Below are positions 1-64,000 of a DNA stretch of 64,000 bases, in pieces (position 1 is the stretch's first letter; each line of letters opens with the position of its first letter). The stretch is from assembly GCA_963457665.1 (NCBI GenBank), contig OY735237.1, positions 3,722,822-3,786,821 on the forward strand, read 5' to 3'. The notes beneath the pieces are model-generated. The model did not search any database. It saw only the letters and a list, made by a program, of their open reading frames with translations, and had not been told where the DNA came from. This stretch comes from Thysanoteuthis rhombus. Taxonomy: Eukaryota; Mollusca; Cephalopoda; Oegopsida; Thysanoteuthidae. The position numbers and the translations under genes were made by a program.

Positions 1-442
1 CTATGATGCATGCACTTATAGAAGCAAAATATTCCTAAAATGCTATATCATGTTCAATTAGATTGTTTCATTTCATACCTTAAAATACTACTACTAGGGT
101 CTTTAAAACATTTAAGTTACTAGAGTGAGTTGACTACTTTCGTTTATTGCAACTAAAAAAGGTTAAATGATTATACAATAAAGCCTGAGATGATACCAGA
201 GATCCAAAAACCCCAAAATTGATTACTTTGAAAATTTATCAAGGAAAAGAAAAAAAAGGAAAAACAAAACAAAGGTGTTAAATATTGACAATATCAGTTA
301 TTTTTGAAGATTGATTAGAATCATATTAATCAGCAAAGGAAAACTATGTTATGAAGCAATTCCTTCTATCAAGGGAAAAAAATCACTTAAAAGATGGCAC
401 CAAGAAGAATACATTGTTTCTAAAATTGAAATTCAGCTCTTT

Positions 443-446
<4 letters not shown>

Positions 447-509
<63 letters not shown>
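447..509. repeat. (TA)n microsatellite
   Basis: About 63 bp of uninterrupted AT dinucleotide. Confidence 0.97.
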
Positions 510-513
<4 letters not shown>

Positions 514-554
514 CATACCACCTAATTTGGCCCTACTTTATATTTCAGTATAGA

Positions 555-678
555 GTAAGAGTAAAATACCGGACTCCTCATCTTGAGTGGAGGTTTCAAT
601 CCCGCCTGGCGGGCCTGGAGTGGATATTGAGTCAATACCCACATTGAAGAATCATAATAAGACGAAACAGCTGTCTGT

Positions 679-680
<2 letters not shown>
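555..680 (+). repeat. tRNA-like element with degenerate hammerhead ribozyme
   Basis: This shares its order of parts with the minus-strand element at 32826-32965: a B-box-like GGTTTCAATCC at 594-604, then stem I strand CCACA (639-643), TTGAAGA (644-650), a hairpin, CGAAAC (663-668), AGCTGTC (669-675) and TGTGG (676-680) that pairs with CCACA. It then runs straight into a (TA)n tract. The invariant C3 of the hammerhead core is T here, so this copy is probably inactive. Confidence 0.65.
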
Positions 681-734
<54 letters not shown>

Positions 735-750
735 ATATATATATATATAT
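681..750. repeat. (TA)n microsatellite with ATTGAT interruption
   Basis: This is an AT tract directly abutting the hammerhead-like element. The terminal ATTGAT...ATCAAT part is self-complementary. Confidence 0.95.
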
Positions 751-1025
751 CAATCAAATAACATCTATTCAAAACTCAAAGATTCAATTTTAGAATTTGA
801 AATTTTTTTCCCAAAATTCTTATTGAACATAACATTAAACCTTCATCATAATTATGTTTCTTTCAAACCATTATATTTTTCAAGATAAACCTATCACCAA
901 CTTCCACATACCAACCCCTGGCAGGATATATATAAAGATGAGTACGCCCCAAGAGTAGTATTACCTGATATTTATATGGAAGCATGTAACAATGGAGTTT
1001 CAATTTCTGAGTTACAATGTGTGTG

Positions 1026-1029
<4 letters not shown>

Positions 1030-1068
<39 letters not shown>
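1030..1068. repeat. (TA)n microsatellite
   Basis: About 38 bp of AT dinucleotide. The following bases (1069-1112, minus strand) match the GGACATATTTGGTCC motif also seen at 34683. Confidence 0.95.
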
Positions 1069-1070
<2 letters not shown>

Positions 1071-1507
1071 TGTTGGACCAAATATGTCCATTTCCTTTCT
1101 ATGAAATCATTAGCCAATTGAAGTCCTTTCTCATCTGCTTCAGTGACATCTGCAATTGTATTGATATTAGCCATGTCTTTAAGACTGACTTTTCAATTTC
1201 ATCTTGCATCTGGTAGTCTTGTACTGCATTCAGTCTCACAGGCACCCATCAGTCAGCCTTTTGCTCTATTTATCATCATTTCTCCTTACTCAGTGTCCAG
1301 TTCATCCCTATTTGTACTGTTTTCGTATAATACACAACATCCTAGTCCTCACTTGGATTGATTTTGCTCTCTATCTTTTAGTGTTAGCCCTTGTATTGCT
1401 CCTTCAAAGGCTCTCTGTGTGGGTACTGGAATCATGTTTTCATTGTATAATATACACTTTGAGCATAATGGAATGGCGAGAAGAAAAAAAAAAAAAATTG
1501 TGTATAA

Positions 1508-1533
1508 TTGATAATTAATACTTGTCTGGTGGC

Positions 1534-1599
<66 letters not shown>

Positions 1600-1647
1600 T
1601 GCATGCATGCATGCATTTTACGCCACCAGACAAATGTTAATTATCAA
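1508..1647. repeat. 28-bp inverted repeat enclosing TA/CA/GCAT microsatellite
   Basis: The left arm is 1508-1535 and the right arm 1620-1647, pairing at 25 of 28 positions. The core motif is TTGTCTGGTGGC and its complement. Between the arms lie (TA)n (1536-1587), (CA)n (1587-1599) and a GCAT repeat (1600-1616). The arms may be terminal repeats of a small non-autonomous element. Confidence 0.8.
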
Positions 1648-2774
1648 TCAACAAAAATGAGTGTCAATGAGACCTTATTAAATCTACAACTTCTTTTTTT
1701 TTCATTCCCAATGCATTTGAAGCGAAGCATTTTTTTTTTGAAGAATAAAAACAAAATGCTATCAAGGATATAAAAAAAGTTAATGGAGAAAAAAAAAGAA
1801 AAAAAAGAAGTCCACTTTTCCACCATGTTTAAAATTCTTTTCAAAATAATCTCGAGAAACAACAAAAAAATCACAAAGTCGAATGAAAAAGATTTTGGAG
1901 CAGGAAAAATTGAAGAGGAAAGTTCAAAGAGAAATAAAACTAACTATCTCAAGCCCTCCTTCAGAATTATTTCAAGAAGCTTTTCATCTTTGTAAATAAA
2001 ACAAGCAATTGTAGAAACTCACTGCCGTGTTATCTTTTTTTGCTCACTCATTTTGTTTTAATCTCCAGTGCAATATTTGAAAACCTTAGGTTTGTTGAAT
2101 TTCCACTTAGTTTAAAAAGTAAATAGATCCACTTTGCCAAGCTGCCTCCTCCTCCTCATTCAACAATATTTTTCTTTTCAAAATTAAAAGAGAAAGATAA
2201 ACTTCGAGCAATAAACAAACATAATGACATTTGGTTCAAGACCCTTGCAGTTATAAGACAACTGCTAAAATAAAAAGCAAAACTTCATTCTCTGAAAGTC
2301 TTGTCAACTTTCAACAAGAAACATTTCTCCAAATTCACTGCCTAAAAACCAATTAGGGGAAAAAGAAGTCATGATAGAACAAAGCCAAATAAGAGAAAAA
2401 CTGAAAATCAAGAACAAGGGAACACTTCTAAACAGCTGACATTGCATCGACTTTAGAAACTACAGACAGGAAAAAAAAAAAAAAATCTTTTTAAAAAAAT
2501 AACAATGATGCATGTAGGTTAATCATTACTAATAGAAAATGAAGAAAAGAAAAAAGAAAAGTAAAAAACAAAAAAACAAAAACAAGAGTAAGGAAGTCCA
2601 AAACCTCCACCCAAGCAAGAAAACAAAAAATCTAAACAACCAGGCAAAAAAATACTTTTCATAATTTTTGTCTTCAACAAACAAGGAGATTAAAAAAAAA
2701 AAAAAAAAAAATTTAACAGTAACGGAATAAAAAAAAACAAAAAAAAACAAATAAACCAAAAACAAAAAACTTAC
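1648..2774. other. Left-edge non-coding interval
   Basis: This is A-rich intronic DNA left of the last visible CPSF6 exon. There are several poly-A runs but no exon with conserved coding content on either strand. Confidence 0.5.
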
Positions 2775-2813
2775 TCCCAGGAGGATGTGGCTGTCCCAAT
2801 GCAGAGGAATTAG
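2775..2813 (-). CDS. CPSF6: CPSF6 coding exon 10 (microexon), last seen
   Basis: The exon is 39 nt, phase 1 in and out, flanked by TTTTTAG and GTAAGT. Joined to exon 9 it gives [13 protein letters not shown]. It is symmetric like exon 9. No convincing following exon was found in 1-2774. Confidence 0.72.
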
Positions 2814-5800
2814 CTAAAAAGTAAAATTGGGCCAGATATTAGATGGTAAACATCTAGACCATTCACTTTATACAATAATCTATTTGGGAGGAAATTCTTT
2901 TTATTTTCACACACACACATGCTCACACAATGGCAAAACTGGAATATTTCTAAAAATTAATCTTCAAGTTCTAACTTGAAAAGTCTACCTTTTTGAAATA
3001 AGCATCACCAAGAAGAACCTTATATGGCACTCATCATAACATCCCAGCTTTTATATTGAAATGTTCTAAGTAACTTATCATTGGAATTGTATCTTATCAA
3101 GGTTACATCATAGCTAAATATTCTTATTTGAATCCGCTTCCCTAGGGAGGCGTTTTTTCCTGAAGTTCTATCAGTGATCTATTACTATCTATCATAAGAA
3201 AATTCTACCATAAAGCAAGTGTCTCCAAAATTTTAGGAATGCATTGTGTTTTCTGATCAATAAATTTTCATCATTCCTGATTTTACCCACTTTGTTCAAG
3301 GGTCCTTTTTGAATGGTAGAGATACAAAAAAGTCACAAAACATTCATTAACCTCTCAAAGCAAAAATTGGTTGATTACCACAGAAATTGTTTATATTCAA
3401 ATCCTGGATCGCTGAGGAAATGAATGGAGGGTTATCATTCTGCATTCCAGTCAGGAAAAAATCATTTTTCATACTAACAATGAAAATCAACGGAAAATAT
3501 TCTAAAAACATAACCAGTTTCAAATGAGGTTTCTAAGAGTCAAGTACTTATTTGGATCAGAAGGAAGAGAAAGACTGAAATTGACTATTAAGAAAAATTA
3601 TTCAGTGATGATTATCATCTAGTTATATAGGAAGCAGCAGATGTTGATTGTCAAAGGAACCAAAGTTTCACAGGCAGGAGCATGCACACACACACACACA
3701 CACGCGCAAGAGAGAGCTATCAATTTAGTGCAGAAAAGCAAAATGAAAAATAATAAAAGCCAAGTTCTTAATGCCAGATTGAAAATGACCGGATCAAAGT
3801 TAAAATGCTTTATGTTATTTTGCATTAATTTCATTTTCTAAAACTTGGTCAGAATCCAGGAGAAAGTGAATGAAGACCAAAAAAAAAAAAAAAAAAAAAA
3901 AGGTGCTCAATATCATGGGCAAAGTTTACAAGACAGAAATATATACTGAGTGAGAGAGAAATTCACACAGAACACATTGAAATTTTGTTTATTAGAAGAC
4001 TTTTTGTGTGAGTAGGGGGGAGTGAGCGTGCACTGAATTTTTGCTCAAAACCAAAACAAACTCATTTTAATAATCCATACATTCCCATATATAAGGTTGC
4101 TATGTTTCAGCATTGAATAATAAAAAGGAAAAAAACAGTCAGCTGAGCTAATTATACTATGTGTGGAAGAGAGTATGGAGAGTTTGTAGTGCAATGGAAA
4201 GCATGATAGTCTTGTAAGGAAATTATTCCTTGCTGAGAGATTTGTGAATTTCAACTTGGCTGGGTGAAAATAGATTTTAAAAAGATCGAGCGTTCAAATT
4301 CCATAATTTCATCCACACAAATTTTGGGCAATGCAAACAGCAACATTCAATTTTAAAAGGTTTTGTGTGTTAGTAAATTTCATGAGACCCAACATGAAAT
4401 GTTTATTTAGAATGAACAAACAGTAGTAAATCAGTGAATATATTTATCACATTACCTGAGCCAGGAAAGGGGACCATGGGATTCCAGCTAGGATGGGGTC
4501 GATGATGATCTAGTTGAATTTTCAGAAAAAATTTTTTGGGGAGGGAAAAAAAAAAATAATAAAAAAGTGGGACAAGGAAGAAAAAGAAAAAGAAATTAAT
4601 AGATATATATTGACTTGTCTCTCCAAACAAAAAACATCAAGTACATTTTATCAAGCGGAAGGGGATCTCCTCTTTACCCCAACTGATAATTTACCTTAGC
4701 AGAAAGCAAACAAAACAAAGATATACTAACATTTTTACAATCCAACAACCATAAAGAATGCAATATGAAAATCTTAGAATTTTATTGGTGTTCCTAATTA
4801 CAGACTCTCAATGGAGCCAAAGGTTGCTGAGTTGGAGACCAGGATATTGATGTAAAAAGTTTATCTTTATCTTTAGGTTTCTTATATATCAACTCAGAAA
4901 TTCTACCAATAGTTGACACAATAGATAAAAATCATTTTCAACGTTTACAAAAATTTTTTTCTGCTAGGTTACCAATCAGTGAATGCTGAAATTTTCAACT
5001 TTCATTTCAAAGGTGATTAAATTTAATGCATTTGTCCCAAATTGACCAAATATTTTATACTGATTAGTTTCAATGAATATTTCATTTTTTTGTCGTCAGC
5101 TATTCAACAATTCAAGAACATTTTCCCAGTATCTGGAGGGAATGAAATGGGAGAATCATTCCTAAAGAATAGCCTCATTGACCACACCCAACTCAATAAT
5201 ATCAATGAAAGTGGATGATATTTTGGATTAAGCCACATCTAAAAATAATGAAAATTATGATTTAAAAAAAAAAAAAAAAAAAAAAAACACTTTTCAATCT
5301 ATATTTCATACTTTTTGAGATGATTAAAATTGTAATAAACATGATACAAAAGTCAGGAATTTTCAAAATGAAAAGGCATTTTTTCTGGAAATTACACAAC
5401 TCATACATCAATCCTGCTCCTAGTAAATAATGTTGCTGTTCAAAAAAAAAAAAATTAAACAGCTGTAAACTTTGTTAATAGCCATAAAAATAGACAATTT
5501 TCACTGTTAAAAGGTCAAAACGGTTGAGGCAAGCTGAATTTTTCAATATAATTGAAGTAGGACAAATTACCTGCTGGTCTGTCCCATTCAGGTCGAGGTG
5601 GTGCTAGTCTGGGATCTGGAGGTGGTGGACCACGTTGGGGAGGTGGAACTGGTCGAGGTGGCTAAAAAAGAGTAAATAAGTGAGAGCCCCAATCACTAAT
5701 AAATGAAAACTATTTTTGAAAGAGAACCTTTTTTCACTTTCCTGTCTAAAGTGTATCTTCAAAGAAAAACTCATTTTATAATAAGTTTTACAATGGCATT

Positions 5801-8800
5801 TTAAATCTATACCTATAATTGGACTTAATAACTCCTAATGATATTTAGAATTTGTTTTTTTTCTAAAACAACTACCAAAGATTTATTGAGCAAATTTTAC
5901 TGCAATGATTGATAACACTCAATTCCCAAGTCTCTTCATTTTCATAAAATTAATGGATAGATTTGTTAGATATTAAGACGTATTAAAAATATTTCAAAAC
6001 AGTAATTGCAAACATTATATTATGCCACCCTATAACCAGAGATTTAATTTCATCATAACGAAATGATGCCACAATACAAATTTAGTGTAATTAATTCAAA
6101 ACAAAGATGAAATGGAGAATTCAAACCACTTTTTTAACTATATGTAATTATCATTGTGAGGAAATAGTGTCACAAAATTTAGAAAAACCTAATCAAAGCA
6201 AGGATGTTGTGAAGAAATTAATCTCTACCATTGAACACTGAAAAATGACCTTTTCGGATAGTTCAAATCTTAGTCCTTCAGAGCGCTCTAGTGCCGAAAA
6301 AGGGTAGGAAACTAAGAGCTAAAAACTTACTATTCCTGGAGGTGGGCCTCCTGGCTGTCGGGGAGGAGGAGGTGGACCAACCAATGGTACTCCCGGGGGT
6401 GGTGGACCTGGAGGTGGTGGCCCTCCGGGCCGTGGAGGGCCTGTTTTAAAAGAAGCTTTGGAAGCTCATTATATTTTCACAATGATTTTAAAAAGTAAAC
6501 ATTTATGTCTGACACATAACAGTTGATGGAATTCAATTTAAATGAATTAATCGATTTCTAAAACAGGGGAAACAATATTATTGGATTTTGAACAGGATGA
6601 AACAGAAAAGACTGAGTAAAGGGCTTTCTTTTGAAGAAAAAAAAACAAAAAAACAAAAAAAAAAAACAAGAAGGAATGCAGAGGTAGAGAGAAAGGCTTT
6701 TTGTTCAAAACAAGAGAAAATGAACGGGAAGAAATGCAATGCTGCACATATTTGATATTGATAATTCTTACTTTTTAACAACCCAAGACATAAACGATTA
6801 TTTTTCCAGAGAAAATGACTGATACAACCAGTCAAGCGGTACTTAGAATATCCTATAACCTTGAAAAATATATAAAAAAAAAACAAAAAAAACATACTTT
6901 TGTTGTTTTCTACAAAAAGGATTATTCAGTGAAGAATTGCATTTCCTGACAGGAAGATTTCAAGATGTCTTATCTAATAGATAAATGCAATCTGCATTTT
7001 TGTCCAATATTGAATCTTGTTAATAAGATTAAGTATCAAAATTGTGTAAGGATTCTTTCAAACATATGTGAAAACCATTTTTACCTCATTTTAAAAGAAT
7101 ACTGAACTCGTGAATTTCAACTCATTAATTAAAAATTGTATCATGACCAGATACTTTCCTGAATCTTTGAAGGAAAATAAGATAGGAGATATCTCTTTAC
7201 CAAGTATAGGCCTTCAGAAATACTGCCACAAGTCATCATCATATATTGTAAGCATTTCTTCAGAAATACTTTTATGTAAATCAGTAATGTGAAATTGCTT
7301 TTGAAAGGAAGATTCTGAAATCCAAACCTGGAAACGGAGCACAATAGAATCTACACAAGTTGTTGTATTACGGGACATGAATTTTCCAAGTTTCAATTAG
7401 GAATAAAAGAATCAGAAATGATATTCTCAAAGATACCATTGTAAGGTGGAAGTGGTCCAGTCGGAGGTGGTCCTGTTGGGCCCTGTGTTCCTTGCTGAGG
7501 TGAAGACTGACTATTTCTGGAATTGCGAGAAACGTAACCTCTGTTAGACTCTCGGCGACTCCCGCTACCTCCACTTGCACCTCGTTCAGGAGGTTTGCTG
7601 CTGGGTTCCTTGTCTAAAGAAAAACAAACACATTTTATTAAAATAACTCATTTGAACCAATAAAAATTTATCAAGGTCAAGTTTTAAACAATTTGATTGC
7701 AATTCATTTTGAATCTATGTATAAATAAATCACTTATAAATTTGAAGAGCTGAGGTATATTAATTTCATAGTAAATAATTACCCAATATATTTGATCCAG
7801 TTGATAAAATTGATTGGATGTGTATCAAAAATCTAGTCTGCTCACTGAACCTCCTATGGAAGGTTATATTCACAAAATATACATATAGTGTAGACAACGG
7901 GTTAAAACTACTTACAATGAATAAAATAAGTTTCCTCTATTGCTATGATTTATTGATTGAACAGGAAATGTCAACAATTTGATTTCAACTAACATCAAAC
8001 AACATTCTTTAGAAATTCATATTGTCATTAGTCTGCATTAATGGGTCCATCATTTGGTTGTCACTTTCAAAAGAGAATCGTGTGCTGCTTGACAAAAGAT
8101 TTTTGACAAGTTTTCTTAAAAATTCAATTCTTGTTAAGGGTTTCAAATATATCTTAAACTGGAGCATGTTTATGCTCAAAAGTACACGAGAAATAAGGGA
8201 GGAAAAGCACAGGAATTCGGTGTATAATGAAACAAATTTCATGCAAGACTGTCCATTGGGAATGATTTGAAACTGCACCTACAATTGAGTTACTTGTTGA
8301 AAAGAACCAAGCTCATCCATCTAATTAAGAATGTAACATCAAATTAGAAACAAATATTACATGTCTATTACAAAGTATTCATACATTTTATATTCTTCAT
8401 AAGGGATACACTGACAGACAGTATGAATGGGTATGCTGGAAAAGTTTGAGAACCCCTCTTCTAAACAATTAAAATAATAAGCTAAAAAGTCCTCACCTGT
8501 TGGGGGTGGTGGCTCTCCTTTTCGGGCCTGAGCTTCGAACTGATTCAGTGCCTGTCTGTTGCAGTGTGTTACAATGGGGGTCTGACCATGGATTTCCTTT
8601 TTGGGTAATTTGTCAAATATGGTTCGAGATGATGTCTCAGAACCAACGGCAACAACAGCAAAACTGAGAGAAAAGAAAGAGAAAAGAATCAAGATCTACA
8701 CAAGTACCGTATAGGCTTTGCATCTAAACTGACTTTTCAAGCATTAAAACTAATCATCTCCCCTTAGCATTCCATTTAGACAGCTTTGACAGCCTTGGGG

Positions 8801-11800
8801 AAATGGTACTGCTTTATCAGGTGAATATAAATCTAAACCTCAAAATTTTAGAAGCTAACTTGTACGTCATTATTAAACAACTGATTTCAGTTTGATGACT
8901 CAGCCATATAAAGCATGATTGTCTTGAAACAATGTTGCCATTTCTCCACAAATCTTTACCGATTTTGGCATAGTATTCCAGATGCACCCTAGAATAATGC
9001 AGGACCCCCCCCAAAAAAACAGGATCCAGCCCCCCTCTGTGTCGATAGCTGAAGTAATTTCCTTATTTTAAATAAAATAATTCCGGAAGTGATTGAGGGA
9101 GGTAATTCTATTCCTTAACCTGGACATTTTCAGATGTTTCTCTCCTAGATTTCATTGTTTTTGATTGTGTCTAGATGTCAAAAATTGCTACTTAGATTAT
9201 TTGTTTCAGAATTACATTTTTAATTTAAAAGGATTTTTTTTCAAGACAACTTTTCAAGTAATCCTGACAATAAACGTAGCTGTATACCTGAAAATAATCT
9301 TGGCATTTTCTCTTAGTGACCTTCCAGTTTTGGTCGACATCACTGACTGGTTTTGAGTGTCAACCTTTTGTTTTTATGGTCATCTATATTTTATAGTGAC
9401 CTTTCAGAAGTGGTAGAGGTAACTGACTAAATTTCAGATATCAATAAATGGAAAAACTGTTTTAACATAATTCAATGTTTGACTTATGGCTGACCTAGTG
9501 ACACAAGGACCAATTTACCCCATGTCAGGGTAAGATGACCCCCCCCTCATTTTCAATAAGTAGAAAACAAATCACAAGAATATTTTTGCATCTTCTCATG
9601 CCCACCCATGACAGAACAAATCCAGAAAATAAGTGACACTCAGTTGTGATGTTAATAGCATCAAGATCTCTGTACTAGTCTAGCTGTTAGGAAGGTTCAG
9701 TTACAATTTTGTGAGCCAGAAATTCTGTTTGTTTACACACTTTCTACTATCGATAGGGAATTTAAAAAAAAAAAAATCAGTCACATAATCTCAGAAGAAG
9801 GTATCTCTGTGAAATGTCTACTATATTTGATTTTCAATTGAATTTTTTCCCGTCTGTCTGCTTACACAATATCATCAAAAGTAATCAATGAATTTCAATG
9901 AAATTTTGAGGAAAGACAGACAATAGAGTGAGAAAGAGCTGATTGAGGGTGAGGGTGAGATGGATGTGACTGAACACGATGTTTAAAAATAAAAATATTC
10001 AAAGATATTAATCTACCACAGATAACAAAAATCTGGTCATTTTTCAGGTAATATGCTAGTCATGATATCAAAATTTTGAATAATTTTTATGAATGTAGCC
10101 CTCGTACCTGATATTAGTCTTTAGATTTATCTCATATTAGAAATGAATGGACTAAATTTGATCTTTTTATCATAGAAACCAAGTCGGAAACTCGTTATCC
10201 TGCTTACCTGCCTTTTTACTTTCTTTGATGATCCTTCTAACCACCACTTGTAATATTTTTTGAAACTGAAAATCCCTAAGTCAAATTATTTGATAATTCC
10301 TCCACTGTGATTTAAGGGCTCACCCATTAAGCAGCTACCAGGTTCAATTCCTCAAGTTAAAGAAGCAATGCTACAACAGACATGCATATTTCAAGTGTTG
10401 AGCATGACTTGTTATAGTTTCAGCCTTGAACCAACTGTTTCCATGCAAGCAATGACAGAGGTTCATTACAAAAAGGGCCTTTCATTTACCCCAGTCAATG
10501 AAGTTGGAGAGGCATATGTATTTGGTTGTGCATATTAATCTATATGTCAATACAATATCTCTGAAAGCACTGAATGGATTTCAATTAAATTTTGAGCAAG
10601 GAAGAGGTGGTTTAACTTTTTTTCAAAAATTTTTCTTCAGTATTCCAAAACGTTTCATTTCTATAGACACTGTTCACTCCCTAGTTGATCATAAGCATCC
10701 ACACCCTTCTCAGGTTAGTATTCAAGGTCAGTTACTATTTTTGTTAATTACATTCAAAACTCTGAAACCCTATCTACAATCCACACAAAAATCAACAACC
10801 CTCTCCCACAACAGTAACCTACTCTGTACGTAGCTATATATGAACTAATTTTCATTCAGCTTTTAGTGACAATGGCACTGACCGAGGTGTACACTCTCTG
10901 AACTAGCTAGTTTTGTGAATATTGTTAAAACAAAACAAACAAAAAAGGTTACAATTACAATTAATAGAAAAATGGCTACAATTTTAATCAATACGGAGTA
11001 GGATTAAGGGAATGAAACTACTTCTAAGAAAATGTCTTCATAAAAGTACCATTAATACATTATAGAAAGAAGTTTTCCATAACAATATGGTAGTATTTAA
11101 AGATTGACTAACTACTAACCCTTTGGATTGTCCATTGGCTCTGTTCTCATAGAACTTGATCTCCAATAAATCTGGGACTCCAACAGAAGCAATGATATCT
11201 GTCAAATCCTGATCAGTTGTCCACTATAACAAATTAAAAAAACAGAACAATAGCAATAAATAACTGACAGAGACAGATGTAATTCTATCATTATAGTGTA
11301 CCATACCATTAAAAAAGAGAATCTTTTAGCATGATCGGATATCAGCTTAATATTGTACAGAATGTCAACATATTCTTTTAGATCGAGATTTCTTAAGTTA
11401 TTTGATTCATTCTGTAGTCTTAAATTTTCATAAAATATCTGACATGCTCAGTTTTTAAAATTGAAGCTATTTTCTTTAAAATGATTCACACATCATAAAA
11501 TAAATTTTGAATGGATAAATGGTAAGAGTATATCGTATCTCAGTACATGAAGTGTAAATTGAAATGATTACATCTTATGGCTTGACAGGTGCTGAACTGT
11601 ATTTTCATACATTATCTATACCCTACCCCATCCCTAAATACATTCTCCCATCATTGGGTTCAGGTTGGAAAAAATATTTTGAAAATGGATGGTAAAATGA
11701 AACAAGTAATTTGTCTCAATTTGAAATAAAACTGCAAATTTCTACCAGAAAATAAGATTTCTTAATTTACTTCAATGATTCATTTTTAATTTTCTTTTTT

Positions 11801-14800
11801 TTTCAAACAAACCAGAAAGTTTTTTAGATTTTATTTCTCACATATAGGAGACAGGGTTTGAAAAGTTCAGAAAAACAATGATGATTTCAAAATTGACTTT
11901 TTGCTAAAATTGTTTTCAAACAATAATTCTGGCTCTCCCAAACATAGCTATAATTTTTCCTCTATTCTTTGATGTAAACTTTAAAAAGTTATTCAACATT
12001 CAATTGCCAATTCAAGAGAAAAAGGAAAAACTTACCCAGGTGAGATTGCCAACATAGAGACTAACTCTTTTGCCCGTGTAGTTAGCAGGCATGATGGGAG
12101 CAGTGGAACCAGACTTGGAATCATGACGCATTTCTCCATGCTGGAAAAAGAGGAAAAAGTATAAAAATCTATTTACAAATCCTACAAGTAAAAGCCAATC
12201 CAAATTTATTTTGGGGGTTTTTACTTATTCTTTTTACTTATTCTAATAACCAAACAAGAACAACTGCTTTGCTTACCTGTTGAAACAATTTTGTGTAACA
12301 CCCATGAAATTTATCAACTTACACAAATAATCCAAATATTTATTTTAGAAAATTGGATTTAGTTGAATGAAATTTGCGTGAAGAAATGAGTGAATGGCCA
12401 TCATTTGTTGGATAGGGTTGAGCTAGATTAATTTCAATTTTTCAAACTGAGGTAATTAAAATAGCAGTTTAAGATTAGCTGACCCAGTGCTGAGGAGAGA
12501 AAAATTCTCACTAGTTGTTTTTTCTTCTTTATAGACGATATCAAGTCCTGATAAATGTTTCTAAATTGAAAAGGATATGCAAAATAAGGATAATTATAAG
12601 ATTCTACTCGATGTAGTTGTAAAAGTAGAAAATAATAATAGTATCTGATAGTCATATTAACTGTTGTTATTTACACCTCTTATTCAGGTCAGATTACAGA
12701 AGAGAAAATTAAATGATTGGCCCAATGAATACTATTTCTTTTCATGTACCTGTAAATTCTCCAATTTTTATCAGGTGAAATGATTAGGAATTATTTGCAC
12801 TGCTGATCATTGCACCAAGGAAGTCCAAGTGCAGCTCAACTAAATCCTGAGGTGAATGGCAGTCATGGTTACTTTAGTAGGATTCTTCAACCTACAAATG
12901 TACACATTTTAGAAGGACTCAATTTACAAATTATTCTTTCTTGAAATTTGACAAGAAAATTACTTGATGAGGACAAACAAACACATGAACTTGATTTTCT
13001 ACTGCTGACTTGGATTTTATAGTCCTAGGTTAGGTCAGAAGGATAGATCTGACATAAGATTCTCATAGAAACACCCTTCCTAATACTTGACCAATTAATA
13101 GGACATTCAATATTTTGCTGTTTTAAAAAATGAAGGCATCAATAACTAGCCATATCTTACAAGCTGGAATGTCCATGGGCAAAAAAAAAAAAAGAAAAAA
13201 AGATAGAACATGTTTCAATTAAGGTTTTACAAGGCAGAGAGCTAACCCACAGAAATTAAACACACGTAAAAGAGAAAAGGTTCCTGCATTTCTCAACAGT
13301 TGCAAGATTTGAAAGAAGCAAGACCAAAACAAGCCAAGTAAATAAAGCAATGAAATGGAAAAATTGTTTTGTGTCTATAGTAAACAACAGTAATCACTGC
13401 CAAAATTGTTTAATGGAATGAATGAGCACAAGAAGCGAAGTTCTTTTTCTAGTTCCACCGTTCATAATTGCCAAATGTTTAACAAGTGATGAATGCCCCA
13501 TCAAGGCTACACAAAGAAAATTACCAATTTGCTTTGATACTTCACCTCATATCAATCAAATGAGTCACATAGAAATGCAGACAAGCAGAAATCAGCTTTA
13601 CTTACACCCACCCACCACCCCATCATCACCACCACTAGAAATTATTACATTTTTTTTTTAATGCTCACTTTTTCACAATGTAACCATTTCTTTCTGTCTG
13701 AATTTTTTTAGATGAGGGATTATTATTATTATGTAAAAATATTCTTGGATTGTTATCCTCATCTAGGTTGATCTGAACACCAAGTTTTGGCTACTAAGAT
13801 GGGTGGTTATTGTTGCTGTCACCATTTTTGGGTGGAAGCAGTTGTTGACCATTTTTCATGTCATAAATATGTTGGTGTCAAAAGTCTGTGGCAACAAGGT
13901 TGTACAATAACATGTTTATGATATGAAAAACAACAACTTAGTTCTGACTTTCCACCCAATGGGATGGGGACATCATGTACCCAGGCTTTGACAGCAACAA
14001 CCTCCAGTCTTAGCTTCCTAAAACATCACCAGCCACAACACCACCCTGAAGAAGACTGTAGAGTACAAAAGCCAAAACATTGTGTTCAAAAGATAAACTG
14101 TGGAGAGGACAACAGTATGAGAATATTCATACATAATAACTATTTCTTATAACAACTTATTTCCCATTATGACATTTTTTTATATTTAAACAATATATCA
14201 AGCAGTGTATTGTATACCATATCTACTTATTATATAATGAACAGTGTGATTTTTTTTCTGTTTCTCTCTCCATAACAATAGACTCTGCCACTTGAAGGTA
14301 ACAATTTTACTGATAAAAATATCTCCTACCCACCATTTGAAACAATGGACTCTTCCAGTGAAACGAGTTCTGTAGTCTTCTTTTCTAAAAAAAAAATTAT
14401 CTCATAGAAATTCAAATATATCCGTGAATTTTTTTTTATGGGGATCAACTAGTCATTAAAAATAAAGCAGCGTCCCTAGATAAGTTTGTTTTATAGAGAC
14501 GTGATTAGCTATTAATAATCACGACCTAGACATCTTTATATTTCAAGAAACAAAACAACACCCACATAAACATTAAGTAATAATAATCATTAAAGTTGGA
14601 AATTGATTCTTTATTATAAGTTAATGAATTGACCTATAAAAAATTCCAAAGCTGTTTAAAAATTCTTTTCTCAAGTAAAATATGCTATTGTGTTTAAGAT
14701 GACAGGATTTAAAGAAAAAAAAAAAAAAAATTCAATTAAGCAAACTGCAACAAGGCCTCAATTATAACAACATTTGGGACTAGCCTAGATCAGAACACAT

Positions 14801-17800
14801 TTTCTGCAGCCTTTAGTTCAAGATCTAAGAGTAGAATCTGTTCTTCGAAGATTAATAAATCAGTGCCAGAGCATTGGCATCCCACTTTTCTTATGTGAAA
14901 CTGCTGAAACACTGATGTTTTTCAAGTTTGGATGAACAAATGAAAATTTTAAAGAAAGAATCATAAAAAAAAACAAAAAAAAAACAAAACACCCTTGTAG
15001 ATAAACAAAATAGAAACTATTTTTGTTCATTTTTTGTGCGAAAGTACCAAGAAGGTAGTTATAACTAATTGAAAATTTTTTTTAAAAAGTACCAACAAGT
15101 TTTGATTAAATTGAATAAAACTGATTAGATAACTGTTTCATTTTTTTTGCCACGGAAACAGTGAAAATAAAAAGGTTTTTATTTATCTTTGAAACAAAAA
15201 CAGAGAAAATAAAGTTTCTATTTTGTAGGTTTTTTTTTTTTTCAAATTCTTATGAGGTTATCCATGTATATGCATTTTATTTATTAAATCTCTAAGTCCA
15301 AACTTGAACAATATGCCTGTTGTTGGCATGCCCTCATAATAAAAGTGGGACACGAAAATACTGGATGCAGATGTCCAGGAATGCCAATGACCAAGATGCA
15401 ATCAATCTGTCCAATGAAACACAGCATTAACCTTAAGTTTTCACTTTTGAACATTATCAAACCTAATAGTGCATAAATGAAGAGAAATATTGAAATAAAT
15501 TATTTGTTTGCTTTCTATTTATTTCAATTTGATTGTGTTTTGTACATGTTTTTTGTAAAATTCAAGAAAAAAAAAACCCAAGAAAACTTAGAAAAGACAG
15601 TCATAAGATTTAAAATAGGAAGTTGATGCTATTTTGTTGACATGAGAACAGATACCACAACTTGAACTGAAGGTCGCAAATGGCACATTCTAATCTGGGG
15701 CCACAAAAGTAGGTCAGTGCCCATTATTCTAACTTTTTGACATTAAAAATCCCTAAAAAAATAGAAATACACTTAGTGTCAAGACTATGCAGATCTTTTA
15801 GAAATAAAGTAAAAAGCTTGTAAAACATGGAAAATAAATAACAATACAACAAAAGACAACAGATAATGTTCCTGATATCAGATGGAAATCATACAAGACA
15901 ATGAGAAGAAATAATTGAGAGGCTGATGATTGGACAACAGAGAATGAAGGAAAAAGCTTACTGCTATTGATTGACTAGTCTCAAAACTGTTCCTTTTCCT
16001 TCTCACTTACAGTGTTACATTTACTCCAAACACTTGGGGTTATCCAACCAAGATGCAAGATAGGAGAATTCATTTCTTCAGGCACACATTGTCTAGGCAA
16101 TGATGCCAGTGTCTTCATATGGCATCGACTTGAACATGGATAGCAAAAAACAATTGCTTGACTCTTGCAATTATTCAAAGAGCCAGAACAGGGGTTGAGC
16201 AATGATTCAAGCAGAACTCCAACTATGTGGAGGTATAATAGTGAAAACAAGACAGAAATAAGTTTTCTTTATCAGCATTCAAGATGAAAGCCAATGAAAT
16301 ACCACCAGATCAATAAGAAGTATTAGGAATGTCATAACTGGGAGAATAGTTTATCTTCTCAGCAATGGATTTCAATATGGTTTCATTCTTAAGAAGGAAT
16401 TATTCTCTGTGTGTTAAAATTATCTTAGACTGAAGTCACAAGAAACTACATTTAAATGAGAATTACAAACTGCAGACAAAAAAAAACAAAATAAAGCACA
16501 TAACTGGGAAAAGACGATCAGTCCAATGTAACTAGAATGACAGTGTTTGAAGAACTGAACAAGTAAAGTTTCTCTGTTAAACAAGAGATCTGAAGAGTTT
16601 TATGCTGGTTGCTGTAAGTATCAAGCATAAAATAAGCACAACTGAGGAAATAGACAGCAGTTATTCGAGGAAGATAGAAGATGATGAAGTAGAAAATAAG
16701 ATTTAAATTATAAAAACATCCTTAGAAATCAAAAGGTTAATAATATAAATTTTGTCAAACACCACTCCAATCCTACTGTAACAAGAACAATCCTAAACAA
16801 ATTTGGGGGAGTAAAAATCTTCTTATTGTGATTTGAAATCATAATCGATTGATTAGTAATTGAGTCTCTTATCAACAGAGCAGAATCGACGAGTCTTATA
16901 TATCTTCCAAGATTTGTGTTCAAAATACATAAAGACTTAATTCATTCAAATGACTGTGATTTGAAATCATATTCAACTGATTAGTAGACTAGTATCTCAC
17001 TGACCAAGCCAAACTGACTAGTCTTACATATTAACGAGATCTTTCATACCGATACATAAAGACTTATTTCATTACTAATAATACATATACGAAACCAAAG
17101 TTGCAGTCATCATATTCAGTCGGGATAAAAGTTTGAGTTTGACCTCACAGCAGCCAGGCTTTCAACTAGTAATTCTTTTCAGAAAAGAAATCAATTAGCA
17201 TGGATCAAACAAATAGGAGAGTTTCACCTCTGGGTGGAGAGAACTTATGTAGGGTAAGAGGATGAAAGGATAAAAAAAAGGGAGGGGATAGTTCTGCCCC
17301 ATCTATCAATGTCTCTTCCTTTCTGACCAAGATGTTCAAAGCTTTGACAACCGGGATTCTTGCAAGACAAGAACAGTATATACTGTGAATATACAGTGCT
17401 ATTGACTGAATACTAGGTGAGAGGAAGAATAGCTCTAAGCAATAGCACACATTACAACATCTACGGAAACCTTTCAGTTTTTTTTCTTTGTTTTCCTAAT
17501 TTTTTTTTGCTCATTAATCAATCTTAGAGTGAATAGAAATAACCAGGAAGAATAACATTTTCTAATTCCTGGCAATTGGAAAAGTTTACTACTTATGAAG
17601 TGGAAAATTAAAGATGGAAAAATAATCAAGCACAGTTAACTGAATATACCTTACTTTGCTTGAACCACTCTTTTCAAGAGCTGTTTCTAGAAAGATACAT
17701 TCTCACAGGGGGTTATTTTGTAATAGGCATGACAACATTCTATCATACATGAACTGCAGGAAGAAAGGTTTATGATCTTCACTGGAGATTCCTCGAAGAA

Positions 17801-20604
17801 AGCAACGTTACACACTAGAGACATAAAATGAAACATCCTCAAAAGCTAAGAATAATAAATCTCATTAATTTCAATACAATAAACAACAGAATACAAATCA
17901 ACAAACCCTAAGTGACAGAAAGCTTCATGTTACTTTGACCTCTAAGCAGCAAAAGCTAAACTAAATCATTTATCAAAGAGTTCCATTCATTTGAAAAACT
18001 AATGAGAAAGAGGAGGAAGCACAGAAACGTAAAATAGACATGCAGTAATGAGGCCCAGATTTTCAATGTCTCATATCTCCAAAATGCCTTTTAAGAGAAA
18101 GAATATTTTTGACATGCTAAAAACATGAGATGTGGAAGCAACTTGAATGCTTATCCAGGGGTAGTGCTTTCGTACAAAATACACAAAACTAAAATAGTAG
18201 TGCAACCCAAGAGGAGCCAAATTATGCAGTGTGCAATCTAATGAGACAGTTGGAAGGGAGAGCTATGAGAGAGAGAGAGCAAGTTCTTTTGATGACCTCA
18301 TCAACTCTTGATTTACTTCAAAGGGCATTTTGGAGAAAGAAGGCAAAATTAACAACTTGCTAATTGGGACATTTTTGTTACATAACATCTACTTACTCTA
18401 TTTCTGGAAAAGTAAACTGAAGACCCTCGATCATGATCCCTTGTGTCTCTGGTGGATTCCGGATCCAAGCCATGGGAATAAAGCTGTAGGAGTGTGTGAG
18501 AGAAAAAAAGTTTTTTCACAAGTCGCTCTAACAGTTGTGCATGCAAGATGGAAATGGAAGTATTCAAAAATCACTACATATATTTTGACACAACTGTTTT
18601 CTTCCAAAGTAGGCTTAATAAAAAGCAACATGATTACCAAAGACACTGGTTGTATAATGAAAACAAAAAAGATTTTTAAAATTTGGATCAAGTTGTCCAG
18701 AGAGAAATGGATTTGGGCCTTTTATTTTTTTAAAAAATTCCTTTTCCTATAGAAGTTTTGGAACAAAAAAAAAAAACAAAAAACAAAAAAAACCCACAAA
18801 TCAATTCTTCTTGACAAATTGATCCAAATTTAGATTCTCTCCCACATTATACCCAAGTAAATAAAGTTTACTCACTGATGCTAGCTAATCAAAAAAGAAT
18901 AATCAAAGTACAAATTTATCACATGAGGAAAGAATATTGTGAAGCAAAGATCATTTCGGATTTTATAATTCGAAGGAGTGCAAAATATGTGCAATTGGGA
19001 CAGCAGCAGATACTGAAAACATTAGAAACATGTATCATAGGAGAGTGCTTGCTATTATGAGATCTCAGCAGATTTCTATTCATAGACATCTTTCTGATAC
19101 TTCTGTTACAAGATTAGAAGATGATGTCTACCAACCACAAGAATAGGATTTAAAGAAGTTTATAGAGTGATAGAAAATGTTTGCCAAGTGATAAACACTA
19201 AAAATTGATCTGATGAAAACAAAAGGCCATCTTTCCAAAAGAACAGCCACTTGGGAAAAAAAGATCACTTCTTCACAACATTAATAAAGACAATATTTGA
19301 GCAGATGTGGATTCCCAGGTGGAATTGTTTTTTTATTTCAACTCCAACAATTTTTCCTTAGAGGTCTTGATTTTTTTAAAACCCGCAAATTAAAGACATT
19401 TAATGCAAATATTTAAAATATCCTGAATCTATTCAAGAGAGAGAGGGTGGTTATATTCCAGTCATGCCCACACCTTGTCTCATTTTACCCTAGCTGTTGT
19501 CTTGTCGAAAGAGTAGAAACTCCTCTTTCCCACCAGTCTGCTCTGGAACTAAGAAGGTTCTGATTTGAATCTTTAAGTAAAATCAACACCCATGTGAAAT
19601 TTCATCTCCAACAGAATATTAAAGTTTTTTGCTATTTTGTTAATATCAATTGCATAAGATCTGATCAACTGGAGCCACTTATCAATTATAAAAAACAAAA
19701 TTGAATTTGGAAAATTGAAATTTTTATTAACAAAAATTCCAAAGGCAAAAAAGGGGAGATGGTTGATTTTTAAATCATAAATTTAATCAAACGATGGATT
19801 GTCATCAAGTTCATTGATTCTCATCAGATTTCCTGCAAATTAATCTATAAAACTGATTTACTTTCCATTTAGTAAAACACAAAAGTGAGAGACATGATTC
19901 AAAGGGAGATTAACAATTAATACTTGTGTCACTCATTGTACGGTTTCCATGGCACTTTTTATTTGTTTTATTTTATTTATTTATTTATTTTTTTTTTTTT
20001 TTACACACAAGTCTAAAAGTTTAAAGCAAACCAAAAATGAAAAACATTGAATGCAACTATTTCAACCTATTTATACCAGTATAAAACCGAATCAGTTTAC
20101 TTCAAGTTTAGTGAAATTCAAATTATTCTGTCAGTTTTATTATTTTTCCTAGCGATGGGTCACTAAGTCAATCCATCTAAACCCAGTCAGAATAGACAAA
20201 ATAAGTAGCTCTATTGGCATATCACTCATTTTATAAATACTACTTATTCATGACAGAAAAGAGAAACTATGCCTCAAATAACAAGAGAGCATATAGTAGG
20301 TGCATCAATATTCAACACGTTTCATCTCACAAGCCTTGATGCAAATTCTGGACATTTTTCCAAAGCGAGCTAAAGAAAATATTAATGTTTGTTCACCTAT
20401 TGAATGAATATCATGAAAATTCATCCGATTTAAAGATGAAGGGTTTCAAATAATTTAGTAACTAATGGCTTTTTCTAACACTGTAAAAAAAGAAAAGAAA
20501 AGGAGGAAATGATACAAATAATACTGAAAAGTCTCCATTGATTGATGAAAATGAATAAATTTCTCTTAGAATATAAATTCCAATAAGAACTTCAACTTTC
20601 AAAG

Positions 20605-20641
<37 letters not shown>

Positions 20642-21335
20642 TTAAAATTCAATAACAATTCTAAAGTGACTAGGATGGTCATGGTTTATTTGAGCTTTTA
20701 CAACATTTTGATGGACATGGAAATCTATGTGCATTGTGTCGAATGACTTTACTTTCAAAGAATTTAATTCACCTGAAGAGATGTAAAATATAAAATTAAA
20801 AATATTTTGAAATCAATGCAGAAGTAATATTCAAAAAAGTTTATATTGCATCCTTGTGGTCAAGGAATTTTTTCCATTTTCAGTCCATCCAATTTTTTCA
20901 TAGGATAAAATGATGTTTTTTTTTTACTTTTCAATAACAGTACATTTGATAAATATAAACAAAATCTTGTAACCGATGGAAGAGTGAACGATAAGAGATC
21001 ATTATTTTAGGAGGCACTTGCATTGCTTGTGATTAAAGAATTCTAATTGACTGCTCTTCACAATATCTGTAAAAAGATAAGCCCGTCTTCCCAACACATA
21101 ACTGACAAGACAAAATTAAAAGATACCCACTAAAGTTAAATATCCCAAATTAGGGTACTGATGGTTGGTTGACCTTCCTAACAAGGATATTTTCATTACA
21201 CAATTTAACACCAACAGAGCAATCAAAAATGTTGAGAGATATCAGCAAGAACAAATGGTCAGCCATGCACAAAATGTCTTAACAGACCTTTTATTTATTT
21301 TTGATTTTTTTTCCCCAAAAAGCAGTATAGGGGGA

Positions 21336-21377
<42 letters not shown>

Positions 21378-24300
21378 AAATAGTGGCCAAAGACAAATTT
21401 CGTTTAAGATCAAACTTTTATTGTTCAATAACATACTTTGAAATACACATGAACATTAGAACTTTCTCTTGACAAAAGCAAGAAATCCTTCTTACCCCTT
21501 CATTAATATGAAAGGAAAAAAAATCACAAGACAAAATTCATCAGTGGATCAATTTCATAATGGAACTGTACAGAAATTGCTCAGAAGATTAGCAGACTGA
21601 ACTGCTTCCAAGTTTATTTAGAATTTCAGATGGAAGATACAAATACAAAATGACCCCAAAATCTTGGATTTACAATCAGGTATTTCGCTCAACAAGTATA
21701 AGCATGCAAAGAACATCAAAGACTTTACATTAAAATCAAAACATTAAAATATCTTGAGACCAATCTAAATACAACATTCACTTTTCAAAACTAGAGGCCA
21801 TATTCAAATGTTAGCAAGCAAGTAAAACCTCAAGTATACAAATGAGACGATCTCAAATAAGCATTACATAATAATTTTAAGGATAAATTCACACATGCTT
21901 TTACAAAAATTTGGAAAGTGTATGAGGATAGTTTTTAATTAAAAATTGTTTAGTTGAACGAAATCCAGATTTTATTTTTATGAAGTATATCAGGATGAAA
22001 GATGCTGATAACATGAAAAACATTTTCTGAAATTTTGCAGATTATCAGTTGTATTAGAGGGAGTATTGGTTTAATGGAACATTTTTTCAAAACAAATCAT
22101 GGATTGCAATAGCTATGGTAGCTATTATTATAGAAGATATTCATTAGCCTTTCCATTTCACTGGAGTTACAATTGCAGGTTTAACAAAAAAAGAAAAGAA
22201 AAGATTTCTCATAATCCCCATTAGTTCCATGACTAAAACATCAACATCCAGTTGTGAGGGTGACAAGTTCTGAACAGTCTTGCCACTTCTTATGAGGCCA
22301 CTCTTGGGGTCAAAGATAAAGTGTGTCACTTGCAAGACCAGGGGGATGCAACAACAAAAAGTGTACAAAATTATAATCATTTGATCAAGGCATCCAGTAC
22401 AAAAAACAACAGTGAACTCCACAAATGTAAAACAAGTGACTTGAATGCTGAATAAACAACTCCATTCTTTATATAATCCATGTTGGCATTCTCTTTTAAA
22501 AGCTACTCTAAAAATTTTGTATGTCAAGCATTTTCCTGATGTTTAAACTAAATATATAATTACTGCAGCTACAAGAAGACATCTCTAATCCAATGCTCTA
22601 CCTAAAGCCTTTTCTTTTTCCAGTAATAAGATTAATGAAAACTACATTGTTCGAAGACATATCAAGTCAAAAATCAATTTTTATTCAACTAATTCACTTT
22701 GATAAAATTTGTTTAAATGCAAATGAAACGTGTGAGAGGAATCGATAAGCAAGATAGGTAAAGTTTTAATAAGAAATAAATGTTTGGTAGAAATATTTAC
22801 GCCACTTTTTGAAATGATAATAGAACATTTGGTTCATTCATTTTTACTTACATCTAACCCTTCTTGAGAAGCTGGGGCTGTGATAACGTCATCATATAAA
22901 TCACTATCATGGTTGTAATCAGCATCCTGAAACAGAAACACACATTTAAAATGACAGGCTGGTTTTAGCAAAGAATGATGGCAGTATGAGGCATTTCTCC
23001 ACTAAAACATTAATAATTAGTTATCCTATAAAAGTTTCTTGAACAAATGGAAATAAAATAAAAATCAACTGTAAATCTATCCTTGTAAAAGCAAAATGGT
23101 TTAATAGATAAAATCAAGTTCAGATTTGCAGAAGGCAGGACAGTTACTTGTCACAAATCTCTCTTAAAAGTACAGCAGAAATTTCTTCTTTTGACAAATC
23201 CAGCTTCATCTGTGATTCATCTTTTCACTTAATCGAGAAGGAGAGCTCAACCAACAGGAAAAATCAATGATTTGAAGAGATTTTGATCATAGATTGACAA
23301 AGGCAAAATGACATCTTTTTGGACCATGACGACTAACTTATTTTTAAAAAATAAATACAAAGTTTATCACTAGCTGAAAACAATTTGGACATAATTTTTC
23401 GGAAGTCCAAGTTTAGATAAAAAGTTTCAAGTCTGATTAATTTCAAGTTTTTTGTTCTTTTAATAGGAAAAATATAATATAAACAAGATAAAAAGATGGA
23501 ATAATAACGGTAAAACTATATACAGTAATATTGGATGTACTTGAGGTGATTCTGCATAATTTTACAAACTGAAATAAATTTAGTTTGATGCGAAGATATT
23601 GATGAAAATCCTATACGTGCCAAAGAATTTTCTTTGGTTAATATCAAGTTGAAATTTTTTATTTCAATGATAGTAAACATATGTATACAGCTGCATGAAA
23701 ACATTCCCTTTCTATCATTTCCATGTAGACAATACAAAATCTAACCCAACATTAAGGGTTAATGATTCATCAAAACCAACATTCAGGGCAGCTAAAGCAC
23801 TGAGAATAAAATCATTATCATCTTCTAAAATACTATCAACATAATTTGTTCTATATAAAAGCAACATTTCATGATGAGTAAAAAATAGAACAAATGACAG
23901 CACTCAATTTTCAAAACCTATACATGCCAGTAATTCATACACTAACACTCATCAATGCCACAAAATACACTTAGCTAGGAGCTTCAATTTAAGGAGGAAA
24001 TTGTATGTTCATATAATCAGGCATTGAATAATAAGAAAGAAAAGAGATACCCTGACCACTACGTAGGTTTCCTTTCAAAATTAAAAGACACCCCATGAGC
24101 ATTAACAAAGGTCATGGATTTATTCATATTAGACCCTAATTTGCTAGTGTCAAAGGAATTGTGTGCAGACTACAACCTGATAATACATTTCATCTTTTTG
24201 TCAGCTAGAGAACAGCATGCCATTAAAAAGTATTAATTCCCTTATGTTCACAATGATTTTCACATATGATTTATTCCAGTTCTTTGAACCCCAAAACATT

Positions 24301-27300
24301 TATTAAGACATCAACTTGACATCCAATAGAAACTATAACATGACCAACATTTTTTGGCTGCATAAAAAAAAAAAAATGTGATCAATGAATAAGTTATTTC
24401 TTTCACTTTTTGTTGAGTAGTCATCACTAAAACATCAAAATTTTCAAAGAACTAAGGGAACAATTTAACATGAACTTACACTGATGGAGGGGGGGGGTAG
24501 ACATAAGTGTTTTGTAATTTTGAAAACTCAAGGAAACCTTTTAGAGATGAAATATTTTGGCAGACCCGTTTTAACCATTTAGTTTTATGACTAATCAATG
24601 AACTACATTTATTTGAATCCTAATATAAAGGTAGAGGTCAGTGTACAATATTTGTTAAATTATTTTGAACAGTTGTTTGACGTTTCTCTGCTGTAAGATT
24701 TACAATGTCAGATTATGAGGGAACACTGCTGCAGCACCCCTGAGCAAACCCTATTTCAAAAAATAACTGGTCTAAATGATCAGCCCTCTGGCCTGTATGC
24801 ATGACACATAGGTAGCCAGACAGAATGACTTGAAAACTGAAGAAATCCATGTCAGCAGTTTTGGTTGACAGTTTCTAACATTTGAAAAGGGGGAAGAAAA
24901 AAGAAAAAAATCAGCCTGACCTCATAATTATAGGTTTCACAGCAGATCTGATTTTTCAATCATTTCTTGGAATGGAAAACAATTAAAAAATCCAACATGA
25001 AAACATTTTAGTTCAACTGAAAGAAAATTAAAATGATGTGGAGAAGAAGAAAAAAATGTTTTATAAAATCTGTTAAGATTCAATTTTTCTTATAACCAAG
25101 GTAGTGCACATTTGGAGGTGTCCAGGTGTGTGAAGTAGCATGTTAAAATCGTCAAGTTAATTAACCTGTTCTATGGAACTTACGGCTCTAAAGTATTTTG
25201 GTTCTTCCCACTCTAGTGTTGCCAACCAAAATATGCAATTTTCAAAATTCAAAAGAGCAGAAGTCTTGGGAAATAATTTATGTTACTATGAAGAAAGAGT
25301 TGCAATTACAGAAAAATTAAATTTCTCAAGAAACAACAAAAAAACAAAACATTAATTCAATAAGCTTCAAACTCAATATGTATCAGCCTCATGTGATGAC
25401 AAATATATCTGGTAAATGTCAACTTTGTACAGTGGCCAGTTGTTGGGTAATTGCAGTGCATACAGATTTTGCCAATTGTCATTAGATAATGTGCAACAGT
25501 TCAAGTGTTATACCAAGTTGGCAGATCATATTTGAAAGTCTTGTAATTTAGATGGAAGCCCCCACCCCAGAGTCCTGTTGAATTAGTGGCTAACTATATC
25601 CGAATAAATCAGTCAAGCAATTTAGAAATGATTATTTATAGTTTAAAAGCAAAATGAGGGCTTGAATTGGTTTTGACATAGCAATTAAATAAAATTTCAT
25701 TTTTAACACATGAACTTCAAAAAGTTTAAAAGAATAAGGAAATAATGATCATTTCCCAACCTGCAGTAATATTTGCAGCCATTAAAGTGCGACATTAAGC
25801 ATATGTAAAGTTTTTTTTTGTCAGTCAAGGCTTCAATTTAATAGATTTAGTCGACTGAGTTTACAGAATTCTTTCTTCCTTAATCTATATTTTCTCAGTC
25901 ATAATTTCTGGAGAACCTTGAAGACACATAGTGGACTCATTGTAGGCGACGAATTCCGCTGCCAGCTAAGCAGACTCGAAATATTTCAAGTAATAATTAT
26001 CATAAATACAACAATAAAAAAAACGTATTTCTCTCCAAGTCTTACAAGCAACATTTTTTCTTTCTGATCCCAATCCCAGCTGTCATCAAAACAAAACTGA
26101 TCAAAAAATCGATTTAATAAAATCTCTCAAGCAATCGAAACCTATCGTCATGTTTGATGCATCTGACAATTACAACATCAGAATGTTTTGTTGTTTATTT
26201 GAAAACACAGGAATTATGGAAGAGAAGAAATAAGGGAGATCGGAGAGACGGTGGGGCAGGGATAGATGTGAGGGAGTCGTACCACGTGCAGCAGCAGCAA
26301 GTCTTACGGACAAGGGAAGGAAGGAGGAGGAGGAGGAGAGAGGCAAGAAGAAAATAAAAATGATGGATAATATGGTCTCTTAGAAAAGGAAGGAAGCAGT
26401 AGCAAACCGAAGAAGAAGACGAAGACGACGACAATTGATTTAATCGAAGCTAAAAATAAAAGCAACTCTTGACACGGCATCTACAATATGGGTAAACGAA
26501 TTAATATTCAAAGATCTCTTTAATAAACAGGGATCTTCTCCAGGCAGGCATTACGGGTGCCATTCATTTTGCAATCAAAATAAAGAATTGTATAAAAGTG
26601 TTTTTCACCACCACCACGACTACGACTAAGTAATCGATATTCTGCATAACAACGACGTAATCAGAGAAATAAATGCATTGAAGATACAAATATTAAAACC
26701 AATCTAAATAGCTTCTTTGAGTAAATTCTAAAAATAGATGCTTGAATTATCTCGATCCCTTCGACTTTAATTGTATGGATTAAAGGAGATAATGTTGCTT
26801 AGAAGTGCATGTCAGCCTTTCTTCTCGACAACAATCCAGACATCATGGCTTTTCTTCACACAACATTCACTTCTGTTACTACGCAACTACAACGTTTCTT
26901 CTCATTATTATTGATTAGGCAACATTTTTTTAAAGATATTTACAACAATCGAAACAAAACGTCTATTATAACTAATACGTTTTCTTTTTAAATGCCAAAA
27001 AGAAGTCGTCACCATCAGAAATAGACAGTCATCTTATAATTAATTTTGGCATCAATGAAAACAATGCACTTGAAAATTAGAAAAAAAAACCCAAAAAAAC
27101 CTACTTCTAATACCGAAGGGAGAAATCATCTTGAAAAATGTTTTTAATACATAACTTTTATCGTATTTTAATGCTACGAGAATTGATTTTCAAAAAAATC
27201 ACCTTCAAATTCCCTGATGCAAATTAGGACTTCGTTTTTTCCCCAAAGTTACGATGAAATCATCGAAGAAAATGTCATTTAAAATATTTTCTCAAAGACC

Positions 27301-28733
27301 AATACAGTTTATTTTCAACGTAAATTTGTTTAATCGAAATAAGTGGGAAAATGTCTTCATATTGAAATAACTAGGAACATATTATTAAGCTGTATCCAAA
27401 GAAACAATTATGCGAGAAATGAGAAAAAAAATCTGAAAACCCCAATTTTTTTTCAAAATTGGAAAGATTGTCGGAAATAAAACCGCTCTAAAGGATAAGA
27501 AAATTAACAATAAATAAAACAATCGACAAGCAAGATTTTAGAAGCTTTTGAAGAAAGGTACTTTTCCCTTGAATAGGAAATGATAAACAACGGTATTTAT
27601 AGGTTACGGTTACTCTGGTCTCAACAAAGTAAATAAATAAAAGATGCTGGTGTTCAAAAATAAATTTTCTCTCAATAAAGTATATCTTGACATTTAAAAA
27701 AAAAATCGTATTTCGGGTGAAAGAATTTACAATAATGAAAAAAAAAATTGATTTGAGAAGCAATTCAGCTTTTTAACTGAACAATTTGCAAATATGAGCA
27801 AATAGATCTCATTTCCTATTAACGAATATGAATTTCTTTTGTTGAAATGAGATTGCAGTCTTCAAACCGATATTTATGATAATGAAAAAATAAAAATAAA
27901 AGGAAATATACACAAAAAAGATCGTTTTCGAATATTTTTTCACTCGAAATAGTATACTATGTCTACAAGGTAACAGAAAAGTATTTGAATGTAGGTAAAT
28001 CCATTTTTATGATATAAAACCATCGGGATATTTTTTTTTACCCCTAAACTAACGGAATCCCCTTTTTTTTTCTTGTTTCCACCCCCAAAAGAAAATTAAG
28101 GTTTTTTGGCAAAATACAAACAATTGCATATTTATTTTTCACTGAAATATCTTCGCAAATGTTTATTCTACGCAGAATCGATTTCATTTTGATAAGATAT
28201 GCGACTAATTCTGAAATAAAACCAAATAATACGAAGGAAATAAAAGTAAAAATCGAGAGAGACACGTTGTTTGTTGTAGTCGTAGCAGTCATGGACGAGA
28301 AGCAACACTTAATTTAAAGAAAAACAATAACACTCTTTTCACTAGATAAAACTAATTCCTCTCCAAAAATAAAAAAAACTTCCATAAAATAATTGCCCAT
28401 TGCAAACCAATAATTAAATAATTGCAAAATATTTAACAAACAAAAATGAATCTTCAGAAAATCCGTTTTTAAAATAGAGCCTTTCAACACAAAGATGGCG
28501 AAGTAAGGACGATGCCGGGCCGAACAAGACAATCTAGCGAAAGAGAGCCCTTTAGAAAACAGCATTTTATTGCACGGACTAAAGAACAAATTTACATTGC
28601 AAATTGCTCAGATGAACGCACGGATCTTCGGTGCACATTTTGGCATCATTTCTCGCCATTTATTAAACAGTCTTACCTGATTAAAATCCTCTTCTAGGTT
28701 GTCATACAAATCAATATCGACGCCTTCCGCCAT
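2775..28733 (-). CDS. CPSF6: CPSF6-type cleavage factor Im subunit, spliced, 3' end outside window
   Basis: Ten coding exons (28677-28733, 22852-22926, 12036-12140, 11120-11223, 8497-8663, 7437-7613, 6331-6440, 5571-5661, 4456-4509, 2775-2813) join in one frame for 326 codons plus one base. All have GT-AG borders. The product starts with an acidic segment containing two DLYD motifs, then one RRM at about residues 66-150 (RNP2 LYVGNL at 72-77, RNP1 GQSKGFAVV at 110-118), then a Pro/Gly-rich low-complexity region. The segment [16 protein letters not shown] and the block [12 protein letters not shown] are hallmarks of CPSF6; CPSF7 is the nearest alternative, and an invertebrate may have one gene for both. 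The family binds NUDT21 (CFIm25) and RNA at UGUA sites, and controls poly(A) site choice in the nucleus. The conserved C-terminal alpha-helical block and the RS-like tail were not found, so the last exons must lie to the left of position 1. Confidence 0.95.
4456..4509 (-). CDS. CPSF6: CPSF6 coding exon 9 (Pro-rich microexon)
   Basis: The exon is 54 nt, phase 1 in and out, flanked by CAACTAG and GTAATG. Joined to exon 8 it reads [18 protein letters not shown]. Being a phase-1 symmetric exon, it could be skipped without a frameshift. Confidence 0.8.
5571..5661 (-). CDS. CPSF6: CPSF6 coding exon 8 (Pro-rich)
   Basis: The exon is 91 nt, phase 0 in and phase 1 out, flanked by TTTTAG and GTAATT. 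It encodes [19 protein letters not shown] and a short EWDR segment. Confidence 0.92.
6331..6440 (-). CDS. CPSF6: CPSF6 coding exon 7 (Pro/Gly-rich)
   Basis: The exon is 110 nt, phase 1 in and phase 0 out, flanked by AAACAG and GTAAGT. The translation is almost entirely P/G/R (for example [16 protein letters not shown]), typical of the CPSF6 Pro-rich domain. Confidence 0.92.
7437..7613 (-). CDS. CPSF6: CPSF6 coding exon 6 (Ser/Arg/Gly then Pro-rich)
   Basis: The exon is 177 nt, phase 1 in and out. The translation is a low-complexity segment with [16 protein letters not shown] followed by repeated Q/P/G ([13 protein letters not shown]). It has no recognisable fold, as expected for the CPSF6 linker. 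Confidence 0.9.
8497..8663 (-). CDS. CPSF6: CPSF6 coding exon 5 (end of RRM)
   Basis: The exon is 167 nt. It encodes the rest of the RRM ([28 protein letters not shown]) and the conserved post-RRM helix [10 protein letters not shown], then enters the Pro-rich region. It ends in phase 1 at CAG/GTGAGG. Confidence 0.95.
11120..11223 (-). CDS. CPSF6: CPSF6 coding exon 4 (RRM)
   Basis: The exon is 104 nt, phase 0 in and phase 2 out. It encodes [16 protein letters not shown] through ENRANGQSK. The donor is placed AAAGG/GTTAGT because this lets the split Gly codon join exon 5 to give [11 protein letters not shown], as in CPSF6. Confidence 0.95.
12036..12140 (-). CDS. CPSF6: CPSF6 coding exon 3 (start of RRM)
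   Basis: There are 35 codons in phase 0 on both sides. The exon encodes the linker and the first RRM strand, ending [15 protein letters not shown] with RNP2 LYVGNL. The 10.7 kb intron before it is the longest in this gene. Confidence 0.96.
14040..14085 (+). repeat. Degenerate CTGAAGA-hairpin element (copy 1)
   Basis: CACCCTGAAGAAGACTG followed by TAGAGTACAAAAGCCAAAAC and ATTGTGTTC matches the family best preserved at 45175-45222. The GAAAC box has decayed to AAAAC, and stem pairing is partly lost. Confidence 0.6.
16826..17085 (-). repeat. Tandem dimer of a tRNA-like SINE unit
   Basis: Two diverged units of about 128 bp (16826-16953 and 16954-17085) each start GTGATTTGAAATCATA and share GAGTCT/GACTAGTCTTA.ATAT and ATACATAAAGACTTA.TTCATT. 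On the minus strand each unit has a B-box-like GATTTCAAATC preceded by an A-box-like GTTGATAAGAG or equivalent. A tRNA-derived SINE dimer is the best reading. Confidence 0.55.
20611..20638. repeat. (GA)n microsatellite
   Basis: About 28 bp of AG dinucleotide in CPSF6 intron 2. Confidence 0.95.
21337..21380. repeat. (AAT)n plus poly-A
   Basis: Ten AAT units run into a 16-base A run. This could be the tail of a retroelement, but no recognisable body precedes it. Confidence 0.85.
22852..22926 (-). CDS. CPSF6: CPSF6 coding exon 2
   Basis: There are 25 codons in phase 0 on both sides, flanked by TTTCAG and GTAAGT. The translation contains SDLYDDVI, matching the conserved IDLYDDVI motif of CPSF6. 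The intron to exon 1 is about 5.75 kb. Confidence 0.95.
24340..24882 (-). repeat. Interspersed repeat family A (minus copy)
   Basis: On the minus strand it starts GAAACTGTCAACCAAAACTG and passes through CAGTTTTCAAGTCATTCTGT, TGCATACAGGCC, and a distal block with GTGATGACTACTCAACA and CAATGAATAAG on the plus strand. At least nine other copies lie in this window, mostly inside or around ALPK1. The central part is diverged. Confidence 0.65.
28677..28733 (-). CDS. CPSF6: CPSF6 coding exon 1
   Basis: This exon has 19 codons, [19 protein letters not shown], and ends at a consensus donor (CAG/GTAAG) in phase 0. The start is supported by similarity to the CPSF6 N-terminus, which in vertebrates also begins M-A-x-G-V-D and ends EEFNQ. 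A purine-rich tract (GAAA/GAAAG repeats on the minus strand) lies just upstream in the presumed 5' leader. Confidence 0.95.
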
Positions 28734-28870
28734 TTTTCCCACTCTTTTTTTTCTTTCTTTCTTTTTTTTTCTGAGTTTTTCTTAGCACGCGTGCTGCCAC
28801 CCGGCGGTCATACAATGAAACAACACGTCTCAAGGGAGGTCATTCGTGTTGTTGAACCGGGTTTCTTCCG
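28734..28870 (-). promoter_or_regulatory. Probable CPSF6 promoter and 5' leader
   Basis: Upstream of the CPSF6 ATG, the leader is an A/G-rich tract (28741-28771) followed by a locally GC-richer stretch with CpGs (CACGCGTGCTGCC, CCCGGCGG). The surrounding DNA is CpG-poor. No TATA box is visible at a convincing distance. Confidence 0.4.
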
Positions 28871-30689
28871 CTTTCACAATAAAATACACTTAGGTTGGAT
28901 CTTTTTTTTTTTTAAATTCATTTCTTGATTAGATGTATTGTTCAGGTGGATAATTTGGAAGAACAACCTTATTCTTTACTTATTTAATAATCATTGCCTT
29001 TTAAAGGACATTATTTAACGATTTATTTTGTTCTGTTTCGCAAGCGATTTCTCCAGAGTTCGATCTCGATGGGTGCCTAATTATTGAGGCCTTGTGCTAG
29101 GGCCCCTGAAATGAAATTTATCAAAGGGTAAAAAGTTTCTCTCGGGGCCCTTTTGTCGCCCCCTCCATTGCTCACCCAGTTTGGGGATCCTGGGCCCCTT
29201 TTCTTTTTTCCTCCTGGGCTTAGGTACGATGTTCTACAGCACACATCCTTTCTCACTGGCCCTGCCTTGTACCAGATTTGACTACGTTTGAATTACCCAC
29301 GTACTAACACAAAGCAGACTTATTTTCTAAATAATTAAACTGGATATTACAAACCGAAATGGTTCCGACCTCTTAAAATATAGAAAACATTTTCGCCTTA
29401 AATTGTGGTTTAAAACCTTCGTTTCTTCATGAAATTTGTTAGCTTGGAAAAGGTTAACGCTTAAAGATTTAGTGGGGGGCTATTTACAATGTAATTATAA
29501 TGCTAAACTCGACCCTCATCTTCCGCTATTCGTACGGAATCACAGCTTACATGAGTTATCTTCCGCTTGTTGGGAATTTATTTTTTTTATGAATTTTCTA
29601 ATTTATTTTTATTTCTAAGCATCATTTCATAAAAAATAATTAATCAATTTGGGAGCTTGATTTTTAAAACATTTGTTGACGCTTCAAGTATTCAAAAAAT
29701 CTTGCTAATTTAAACGACATTTTAAAAATTTCGTAAGTATTTCTGTGCTTTCATCAAGGTTATGCATGACCCCTAAAGCTTTAATGAAAGCATATAAATT
29801 ACTTGCGAAATTGTTTTACGATCTTAACAAGGGTAGGTGGGTGGCTGACTGAATACTTCGGACTTGAACTTCCGTACGAATGGTGAAAAGAAAGGGTCCA
29901 TTTTAACATTATAGGTACATTGTAAATAGAGCACCCGTTTTGAAATCTCAAAGAATTTCTTTTAAGCTGATTTTTCAATTTCCCCGAGGAAAGGAATGTG
30001 TGAGAATTGAAACAACAAATACGGTTTCTCTTTGGGATAGAAACTTGAAAAATACGTTTGCTATACTGTGCAAGGGACGTAATCAAGATAGACGTTATAC
30101 ATGATTAGCTGCTGCTGTTGAAATTCTAGGGATCAAATGAAAGCTGAAAATTGTGAACATTTGCAACTGCATTTAATAAATTCAACTGGAAAGTACTTAT
30201 GTGTTTAAAGTCAATATTATTTTTCTCCATATTCGTGACTTCAACCTTTTTTATCATTTCAAAAGTCCATTTGAGAAACAAATACGATGAAAATATCTAA
30301 TCTTCCTGTGTTGTTATTTGTAACCCAACCTTAACCCTTAACACTGACCCTAATACTAAGCAGGACCCTACTTAACAGTAAATTAGACTCCGTTGCAGTT
30401 AAATTTAATAAAATACGGCTTCAAATGTTCAGAAATTTCCGCTTTCATTGGTTCATAATAGTTTGACCACCGCTAATCGTGTCTGCCGAGAAGTTATCTC
30501 CTTTGCAAAACATTGACAACGTTTAAATGTACCTATTCCAAACAATTACCAACCAAATTATTTGCAGATTTTCTTTTCTATCTTTGATAAGCAGGACATT
30601 TCCCATTCAGTTGTGCCTAAAACTAAACTATTTGAACATCTCAGGATTTTATAGAAAGCCTTCTTCGTATTGAGTAGACAAAAAAGTGT

Positions 30690-30925
30690 AAATTTTCAGA
30701 AAACAAATGGGTTCAAACTCGGGATAAATTTAGCCTAAAATTACATTGCAAACTGTTCGGACCTCCCCCTCACACACTTAAACTAAAGACCTATCGAGGT
30801 GAGTAGGTGAGGGTGGGTAATTAATTGAAATTTTTTTTGTAGACATAAGGAATGAAATGCTAAAATTTTCAGCCCTTTAGCTCAATCGGTTCGGCCTGTA
30901 TGCATGATACATGATATAGTGGAAC
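30690..30925 (-). repeat. Repeat family A (partial minus copy)
   Basis: GGATAAATTTAGCC, ACATTGCAAACTGTTCGGAC and TTCAGCCCTTTAGCTCAATC match the inner part of family A copies such as 63380-63620. TTTAGCTCAATCGGT reads like a tRNA A-box. Confidence 0.6.
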
Positions 30926-30984
30926 GAAGATTCACAACACAATCACCCTTATGTTTCTGCCCTGTTAGGCATCTTGAGGCGAAT

Positions 30985-31050
30985 ATATTTCAAGCTCTAC
31001 TCTAAACCAACTTAATATTTAAAATTGAATGAATCGAACACTTTATGAAG

Positions 31051-31052
<2 letters not shown>
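30985..31052 (+). repeat. Repeat family D copy 1, abutting (TA)n
   Basis: ATTTCAAGCTCTACTCTAAA and GAATCGAACACTTTATGAAG recur at 34412-34490. Copy 1 ends directly in a TA tract. Confidence 0.7.
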
Positions 31053-31082
<30 letters not shown>

Positions 31083-31137
31083 CGTGTATATATTCATACG
31101 TATATATATATACGTATATATACGTGCATATATATAC

Positions 31138-31177
<40 letters not shown>

Positions 31178-31409
31178 GTGTATATATATACGTATATATG
31201 TATATTTACTTCATAATGTGTATATACGTGTATATATATGTATATACACGTATATACATATATACGTATATATGTATATTTACTTCATAATGTGTATATA
31301 CGTGTATATATATGTATATACACGTATATATATGTACATATATATACGTATATACATATACGTATATATACATACACGTATATATATATGCGTATATATA
31401 CATACATGC

Positions 31410-31500
<91 letters not shown>
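31053..31500. repeat. Long (TA)n array with TACGTG/TACGTA variants
   Basis: About 450 bp of TA-based repeat includes two near-identical 77-bp segments (31194 and 31271 region, sharing TATTTACTTCATAATGTG) and a pure TA run at 31410-31500. Open frames of repeated I-Y residues here are an artefact. Confidence 0.95.
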
Positions 31501-31503
<3 letters not shown>

Positions 31504-31688
31504 ACAAGAGGCGAGTTATACATTATACCGTAATAAAGAAGTATATACGAAATGGAAAAACATTTTTGAAGATTACAATTGAATTTCATTGATAGATATT
31601 GGGGAAAAAAGTGACTGAAGTGACACAAAAAATCTTTTGAAAAAAGTTTTTTATGTTCAGTGTTTAAAGATGTAGAGCTTTCTACACT

Positions 31689-31886
<198 letters not shown>

Positions 31887-32046
31887 GGGGGAAGAGAAAA
31901 CAATAGACTGAGATAGATGTGTATAACTAACCCAAACCTCAACCGGAATATTAAAAAAAAAAAACGTAGCAATATTTAAAATTGAAGAGACGATTCCAAA
32001 TAAAATATCTCTTTTTTCAACTTACAATTTGAATTAATGTCTACAT

Positions 32047-32114
32047 TCTTCTTCTTCTTCGTCTTCGTCTTCTTCTTCTTCTTCTTCTTCTTCTTCTTCT
32101 TCTTCTTCTTCTTT
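32047..32114. repeat. (TTC)n microsatellite
   Basis: About 22 TTC units with two TTCG variants. Confidence 0.95.
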
Positions 32115-32738
32115 TTATTCAATCATTATTTGTTGAATTAGCTTTTGAAGTTTTTTTTCCTTCCTTGACGACCTTTTTCCTATCTGTCGTCTTTATTGGG
32201 GAATTTTTCTTTTATTTTGAACAGGAAAATAGATGACAAGAGAAACCATGTCGACTTACTCTAAAAGTCCGACAACGGAGAGATTTCTTATAGAGAAAGA
32301 TATAATGGCGTCAGTAAACCGTAAAAATAAAATGGAAAACGGTTTTAAAAAGACGCTTTCATTTTTCTTCCAAATATTTAAAAATCCTGAAAAAAAAAAA
32401 AAAGGAAAAAAGTGGTTCAAATGGAATCTGGTCCCGATTGAAAAGTTTCACACCCACGTACACTCGTTGTTTAAAACAGCGCTCAAACTAAAGAAATAAG
32501 AGAAAATAATTGAATAAAAACAAAAGTATGTTCGTACATATCGATTTGAATGGATTAAACTGATCTTTATTTGTGCGCCGTTTTTTAACATCGAGTGTGC
32601 GAGAGTGTGAAACGTTACGATCGGGACCAGCTTCCCTACATTGAACTTGAAATTTATTCTCACTAAAATCCAAGTTTAGTCACGCGGTACATTTCAAGCA
32701 ATTAAAACCCTTCTGGCTAGAAAATGTATATATATGTA

Positions 32739-32740
<2 letters not shown>

Positions 32741-32826
<86 letters not shown>
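32741..32826. repeat. (TA)n microsatellite
   Basis: About 85 bp of TA, directly abutting the 3' product side of the minus-strand hammerhead-like element. Confidence 0.97.
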
Positions 32827-32830
<4 letters not shown>

Positions 32831-32965
32831 TTGTGTCATTCACAGACAGCTGTTTCGTTTTATTACATCTCTTCAGTGTGGCTATAGACTTTCCATTATC
32901 CCATCCAGTACCAGGATTGAAACCTTCGCTTCAGACCCGGAGGCCGATATCCTACCTCTATTTAT
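32826..32965 (-). ncRNA. tRNA-like element carrying a type I hammerhead ribozyme motif
   Basis: Read on the minus strand: B-box-like GGTTTCAATCC (about 32912-32922), then CACA (32880-32877), CTGAAGA (32876-32870), a 13-nt stem II region G...C (32869-32857), GAAAC (32856-32852), AGCTGTC (32851-32845), TGTG (32844-32841). This satisfies the hammerhead core: C3 U4 G5 A6 N7 G8 A9, G12 A13 A14, the A15.1-U16.1 pair and C17, with stem I CACA/TGTG and a two-pair stem III. Predicted cleavage is after 32845. Stem II is weak (G-C, a mismatch, T-A). Similar motifs are known from Penelope-like elements, Schistosoma SINE-like repeats and animal retrozymes; which class this is remains an inference. Confidence 0.65.
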
Positions 32966-33037
32966 TCACGGATGTGTATGTGTGCGTATGCGTGCGTGTG
33001 TGTGTGTGTGTGTTTAAATAGTAGTTCTTCGGGGAAA

Positions 33038-33541
33038 ACCGGCCATTTCCTCCTTTTAAGATAGAAATATAACACCCACATCTGAATTGTAGGTTTTTCC
33101 TCCTGGTATATTAATAGTATATTCTGGGGTTTTTCTGGTCGCTTTTTAGTTTTACCTTCACTAATTTCATAATCAACAGAAGAGCAACAGTAAAACAATC
33201 GAAATAGATGTGTATATGTATTTATTTGGGAAACTTGATATAATTTCTCCGCAAATCGAAAGAGTGCCTGTCGCCCAGGTAAGTTGTGATAGTTTTATTC
33301 AAAGTTTGAATTTAACATTTCCCACCTGTAATTTACTTCTTCTTTAGTATTACCTAATCTTTTGAAATCTATGACTTCTGTAAATTCCGTATTTTCATGT
33401 AATTTATTTATGTTTTTCTTCCTTAATTACGTAAAAAAATGATAATAACGAAAGTAGAGGTCATGGAAAAAAACTTCAAATTTCCCGGAAAAAAGATTTC
33501 AAATATGAAGTATTTCCACCGATGATCTCTCAGTGATTTAC
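33038..33541. repeat. Segmental duplication copy 1 (about 0.5 kb)
   Basis: This is nearly identical to 35340-35846. Differences are a 3-bp insertion and a handful of substitutions, all toward the 3' end. It includes a consensus plus-strand donor, CGCCCAG/GTAAGT, at 33278/33279. Confidence 0.97.
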
Positions 33542-34162
33542 AAGTTAAAAAATGATTTTTCACCCGAGTCTAAATTCGTTGTACGATTAAACTGGTTAAA
33601 CCTTTGGGAAAAAAAGAAGAATTACATTTCCTGATTTTTCAAAGGAAAAAAATCCTAGTTTGTTCACGCGGTGAATAATCAATTTTAAGTAAATATTATA
33701 GTATATTTCACACCCTTGACCCCTTACAATTCACGAAAGGTATACATACTTCTTTTGAAAAACAAATATTTTTATGTCTTTAGGGAAAAGAAAAAGTCAG
33801 TTTTCCCAGATTTTTATTAAACATTTCATAAAATAAAAACGTCTTAAAACACATAGAAACATCTAGATTCTCCAGAAAAAAATCTAGAAAATACTTTAAA
33901 TACTCTTATTGACTTAAATGTGACGTTAATCTTTAGGAATTATTTCAACAAAGTAAAACTTACTTGATTAAGTAAAAATATTACTAATTTTATTTCGATA
34001 ATTTGAATAAAGATATAACTTGTGTCATTAAAAATAATTTAAATTGCAATTTCTGAGATCAAGACGCAAATAAAAACATCTAAAATGAAAAACAAAGGTT
34101 TGGCAATATTGAACGAAGGATAAAACTCTGTCTATGTCTATTGATCTATCCATCACAGCCTG

Positions 34163-34166
<4 letters not shown>

Positions 34167-34235
<69 letters not shown>

Positions 34236-34340
34236 TGAGAGAGAGATAAAAATATAGATAGAAACAGACTGAGATAGATAGCAAAAAAGACTGTGATGTA
34301 TATATATATATATATACATATGTATATTTTCATATACATA
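34167..34340. repeat. (TA)n, GATA-like and TA tracts
   Basis: A TA tract at 34167-34231, a GAGAGA/GATAGA stretch, then a further TA/TATG tract at 34298-34340. Confidence 0.93.
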
Positions 34341-34356
34341 TATAGATATAAATATC

Positions 34357-34405
34357 AGGTTGTGGATTCGCTACACAAATTGTTTGTGTAGCAAATCCAC
34401 AACCT
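34357..34405. repeat. Near-perfect 23-bp palindrome
   Basis: Arms 34357-34379 and 34383-34405 match at 22 of 23 positions around a 3-nt loop. The arm begins AGGTTGTGGATT and continues with a CGCTACACAAA end. The transcript or single strand would fold into a strong hairpin. Confidence 0.95.
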
Positions 34406-34411
34406 ACTATT

Positions 34412-34490
34412 TATTTCAAGCTCTACTCTAAAACAACTCAACTCCATGAGTAAAATATTGTATGTATCGAGCACTCTATGAAATAAATTC
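34412..34490 (+). repeat. Repeat family D copy 2
   Basis: TTTCAAGCTCTACTCTAAAA and ATGTATCGAGCACTCTATGA match copy 1 at 30985-31052. It begins six bases after the palindrome. Confidence 0.7.
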
Positions 34491-34574
34491 ATTACATTTC
34501 AGAAGTGGCTTTATATTATTGATATATTATTATATTATGTTATACTGCTAGCCTGATTTGTACCACATATACTG

Positions 34575-34576
<2 letters not shown>

Positions 34577-34652
<76 letters not shown>
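34577..34652. repeat. (TA)n microsatellite
   Basis: About 75 bp of TA, followed by repeat family C. Confidence 0.97.
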
Positions 34653-34655
<3 letters not shown>

Positions 34656-34669
34656 TTATACACGTATGT

Positions 34670-34850
34670 ATCATTACGGAATGGACATATTTGGTCCGAC
34701 AAAACGAAGTATATATTGGGTTATATTTCAGAGATTTATTTGAAATGATCTCCCGTCGTTACACGGTTAATATACCACTCAATTCAGACAACGTTAATAC
34801 AATGAACAAGTAAAGAGAATGGGGCAGCTGCGAATAAGTCTCTATATAAT
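34670..34850 (+). repeat. Repeat family C copy (34.7 kb)
   Basis: CATTACGGAATGGACATATTTGGTCCGACA followed by GAAATGATCTCCCGTCGTTA is shared with 39850-40010 and 40128-40282. It begins next to a TA tract. Confidence 0.7.
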
Positions 34851-34879
34851 ATAACGTGATTTAAATTTCATATATACAT

Positions 34880-35270
34880 ATAGATAGATAACAGGGATTA
34901 GATAGATAGATAGAGAGAAAGATAGATAGATAGATAGAGAAATAGGCTGAGAGATAAGATAGATAGATAGAGAGAGAGAGAAACAGACTGAGAGATAATA
35001 TAGATAGATAGATATAGAAATAGACTGAAATAGATAGATAGATAGAGAAACAGATATATACATACATACATACACATACATACATACACTCATATAAATA
35101 CATACGTATACATACATACATACATACATACATACACAGGCACATATATACACAAACTCATATAAATACATACATATACATACATACATACGTATACATA
35201 CATACATACATACATACATACATACGTATACATACATACGTATACATACATACATACACAAATAAAGAGT
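34880..35270. repeat. GATA/GAGA and TACA microsatellite array
   Basis: TAGA repeats with AGAGAGA and ACAGACTGAGAGA interruptions (34880-35055) change to TACA/TACG repeats (35056-35262). The repeated open frames on the minus strand are artefacts. Confidence 0.95.
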
Positions 35271-35339
35271 CTAGGATTGACAGAGAGACATTCAGAGATC
35301 TCATTGGAAAAAAGTAGTCGACATTGAGTATCGTTGGAC

Positions 35340-35846
35340 ACCGGCCATTTCCTCCTTTTAAGATAGAAATATAACACCCACATCTGAATTGTAGGTTTTT
35401 CCTCCTGGTATATTAATAGTATATTCTGGGGTTTTTCTGGTCGCTTTTTAGTTTTACCTTCACTAATTTCATAATCAACAGAAGAGCAACAGTAAAACAA
35501 TCGAAATAGATGTGTATATGTATTTATTTGGGAAACTTGATATAATTTCTCCGCAAATCGAAAGAGTGCCTGTCGCCCAGGTAAGTTGTGATAGTTTTAT
35601 TCAAAGTTTGAATTTAACATTTCCCACCTGTAATTTACTTCTTCTTTAGTATTACCTAATCTTTTGAAATCTATGACTTCTGTAAATTCCGTATTTTCAT
35701 GTAATTTATTTATGTTTTTCTTCCTTAATTACGTAAAAAAAATATGATAATAACGAAAGTAGAGGTCATGGAAAATAACTTCAAATTTCCCGGAAAAAAG
35801 ATTTCAAATATGAAGTATTACCACCGATGATCTCTCAGTGATTTAC
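35340..35846. repeat. Segmental duplication copy 2 (about 0.5 kb)
   Basis: This is the second copy of 33038-33541, in the same orientation 2.3 kb downstream, with the same CCCAG/GTAAGT at 35580/35581. It is immediately preceded by GATA- and TACA-type arrays and unrelated unique sequence. Confidence 0.97.
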
Positions 35847-36327
35847 AGGTTGAAAAAAAAAAGGCCAAGTTTTTAAATGTATCTTTAATACTTTAATATA
35901 TAATTAATCTGGGAATTGTCTTAAGTTAACTTCTGAAATTATTGAGGTATGGTTTACAAGAGCCTTATTAAATTTATACTTTTTAGCGACTTCAAGTAAT
36001 CAAGTCTTTTTATTTCTGAGTTATATTGTTACGTTTGTTTCTTTTTTTATTCTGTTCTTTTTTTTTCTTCATCTCGATAAAATTTACAAAACACAATTTT
36101 TACTAAGAGAATGATTTCTGATGATAATGTTAAATAAATTGAAATAGACACTTGTGGTTGTAGATTAGGTTAAGAATGGTTGTTAGAATTTAAAAAAAAT
36201 AATGAATAAGTCGAATGAATTGAAGTTGGCTATTAAAAATAACTTCGATGCACGTAAATCTGCTGTAGTCGACAGTTTTAAGAACGAGGAAAATTCAATA
36301 TCAAGACAAGACGATCGGTTAACAGTG

Positions 36328-36330
<3 letters not shown>

Positions 36331-36373
<43 letters not shown>

Positions 36374-36392
36374 ATTTATTCATTCATTCATT
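36331..36392. repeat. (TG)n/(GA)n plus ATTC repeat
   Basis: GTGTGTG followed by a 34-bp GA run, then four ATTC units. Confidence 0.9.
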
Positions 36393-36779
36393 CATATTTA
36401 TAACTTTCTGATTTTTTGAATTTCGGATGATTTTCGGTTTAATTTTGATGCTATGGTTATTCATTTCTATTATGACGCGGATTAACTTGAAACAAATAAT
36501 TTTATTACGGAAACAGGTGTAGAAAAAAACTGGAAATTTTCTATGCCTAAAGTAGATTGGTTTTGTTTTTTTGTCAGTTCATCGATTGACCGTCACTGTG
36601 ATGTGATTGTTAACAAGTTAGTTTATCAGACTATCATTGCTATTGTTGCGAGTTCTACACTTGTTAAGAAAGATGATAGATATTTTTACCTGACACAAAT
36701 GAATCACAATAGCTCGCACGTGTACCAGAGCTAATTATCAAAAAATTATCTAAAATCTTCAATGAAAAAAAAAAACCAG

Positions 36780-37860
36780 CTCAAATGACCAGAAACCTGA
36801 AGAAGCACTTTCTTGAAAGAAACGTTTTTAGATGGTGTACTTCTGTGAATTTTTTTCGAAAGTTGTTGCCCCCCAAAATGTGACAAGATCAACAAGGAGA
36901 GAAGAATCTGTAGCCCACTTGGCTGGCTGGTCAGGTGGGCGATTTATGGGGCTAGAGTGATTAAATAGAAAAAAATCACAAGTAAATTTTGCTGCCTCCA
37001 ATCCATATGACCTTTTTCCCTCAGAATATTTGTCAGTTTTGAAAAAAATTCAATTTTTTGAAGGTTTTAGGATGGGTTCTATTTACAATGTAACTATGTT
37101 ACTAAGCTAGACTCCTATCTACTGCCTGTCATACTCAAACATTTCTGGATACAGCTGTCATGCAAAAGTGTCTGGAGCTTTCACATTGAAAACAATCTGT
37201 GATCGCACTTGGCCTTATGGAGAAGCATGTAAACAATCATTGATTTTGTGGAAAAATTGGCTTTTTTAAGAAATTTGCTAAATTAGCCCTTGCATGCCTG
37301 TTGAATTTTTGTAGACTCTTCAAAATTGCTCAAATATCTTCAAGGTCCCCCCCATCCAGATAGCCAAAGCATTCATGAAGTCACTCAACCCTTAATTACC
37401 AAATCATCTAAAATCACACTCTTCTCCGAAATCAACAAGCCCCCCCCGCAAAAATGAAAAAAAAAAAATTGGTATTAAACTGATTAATTTTTTCAATGCA
37501 AAAAATCCAAAATATTTGACCAAACCCATTGTTGGACCCTCCCTCCTGATGTCTTTACAATCACCACTTCCCACAACAGACTGGTTTAAACACTGTTGCT
37601 GGGTTTGGGTTATTCATGTATTCTGATATTTATATGTATCTATCCAGACTTCACCTAGCCTTTACCATTCATAGTGGAAACTTGAAATTTTACACACACA
37701 CTCTCCTTGAAGAGTAAGGAAAAACGTCTTGTTTTTTGTTTCTTTTTTTAAAATAGATTTTCAGGGGTTTGACATGCAATGTATGTTTACAGCCCAACAA
37801 AAGTAGTAATCACCCCCTTTTTTAACTTTTTAATTGATCACCCCCATAATTTCCCTCTTT
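36780..37860 (+). repeat. Degenerate repeat family A relics
   Basis: Fragments such as TGGCTGGCTGGTCAGG (36920), TTCTATTTACAATGTAACT (37077) and CCCCCTTTTTTAACTTTTTA (37814) match the order of the family A consensus. Overall similarity is low. Confidence 0.4.
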
Positions 37861-38233
37861 CTTTCCTGGATTCAAAGCTATTTAGCAGAAAAAATGATCC
37901 ATGAAATTTGCTGATTTTGTTATTGTGTGAATCTGGTCCCCTTGGAAATCACGTAAATTCCAATTAACTGTTGAGTATTTCTTTCAGCAACTGTCTACCA
38001 AAACTGATAAGATAGGTTTTTTTCAGTTATTAAGTGGTTCTGTCTGACTGCCTATTGATCCACTGTAGCCCCACAAATGGTTTGATCAACCAACTCCTGT
38101 CTTTTTATATATTTTGTCTCTTCTGGCTTTTCTGAATAAATTCTGTCTATTCTGGCAAAAATTTTCATTTTTAAGTGTCTAACTTTCAGAGATTCCTTTG
38201 GTAATAAGACTATTTCATGACCTATCAGCCTGG

Positions 38234-38309
38234 ATGGCCATTTTACTGAACTCATCACTACAAGACCAGCTGCCACAATTGGCTAGAAAGCTTTCAGAAA
38301 TTGGCCCAG
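38234..38309 (+). CDS. ALPK1: ALPK1 coding exon 1
   Basis: The exon has 25 codons plus one base, beginning [19 protein letters not shown] and ending at CCAG/GTAAGG. The start aligns within a few residues of the human N-terminus (VAVLLQEC). An in-frame stop lies at 38180-38182. A good acceptor (TTTCAG, 38184-38189) sits between that stop and the ATG, so a non-coding 5' exon is likely and a short upstream coding extension cannot be excluded. Confidence 0.8.
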
Positions 38310-39544
38310 GTAAGGATTTTGATTTGAAGTTACACTAATTCCTATCATTACTAGAAAATACCTGTTGCTTTGCTAAAAGTATACCTGAAACTGTGTCCTG
38401 TGTCAGTATGCTTACACAATAATTTGGAAGGTTTATGCCAGGTATTGCTCACTAAAATTCTTGTATTCATTTTGTATTAAACTTGAAACCACTAAAATGT
38501 TGAGACATACACTAGTTGGCATTGGACTTTATTGTCATCGATTGCATCAAGTGGGTTTGGGTCATAATCAAAATCTGACATGAAAATTATTTTCTTTCAT
38601 TGTATAGAAGCAGACTTAATCGTTCAGTTGGATGCTTATTGAGAAGTCTTGAGATTGAATAAGGATGAGACAGGTTCTTACTTTAAAATATTTCCACTGA
38701 TTCTTTCGAAAAGTTTTTTTTATAAATAATTCAAGTAATCCAGGAGTAAATACTGAAACTGTCATCAAGTAAAAATTTTAGTTAGTAAAATACTAAAAAT
38801 GTGGTCTTCCTTGGTGTTTACAGATAAATTGACTTATGGCAAATCTGCACATATGAATACCAGTGTCATTAAATTTGTTGGTTTATTCATTTGACATGTT
38901 TAGCTCACACTGAGCCAAACTGATTTATAAAATTAGCAACGGAGATCTGATGTGATTTGAATCCACATCCTGTGATAATCAGATATGGTAACCATTATGT
39001 CAAGCTAACTGTTACAGAACATGTATATTAAACAAATTGTATTTGGTAGGGTGAGTTGCTTTTTTCGCTTAGTTAGATTTTTGTAATTGTTCAAAGAAGT
39101 CACATTGATTCATTTTTCATGTACATTTTTTCTTCAATCCAAAAGCTCATTAAAGCAAAATAGTAAAAAAATAAGAAATTTTTAAGATTTAGGAAAAAAA
39201 ACCCCCTCTAGCCTTCTACATGTTCTTTTTTTGAAAAATCCATTGTGTGATCAAAAGTTCTTTTTCTCCAAGAGCTTATAGTAACCTTAGATACATAAAA
39301 TCTTCACAAATTTTAAAAATGTTTTTCATTCTAATTTAAAAATCCAAAACCTGATTTTACAAAGTTTTCTTATGATGAAATAAATACTTTACTGAAAATT
39401 GTATTTTACTGTATTTTACCAAGAAACATATGCACTTTTAGATTATGACTCTATATATATAAATGTATTTGTCATAAAATATATGTGTGTGTGTATATAT
39501 TTTTCTCAGTGTACGTGTATATACATATGTATATGTATGTATAT

Positions 39545-39604
<60 letters not shown>

Positions 39605-42600
39605 TAAACTTGAGTATGTCAATCTCGTGTATTGGTTAACTCTTGCTTTATGGTCATGAAATCATTAATTCATGGTTTGTTTTTTGGAAGCCAAGGGCTG
39701 CTCCAAGTCCTTCCCATTATGATTGAACTTTAGCCTATGAAATTATTACTCATGTATAAGTTGACCCTCAGTTTTTGCCTAAAAATTTGGTCTTCAAAAC
39801 TCAACCCAAACAGAAGTATATACTGCACACACACACATATGCATATATATGTATGATTACAAATTGCGTTGTATTATATTGAAACTATATTTGAAATGAT
39901 CTCCTGTTATTACACTGTGAATGTATCATTTGTCCTAGTCAATGTAAATAGAATAAACAATGAAAGAAAATGGGACTGCTGTGGGAATCAAACTATTGCT
40001 CTTATCACTGAGCAAAGCAGCTGCTGGTACAGCAAAGGCCCAAGTAACTGTTTTAGTTCCAAATTCTCATTGTCTCTAGCTGCCCTGTTTGTTTCTATCA
40101 ACTTGGACAAATTGTATTATTAAGATATGGATATACGATCCGACAGAATGATCATAAATTGCGTTATGTTATGTAGAAACTATATCTGAAATGATCTCCC
40201 GTTATTACATGGTGAATGTATCATTTGGCTTAGACAACGAAAATAGAATAAACAATTAAAGAAAATGGGACCAGTGCATAAGATGAAAGTACTTTTGATA
40301 CACTGTAATATTTTGTTTTAGATTGACTTAAATATCTACATTTTTTTTCTTTTAAATGAAGATGATGTTCCTAAACATATTCGTGAGTGTCTATCCAAAG
40401 AAAATGGTGAAGAATCCCATTCTGAAATGCACCAGGAATTGCTGCATCTACTTTCTCCTGATATTCAAAAATATGTTGAATATGCTTACATTCAGGCGTG
40501 GCCATTTCTCCCACCCACAATGGATCCGACCATTATGAGGGAACCCAATTCACAAATTCCGAAGTTGAGTCAAGTCGAAGTTCTACTTGTGAGTAAATCT
40601 GCAACTTCTCGAGATATTGTTACGATTAAATCTTCCGCTTGTGTTCAACGAAGGTGGAGACAGCAGTAGCATTATTTTGTTTGTCTGTTTTATGGAAACC
40701 AACAATTAAAACTGTCAGCAAAGGTTTCATCAGTTTTTAAAAGATTCTGGCTAACTATATATGGCATGTATCGCACATGCAGGCCCCCAACCCACCCTAT
40801 TTACTCCTCATTATGTCTTGAAAAAATTTTTTCTATTTTTTTTTTTGGAAATTCACACCCAAAATAAGTTTTTAGTAGGAGTGTTCAATTTATAATGGAA
40901 GTTTATGCTAAATTGGTCCCTTAGTTTGTGTCAGGCAGTATTGCGGCTTGTTTTTTTTTAAAATTCAGACTATTTAGTGATCTAACAAAAAGTGAGCGAG
41001 GTAACTTGTTTATTTATCACCCCCTTTTCCATTTTTTTAATTGATCACTCTCAACACAGCATGCTGCCGAAAGACATTGGTCAACTGACAGTTTTTATCG
41101 AGTGACTAACCAGACCTGTATTGTCTTGTCATAAACTCTAACAATAGCCTTAGCACTGGGATTCCTTCTGAATTGTACTTCTCCTAAGACAAGCAAGGGC
41201 AGAGCTGGTTTTCATAGTAGACAGGCCCTCCCCAGTTGGCTGGTTGTTGCAACACAATCTTCCAATTCCTCTCCGCTTTGTAAATAACAAGTATCCATGT
41301 TTTTTGAAAGTTCACTTTACACCATCTTCTTTGCTTTCAAAGAGAAGAAAAAAAAAAAAAATAGTGTATGGCGTTTGTTTTACAGCAAGTCTTTATAGAG
41401 GCAGTGCGTACCCTCTACCTCTCTTTCCTACTTGCCAGTCTCATCTGTGTTGCATAAGTTTCGGAAATAATGCATGGTCCATGTATTTGTGAAAACATGT
41501 TTGTGCACTATTCAGATCAAACCATCGGGTTGGTCATGAGAAATGTATTTCTTGGGTAAATGGTGTGTATTCTTTTAACGCGTAATGAGATGAACTATTT
41601 TCAGCATGCTAATCTAGCAGAGAATTCACTCTTTCATGTAAAATTCAGTTAAACCATTTATCTTTTCTGCAGGATATAAAGTTATTAATGTTTTTGTATT
41701 GTTTGCGGATACATTGACCATACAGATTATTTCCTCATGGCCGCCCTGGCAGCCCTGAACTAGATTCATTATTTTTTTTCCAGTCTTGAAATTCTTTTCC
41801 TAGGGTTAGGGTTAGGGTTACATGGTAAAATTGGAAATTAATTTCAAAATTGGAGACAGTGGAGAGAATATTTACTAAAATGATGAGAGAGATTTGATAT
41901 AGATGAATAGACTTAAAAAGTTTGGTATGACCATTTTGTTTGAGAGCAGGTAAGAGGAGACTTAATTGAAACTCTCAATATAATAAATGGCTTTACAAAT
42001 TACTGAATTCTAATGTTTAGTAAGTCAGATAATAAAGGTAATTCACTAGCTAGGTATATTACGAAAACGAAGTCATAAAAACAAGTTGATTTTTTTCTCC
42101 TAAAGAATTTTGAAATTCCAGAATAGTTTACCATCTTATATGAAAAAATTGTACAAGTATGAATATTTTCAAAAATAACTTTGATAAATTTAGTTCCTAT
42201 GGGGTAGAAAATAAATTGATCGGACAATCTTGGGAATTATCACAGAAATATACACAAGAATTTAGGAAAAATAAATAAATAAAATGTGTCTTGTAAATAT
42301 TCCTCTGTACTGGAAAGATTTTGAAAAAATTTTGTAACGTATATTTTTATTACTTGAATGAATGTATATTTTAATGTTGAATAAGTATTTCTAATGTAAA
42401 TTGTTTAAGGAGACGCCCATAGAGGCATTTTTATTCAATGAATAAATAGATGAGTAAATAAAGATCTTCTTATGAATTCTGTTTTCAGTTGAGTTTAAAT
42501 TTTGCTTTTGAGAGTGAAAACTACAAAATGGCATTGTCGATTGCCTTTGTTGTTGACCGATATGTCTACTGGTGTAATGGTTCTGCTGCTCTGCTTAATA

Positions 42601-45600
42601 TTGTGGACCAAATCAAGAAGTTGGCTCCCGAGCTCCCTGTGGCTCCTCAGCTGGTCATTCGAAAAGCCCGAGTCATGAAGGATAATGGGGATCTTCATGG
42701 AAGTATTCAGATTCTCAACAATCTTATCGAACAAAGACCGAACGATTATCGTAAGTGAATCAGATTTCATTTAGTTATCATTCAGAAACCGCCAACCAAA
42801 AAAATGTCACCAGAAATATCAACATAGGTCTCTTCAGTTGTTATATTGGTCTGGCAGGCTGGTTATGTATGCACCACTTCTACTGGCCCCACCAATGGAG
42901 CTAGATGGCTGAAAATTGGAACATTTACTCCCTATATCTATAATAAAGAAAATCTTCCAAAATAGGCTTTTAGTAGGATTCAATTTACGATGTAAATTTA
43001 TGCTAAATTAATCCCTTAGTTTGTATCTGGCAGCTTTCATGCTTGTTTTAAGAGGACTCAAACTTTTCTAGTGCTCACTGCCCTACTCGAAGCGAGAGAA
43101 GTAACATATTCATTGATCATCATTTTTCCCAATTTTTTAATTGATCACCCCCGAACAGCATCCTGCCAATAGATGTTATACATGTGACAGTTTATTTTGA
43201 GTGACTAACCAGAACTCAGCAAATGTAAATATTGATTGCAGAATTTGTTCAGTAATAAAAACTTGCTGGACCCATGGAAAATGAGATTTGAAACCATGAA
43301 AAACTACTACAATAAGGGGGTTTGATACTTCATGACCATTATAGAGGAGTCAATGAGCCATAAAATCACATTGTTGTGCTCAATTCAATAGAGGATTAAA
43401 GTCTTTGAAAATCCTCCTTGAGTAAACTTGTCTAGCAATAGATGACCACTTTAGGGGAGTTGATGTGCCACAAAATTGTAGAACTAAATTGCGCTTCATT
43501 TGATGAAAATTCCCAATCTAAAGTTGTGTTTAAAACTTGAAAACTTTTTAAAACTTTTTGGGCTTGAAAATAATGCAACAAGATTATTTTTTTCTCTAAT
43601 TAATATGTAAATACATGGGAAATAATTTACTTGATCATTAATGTCTTTACTTCTAGAAATTATGCGAAGCGTGTTGAAGATTTTATTTTTGTTTATTTTC
43701 AGCCACTGCTGATTCTCCATCAAGATGGGAGTACAAGGCTAAAGATCAATACGACAACGTTTGTGCTGTTTGTGTCCAAATCAAAGGACAAATTTATCAT
43801 AATCTAGGTTTGTAACATGTCCTGATATCATTTGGGTTTGTGACGTGTCCTGACCATTACATCATTTATAAGAGAATTTTAAAAAAATGATTAACATTGA
43901 GTAAAGCACATGTTCGCTCTGGATTGCAAAATGTCGAGATTATAATCACTGGGAAAACACTTGGAAGAGATCTATTCGGGTGGAACGTACGAGTCATGTT
44001 AGTGTTATCATCCCTTGAAAAATAGTATTGCAAATTTTTTATAAAAACTCTAATACTCAAATCAACGTAAATTGTTCTTTCTGTGCATTTTCATTATGTA
44101 GAAATTATTGTGAACATTCTGGGTATGAAATACACAACAGAGTAAAGAAATTTTTGTTGATTTAAGATGAGTTATTGATATTGAATTTTTTTGACCATCC
44201 TCATCTTTCCATATTAATTCTAGAAATCGTCAGCCAAAACAGTTAACATAGGTTTATTCAGTTTTTAAATGAGTCTGACTGGCTGGCTATCTAAATGTGA
44301 TGTGAAGGGCTGAAATATCTAATATTTGCTCAGCTTGTTCAAGCTTGTTTTTTTTTTGATTTTGACCTTTCTTACAAAACACGAGAGAAATAAATTATTC
44401 ATCGATCACCCTTTCTTCCAATTCTTTTAAATTGATCAACTTCCGATCAGTCGTTCTTTTGCAAAACAAAAATAACAAAAAAAAGTTTTTTGCAAAGTTT
44501 TTTGAGTCATCCTTGCCTCTCTATACGAGGCTCTGTCCGTCGGTTGGTCCATAGGCCTGTTCGCAGATTGTTTCTCAGCTGTTTTAGGTCAGATTCTCTT
44601 GAAATTTTCCACTCAGGGTCAAATGATCTGGCACTAGTTGCGTTTAAACTTTATTTTAAAATTAATTTAATCTGTTGTTTTGAGTCAGATTTACTTGAAA
44701 CTTGATATAAAGGTGTTCCTCGATAAAATGCTTCTTACCTAAAATTATCTTCTATTCAAGGTCACATGATCTAGCAATAATGGAGCTTAAACTTTATAGT
44801 GGATGCCTCATTGAACTTTTTGGTTCTTGTTTCTGAGATACATAAATAAATTTTTATAACCATCAAGTTCCCTGAAAAGATTTTTTAAAAGCATTCATGG
44901 TATTGTTTCTCTGAATTTTTGAGATGAGGTATTATTATTATTTCTATCAAATACCAAAAACTGTCACCTGAGGTTTAAGGCTCCTAAAAATTAGCACCGG
45001 TTGTCCACATGGACACATACGGGTTAGAGAATCAGACAGAATTACTGCTAGTAATCTAATGGTTCTAGGTTCAATCCCAGACAATAATAATTTGAAAATA
45101 CTACTACTGCTAAGAGGGGAGTGTGGTCTATATACCCCTGTTTGTTAGATAAAGGGTTTGGTTCGTTACTTCCCCCACACCTGATGAAGGCCGTAGAGTA
45201 CAACGGCCGAAACGTTGTATGAAAAACAGGATAGTCCGAATGATAATAGAAATTCATGGTATTATTTGCAGGTTTGTGGAAAGACGCCATTAGTCCTTTA
45301 AAGGAATCTATTGAAAGATTTCAAGCCCTTCCAGAGGAAGATTTGAAAGGATCTTCCTATTCCTATGGCTTGCTGTCTCGGTGTTTATCCCAGTTGAGCA
45401 GAATGGAATATCAAGAGTTGCATGCGGAGTATCAATTCAGAAAGAATCATCAGTGGTTAGAGGCTTATGAGATGGGGCAGATAGCTGTAAAAAAGAGTCC
45501 AAATCAGAGGCTTTTTCGTAGCAAGCATTTGGTAAGAACTGTTCTTTTTCCTGATGAGGGTAAATAGGCAATCATCTCTTTATATAAAAACCAGTGTCTG

Positions 45601-47767
45601 TTACTTTGTAATGCTACGGTTCAGTTTATATCCAAGAGTATGGACAAGATTATACTTCGCATACATAGCTTCAAAATATTTTCACATCAATGTCCCAATA
45701 GGGTGTACTGATGGTAATGTGTAGAAATCTTAAGCATTAAGAATCTTGGTTAAATTGTATGCTAACTAGCAGCATGGTAACTGCCAAGCCTGAACTCATC
45801 TAACGTACATGGTGGAAATGGGACAGTTGAAAGTTCTTGAAGGGATTATTCTGTTTGAAAGGTAAAACTGTACAAGTTATTACTTAATTCAGTCAATTAA
45901 TCCTCCATTTTACGTTACAGAATTGTAGATCTTTGAGTTAGTGAAATAATTCATAGGTTGATTGAACGCATGCAATTGTCTTCAGTTACAATATAAAACT
46001 ATCACTATTCTTGATGTACTTAACGAGTGCACTAGTTCACTTATAATAAACAAGAGAAAATTTCCCCAAAAATTACTTACTAAAACTTGGCTTTACGTTT
46101 TTTTGGTTTTTTTTTCACTCTTTGACAGCTTCAGTGTGGAGAGATTATGCTCATGATACTTGTTCAAAACACAGTGTCACACTTGGATCCCTATCTTTCC
46201 CAGCAAGAATTGGAATTGTTGCAACACTGGTATCCTTATCAGACCGTGCATGATTTATGTGAGGTGTTAGATCACCAAAATCCAGAAGAATATTATCGGA
46301 GCAAAGACCAACTTTTCATCTTCATAAAAGCTTTGTTTGTCACCTGTCTCATATTGGGGTGTTCAGATGATCCTGTAGACAGGTAAGAATTTGGAAGAGA
46401 CTTTGCTTTGGATTCTTACTTGTAGATACTAGATAGAGTTATCACTTTTGCTTTGTTAACAAATTCTTTTGTGTGTATTTGTCTATATTATATGTGTTTT
46501 ATATGTGTGTGTAATCATGTATCTGTATTTACGTGTGTGTTAGCCAAACTGCTGGGATACTACTGTGAAAGGGCAGCAGACCTCTATGGCTGGCTCCGGC
46601 ACTTGTCTGGGAGAAGGTGTCTCTATCTATGACCTTTGGACCTTACAGCAACTTTCCTTGCTTGACCATGAACCCTTGGTTTAAAGGGTGGGTCGATCAT
46701 ATCATGCCACACTTAACCATGAAACATCATCAGCACAGGCTTAATGGCTCTTCCTGTCATGTGGGTCCACCTGAGGGGCTGCAACATATGTGGGATACCC
46801 TCATTAATCTTCATTTGCAAAACCATGACATATGCTATTATGATGATTTGGGCCAATGTACTTTCTATACCTTTTCCTGATCAAATTTTGAAATACAGCA
46901 ACAAAATGTTAAAATATGCCAAGCAGACTAAATATCTGTGCCACGATTCCATTAACTTCTCTCCAATTTGCTTGGCATATTTGTTAACTTGCATGTTGAA
47001 TTTTAGAATTTGGTTGCTCTATTCTTCAATTTGATCACCATATTTCAAAATTTGGTTGCTGTAGTTTTGGATTTGGTTGCAATATTCAAAAATTCTTAAT
47101 TTGCTTGCTTTACTTTTCAATTTGCTTGTGAAAAGGTAGATTAAATAAGATTTTTTACTCAAGCTCCTCAGACTTATTCTTCCTGTTGGGGTGGGTCACT
47201 CCTCTGCTCAAGACACCAGTAATCTTTGTTGTTGTCTCCTTGGTTATAATACATAACCTGATTCCATGTCTCATCTATCTTTTCCTTAAATATGTTCACA
47301 TTTGGTGCTCTGACTATATCTTTTGGAAGGACATTCCAAATTGGCACTGTGCACTGTGTGGAACTGTTTCCTTTCGTCTCTGTTTCACATCTCTTTGTCT
47401 TAAATGATTTTTTGTTCCCCTTTGTTGTTCATACTCTTGCGTTTGTTTTGCTTATGATTTCAAATGTTTCAATCACATCCATCCTCAGTCTCCCATATCT
47501 GAGTGACGGTAGGTCCAGTCCATTTCTTTCTTTCTTCTTATGTTTTCTTTCAATATCCCCAGATTTTGTCACTCTCCTCTGTACTGTTTCAATTGCATTA
47601 TTTCCATGTATATATATATGTATATATAATGTGAACTGTAAAGACTGAGACAGACTCGGGAGTAAAGTGTTCAGAGGTAAGGTTTATTAATCCTTAGATG
47701 TTAATGGTCCAGATATGTTTTGGGATTTTTCCCATCTTCAGTGGTGTGTGCTGTGCGAGTATGTGCT

Positions 47768-47798
<31 letters not shown>

Positions 47799-50700
47799 GG
47801 AGGGAAGGAAGGAAGATAATCTTCTGAATTGCATATGTGATGAGTATGCTATTAAAATCTCTGATGTATTTTTTACCCTCCGTAGACAGCCTTGAAGTTG
47901 AATTTACTAACGATGTGACGGGAATTTTATCAAAATTTTGGGACCCTTTTTCCCTTCTTGATTTATCATCCTATTTTTTTATCAACTTTACTGTACGCAA
48001 ACTTTTCCTGAGATCCGAGGAAATTCTTGGTCCCTGTTTGGTTCCTATGCCTGCTGTAGATATACAGCCCTGGGCATAATGTGCTCTGTACAGCCCGCTC
48101 TCACTGGCTTTACTTCCTTTGTTCATTCTATATCCTATATTAGCTCATAAATGACTTGTAAATGGACACTCATCCCTCAAATTCCATGGGGGCTGAGGCG
48201 AAAGACACCTTGCAAAATTGAAATAGCGTCTGGCCCTGCCAACTCTGACAGTTAGCTTCAGTACAGGTTCTCTTTTTGAGATTTTTTTTGTCAGGGTAAT
48301 TTTTCAAACAAGTCCACATTATCCCTAATTATTTAAGTATGCTCTAAAAATCCAGAAAGGGCAGAATTTAAAGCATTTTTCTAGTCATTATCCAGTGGTC
48401 TCTAAACACCCAGGGGACTTTGCGGCTTTCCCTAGCCATGTTCTACATTTCCATTTTCAAAAGTCAGCAACCCTACTTGCTATCCTTAGGGACATTTCTT
48501 TTCTACTACCCACTGTGCCCCCACCCCGACAAACAATGAACATTTGAGCGATAAGGGTGTCAGTACGATGTTTAAAACTTTGTTCTTGCTACATTAAGTT
48601 CAGTTTCCCTCCATTTCTACTATTAGAAACTTCCAACCAAATTGTCAATGTAGGTTTCTTCAGTTTTATAGTGGTTCTGGCTGGCTTGCTATGTATATGT
48701 GTGTCATGCATACCTGACCCCAACAATGAAGATAAGAGACTGAAAATTTAAAGATATACTCATTATAATGGTTTTGACCCCCTTCCCCATGAGCTTTTTG
48801 GGGGGTGGGAATTTCAGACTTTTTAGTGATCCAACCAAAGTAACCTATTCATTGACCCCTTTCTCCAATTTTTCAATTGATCATCCCCAACTCTGTATGC
48901 TGTTGTGACATTGGTCACCTGACAATCTCTTTTGAGTGACTAGTGAGTTTTCTTAAAAATGCATACAAAGGTATACATTATTGAAACAATTAGATCATAT
49001 AGCACAATGAATCTGCTTTAATTCTGAAGCCTTTTTTTAAACTTTTTCCAGAGATTTGGGTTATCGCCTGGAGACAATCTGTCTGTTTGTCTATGGGAAA
49101 TTCTGCGACATCAGTGACAACCAACTTGACTCAGCGATTGGGACGAAAAATTTAACTGAAATTATTCCCGCTTTGAACTTTGCCCTAAAGATATTCAAGC
49201 AAAAAAAATTGGATAATTATAGAAGGTCTATTGCTGAAAATGCCAATGATAGAGATAGTTCATCAAAGGGCTTGGAGAAAGACATATTAGTGGATTCAAA
49301 ACAGTTGAGTAAAAATATAAAAATGAATTATCAACAAGAACACATTGCAGAGATATCGAGTGGAAAAGATCCTTGGCCAGTCAATTCTGAAACTGACATC
49401 CTCGGAAGATCGATAGACCAGAAGGAGAGAACTCTAATAAGAGGAAATACAATAGAAAATTGGAATGCTGAAACCCAAAAAAGGGTGATGAACCTAGGGA
49501 GATCTACTCCTATAGTAGATTGCAAGGCAGGTACCCAGGGAAGGTTGGGAACTCCTTGGGAGGGGACGCCAATGGTAGATTGTAGAGCAGAAACCAAGGG
49601 AAAGTTGGGAACCCCTGGTGAGGGGACACCAATGGTAGATTGTAGAGCAGAAACCAAGGAAAGGTTGGGAACCCCTGGTGAGGGGACACCAATGGTAGAT
49701 TGTAGAGCAGAAACCAAGGAAAGGTTGGGAACCCCTGGTGAGGGGACACCAATGGTAGATTGTAGAGCAGAAACCAAGGAAAAGTTGGGAACCCATGGGG
49801 AGGGGACAGCTATGGTAGATTGCAAAGCAGAAACCAAAGAGAAGTTGGGAACTCCTTGGGAGGGGACGCCAATGGTAGATTGTAAATCAGAAACCAAGGA
49901 AAGGTTGGGAACCCATGGGGTGGGGACACCAATGGTAGATTGTAAATCAGAAACCAAGGAAAGGTTGGGAACCCATGGGGTGGGGACACCAATGGTAGAT
50001 TGTAGAGCAAAAACCAAGGAAAGGTTGGGAACCCCTGGTGAGGGGACACCAATGGTAGATTGTAGAGCAGAAACCAAGGAAAGGTTGGGAACCCCTGGTG
50101 AGGGGACACCAATGGTAGATTGTAGAGCAGAAACCAAGGAAAGGTTGGGAACCCCTGGTGAGGGGACACCAATGGTAGATTGTAGAGCAGAAACCAAGGA
50201 AAGGTTGGGAACCCCTGGTGAGGGGACACCAATGGTAGATTGTAGAGCAGAATTCAAGGAGAGGTTGGGAATCTCTTATGGCTTGACTCGTGTATTACAG
50301 AATTTTTATGATTCTGCTTTGAAAAGTTTGCAATCTCTATTTCAAAGAAGAAATGAAAATTCTGAGCTGAAACCACGACTTGTTGGCTCACCTTGTAGTG
50401 TGTCTTCAATTCAAAGCAAGGTTTCATCATTCGACCGATTGTACAGAAATTTTGAGGATTTCTATAGAGACACTGATTCCTCAGCACTTCAAAGTAAAGA
50501 TGAGTCTTTGGTGAACACATCGGCTTTGACTTCTATATGTCAGTCAAGACAAGATGGAACATTTTTGGCCAATCGGTTACTTAATAAATTCCAGGTAAGA
50601 ACTTCCCCTCAGCCCATTTTGATGTATTTTGTAATGTCATCTCAGCTTGGATCAGGCAATGAAGTTAACTCTTGAATTCATATTTTTTTAAAAATGGAAA

Positions 50701-51115
50701 GTCTTTATCAAGGGAAATAACCTCCAATTGTTATTATCACCCTTTGACCATTGAATGATTTTTTGATAATTATTTCTTCAATTCAATTCACAGAAGAGTT
50801 TCATTATTTTTCCACTGTCAATTACAATTGTTTCAAGTGGTTCATGTATTTGAGAGTTAAATACTGTAGGATTCTACCTGTAGTGCAGTGAACAGGATAT
50901 TACTCTGTTAAAGAGAGATCAATTACATTGGACTTCCAGACAACACTAACTTAACACACCTTTAGATGGATAGATAGATAGATGTGAACAGACTAAGATA
51001 GATATGAAGAGACATAGATATGAAGAGTCTGAGATAGTTATGAAGAGTAGGATTGATAGGTATGAAGAGATAGATAAATAGATAGATATGGAGAGACAGA
51101 TAGACGTGAACAGAT

Positions 51116-51164
<49 letters not shown>

Positions 51165-54100
51165 TAGGCTGGGATACCTAGATGAATGGATAGATATCAA
51201 TAGACTTAAATAGGCATGTATAGGAATACTTTGAATAGTGCAGGTTTTGATGTAAGGTTGAGATATTGCCGGACAAATTAATGTAAAAAACTGTAAAAAA
51301 AATGTAAAAACTGAAAAAAGAAAACATTAAATCATGATAAGTCCTTGAAGAGTATGGATTTGAACAGAACAAAATATCTTTAAATTTGGTCAAGAAAGGG
51401 AATTTGATGAAATAGTACGTAGGTACTTTTCTAGTTAGATGACATGAGAATCGAGATAATTCTAGATACAATTTAATGCAGTTCTGGGTACAAGATTAAA
51501 TATTTCCAACGGGTGGAGTTAGTTGATGTTCAAAGAAAGAATTTATAAAGTAGATAGGTGGAAAGACTGATTGATGAAAATTGGGATAACATTCAATCAA
51601 AAAAAAATAAAACAGTAATAAATATATCATCATCATCATCAGTCTTTCAACGTCTGTCGTTGGACATAGACCTTCCTCAGGATTCCCCTCACTTCAGAGC
51701 CAGTACTTTCTGAGTAAATATATCAATTAAAGATTAATATTATTATTATTTTTTTTTTTTTTTCTATTATTCACTTTCATCTTAATTGTTGTTGCTTTTT
51801 ATCCCAACTAAACTCAGGCTGGGTTCCCTCAGACAGTGAGTCAATAAATTGGTCCAGAATAAAGTTCCAAGTGAGAATCAAACTCACGATCATCTAATTT
51901 GAATCCACTCTCTACCTTTAGCAAAAAATTTATTAATTTTTTTTTACAATACTTCATCTGATAAAATAAATAAAGATAAGATGTACCATTTGATAACAAC
52001 TTCAAAGCAGAAAAGATCTGTGTAGGGTCAGTATAAGGGTTTTATTTAGCCAGGGGCTTGTCACTGAGTTCAAGTGGTTCAGTGGTAGGAATAGTCATGT
52101 GTTAAGCGAGACACCCACTCGGCATAGAGGGTTATGAGTTTGATTCTCTCCTTGAACTTATTTTTCATTCCAATCCTTGCTGTTAATTCATTTACTCACA
52201 GCCGAAGGGAACTCAGCCTAGGTTTATATTTTTTTTAAATAACAAAAATGATTTACCAAACTTCATCTTATAGAATGAATAAAAATAGAATTGAAATAAA
52301 TTGTTGGTTCAGAAAACATACGATTAGAAACTGAAACTCTGAACAAAAAGGAAATAAATCAAACTTTTTGGCGATAAGATATATAAAAAATAATTTGCAT
52401 ATATCATAAGATAAGAAATTTTATGCAAAAATTCCAATACCATTGTAAAAATGTGATGATTAAGCTATTTTAAAGGTCTTTTTTTTTTTTAAAGTACCTT
52501 TTATATCAAGATATGGGTAAGTTTTTTTTTCATTCCAGTGTATTCCTTTATTCATTTGAAAAAATATTTATCTTCAAAGAAATATCCTTATGAACAATTC
52601 CTGTTTCTAATATTTTGGTATACTTTCAATGTAAATACAACTTTTCTCAAAGAGCAAAGTCTTATTTGATTGAAGCAGAAATTGCTACTAAAAGCTGAAG
52701 AAACACAACTCTCACATTTTTACAGAGAGAGGTAGAGTAGGAGCCCAAGTTTTGAGAGAGGGGGACCATAAGGGAAGTAAAATTTCCCTTCAGGCAACAG
52801 CCTGAGGTTCTCTGAGAAGGAGGAGATCTTTCTAAACTAGCATGTTCTCCCTCTTACTCTCTCATCCTATGTAAAAATGATACAAAGCAACCCCACACTC
52901 TTTGACTATCATTGAAAAAATCATACGTCAGTGAACTTTGCCTGTACCTGGACAAAAAATTTTGTCTGTTTCAATATAGATTTTCTATATGAATCGATCA
53001 ACCCTCCTCGAATACATTTGAGGGGTGATTTTCAAAATTTAACTTGCTAAAACGCTGCCTATAGCTCACAAGAATACCCCCTGGGCTGTCCTGTACAGTC
53101 AGGCGGGAGGACATTTAGTGAATTATAATTAGATAAACTGAAGTGAAAAGATGATCTGTTGCGAAAGGGGGGGGGGTCGAGTGTGCCCCAATTTTCCTAC
53201 TCAAATCTTCTAGTGGTGCTTGAATAAGGTTGCATGCCGAATAGTGGCTTCCACTCTAGCCTTGAAGGGTTCTAATTTTGACGAGGGTCATTTTTTGTGT
53301 TGTCATTTTCTTTTTTTTGTTTAGTTACCAGGAGAAAATAATCGAGAGTAGAGTAAGAGTTCGACAAAAAATTGTCTCAAGGAAAATATAGCTCGTAAAG
53401 ATTTAAAAACAGACCAGAAGATCGTTTTTCGGCCCATCATATGTAAGGGACGTAATTTGAAGACAACTCAAGAGTTGTTTCCCTTGCATTGATTTGAAAT
53501 TTCTATCGATATCCATGGAAATTATACAAATAACACTGAACCGATTTTCATCTATCTATATATGTATACATCTATCTATCTATCTATCTATACATCTATT
53601 TATCTATTGGATCATGTTTAACATCACATGGAGGTATCACAAGACAGGGTAGTATATTTTAGAAAAAAAGGAGTCTGGGATATCATAGAATCCATTAGAA
53701 AACTCAAATTATGGTGGGCAGGCCATGTTGATAAAATGAAACTATCGCTGAACATCACAACTCGCAACCTGGATCGCCTGAGATCATGTGCGAAACTGTG
53801 GCCGGAAAAAGATAAAATGGCATGATGATTGTAACAGTATCAGAAGATATTGGTTCCGCAATGCCTACAATAGAGAGATCTGACAAATCTTGGTGGAGCT
53901 CCATGTCCAACGACGGTCGTTAAAAGACTATTGATGATGAACTGTGAGAATATTAACAAAAGCAAATCGGACCCAAAACAAAGGCCATTATTTTGATCAA
54001 TTTCAAAGTTTTGGGAAAAAATTGAAAAAACATCATTTAACTAGAAAGTGAGTCTGGAAAGTTAATGTCATGCTTATCAATATATAATCAAATATTTTGA

Positions 54101-55778
54101 TGGCATAAAGAGGGGGATGATTTCTTTATTGTTCTTATCAGTCAAACTGATTCCCCATTTTCAGGCCATGGTAGTTTTTATTCATTTCTCTGAGGTTGTT
54201 ACATATGAAATGTTATTTTTTGGATAATAAAATGAAGGACGATATAAAAAACCCAAAACTATAAATATCTAATCAAAATATCGATTTGAAGCAATAAGCC
54301 TTTTCCAATGATCTTTCAATGATAATATGAAATCTCTATGAAATTCTTTGGATTTAGTAGCCTCAAAATCAGTAAAAGCACAAATTATCGTTTCCCTATT
54401 ATTGAACCTTTTATTAAGGACATGAAGTTCAAAACGCTCAAAAAAATGACAATCTGTAGGAGAAATGTCAGGTAAATATGGAGGATACTGACTTCATATC
54501 TCGATTCCCTAGGCTCTGACACAGTGAGCCTATAGGTTTGGAGTCCGGTACTGTCATGGATCATTTCATCCAGTTCATATGGGACTATTCGAAAAATTTT
54601 CCTTTTATCTTGAGATGATGTGTTATGGTCACTTTTGAAGTTCTAAAGTCTCTGGACAGTTCTTGAACCGCTGTTTGCCAGCTGTTGACCATTGCTTTTG
54701 ATAATTCTTCCTCATTAAAAACAAGTTCGGTCCTCCCTCAAGACATAATTGATATCCATATTTCCAGACTCAAACTTATTTGAGCAATGTAAAGTAGTTT
54801 GCACTATGATAGTGTCTACTTCATATACCTTGTTGACATCATCAGCAGCTTGAGCATCATTATGTCCTAATTTGAAATCATACTTAAAAACTAATCCAAC
54901 TTCTTGGGTAGAAATGATTGCTATTAAGGGATCAAAAATCTGGAATGATAACGAATCATATCCCTGTCGTATACAAGTCAATCAAATTTGTAAATCTTTC
55001 ACTTTTAGCATTATTCTCTTCCTGACCCCCTGGCATTTCATGTATAGAAATCCAATACTTGTGTGTCTGTTCATTTTTTTTTTTACTAATTTTAGTTCTT
55101 TTTTTTATATGGGTAGAGTCGAGAATCTCCGTATAAAAAACAACTGAGGGTTATACGAGTGTCAGAGAAGTACCCCACTTTCACAACCTTTCTTGGGTCG
55201 TCCTTACCGGAATCTTGGTTTGAGCTTTTTGAGATTCATTTCAATCGTTCAGTCCCAAGTTTGGAAGTTGATTCTGTTAACCAAGATGGGACAGTCAACA
55301 AAATCCATAGTAAGAACTTTTATATCTTATTATTGGATCACCATAGCCACCACAATCAGTCAAGTTGGCTACAAATTCTTTGAGTGTCTCTGTCTACCTA
55401 TCTATCTATCTATTGAACAACAAGTGTAGCCATCAAAGATGATGAAGGATTCTATCCTTCTTTACATGTGTGTGTGTGTGTTTGTTTATTTGTGAGTTCC
55501 AGCACTTCTGCCCATACCATTTTGTCTGCAGACTTGAAAATTAGAATCAGTTCTCCCCTAGATCCCATATAAAAATTTTTTTTATTTTTGGAAAAAAAGT
55601 TTTTTTTTATTTTTGGAAAAAAAGTTTTTTTTTTAACTTTTGGGAGCTCCATTCGGATGGCTTTATTTATAACATCTGGATTTTACAGAATCTAGATGTT
55701 TCTAGATGTTTTTTTAACTCTTATTTTAGATGTTACTCAGTGGAAAATGCCAGTGATGTCTATCTATACGTGTGTGTA

Positions 55779-55822
<44 letters not shown>

Positions 55823-58800
55823 TGTGTGTGTGTGTGTTTCTCTGGATACTCCTGGTCACATTTTTTGGGCTATAACCTTACAAATTTAGATGAGTACCCC
55901 ACTAGTCACCCTCTAAAACTGTTTTTTTTAGTTCCAAGGTCATTTTGAACCAACAATGCCCAAATCTTGTGCTGGTAATTTTTAGATTATTCTAGATAAA
56001 AGATCTATTTTTTTGAGATGATTAGTTCTGGTACACGTGCTGGCTATGGTGATTCATCCATGTAAGGTAGGGATATCAGTTAGATCTTTACTGTTTTCCT
56101 TCTCAATCATTTCAACATCTTTTCTCATCAACAGAGGCAACCTTGTATCAGTACAATCCAGTGACATGTATATGGTCTGGCCAGGACACAATTGCCCGGA
56201 CGGGTAAAGAATTGACCCTGGGGAAAGGGAAAAAAGGCAATTTCCGAAACGTCTACCAAATCAATTTCTTGCATCAGGATGAACCATTGGGCAAGTAAGT
56301 CTCATTCTCTTGTTTAGTAAGTAAAGTAGTGTCCCTATGCTAGCTCCTGTGAAAGACACCCCTGCACAAGTTCCCCTATCTCAGCTAGTTCTTTGAGATT
56401 TGTCAAATAGAACTTGGGGTGACAAGCCCCTAAAGTGGCATCACTGACTTTACTCTGGGGAGAAGAGATGGATTCATGCCTTTTCAAAAGGAATTAGTCC
56501 AAAATGAAAGCAGAACTCACCAGAGTTCGAACCTGGATGCTCAACTCCAAAGGGAATTAGTCCAAATCATCCTTCTTGGAGAGAACCTACACGACCTCCA
56601 ACTAATGCTAGATGATCTAAAAGAAAGCAAAAAAGTAGGCCTACTCATGAACTTCAGTAAAACGAAATTCATGTGCAACAATCACATTGAGAATAAGAAC
56701 ATAACTGTCAAAATAGAAGATACAAAACTAAGCATGGTAGACGACTACATCTACCGCGGACAACAAATCTCATGAGATCCTCAAAAGAGGAGGAAATCAA
56801 GTAAAGAATCACTCTGTGATGGCAAGCCTTCGGCAGAGCAAGCTCAACTTTCAAGAATCAGGTGGTCCCAATAATTCTAAAAAGAAGAGTATACAACCAA
56901 TGCATTCTCCCAATAGTCACTTATGGAGCTGAAACATGGAATCTATCCAAAAGAAGGACCTACAAACTGAGAATCATGCAACGTACATATGAGAGAATCA
57001 TACTCAACCTTACATGGAGAGATCACAAGACAGTACAGTATATCAGGAAGAAAATGGGTGTCCAAGACATCATAGAAACTATTGAAAAACTCAAATGGCA
57101 ATGGGCAGGCCATGTTGTAAGACTGAAAGACAACCGATAGACATCACGTCTCACAACTTGGATCCCCAGAGATCACATAAGAAACCGAGGCCGACAGAAC
57201 ACAAGATGGAGGGACGAGCTAGACAGATTCAGGAAATACTGGCTCTGTGGCGCCCATGATAAAGAATTGTGGCTAATCCTAGGGAAGGTGTATGTCCAAC
57301 GACAGACGTTAAAAGGCTGATGATGATGATGATGATGAAAATAGATCTCAGTTAGTGTTTGAACCTCAGTCACTGATCCCTTTTTCTAAGCTGCTAACCG
57401 CACACCACTGGCTCTCCCACTTTTTGTTGGTAATTGAGAAAATGATCTCAGTTTGGGTTTTGATAGAGACCTTATCAAAGGGAGTTAACCTGTAAAAAAA
57501 TGGTCCATAGTTTCGAGAAGTCATTAATCTTTTAAGTACAGTTCTGACACAATTGAACTTTCTTTTTATTATTTTTGTTATTTCCATAACGTTTTGGCTG
57601 ATTCATTCTTCAGGCACACAATTTGTATGTAGTGAGGGGCACTCTTTTTCTGGTAGTGCCAAGTTAAAAAAAAAAGGGTTACAGATTTTTTCTTTGAGGA
57701 GAGGCAAAAAAAAAATGCCTGAAAATAATGTGCTACCATTATTTAACTGTGTGCTACCATAAAAAAGAGTCCCTTTGTTTACGTATGGAAAGCACACCTG
57801 GAGAAGGCTGTAGAATGCATCAGTCAAAATGTTGCGTGAACAAAAAAATAACAACTTTCAAAGGGGAATTATGAATCACCCATGTATACCATGTTAGGCA
57901 TGATCAATTAAAAAGTTGGAAAAAAGGCTGCCTACCTTTGTATCTATCTATTGAGGCTTTGCCTACCTTTGTATCTATCTATCCAGACTTTAAGACTTTA
58001 CCCACCTTTGTGTTTATGGTTTCATACTTTGCCCACCTTTGAGTCTATGGTTTCAGACTTCGTTACTTTTCAGTTGATATCAAGATTGTTCCAAATTATG
58101 TCTAGAATCATCTAGAATTTCATGCTACTTATCTAAAAAAATATCTAGATTCTATTTCATCATGTCCCCTTCCATGGCCAAGATTAAAGATCTTTTTCAG
58201 TTAGAGGAAAAAAGGATTTTTACTAAAGTTGAAATATTTTGGAATCTTATGAGCTAAGTTGTTTGAGCTTCAGACCGAGTGAAGTTTGATCTGAAGCAGA
58301 CAGTTTTGTTTCTTTTATTGTTACTATGTTTCACTTGATTCATTCTACAGCCTTCTCCAAGGATAGAATCCATATGAAAAACGAGCATCTCTTTTTTTTT
58401 TCATTTTTTCAGGGATTGCTTAACATGAATGCTTGCCAACAGAAAAGGATGTACAGAAGACTAATTAAGAATCAATTAACTTATGATTTAATTATTAATA
58501 CTTTCAGAATTTATTGGCAGATAATTTTGGGGTATCGAGAAAATCAATGAAAAGAATGGAATTATGACAAATCTTGTGAAAATTAAAGAAAGTAATTGAA
58601 AAAGTCTTTAATTAGTAAATGAACCCTATAGACAGGATCTTTTATGATCACTAGTAAAACTGGTTTGGTTAGTCACAGAATAGATATGGTCACATGACCA
58701 ATGTCTTTTGGCAGCATGTTGGGGATGATCAATTGAAAAATTTGAAAAAAGCAGAGATCAATATATGAGTTACTTTTCAATCCTTCTGTTGGACAATGAT

Positions 58801-59963
58801 CACTAAAAATGTCAAAATTTTCAAAAAACAAGCCTGAATGTTGCCAGAAGAAAAGATAAGAAAAGCAAACCTGTTTTGGTAAGGAATTTAAATCTTAACA
58901 AAATGAAACGTTTGCTTCAGACATAATGAAGAGTAAATGTTTGAATTTTCAGCCCTCTAGATCTTCAAGTGCAGCTTGTATGCCTGATATGTACATACAT
59001 AGCCAGTCAGCGAGACTAGCTTAAAACCTGAAGGAACCTATGTTTTGGTAGATAGTTTCTAATATGTTGCTTTGTTAACGGTATACCTCAGGGTAGAAAT
59101 CTGAAGCACTGTAGTATTTGAGAACCCCCCCTCCTTCTTTCTATCCTTTCCACCTGACCCTAATCCTAAATTCTAACCTTCTGAGTCTTTAGTCTTCATT
59201 TTTAAAGTGATTTAGATTAAAAACGAAATTGACACAACTGTAGTAGTAGTAGTTATATTACTAGCAGCCAGCAAACACAGATTCACAAACAGCTCAACTT
59301 GCTTAGTCCCATCCGATTTTGTATTACTATACTCACTCTAATTCTTACTTCTTTTTCTGTTTTTTTCTGTGACTGACAGACAGACTCATCATAAATTATA
59401 GTATAGATTTCATATAATTTCTTACTCTTTGCAGATATGTGAGCAAGCGTTATCGACAGCAGAGGGAATCTTTGCAGTACATGGATGATGTTGTTTGTCA
59501 GATGCAGGCTGGACTCTATGTGAACCGCTTCAACCAGGCCTTGATGGCTTTCGAGACTGATCTCCGTATCCATTTCCTGAGGGCTGCCTTCATGCTTCTG
59601 TATGACTCTGACGGAAATGTCCAAGATTGGATGAACGTCGAACCGTTTGTTGATGGCGAATTTTTGAAACTCACAAACAACTATGACTTCTGCAATCCAC
59701 GGGGCAAGGATGTTTCAACGTCATTCATCCATTTTACCTACGTACAGTCCGAGGGCAAAATGATGGTTTCGGATCTGCAGGGTTGGCTGCCAGCAGGCAC
59801 TCAGAACTTAATATATCTTACCGACCCACAGTTTCATACGCACTCGGGAGATAGCAGCCCGTTTGATTTTGGTGAGGATGGGATGAAAAAGTTTTTTGAA
59901 GCCATGCATCCAGAATGCAATTTGATATGCAAAGTTTTGAACTTATCGAGGCCAAATTTGTAA
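38234..59963 (+). CDS. ALPK1: ALPK1-like alpha-protein kinase 1, spliced, complete
   Basis: Ten coding exons (38234-38309, 40362-40588, 42489-42750, 43703-43807, 45272-45531, 46129-46382, 49052-50594, 55168-55309, 56135-56294, 59435-59963) sum to 3558 nt in one frame: 1185 residues, against 1244 for human ALPK1. Residues 1 to about 440 match the helical N-terminal sensor domain. Residues 548-807 are a repeat linker, and about 960-1185 are the atypical alpha-kinase domain. The human protein binds ADP-heptose in the cytosol and phosphorylates TIFA. Aligned pocket residues F74, R125, R159, R162, D247, K249 and F305 equal human F61, R116, R150, R153, D231, K233 and F295 (human list recalled from memory). 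Kinase signatures are K1014 in GKYVSK, D1123 in SDLQGW, D1140 in LTDPQ, and the zinc ligands H1168, C1171 and C1175. Other alpha-kinases (EEF2K, TRPM6/7) lack this N-terminal domain. Confidence 0.93.
38935..39020 (-). repeat. tRNA-like SINE head
   Basis: On the minus strand, GTTAGCTTGACATAATGGTTA (A-box-like) is followed after about 30 nt by GGATGTGGATTCAAATC (B-box-like). The cloverleaf is imperfect and no 3' CCA-adjacent stem is seen, so a pseudo-tRNA or SINE head is preferred over a tRNA gene. Confidence 0.5.
39549..39600. repeat. (TA)n microsatellite
   Basis: About 52 bp of TA inside ALPK1 intron 1. Confidence 0.96.
39850..40282 (+). repeat. Two tandem copies of repeat family C
   Basis: Copies at 39850-40010 and 40128-40282 share AATTGCGTT, GAAACTATAT and GAAATGATCTCC, then GTGAATGTATCATTTG and AATAGAATAAACAAT. 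The third copy is at 34670. Confidence 0.8.
40362..40588 (+). CDS. ALPK1: ALPK1 coding exon 2 (sensor domain)
   Basis: The exon is 227 nt, phase 1 in and phase 0 out, flanked by a T-rich tract plus AG and by GTGAGT. It encodes the stretch [20 protein letters not shown], corresponding to human LPSELRTLIQEAKEMKWPF. F74 matches human pocket residue F61. The position of human Q67 is Asp here. Confidence 0.92.
40690..41118 (+). repeat. Interspersed repeat family A
   Basis: This near full-length copy (about 430 bp) starts GGAAACCAACAATTAAAACT and ends GACTAACCAGACCTG. Marker blocks are GGTTTCATCAGTTTTTAAAA, GCATGCTGCCGAAAGACATT and a CACCCCC run. Confidence 0.75.
41801..41820 (+). repeat. Short interstitial TTAGGG repeat
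   Basis: Three consecutive TAGGGT units. This is the usual metazoan telomere motif, but it is too short to indicate a telomere. Confidence 0.85.
41850..42262 (+). pseudogene. Decayed CR1/Jockey-type LINE reverse transcriptase end
   Basis: Plus-strand translation in broken frames gives [23 protein letters not shown]-like and FEIPE-like blocks in the order of the C-terminal end of non-LTR reverse transcriptases. Many stops and frameshifts are present. Confidence 0.55.
42489..42750 (+). CDS. ALPK1: ALPK1 coding exon 3 (sensor domain)
   Basis: The exon is 262 nt, phase 0 in and phase 1 out, flanked by TTTTCAG and GTAAGT. It encodes [10 protein letters not shown] (human IVFLVDRFLYG) and [12 protein letters not shown] (human PIAPQVVIRQAR). 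R125, R159 and R162 are conserved phosphate/heptose-contacting positions. Confidence 0.95.
42783..43215 (+). repeat. Interspersed repeat family A
   Basis: The copy starts CAGAAACCGCCAACCAAAAA, includes GGTCTCTTCAGTTGTTATAT and ends TGAGTGACTAACCAGA. It lies in ALPK1 intron 3. Confidence 0.75.
43703..43807 (+). CDS. ALPK1: ALPK1 coding exon 4 (sensor domain)
   Basis: The exon is 105 nt, phase 1 in and out, flanked by TTTTCAG and GTTTGT. It encodes [20 protein letters not shown] and then GQIYHNLG, matching human VCIQIRGQILQKLG. Confidence 0.93.
   Translation, partial: PLLILHQDGSTRLKINTTTFVLFVSKSKDKFIII
44222..44470 (+). repeat. Repeat family A (internally deleted copy)
   Basis: GAAATCGTCAGCCAAAACAG, then GGTTTATTCAGTTTTTAAAT, then ATTGATCAACTTCCGATCAG. 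Confidence 0.65.
45005..45245 (+). repeat. tRNA-like SINE with CTGATGA-hairpin-GAAAC motif
   Basis: A B-box-like GGTTCAATCCC (45068-45078) is followed about 100 bases later by CCTGATGAAGGCCGTAGAGT and ACAACGGCCGAAACGTTGT (45179-45217). The GGCCG/CGGCC stem is perfect and is flanked by CTGATGA and GAAAC. Three decayed relatives of the hairpin occur at 14040, 57797 and 61770. The motif resembles half of a hammerhead core, but one extra A separates CTGATGA from the stem. Confidence 0.55.
45272..45531 (+). CDS. ALPK1: ALPK1 coding exon 5 (sensor domain)
   Basis: The exon is 260 nt, phase 1 in and phase 0 out, flanked by TTTGCAG and GTAAGA. It encodes [23 protein letters not shown] (human ALPQPDKKGL; D247 and K249 conserved) and NQRLFRS with F305 at the human F295 position. 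Confidence 0.93.
46129..46382 (+). CDS. ALPK1: ALPK1 coding exon 6 (end of sensor domain)
   Basis: The exon is 254 nt, phase 0 in and phase 2 out. It encodes the helices around [17 protein letters not shown] and [20 protein letters not shown], matching the human GKQELHSFVKAAFGL region. A second in-frame acceptor six bases downstream (46135) would remove only LQ, so either start is possible. Confidence 0.88.
47175..47610 (-). pseudogene. CR1/Jockey-type LINE reverse transcriptase fragment
   Basis: Minus-strand translation contains [30 protein letters not shown], and [20 protein letters not shown], the standard C-terminal blocks (RLRGDLIET, R...N...F..R, WN.LP..VV.A.S...FK) of these elements. 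Frameshifts or stops interrupt it and no endonuclease part is nearby. Confidence 0.85.
47770..47815. repeat. (TA)n/(GA)n/(GGAA)n microsatellite
   Basis: A short TA tract, GA repeats, then GGAA repeats. Confidence 0.9.
48625..48950 (+). repeat. Interspersed repeat family A
   Basis: GAAACTTCCAACCAAATTGT, GGTTTCTTCAGTTTTATAGT, and the distal block with TGATCATCCCCAACTC and TGACATTGGTCACCTGAC. It lies in ALPK1 intron 6. Confidence 0.75.
49052..50594 (+). CDS. ALPK1: ALPK1 coding exon 7 (linker with 60-bp repeats)
   Basis: This long exon of 1543 nt is phase 2 in and phase 0 out, flanked by TTTTTCCAG and CCAG/GTAAGA. It begins with the last conserved sensor helices ([15 protein letters not shown]), then a polar disordered segment, thirteen 20-residue repeats at residues 548-807, and a Ser-rich tail with a QSKDES-type composition. 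Human ALPK1 also encodes most of its disordered linker in one large exon. The repeat content itself has no counterpart in the human protein. Confidence 0.92.
49509..50288 (+). repeat. In-frame minisatellite, 13 x 60 bp, inside ALPK1 exon 7
   Basis: Thirteen consecutive units of exactly 60 bp encode the 20-residue unit [20 protein letters not shown]. Units 3, 4 and 10-12 are nearly identical in DNA, while units 1, 5-9 and 13 carry replacements (P-W, H-G and G-V variants, KSETKE). Each unit has one Cys, an acidic/basic ETKER patch and up to two Thr-Pro sites. Because 60 is divisible by three, the complementary strand is also open throughout. Near-identical internal units point to recent unequal exchange or slippage. 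Confidence 0.97.
50960..51165. repeat. GATA-like array ending in (TA)n
   Basis: Irregular ATAGATA/TATGAAGAGA repeats run into a 44-bp TA tract at 51119-51162. Confidence 0.92.
51628..51713 (-). mobile_element. RTE-type LINE 3' end (minus copy)
   Basis: On the minus strand it reads TACTGGCTCTGAAGTGAGG, GGTCTATGTCCAACGACAGA, CGTTGAAAGACTG and a (GAT)n tail. This matches the ends of the copies at 53599, 56530 and 60935. Confidence 0.75.
51740..51920 (-). repeat. tRNA-like SINE, minus orientation
   Basis: Minus strand: CGTGAGTTTGATTCTCACTT (B-box-like), then GTGAGTAAATAGAATC-type spacer, AGGGAACCCAGCCTGAGTTT and a poly-A end. It is related to the plus copy at 52060. Confidence 0.6.
52060..52270 (+). 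repeat. tRNA-like SINE, plus orientation
   Basis: TGGTTCAGTGGTAGGAATAG resembles a tRNA A-box/D-arm, and GTTATGAGTTTGATTCTCTC a B-box. The body CCGAAGGGAACTCAGCCTAG and an A/T-rich tail follow. It forms a head-to-head inverted pair with 51740-51920. Confidence 0.65.
53599..53945 (+). mobile_element. RTE-type LINE 3' fragment
   Basis: In broken frames it encodes [20 protein letters not shown], the C-terminal WQWAGHV block of RTE-type reverse transcriptases. It then carries TGTCCAACGACGGTCGTTAA and a short GAT tail. Confidence 0.8.
54280..54900 (-). pseudogene. mariner-family transposase relic
   Basis: Minus-strand translation gives the N-terminal DNA-binding helices ([32 protein letters not shown]), then [20 protein letters not shown], and after a deletion the C-terminal [18 protein letters not shown] and [14 protein letters not shown]. 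These are the order and motifs of irritans/mori-like mariner transposases. Most of the central catalytic domain is missing and stops are present. It sits in ALPK1 intron 7. Confidence 0.85.
55168..55309 (+). CDS. ALPK1: ALPK1 coding exon 8 (linker to kinase), 5' border uncertain
   Basis: From 55168 the exon is 142 nt, phase 0 in and phase 1 out, with donor CATA/GTAAGA. It encodes [20 protein letters not shown] then a segment ending TVNKIH, aligning with human [20 protein letters not shown] and SQLHRAH. The 5' border is weak. GTGTCAG would start at 55166 but breaks the frame with exon 7, whereas GAG/AAG at 55168 keeps the frame but is a poor acceptor. An unseen small exon in the 4.5 kb intron before it is possible. 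Confidence 0.72.
55555..55636. repeat. Short tandem T-rich repeat
   Basis: Two to three units of about 28 bp built of TTTTTATTTTTGGAAAAAAAG. Confidence 0.8.
55770..55838. repeat. (TG)n microsatellite
   Basis: About 65 bp of GT dinucleotide with few interruptions. Confidence 0.95.
56135..56294 (+). CDS. ALPK1: ALPK1 coding exon 9 (kinase N-lobe)
   Basis: The exon is 160 nt, phase 1 in and phase 2 out, flanked by CAACAG and GTAAGT. It encodes [16 protein letters not shown] and the basic loop [19 protein letters not shown], matching human KKKGRQRNAFWVHHLHQEE. Confidence 0.94.
56530..57340 (+). mobile_element. RTE-type LINE, 5'-truncated
   Basis: The longest copy in the window. Blocks in order are [14 protein letters not shown] (thumb side of the reverse transcriptase), [54 protein letters not shown], then [11 protein letters not shown] and a (GAT)n tail. 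A stop after RGQQIS and frame changes show it is dead. No endonuclease domain is present. Confidence 0.88.
57330..57440 (-). repeat. tRNA-like SINE head
   Basis: Minus strand: GTGTGCGGTTAGCAGCTTAG (A-box-like) then CAGTGACTGAGGTTCAAAC (B-box-like). It begins right at the GAT tail of the RTE copy. Confidence 0.45.
57790..57925. repeat. Degenerate hairpin element and family A fragment
   Basis: ACACCTGGAGAAGGCTGTAG and AGTCAAAATGTTGCGTG (plus) are a decayed copy of the 45179 hairpin. TTAGGCATGATCAATTAAAA (minus family A) follows. Confidence 0.5.
57930..58065. repeat. Imperfect tandem repeat
   Basis: About four units with the core GCCTACCTTTGTATCTAT or GCCCACCTTTGAGTCTATGG. Confidence 0.75.
58652..59078 (-). 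repeat. Interspersed repeat family A (minus copy)
   Basis: Plus-strand text runs GGTTAGTCACAGAATAGATA, CCAATGTCTTTTGGCAGCAT, TTTCAGCCCTCTAGATC, then GAAGGAACCTATGTTTTGGT. This is the reverse complement of the 40690 copy. Confidence 0.75.
59435..59963 (+). CDS. ALPK1: ALPK1 coding exon 10 (kinase core and stop)
   Basis: The exon is 529 nt including TAA, preceded by CTTTGCAG. It encodes the ATP-binding lysine motif [22 protein letters not shown] (human SVEPYILGEFVKLSNN), the [11 protein letters not shown] strand, SDLQGW, the metal-site LTDPQFH, the Gly-rich FGEDG turn and the zinc motif HPECNLIC. It closes with LNLSRPNL, close to the human LSLTRPS end. All expected alpha-kinase catalytic elements are present. 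Confidence 0.96.
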
Positions 59964-60019
59964 CCTTTGTATGACCCCAAGGAATTTACATGGTTGAGAA
60001 GACATAAACAGAAAAAAAG

Positions 60020-60029
60020 AATAAATAAA
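60020..60029 (+). terminator. ALPK1 polyadenylation signals
   Basis: Two overlapping AATAAA hexamers occur 57 and 61 bases after the ALPK1 stop codon. No other hexamer lies between the stop and 60019, so the 3' UTR is probably under 100 nt. Confidence 0.7.
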
Positions 60030-60075
60030 GAATCAAACATATTACTATATTAATTCTGACCATTTTTTATCTTTA

Positions 60076-60525
60076 TTAGAAACTGTCAACTAAAACTGTC
60101 AAATTAGGTTTCTTCAGTTTCTAACTTGGCCTGGCTGGTTGGCTGGCTATTTATAAATCATGCATACAGGCCACACCAACATACAGAGCTAGAGAGAAAA
60201 ATTAAAACCTTTATTGCTTATCATGTCAAGAAGAAACAATTTTTTTTTTCTTGAAAATTCCCTCTCTGGTTTTTTTTTGGGGGGGGGGGGGTCAAATTGC
60301 AAATCGAGTGTAACCTAAATTGACCCCTCAGTTTGTGTCCAGCAGTATTAATGCTCATTTTTTGAAAATTCAGATTTCCTCAATGATCGCTGCTGAACAA
60401 AGGGTGTGAGAAGTAACTTTTTCATTGATCACCCCTTTTTTTTGATCCATCAGCCCCAACATGACATGCTGCCAAAAGACATTGGTCGAATGACGATTTC
60501 CATTGAGTAACTAACCAGACCTGTT
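60076..60525 (+). repeat. Interspersed repeat family A
   Basis: This full-length copy runs from TTAGAAACTGTCAACTAAAA to GAGTAACTAACCAGACCTG, with an inner G run at 60281-60290. Confidence 0.78.
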
Positions 60526-60934
60526 CTTTGTTGTTTTTATCACAACTCTGGCTTGGGCCATCATTTTACAGTTACTAATAAACAGTACGATTGGAATGAG
60601 AACCCAAGTCTAGGTTGACATAAACCAACTAAAAATGATGTTGAAAACTGTCAAAATTAATGAAATGATGAAATGATACTTCATCTAATATTGAATCTAT
60701 ATTCCACCTCCTCTCCCCCACAAAATGAATCATCAAAGCCAAGTTGTTTTATTTTACTCGCAATACCCTCTCTCTGTAAATTCTTATGGAAAAGGAAGAA
60801 TACCTTTAACCTAAGTTTTTTTGATAGTTTATTCAGGTCTTTGACCGTAGCTACAATGATTCAATAACAAGATTGCTTTGATACTATTACTAACTCAAGA
60901 ACTTAAACAAAAACATGGCACTAATTTATGCAAA

Positions 60935-61313
60935 TTGGAAACCATGCAACCATGCAGCGTGCACATGAAAGAAATATGCTGGGCCTCACATGGAGAGACC
61001 AAAAGACAGCTCAGTACATCTGAGAAAAGACAAGAGTCAGGGACATCATAGAATCCATTAAAAATTTCAAATGGCAGTGGGCTGGCCATGATGCAAAAAT
61101 GGCGGACAACCTATGGACATCACAACTCATTACATGGATCCTCTGAGATCACATGCGCAACCGAAGCTGGCAGAATATTAGATGGAGAGACGAGCTAGAC
61201 AAATTCACAAAGTAGTGGCTCCACAACGCCCATGATAGAAAAGTATGGCAAATCCTGGGGAAGGTCTATGTCCAACAACGGACATTAAAAGACTAATGAT
61301 GATGATGATGAAT
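60935..61313 (+). mobile_element. RTE-type LINE 3' fragment
   Basis: CCTCACATGGAGAGACCAAA, AATGGCAGTGGGCTGGCCAT and TATGTCCAACAACGGACATT match the end of the 56530 copy, followed by a (GAT)n tail. Stops interrupt the frame. Confidence 0.8.
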
Positions 61314-61375
61314 AGTTAGAGTAAGAAAGGGGTTCAAAGGTAAGATTTGACTTCTGCTGGCCCTGAAATCTTTAA

Positions 61376-61560
61376 AAAGTTGAGTGTAAACCGGACTTCC
61401 CTCTGGCAAGAGGGATGTAAGTTCAAATCACTGATCTGCACCGTTTAATTGCTGCCATAGATTGACAGCTTTTTTCCGTATGACTTGGTATCTTTTTCTG
61501 CTGGTTAAACACTGCCATAGGTGTATGTATCTCGAAGCAAAGTTTACCTTAAAAATAAAT
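61376..61560 (+). repeat. Possible tRNA-like SINE
   Basis: GGGATGTAAGTTCAAATCAC is B-box-like, followed by an unclassified body and an A-rich end. Classification is tentative. Confidence 0.35.
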
Positions 61561-61764
61561 GTTACTCCTAATGTTGGATAAACATTTGATGTATTAATCT
61601 AATCTAATATTTGTAATTTTATCTTTCCATTAAATATTTCCTTCTTAAAAATTGACTAAAATTGTGTACTTAGATTATTTTTTTTTGCATGAATATTTAG
61701 GTTGAAGAATTATTATTGTTATACCAGTGTCTTCATCTTGTTTGTTATATTTTTGGCTGTTGTA

Positions 61765-61870
61765 CTCTCCAGTCTTCGTCAGGTGTCGAACGGGGCAAAA
61801 ATGTTTGGTTAAGGAAAACTCGTAACCTGCCTTGTGGTTGTGAGTTTGAATCCTGAGTCAGGTAATTCAG
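61765..61870. repeat. Hairpin element (minus) beside a B-box-like sequence (plus)
   Basis: On the minus strand ACACCTGACGAAGACTGGAG and AGTACAACAGCCAAAAA match the 45179 family. On the plus strand GTTGTGAGTTTGAATCCTG is B-box-like. Confidence 0.5.
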
Positions 61871-61984
61871 TTCATATACTTTGGTTCAGTGAAAGAGACA
61901 GATACGCAACATCATTAGGGCAAATTAATTAAGTGCTGCACTGGTGTGTTAGCATACTTTAAAAGAAGAACTGCCGTAAAAAGC

Positions 61985-62695
61985 ATCTATTTAATCACTG
62001 TCCCTCCACAGATTTGATACAAGGCTTGGCTTAACATGGGGAAAATAGGATCAACCCTTTCAAAAATGGCTCCAGCCGACGCTGCTACGGTTTGCTTTGC
62101 AACCAAAGCAACCTCCGCCACAAAAGCATCCACCAGGGGACCTGCTCCTTTAAGTGCAATGGAGCAGTACTGCTCCAGGGAAACAGAGACCCCACAGCTG
62201 GGCCAAGTAATAATGGGAAAGCCCAATTTCGAGTCCAAACGCCTTCCGATGCACTTAGCAAACGCAGCCTCAGCAAAACCTCATTGGCTAACGTTTGTAC
62301 CGGCATACTCGGTCTTTGATGTCAACCCACACACAATGTCCGGCCCATTCGACAAGCAAGTGTCAGTAGCTGCGACTCGGGCTCTGCCGTGGAACAGATA
62401 CTACACTTTGATCCTGAAGACAAGGCCACAAAATGGGGTGCTATTTAATCACTGTCGCACCACAGAAATATGTGACACAAGGCCAGTGAAACCTCATTGG
62501 CTAACGCTTGCACCAGCGCACTCAGTCTTTGACACACTCCCTCTCCGGCCCATTCAACAGGCAAGTGTCAGTACCGACTCCTCGGTCTATGCCAGGGAAC
62601 AGATACTACACTTTCATCCTGAAGAAAAGGCTAGAAAAAGGGGCGGGCTGAGCAACAAAAAGCAACTGAAACAAGTATGGTTAGTCACTTAAAAG
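61985..62695. repeat. GC-richer composite repeat
   Basis: The order is A (TATTTAATCACTGTC, 61989), a 270-bp segment, B (CCTCATTGGCTAACG, about 62279), A' (62442) and B' (62492). B and B' each continue with ACTCGGTCTTTGA or ACTCAGTCTTTGA, GGCCCATTC and CAAGTGTCAGTA. A 218-codon frame is open on the plus strand but has no recognisable domain; an unknown transposable element is more likely than a gene. Confidence 0.6.
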
Positions 62696-63062
62696 AAACT
62701 ATCATGTAAACAATGCCTCTTGGCAACATACCATGTTTGGGGTGAACAATTAAAAAATTGAAAAAATGGTGATCGATGAATAAGTTATTCCCCTTGCCTT
62801 TTGTAGGGCAGTGATCACTAGAGAGGTCCTAATTTTTTTAATCAAACGATCAATCTAGCACAGACTTACTTAAGAAATTGGAATCTCGATTAAAAACCCA
62901 TTTTGAAGAGAGGATTTCAGAAAACAAAAGCAACAAAATAAATGAAATTTCCAGCCTTTTAGCTCTGTTGGTGTAGCTTGTACCACGTGATCCAGAGATA
63001 GCCAGCCAGATCAGCTTAAGAACTGAAGAAACCTATGTTGATAGTTGGTGACAGTTTTGGTT
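62686..63062 (-). repeat. Interspersed repeat family A (minus copy)
   Basis: TGCCTCTTGGCAACATACCA, TTTCCAGCCTTTTAGCTC, and GAAACCTATGTTGATAGTTG on the plus strand. The A/B composite repeat ends where it starts. Confidence 0.7.
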
Positions 63063-63379
63063 GAGAATTCAATAATTGAACAACTGTAGCTTCACATTTT
63101 GAAGTCATGTGAAAAAATCTCTCGAAAAATAAATATAATCAGAATAAATTGTATCAATAACATCACTGGAAAACATCTAAAATAGAGTAAAAAAAATTTT
63201 CCAAAAATTAAAAAATGAGAATGTTTTAGAAGGGATCTATGGGAGTACTGATGCCAGTTTTCAAGTCTGTAGACAAAATGGTATGACCAGGAGCTCTGGT
63301 ACAAACAAACAAACAAACACGTAAACACATGCAAGTAAAAAAAAGGATTAAAAAAACGAACGAATGCGGGCTGACACAA

Positions 63380-63620
63380 ACTGAGGGGTCAATTTAGCGA
63401 TAAATTTACATTGCAAATTGAACTTCCCCCGAAAAATTTTTTTTAGGGGCGAATTTAAAAAAAAGATTCCTTCACTAATAAGGAGTAAATATTTGAATTT
63501 TTATCCCTCTAGCTCCATTGGTGCAGCTTGTATGCATGATACACACCCAGCCAACAAGACCAGCTCAAAAACTGAAAAAAAAAATATGTTGACAGCTCTG
63601 GTTGATGCTTTCTAATTAAG
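63380..63620 (-). repeat. Repeat family A (partial minus copy)
   Basis: CTGAGGGGTCAATTTAGCGA, TTACATTGCAAATTGAACTT, CCCTCTAGCTCCATTGGTGC, then TGTTGACAGCTCTGGTTGA. Confidence 0.7.
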
Positions 63621-64000
63621 ATGGAAGAAATACGAGTTGAGATATCGATAATAATTGCCCACACTTCATTAAAGAAAAAATAAACGAACCACTTTGTTAC
63701 AGTTGTAATACCTTTTATACGAGGTGCTGTAGTAAAGTGTGTGGTTGAGCACTATTCTTTGGGATGTGCATTGCATGGTTCTCAGTTTGAGGGTAAGTCT
63801 CTTAGTTAAGTTTCATGTTTCAGCTCCATAGGTGACTAATGGTGGGGATGCATTGCTTGTGTTTATGTAATTTTCTCCCATGTTTGTTTTCTTGATGTTT
63901 TACACGTACTTTGATATTATGGTACTGAATTTTCTTTTGATGAGGTCATCAGTTTTTTACCATATAACCGTTTCAGGGATTTAAAAACAAAACAGTTATA
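63621..64000. other. Right-edge interval, nothing firm
   Basis: Unclassified AT-rich DNA. TATACGAGGTGCTGTAGTAA at 63717 resembles a mariner-type terminal sequence, but no transposase reading is seen in the remaining 300 bases. Confidence 0.3.

Follow-up and report, generated by a model that had tools for sequence, protein, structure and literature searches.

Does a cephalopod possess the ADP-heptose receptor ALPK1 and, if so, would its pocket still read the same sugar? The question is raised by a gene within the 64,000-nucleotide stretch of Thysanoteuthis rhombus DNA analysed here (the window, whose positions are used throughout). The available portions of the literature assign ALPK1 to vertebrates: PMC12457700 describes both TIFA and ALPK1 as missing from invertebrate lineages, PMC11573728 confines ALPK1 homologues to vertebrates while counting Mollusca among the holders of heptose enzymes, PMC11461863 repeats the vertebrate origin and PMC13143021 presents ALPK1-3 as the three vertebrate alpha-kinases. 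Among the literature matches listed, which comprised titles and the openings of abstracts, with subscription papers and database annotation lying outside, none reported an invertebrate ALPK1; automatic annotation may already label such genes ALPK1-like.

The gene occupies positions 38234-59963 of the forward strand and is real, with nine exons (E1-E7, E9 and E10) that all display AG/GT borders and a tenth, E8, that is doubtful. E1 (38234-38309) supplies a candidate start codon and the first residues and ends at a CAG/GTAAGG donor; further exons may lie upstream of it. The sensor domain is carried by E2 (40362-40588), E3 (42489-42750), E4 (43703-43807) and E5 (45272-45531), followed by E6 (46129-46382), an outer part of the domain too diverged to be recognised and placed by its frame and borders, and by E7 (49052-50594), which holds the end of the domain and a long linker. 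The kinase domain begins in E9 (56135-56294) and continues in E10 (59435-59963) up to the stop codon. Joined E1-E7 form a single open frame and joined E9-E10 a second one; splicing E7 straight onto 56135 breaks the frame. Three solutions restore it. The candidate E8 at 55117-55309, lying between linker and kinase and bearing a weak donor, yields 1202 residues; the same exon begun at 55168, behind an unusual acceptor, yields 1185; and a shift of the E9 start to 56137 requires no E8 at all and yields 1137 residues, as counted from exon lengths. The E8 candidate shows no similarity to the expected ALPK1 segment (local score of 16, against a mean of 21 and a deviation of 4 over 1000 shuffles). The length of 1185 residues given in the earlier note is therefore not confirmed, as it depends on the exon with the unusual acceptor, and the sequence predicts a protein of 1137 to 1202 residues. 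That the model fuses two genes, or describes a decayed copy, is very improbable: the junction between E7 and E9 is indeed unsettled over 5.5 kb, but ALPK1 is the best match for both halves, which follow each other as in the human protein and share a strand, and frames and splice borders are intact.

Results of a search of the protein data bank with the first 464 residues show that the N-terminal half is an ALPK1 sensor domain. The human ALPK1 sensor chain 5z2c is recovered with an E value of 2.2e-27 covering residues 41-278, the next chain of any kind lying at 0.024, and E3 on its own finds ALPK1 at 3.9e-10. Identity to human ALPK1 amounts to 32% over human residues 29-262, and the alignment score of the part up to human residue 262 was reached by none of 300 shuffles. 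Beyond that residue the domain, aligned alone, scores no better than chance (801 of 1000 shuffles reached its score), and the outer part alone retrieved no ALPK1 chain from the protein data bank. This outer part corresponds to 46129-46382 and the beginning of 49052-50594; similarity is gone there while the inner part keeps 32%, and a changed partner surface may be what its sequence records. Over the whole genome (2,731,506,558 bases in 514 contigs), a sensor probe returned four exons of the window at E values of 1.3e-16 or better and a fifth and last match at 0.40, and the domain is, as judged from this search, single-copy. Searches for bacterial, viral or phage relatives of the domain, sensitive to fairly close kin, upheld none of 41 pattern matches in genome contigs by tblastn, none of 32 in viral contigs, and confirmed none in phage records; NCBIfam gave no match to the sensor domain.

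The C-terminal half is an alpha-kinase (Pfam Alpha_kinase, E value of 1.9e-38). E10 carries the lysine at 59445-59447 that pairs with the human ATP-site residue K1067, a TDPQFH motif at 59820-59837 and an HPECNLIC motif at 59907-59930. Used as a query that included six in-frame intron residues, E10 finds ALPK1 at 110.7 bits, against 53.5 bits for myosin heavy chain kinase A (MHCK), 49.6 for eEF2K and 35.1 for TRPM7, and E9 alone matches solely the two ALPK1 kinase chains of the protein data bank (E value of 8.8e-5). The pairwise alignment with human ALPK1 gives 63 identities over 174 positions. In the alignment behind the tree, the kinase comes closest in pairwise identity, 40% over 72 columns, to an exon of the same genome that we take to be eEF2K-like. 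The tree of ten kinase rows groups the window kinase with ALPK1 at a support of 94/91, a value below the star level of the program and obtained with three of the ten rows less than half filled and one very long; ALPK2 and ALPK3 were left out of the tree and comparisons alike. An eEF2K- or TRPM-type kinase, the assignment named beforehand as the one that would speak against ALPK1, is rejected by bit scores and tree grouping.

A contrast kinase from the same genome scores 45-56 bits against every family alike. It belongs to a set of three additional alpha-kinase genes that differ in type from ALPK1 (L001, L003 and L005, contig C43), whose kinase lies in the N-terminal part of open frames of 244 to 1495 residues; the ALPK1 sensor domain was not seen in the frames read.

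Membership of ALPK1 is settled by the sensor domain, which to our knowledge is absent from the other alpha-kinase families. eEF2K, TRPM6/7 and MHCK share the alpha-kinase fold and motifs with the cephalopod gene but lack this domain, and they score lower with its kinase. Sensor match, kinase bit score and tree grouping together bear out the sensor-linker-kinase layout first read from the sequence and support the presence of ALPK1 in an invertebrate. The order of the parts is that of human ALPK1 (PDB 5z2c, 8zd3 and 9j4p), whereas the cephalopod linker contains 20-residue repeats. These are encoded by a 60-bp minisatellite at 49515-50271 of the forward strand, in frame inside E7 (12.6 copies, 93% match; 13 units counted).

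The earlier note had aligned seven ligand-contacting residues of human ALPK1 with identical residues here and named Q67 as the single exception. All eight cephalopod residues that it listed stand in the translation at the positions claimed (F74 and D80 in E2; R125, R159 and R162 in E3; D247, K249 and F305 in E5), and the human letters F61, Q67, R116, R150, R153, D231, K233 and F295 are confirmed in the protein data bank chain sequence. In all five pairwise gap settings F61, R116, R150, R153, D231, K233 and F295 fall opposite F74, R125, R159, R162, D247, K249 and F305, respectively. Six of these matches stand; the pairing of F305 with F295 is less certain, since the region after human residue 262 scores no better than shuffles. 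The chance of at least seven identities at nine positions, given a background identity of 30%, is 0.004. According to the available text of PMC11614533 and PMC10723048, R150 contacts the ligand phosphates, and R153 and K233 make polar contacts with the ligand, their alanine mutants being unresponsive to ADP-heptose. All three are kept, as R159, R162 and K249, and the alignment thus supports conservation of the predicted ligand-gripping basic residues. F61, Q67, R116, D231 and F295 we take to be ADP-heptose contacts as well. Human Q67 lies opposite D80 in the five pairwise settings, as claimed, but MAFFT places a gap there. Nor is it the only difference, as Thr237, paired with Tyr253, had been overlooked and Ser277 falls opposite Glu287. 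Predicted folds of single exons were too poor for use (mean pLDDT of 49.5 and 32.4).

These identities weigh on the possibility that the domain layout was kept while small-molecule sensing was lost, the shared pocket residues being structural. Divergence of the outer half of the sensor and the lack of a detected TIFA (see below) are in keeping with such a loss; retention of the three basic residues and of the D231 and F61 equivalents at about 30% overall identity (seven of nine positions, chance 0.004) opposes it, and we consider it quite improbable.

The substitution at Thr237 changes the reading of the pocket most. Tyr253, encoded by 45358-45360 in E5, is aligned without gaps and anchored by K249, G250, S252, S254, G256 and Y270, the last matching human Y254, whereas Glu287, also in E5, faces Ser277 in the weaker region of the alignment. 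In the portions available of PMC11614533 and PMC10723048, Thr237 is described as the gatekeeper for the sugar, with which it forms a hydrogen bond, and its loss opens ALPK1 to activation by human nucleotide sugars; the human T237M and T237A forms are activated by UDP-mannose and ADP-ribose, T237A alone also by GDP-mannose, T237M retains the response to ADP-heptose, and neither published mutant loses the site. Because Thr237 is replaced by tyrosine and Ser277 apparently by glutamate while the basic residues are kept, the cephalopod pocket is predicted to retain its phosphate grip with an altered sugar end. The same two alignment positions are changed in the ROSAH syndrome forms of human ALPK1, T237M and S277F; here, unlike in those forms, they hold a tyrosine and a weakly placed glutamate that are fixed in an animal genome, where the rest of the pocket had freedom to co-evolve.

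Taking these features together, we regard it as reasonably probable that the gene encodes a cephalopod ALPK1 orthologue gated by a nucleoside-diphosphate (NDP) sugar, most likely a microbial NDP-heptose read with shifted specificity, and signalling through an output other than TIFA. Such a protein would be a cytosolic kinase switched on when an NDP-sugar binds its sensor domain; its likeliest ligand class would be microbial NDP-heptose, its specificity would be shifted relative to human ALPK1, and its target would probably not be a recognisable TIFA. Orthology is shown by the same order of parts, the single sensor copy and identity at R150, R153 and K233. A shift in specificity is proposed because the gatekeeper is a tyrosine, and NDP-heptose leads among ligands because the remaining pocket is kept and T237M still allows a response to ADP-heptose. 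The tyrosine at Thr237, the glutamate opposite Ser277, the unrecognisable outer sensor and the absence of a detected TIFA all count against this reading, as do the modest tree support and the 40% identity of the kinase to the eEF2K-like exon.

The main competitor to an NDP-heptose ligand is a specificity that has shifted or broadened. On this view the protein would still be an ALPK1 orthologue, but in place of a heptose it would normally bind another nucleotide sugar, for example ADP-ribose or an NDP-mannose of endogenous or damage-derived origin, strictness for heptose being a vertebrate specialisation achieved through Thr237. The tyrosine gatekeeper and the acceptance of UDP-mannose, ADP-ribose and, by T237A, GDP-mannose in human Thr237 mutants favour it, but tyrosine retains a hydroxyl and does not figure among the human changes tested, and a kinase held constantly on by the animal's own metabolites would be costly (compare ROSAH syndrome); on balance we judge it rather unlikely. 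Some cephalopods host Gram-negative symbionts. Given Tyr253 and Glu287, these data do not establish the proposal that ADP-heptose from bacteria was already sensed before vertebrates arose; since the Thr237 and Ser277 positions differ and no TIFA was found, the option of a related sugar nucleotide, offered at the outset as an alternative, is stronger than was implied.

The genome was searched for a TIFA-like FHA protein, as the earlier note had suggested, and none was detected with either the FHA family or a human TIFA probe. The FHA family gave ten matches from 22 candidates, and by eye none of the ten frames was TIFA-like; several presumably correspond to kanadaptin, SNIP1, SLMAP and NIPP1. 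With phmmer, human TIFA matched none of 15 translated loci, the ten FHA loci included. The TIFA probe returned three matches from eight candidates (E values of 0.085, 2.4 and 7.2), all of which contain stops as reported and two of which are broken throughout. The third, L024, offers at 1492-1620 of the reverse strand (contig C7) an open stretch of 43 residues resembling the TIFA tail, residues 134-176, with an E value of 9.3e-6 at the level of the locus and of 7.24 as reported for the whole genome; the flanking 15 kb or so in each direction contain no FHA-like motif, and the likeness is probably due to chance. The human TIFA gene presumably lies beside ALPK1. Among the 1133 window frames of at least 30 residues there is neither an FHA-like motif nor a TIFA match. 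A diverged or intron-split TIFA could slip past the searches used. An output other than TIFA is proposed because none was detected. For the heptose nucleotidyltransferase family TIGR02199, which was found in 12 of 14 control genomes, the genome gave six candidates and no match (E 0.01).

Set beside human ALPK1, then, the cephalopod protein shares the F61, R116, R150, R153, D231 and K233 equivalents and the ATP-site lysine; it differs in its host, in tyrosine for Thr237 and a probable glutamate for Ser277, in an outer sensor that is unrecognisable and in a genome where TIFA was not detected. A molluscan ALPK1 contradicts the absence from invertebrates stated in the available parts of PMC12457700 and PMC11573728. 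With most of its pocket kept, it also removes the vertebrate-only premise of the scenario in the latter source, which, in the text available, has vertebrate ALPK1 arising after deuterostome loss of heptose synthesis. It provides a natural variant at Thr237, the very position at which substitution leads to ROSAH syndrome, and turns the ligand of the ancestral receptor into a directly testable question. More tentatively, and with the balance of our judgement somewhat against it, ALPK1 could be an old bilaterian nucleotide-sugar receptor whose cephalopod form combines the diphosphate grip with a tyrosine gatekeeper, binds a different sugar and acts without TIFA on an undiscovered substrate; L024, by leaving more room for a hidden TIFA, lowers the odds of this idea slightly.

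Rfam gave no match in the window, and Pfam found none above its curated cut-off in ten other frames. Similar frames containing WAGH occur on the forward strand at 53622-53825, 56820-57320 and 60860-61293, one of which falls inside the intron that precedes E10, and by eye they are likely to be pieces of one retrotransposon family. In the same genome, a squid reflectin probe found 32 matches, of which contig C45 holds 29 and C10 the other three (best identity of 75%, E value of 7.6e-55). Reflectins are, as far as we know, restricted to cephalopods, so these matches mark the host as one. The reflectin-like frames of contig C45 form a cluster mainly between 37.30 and 37.58 Mb.
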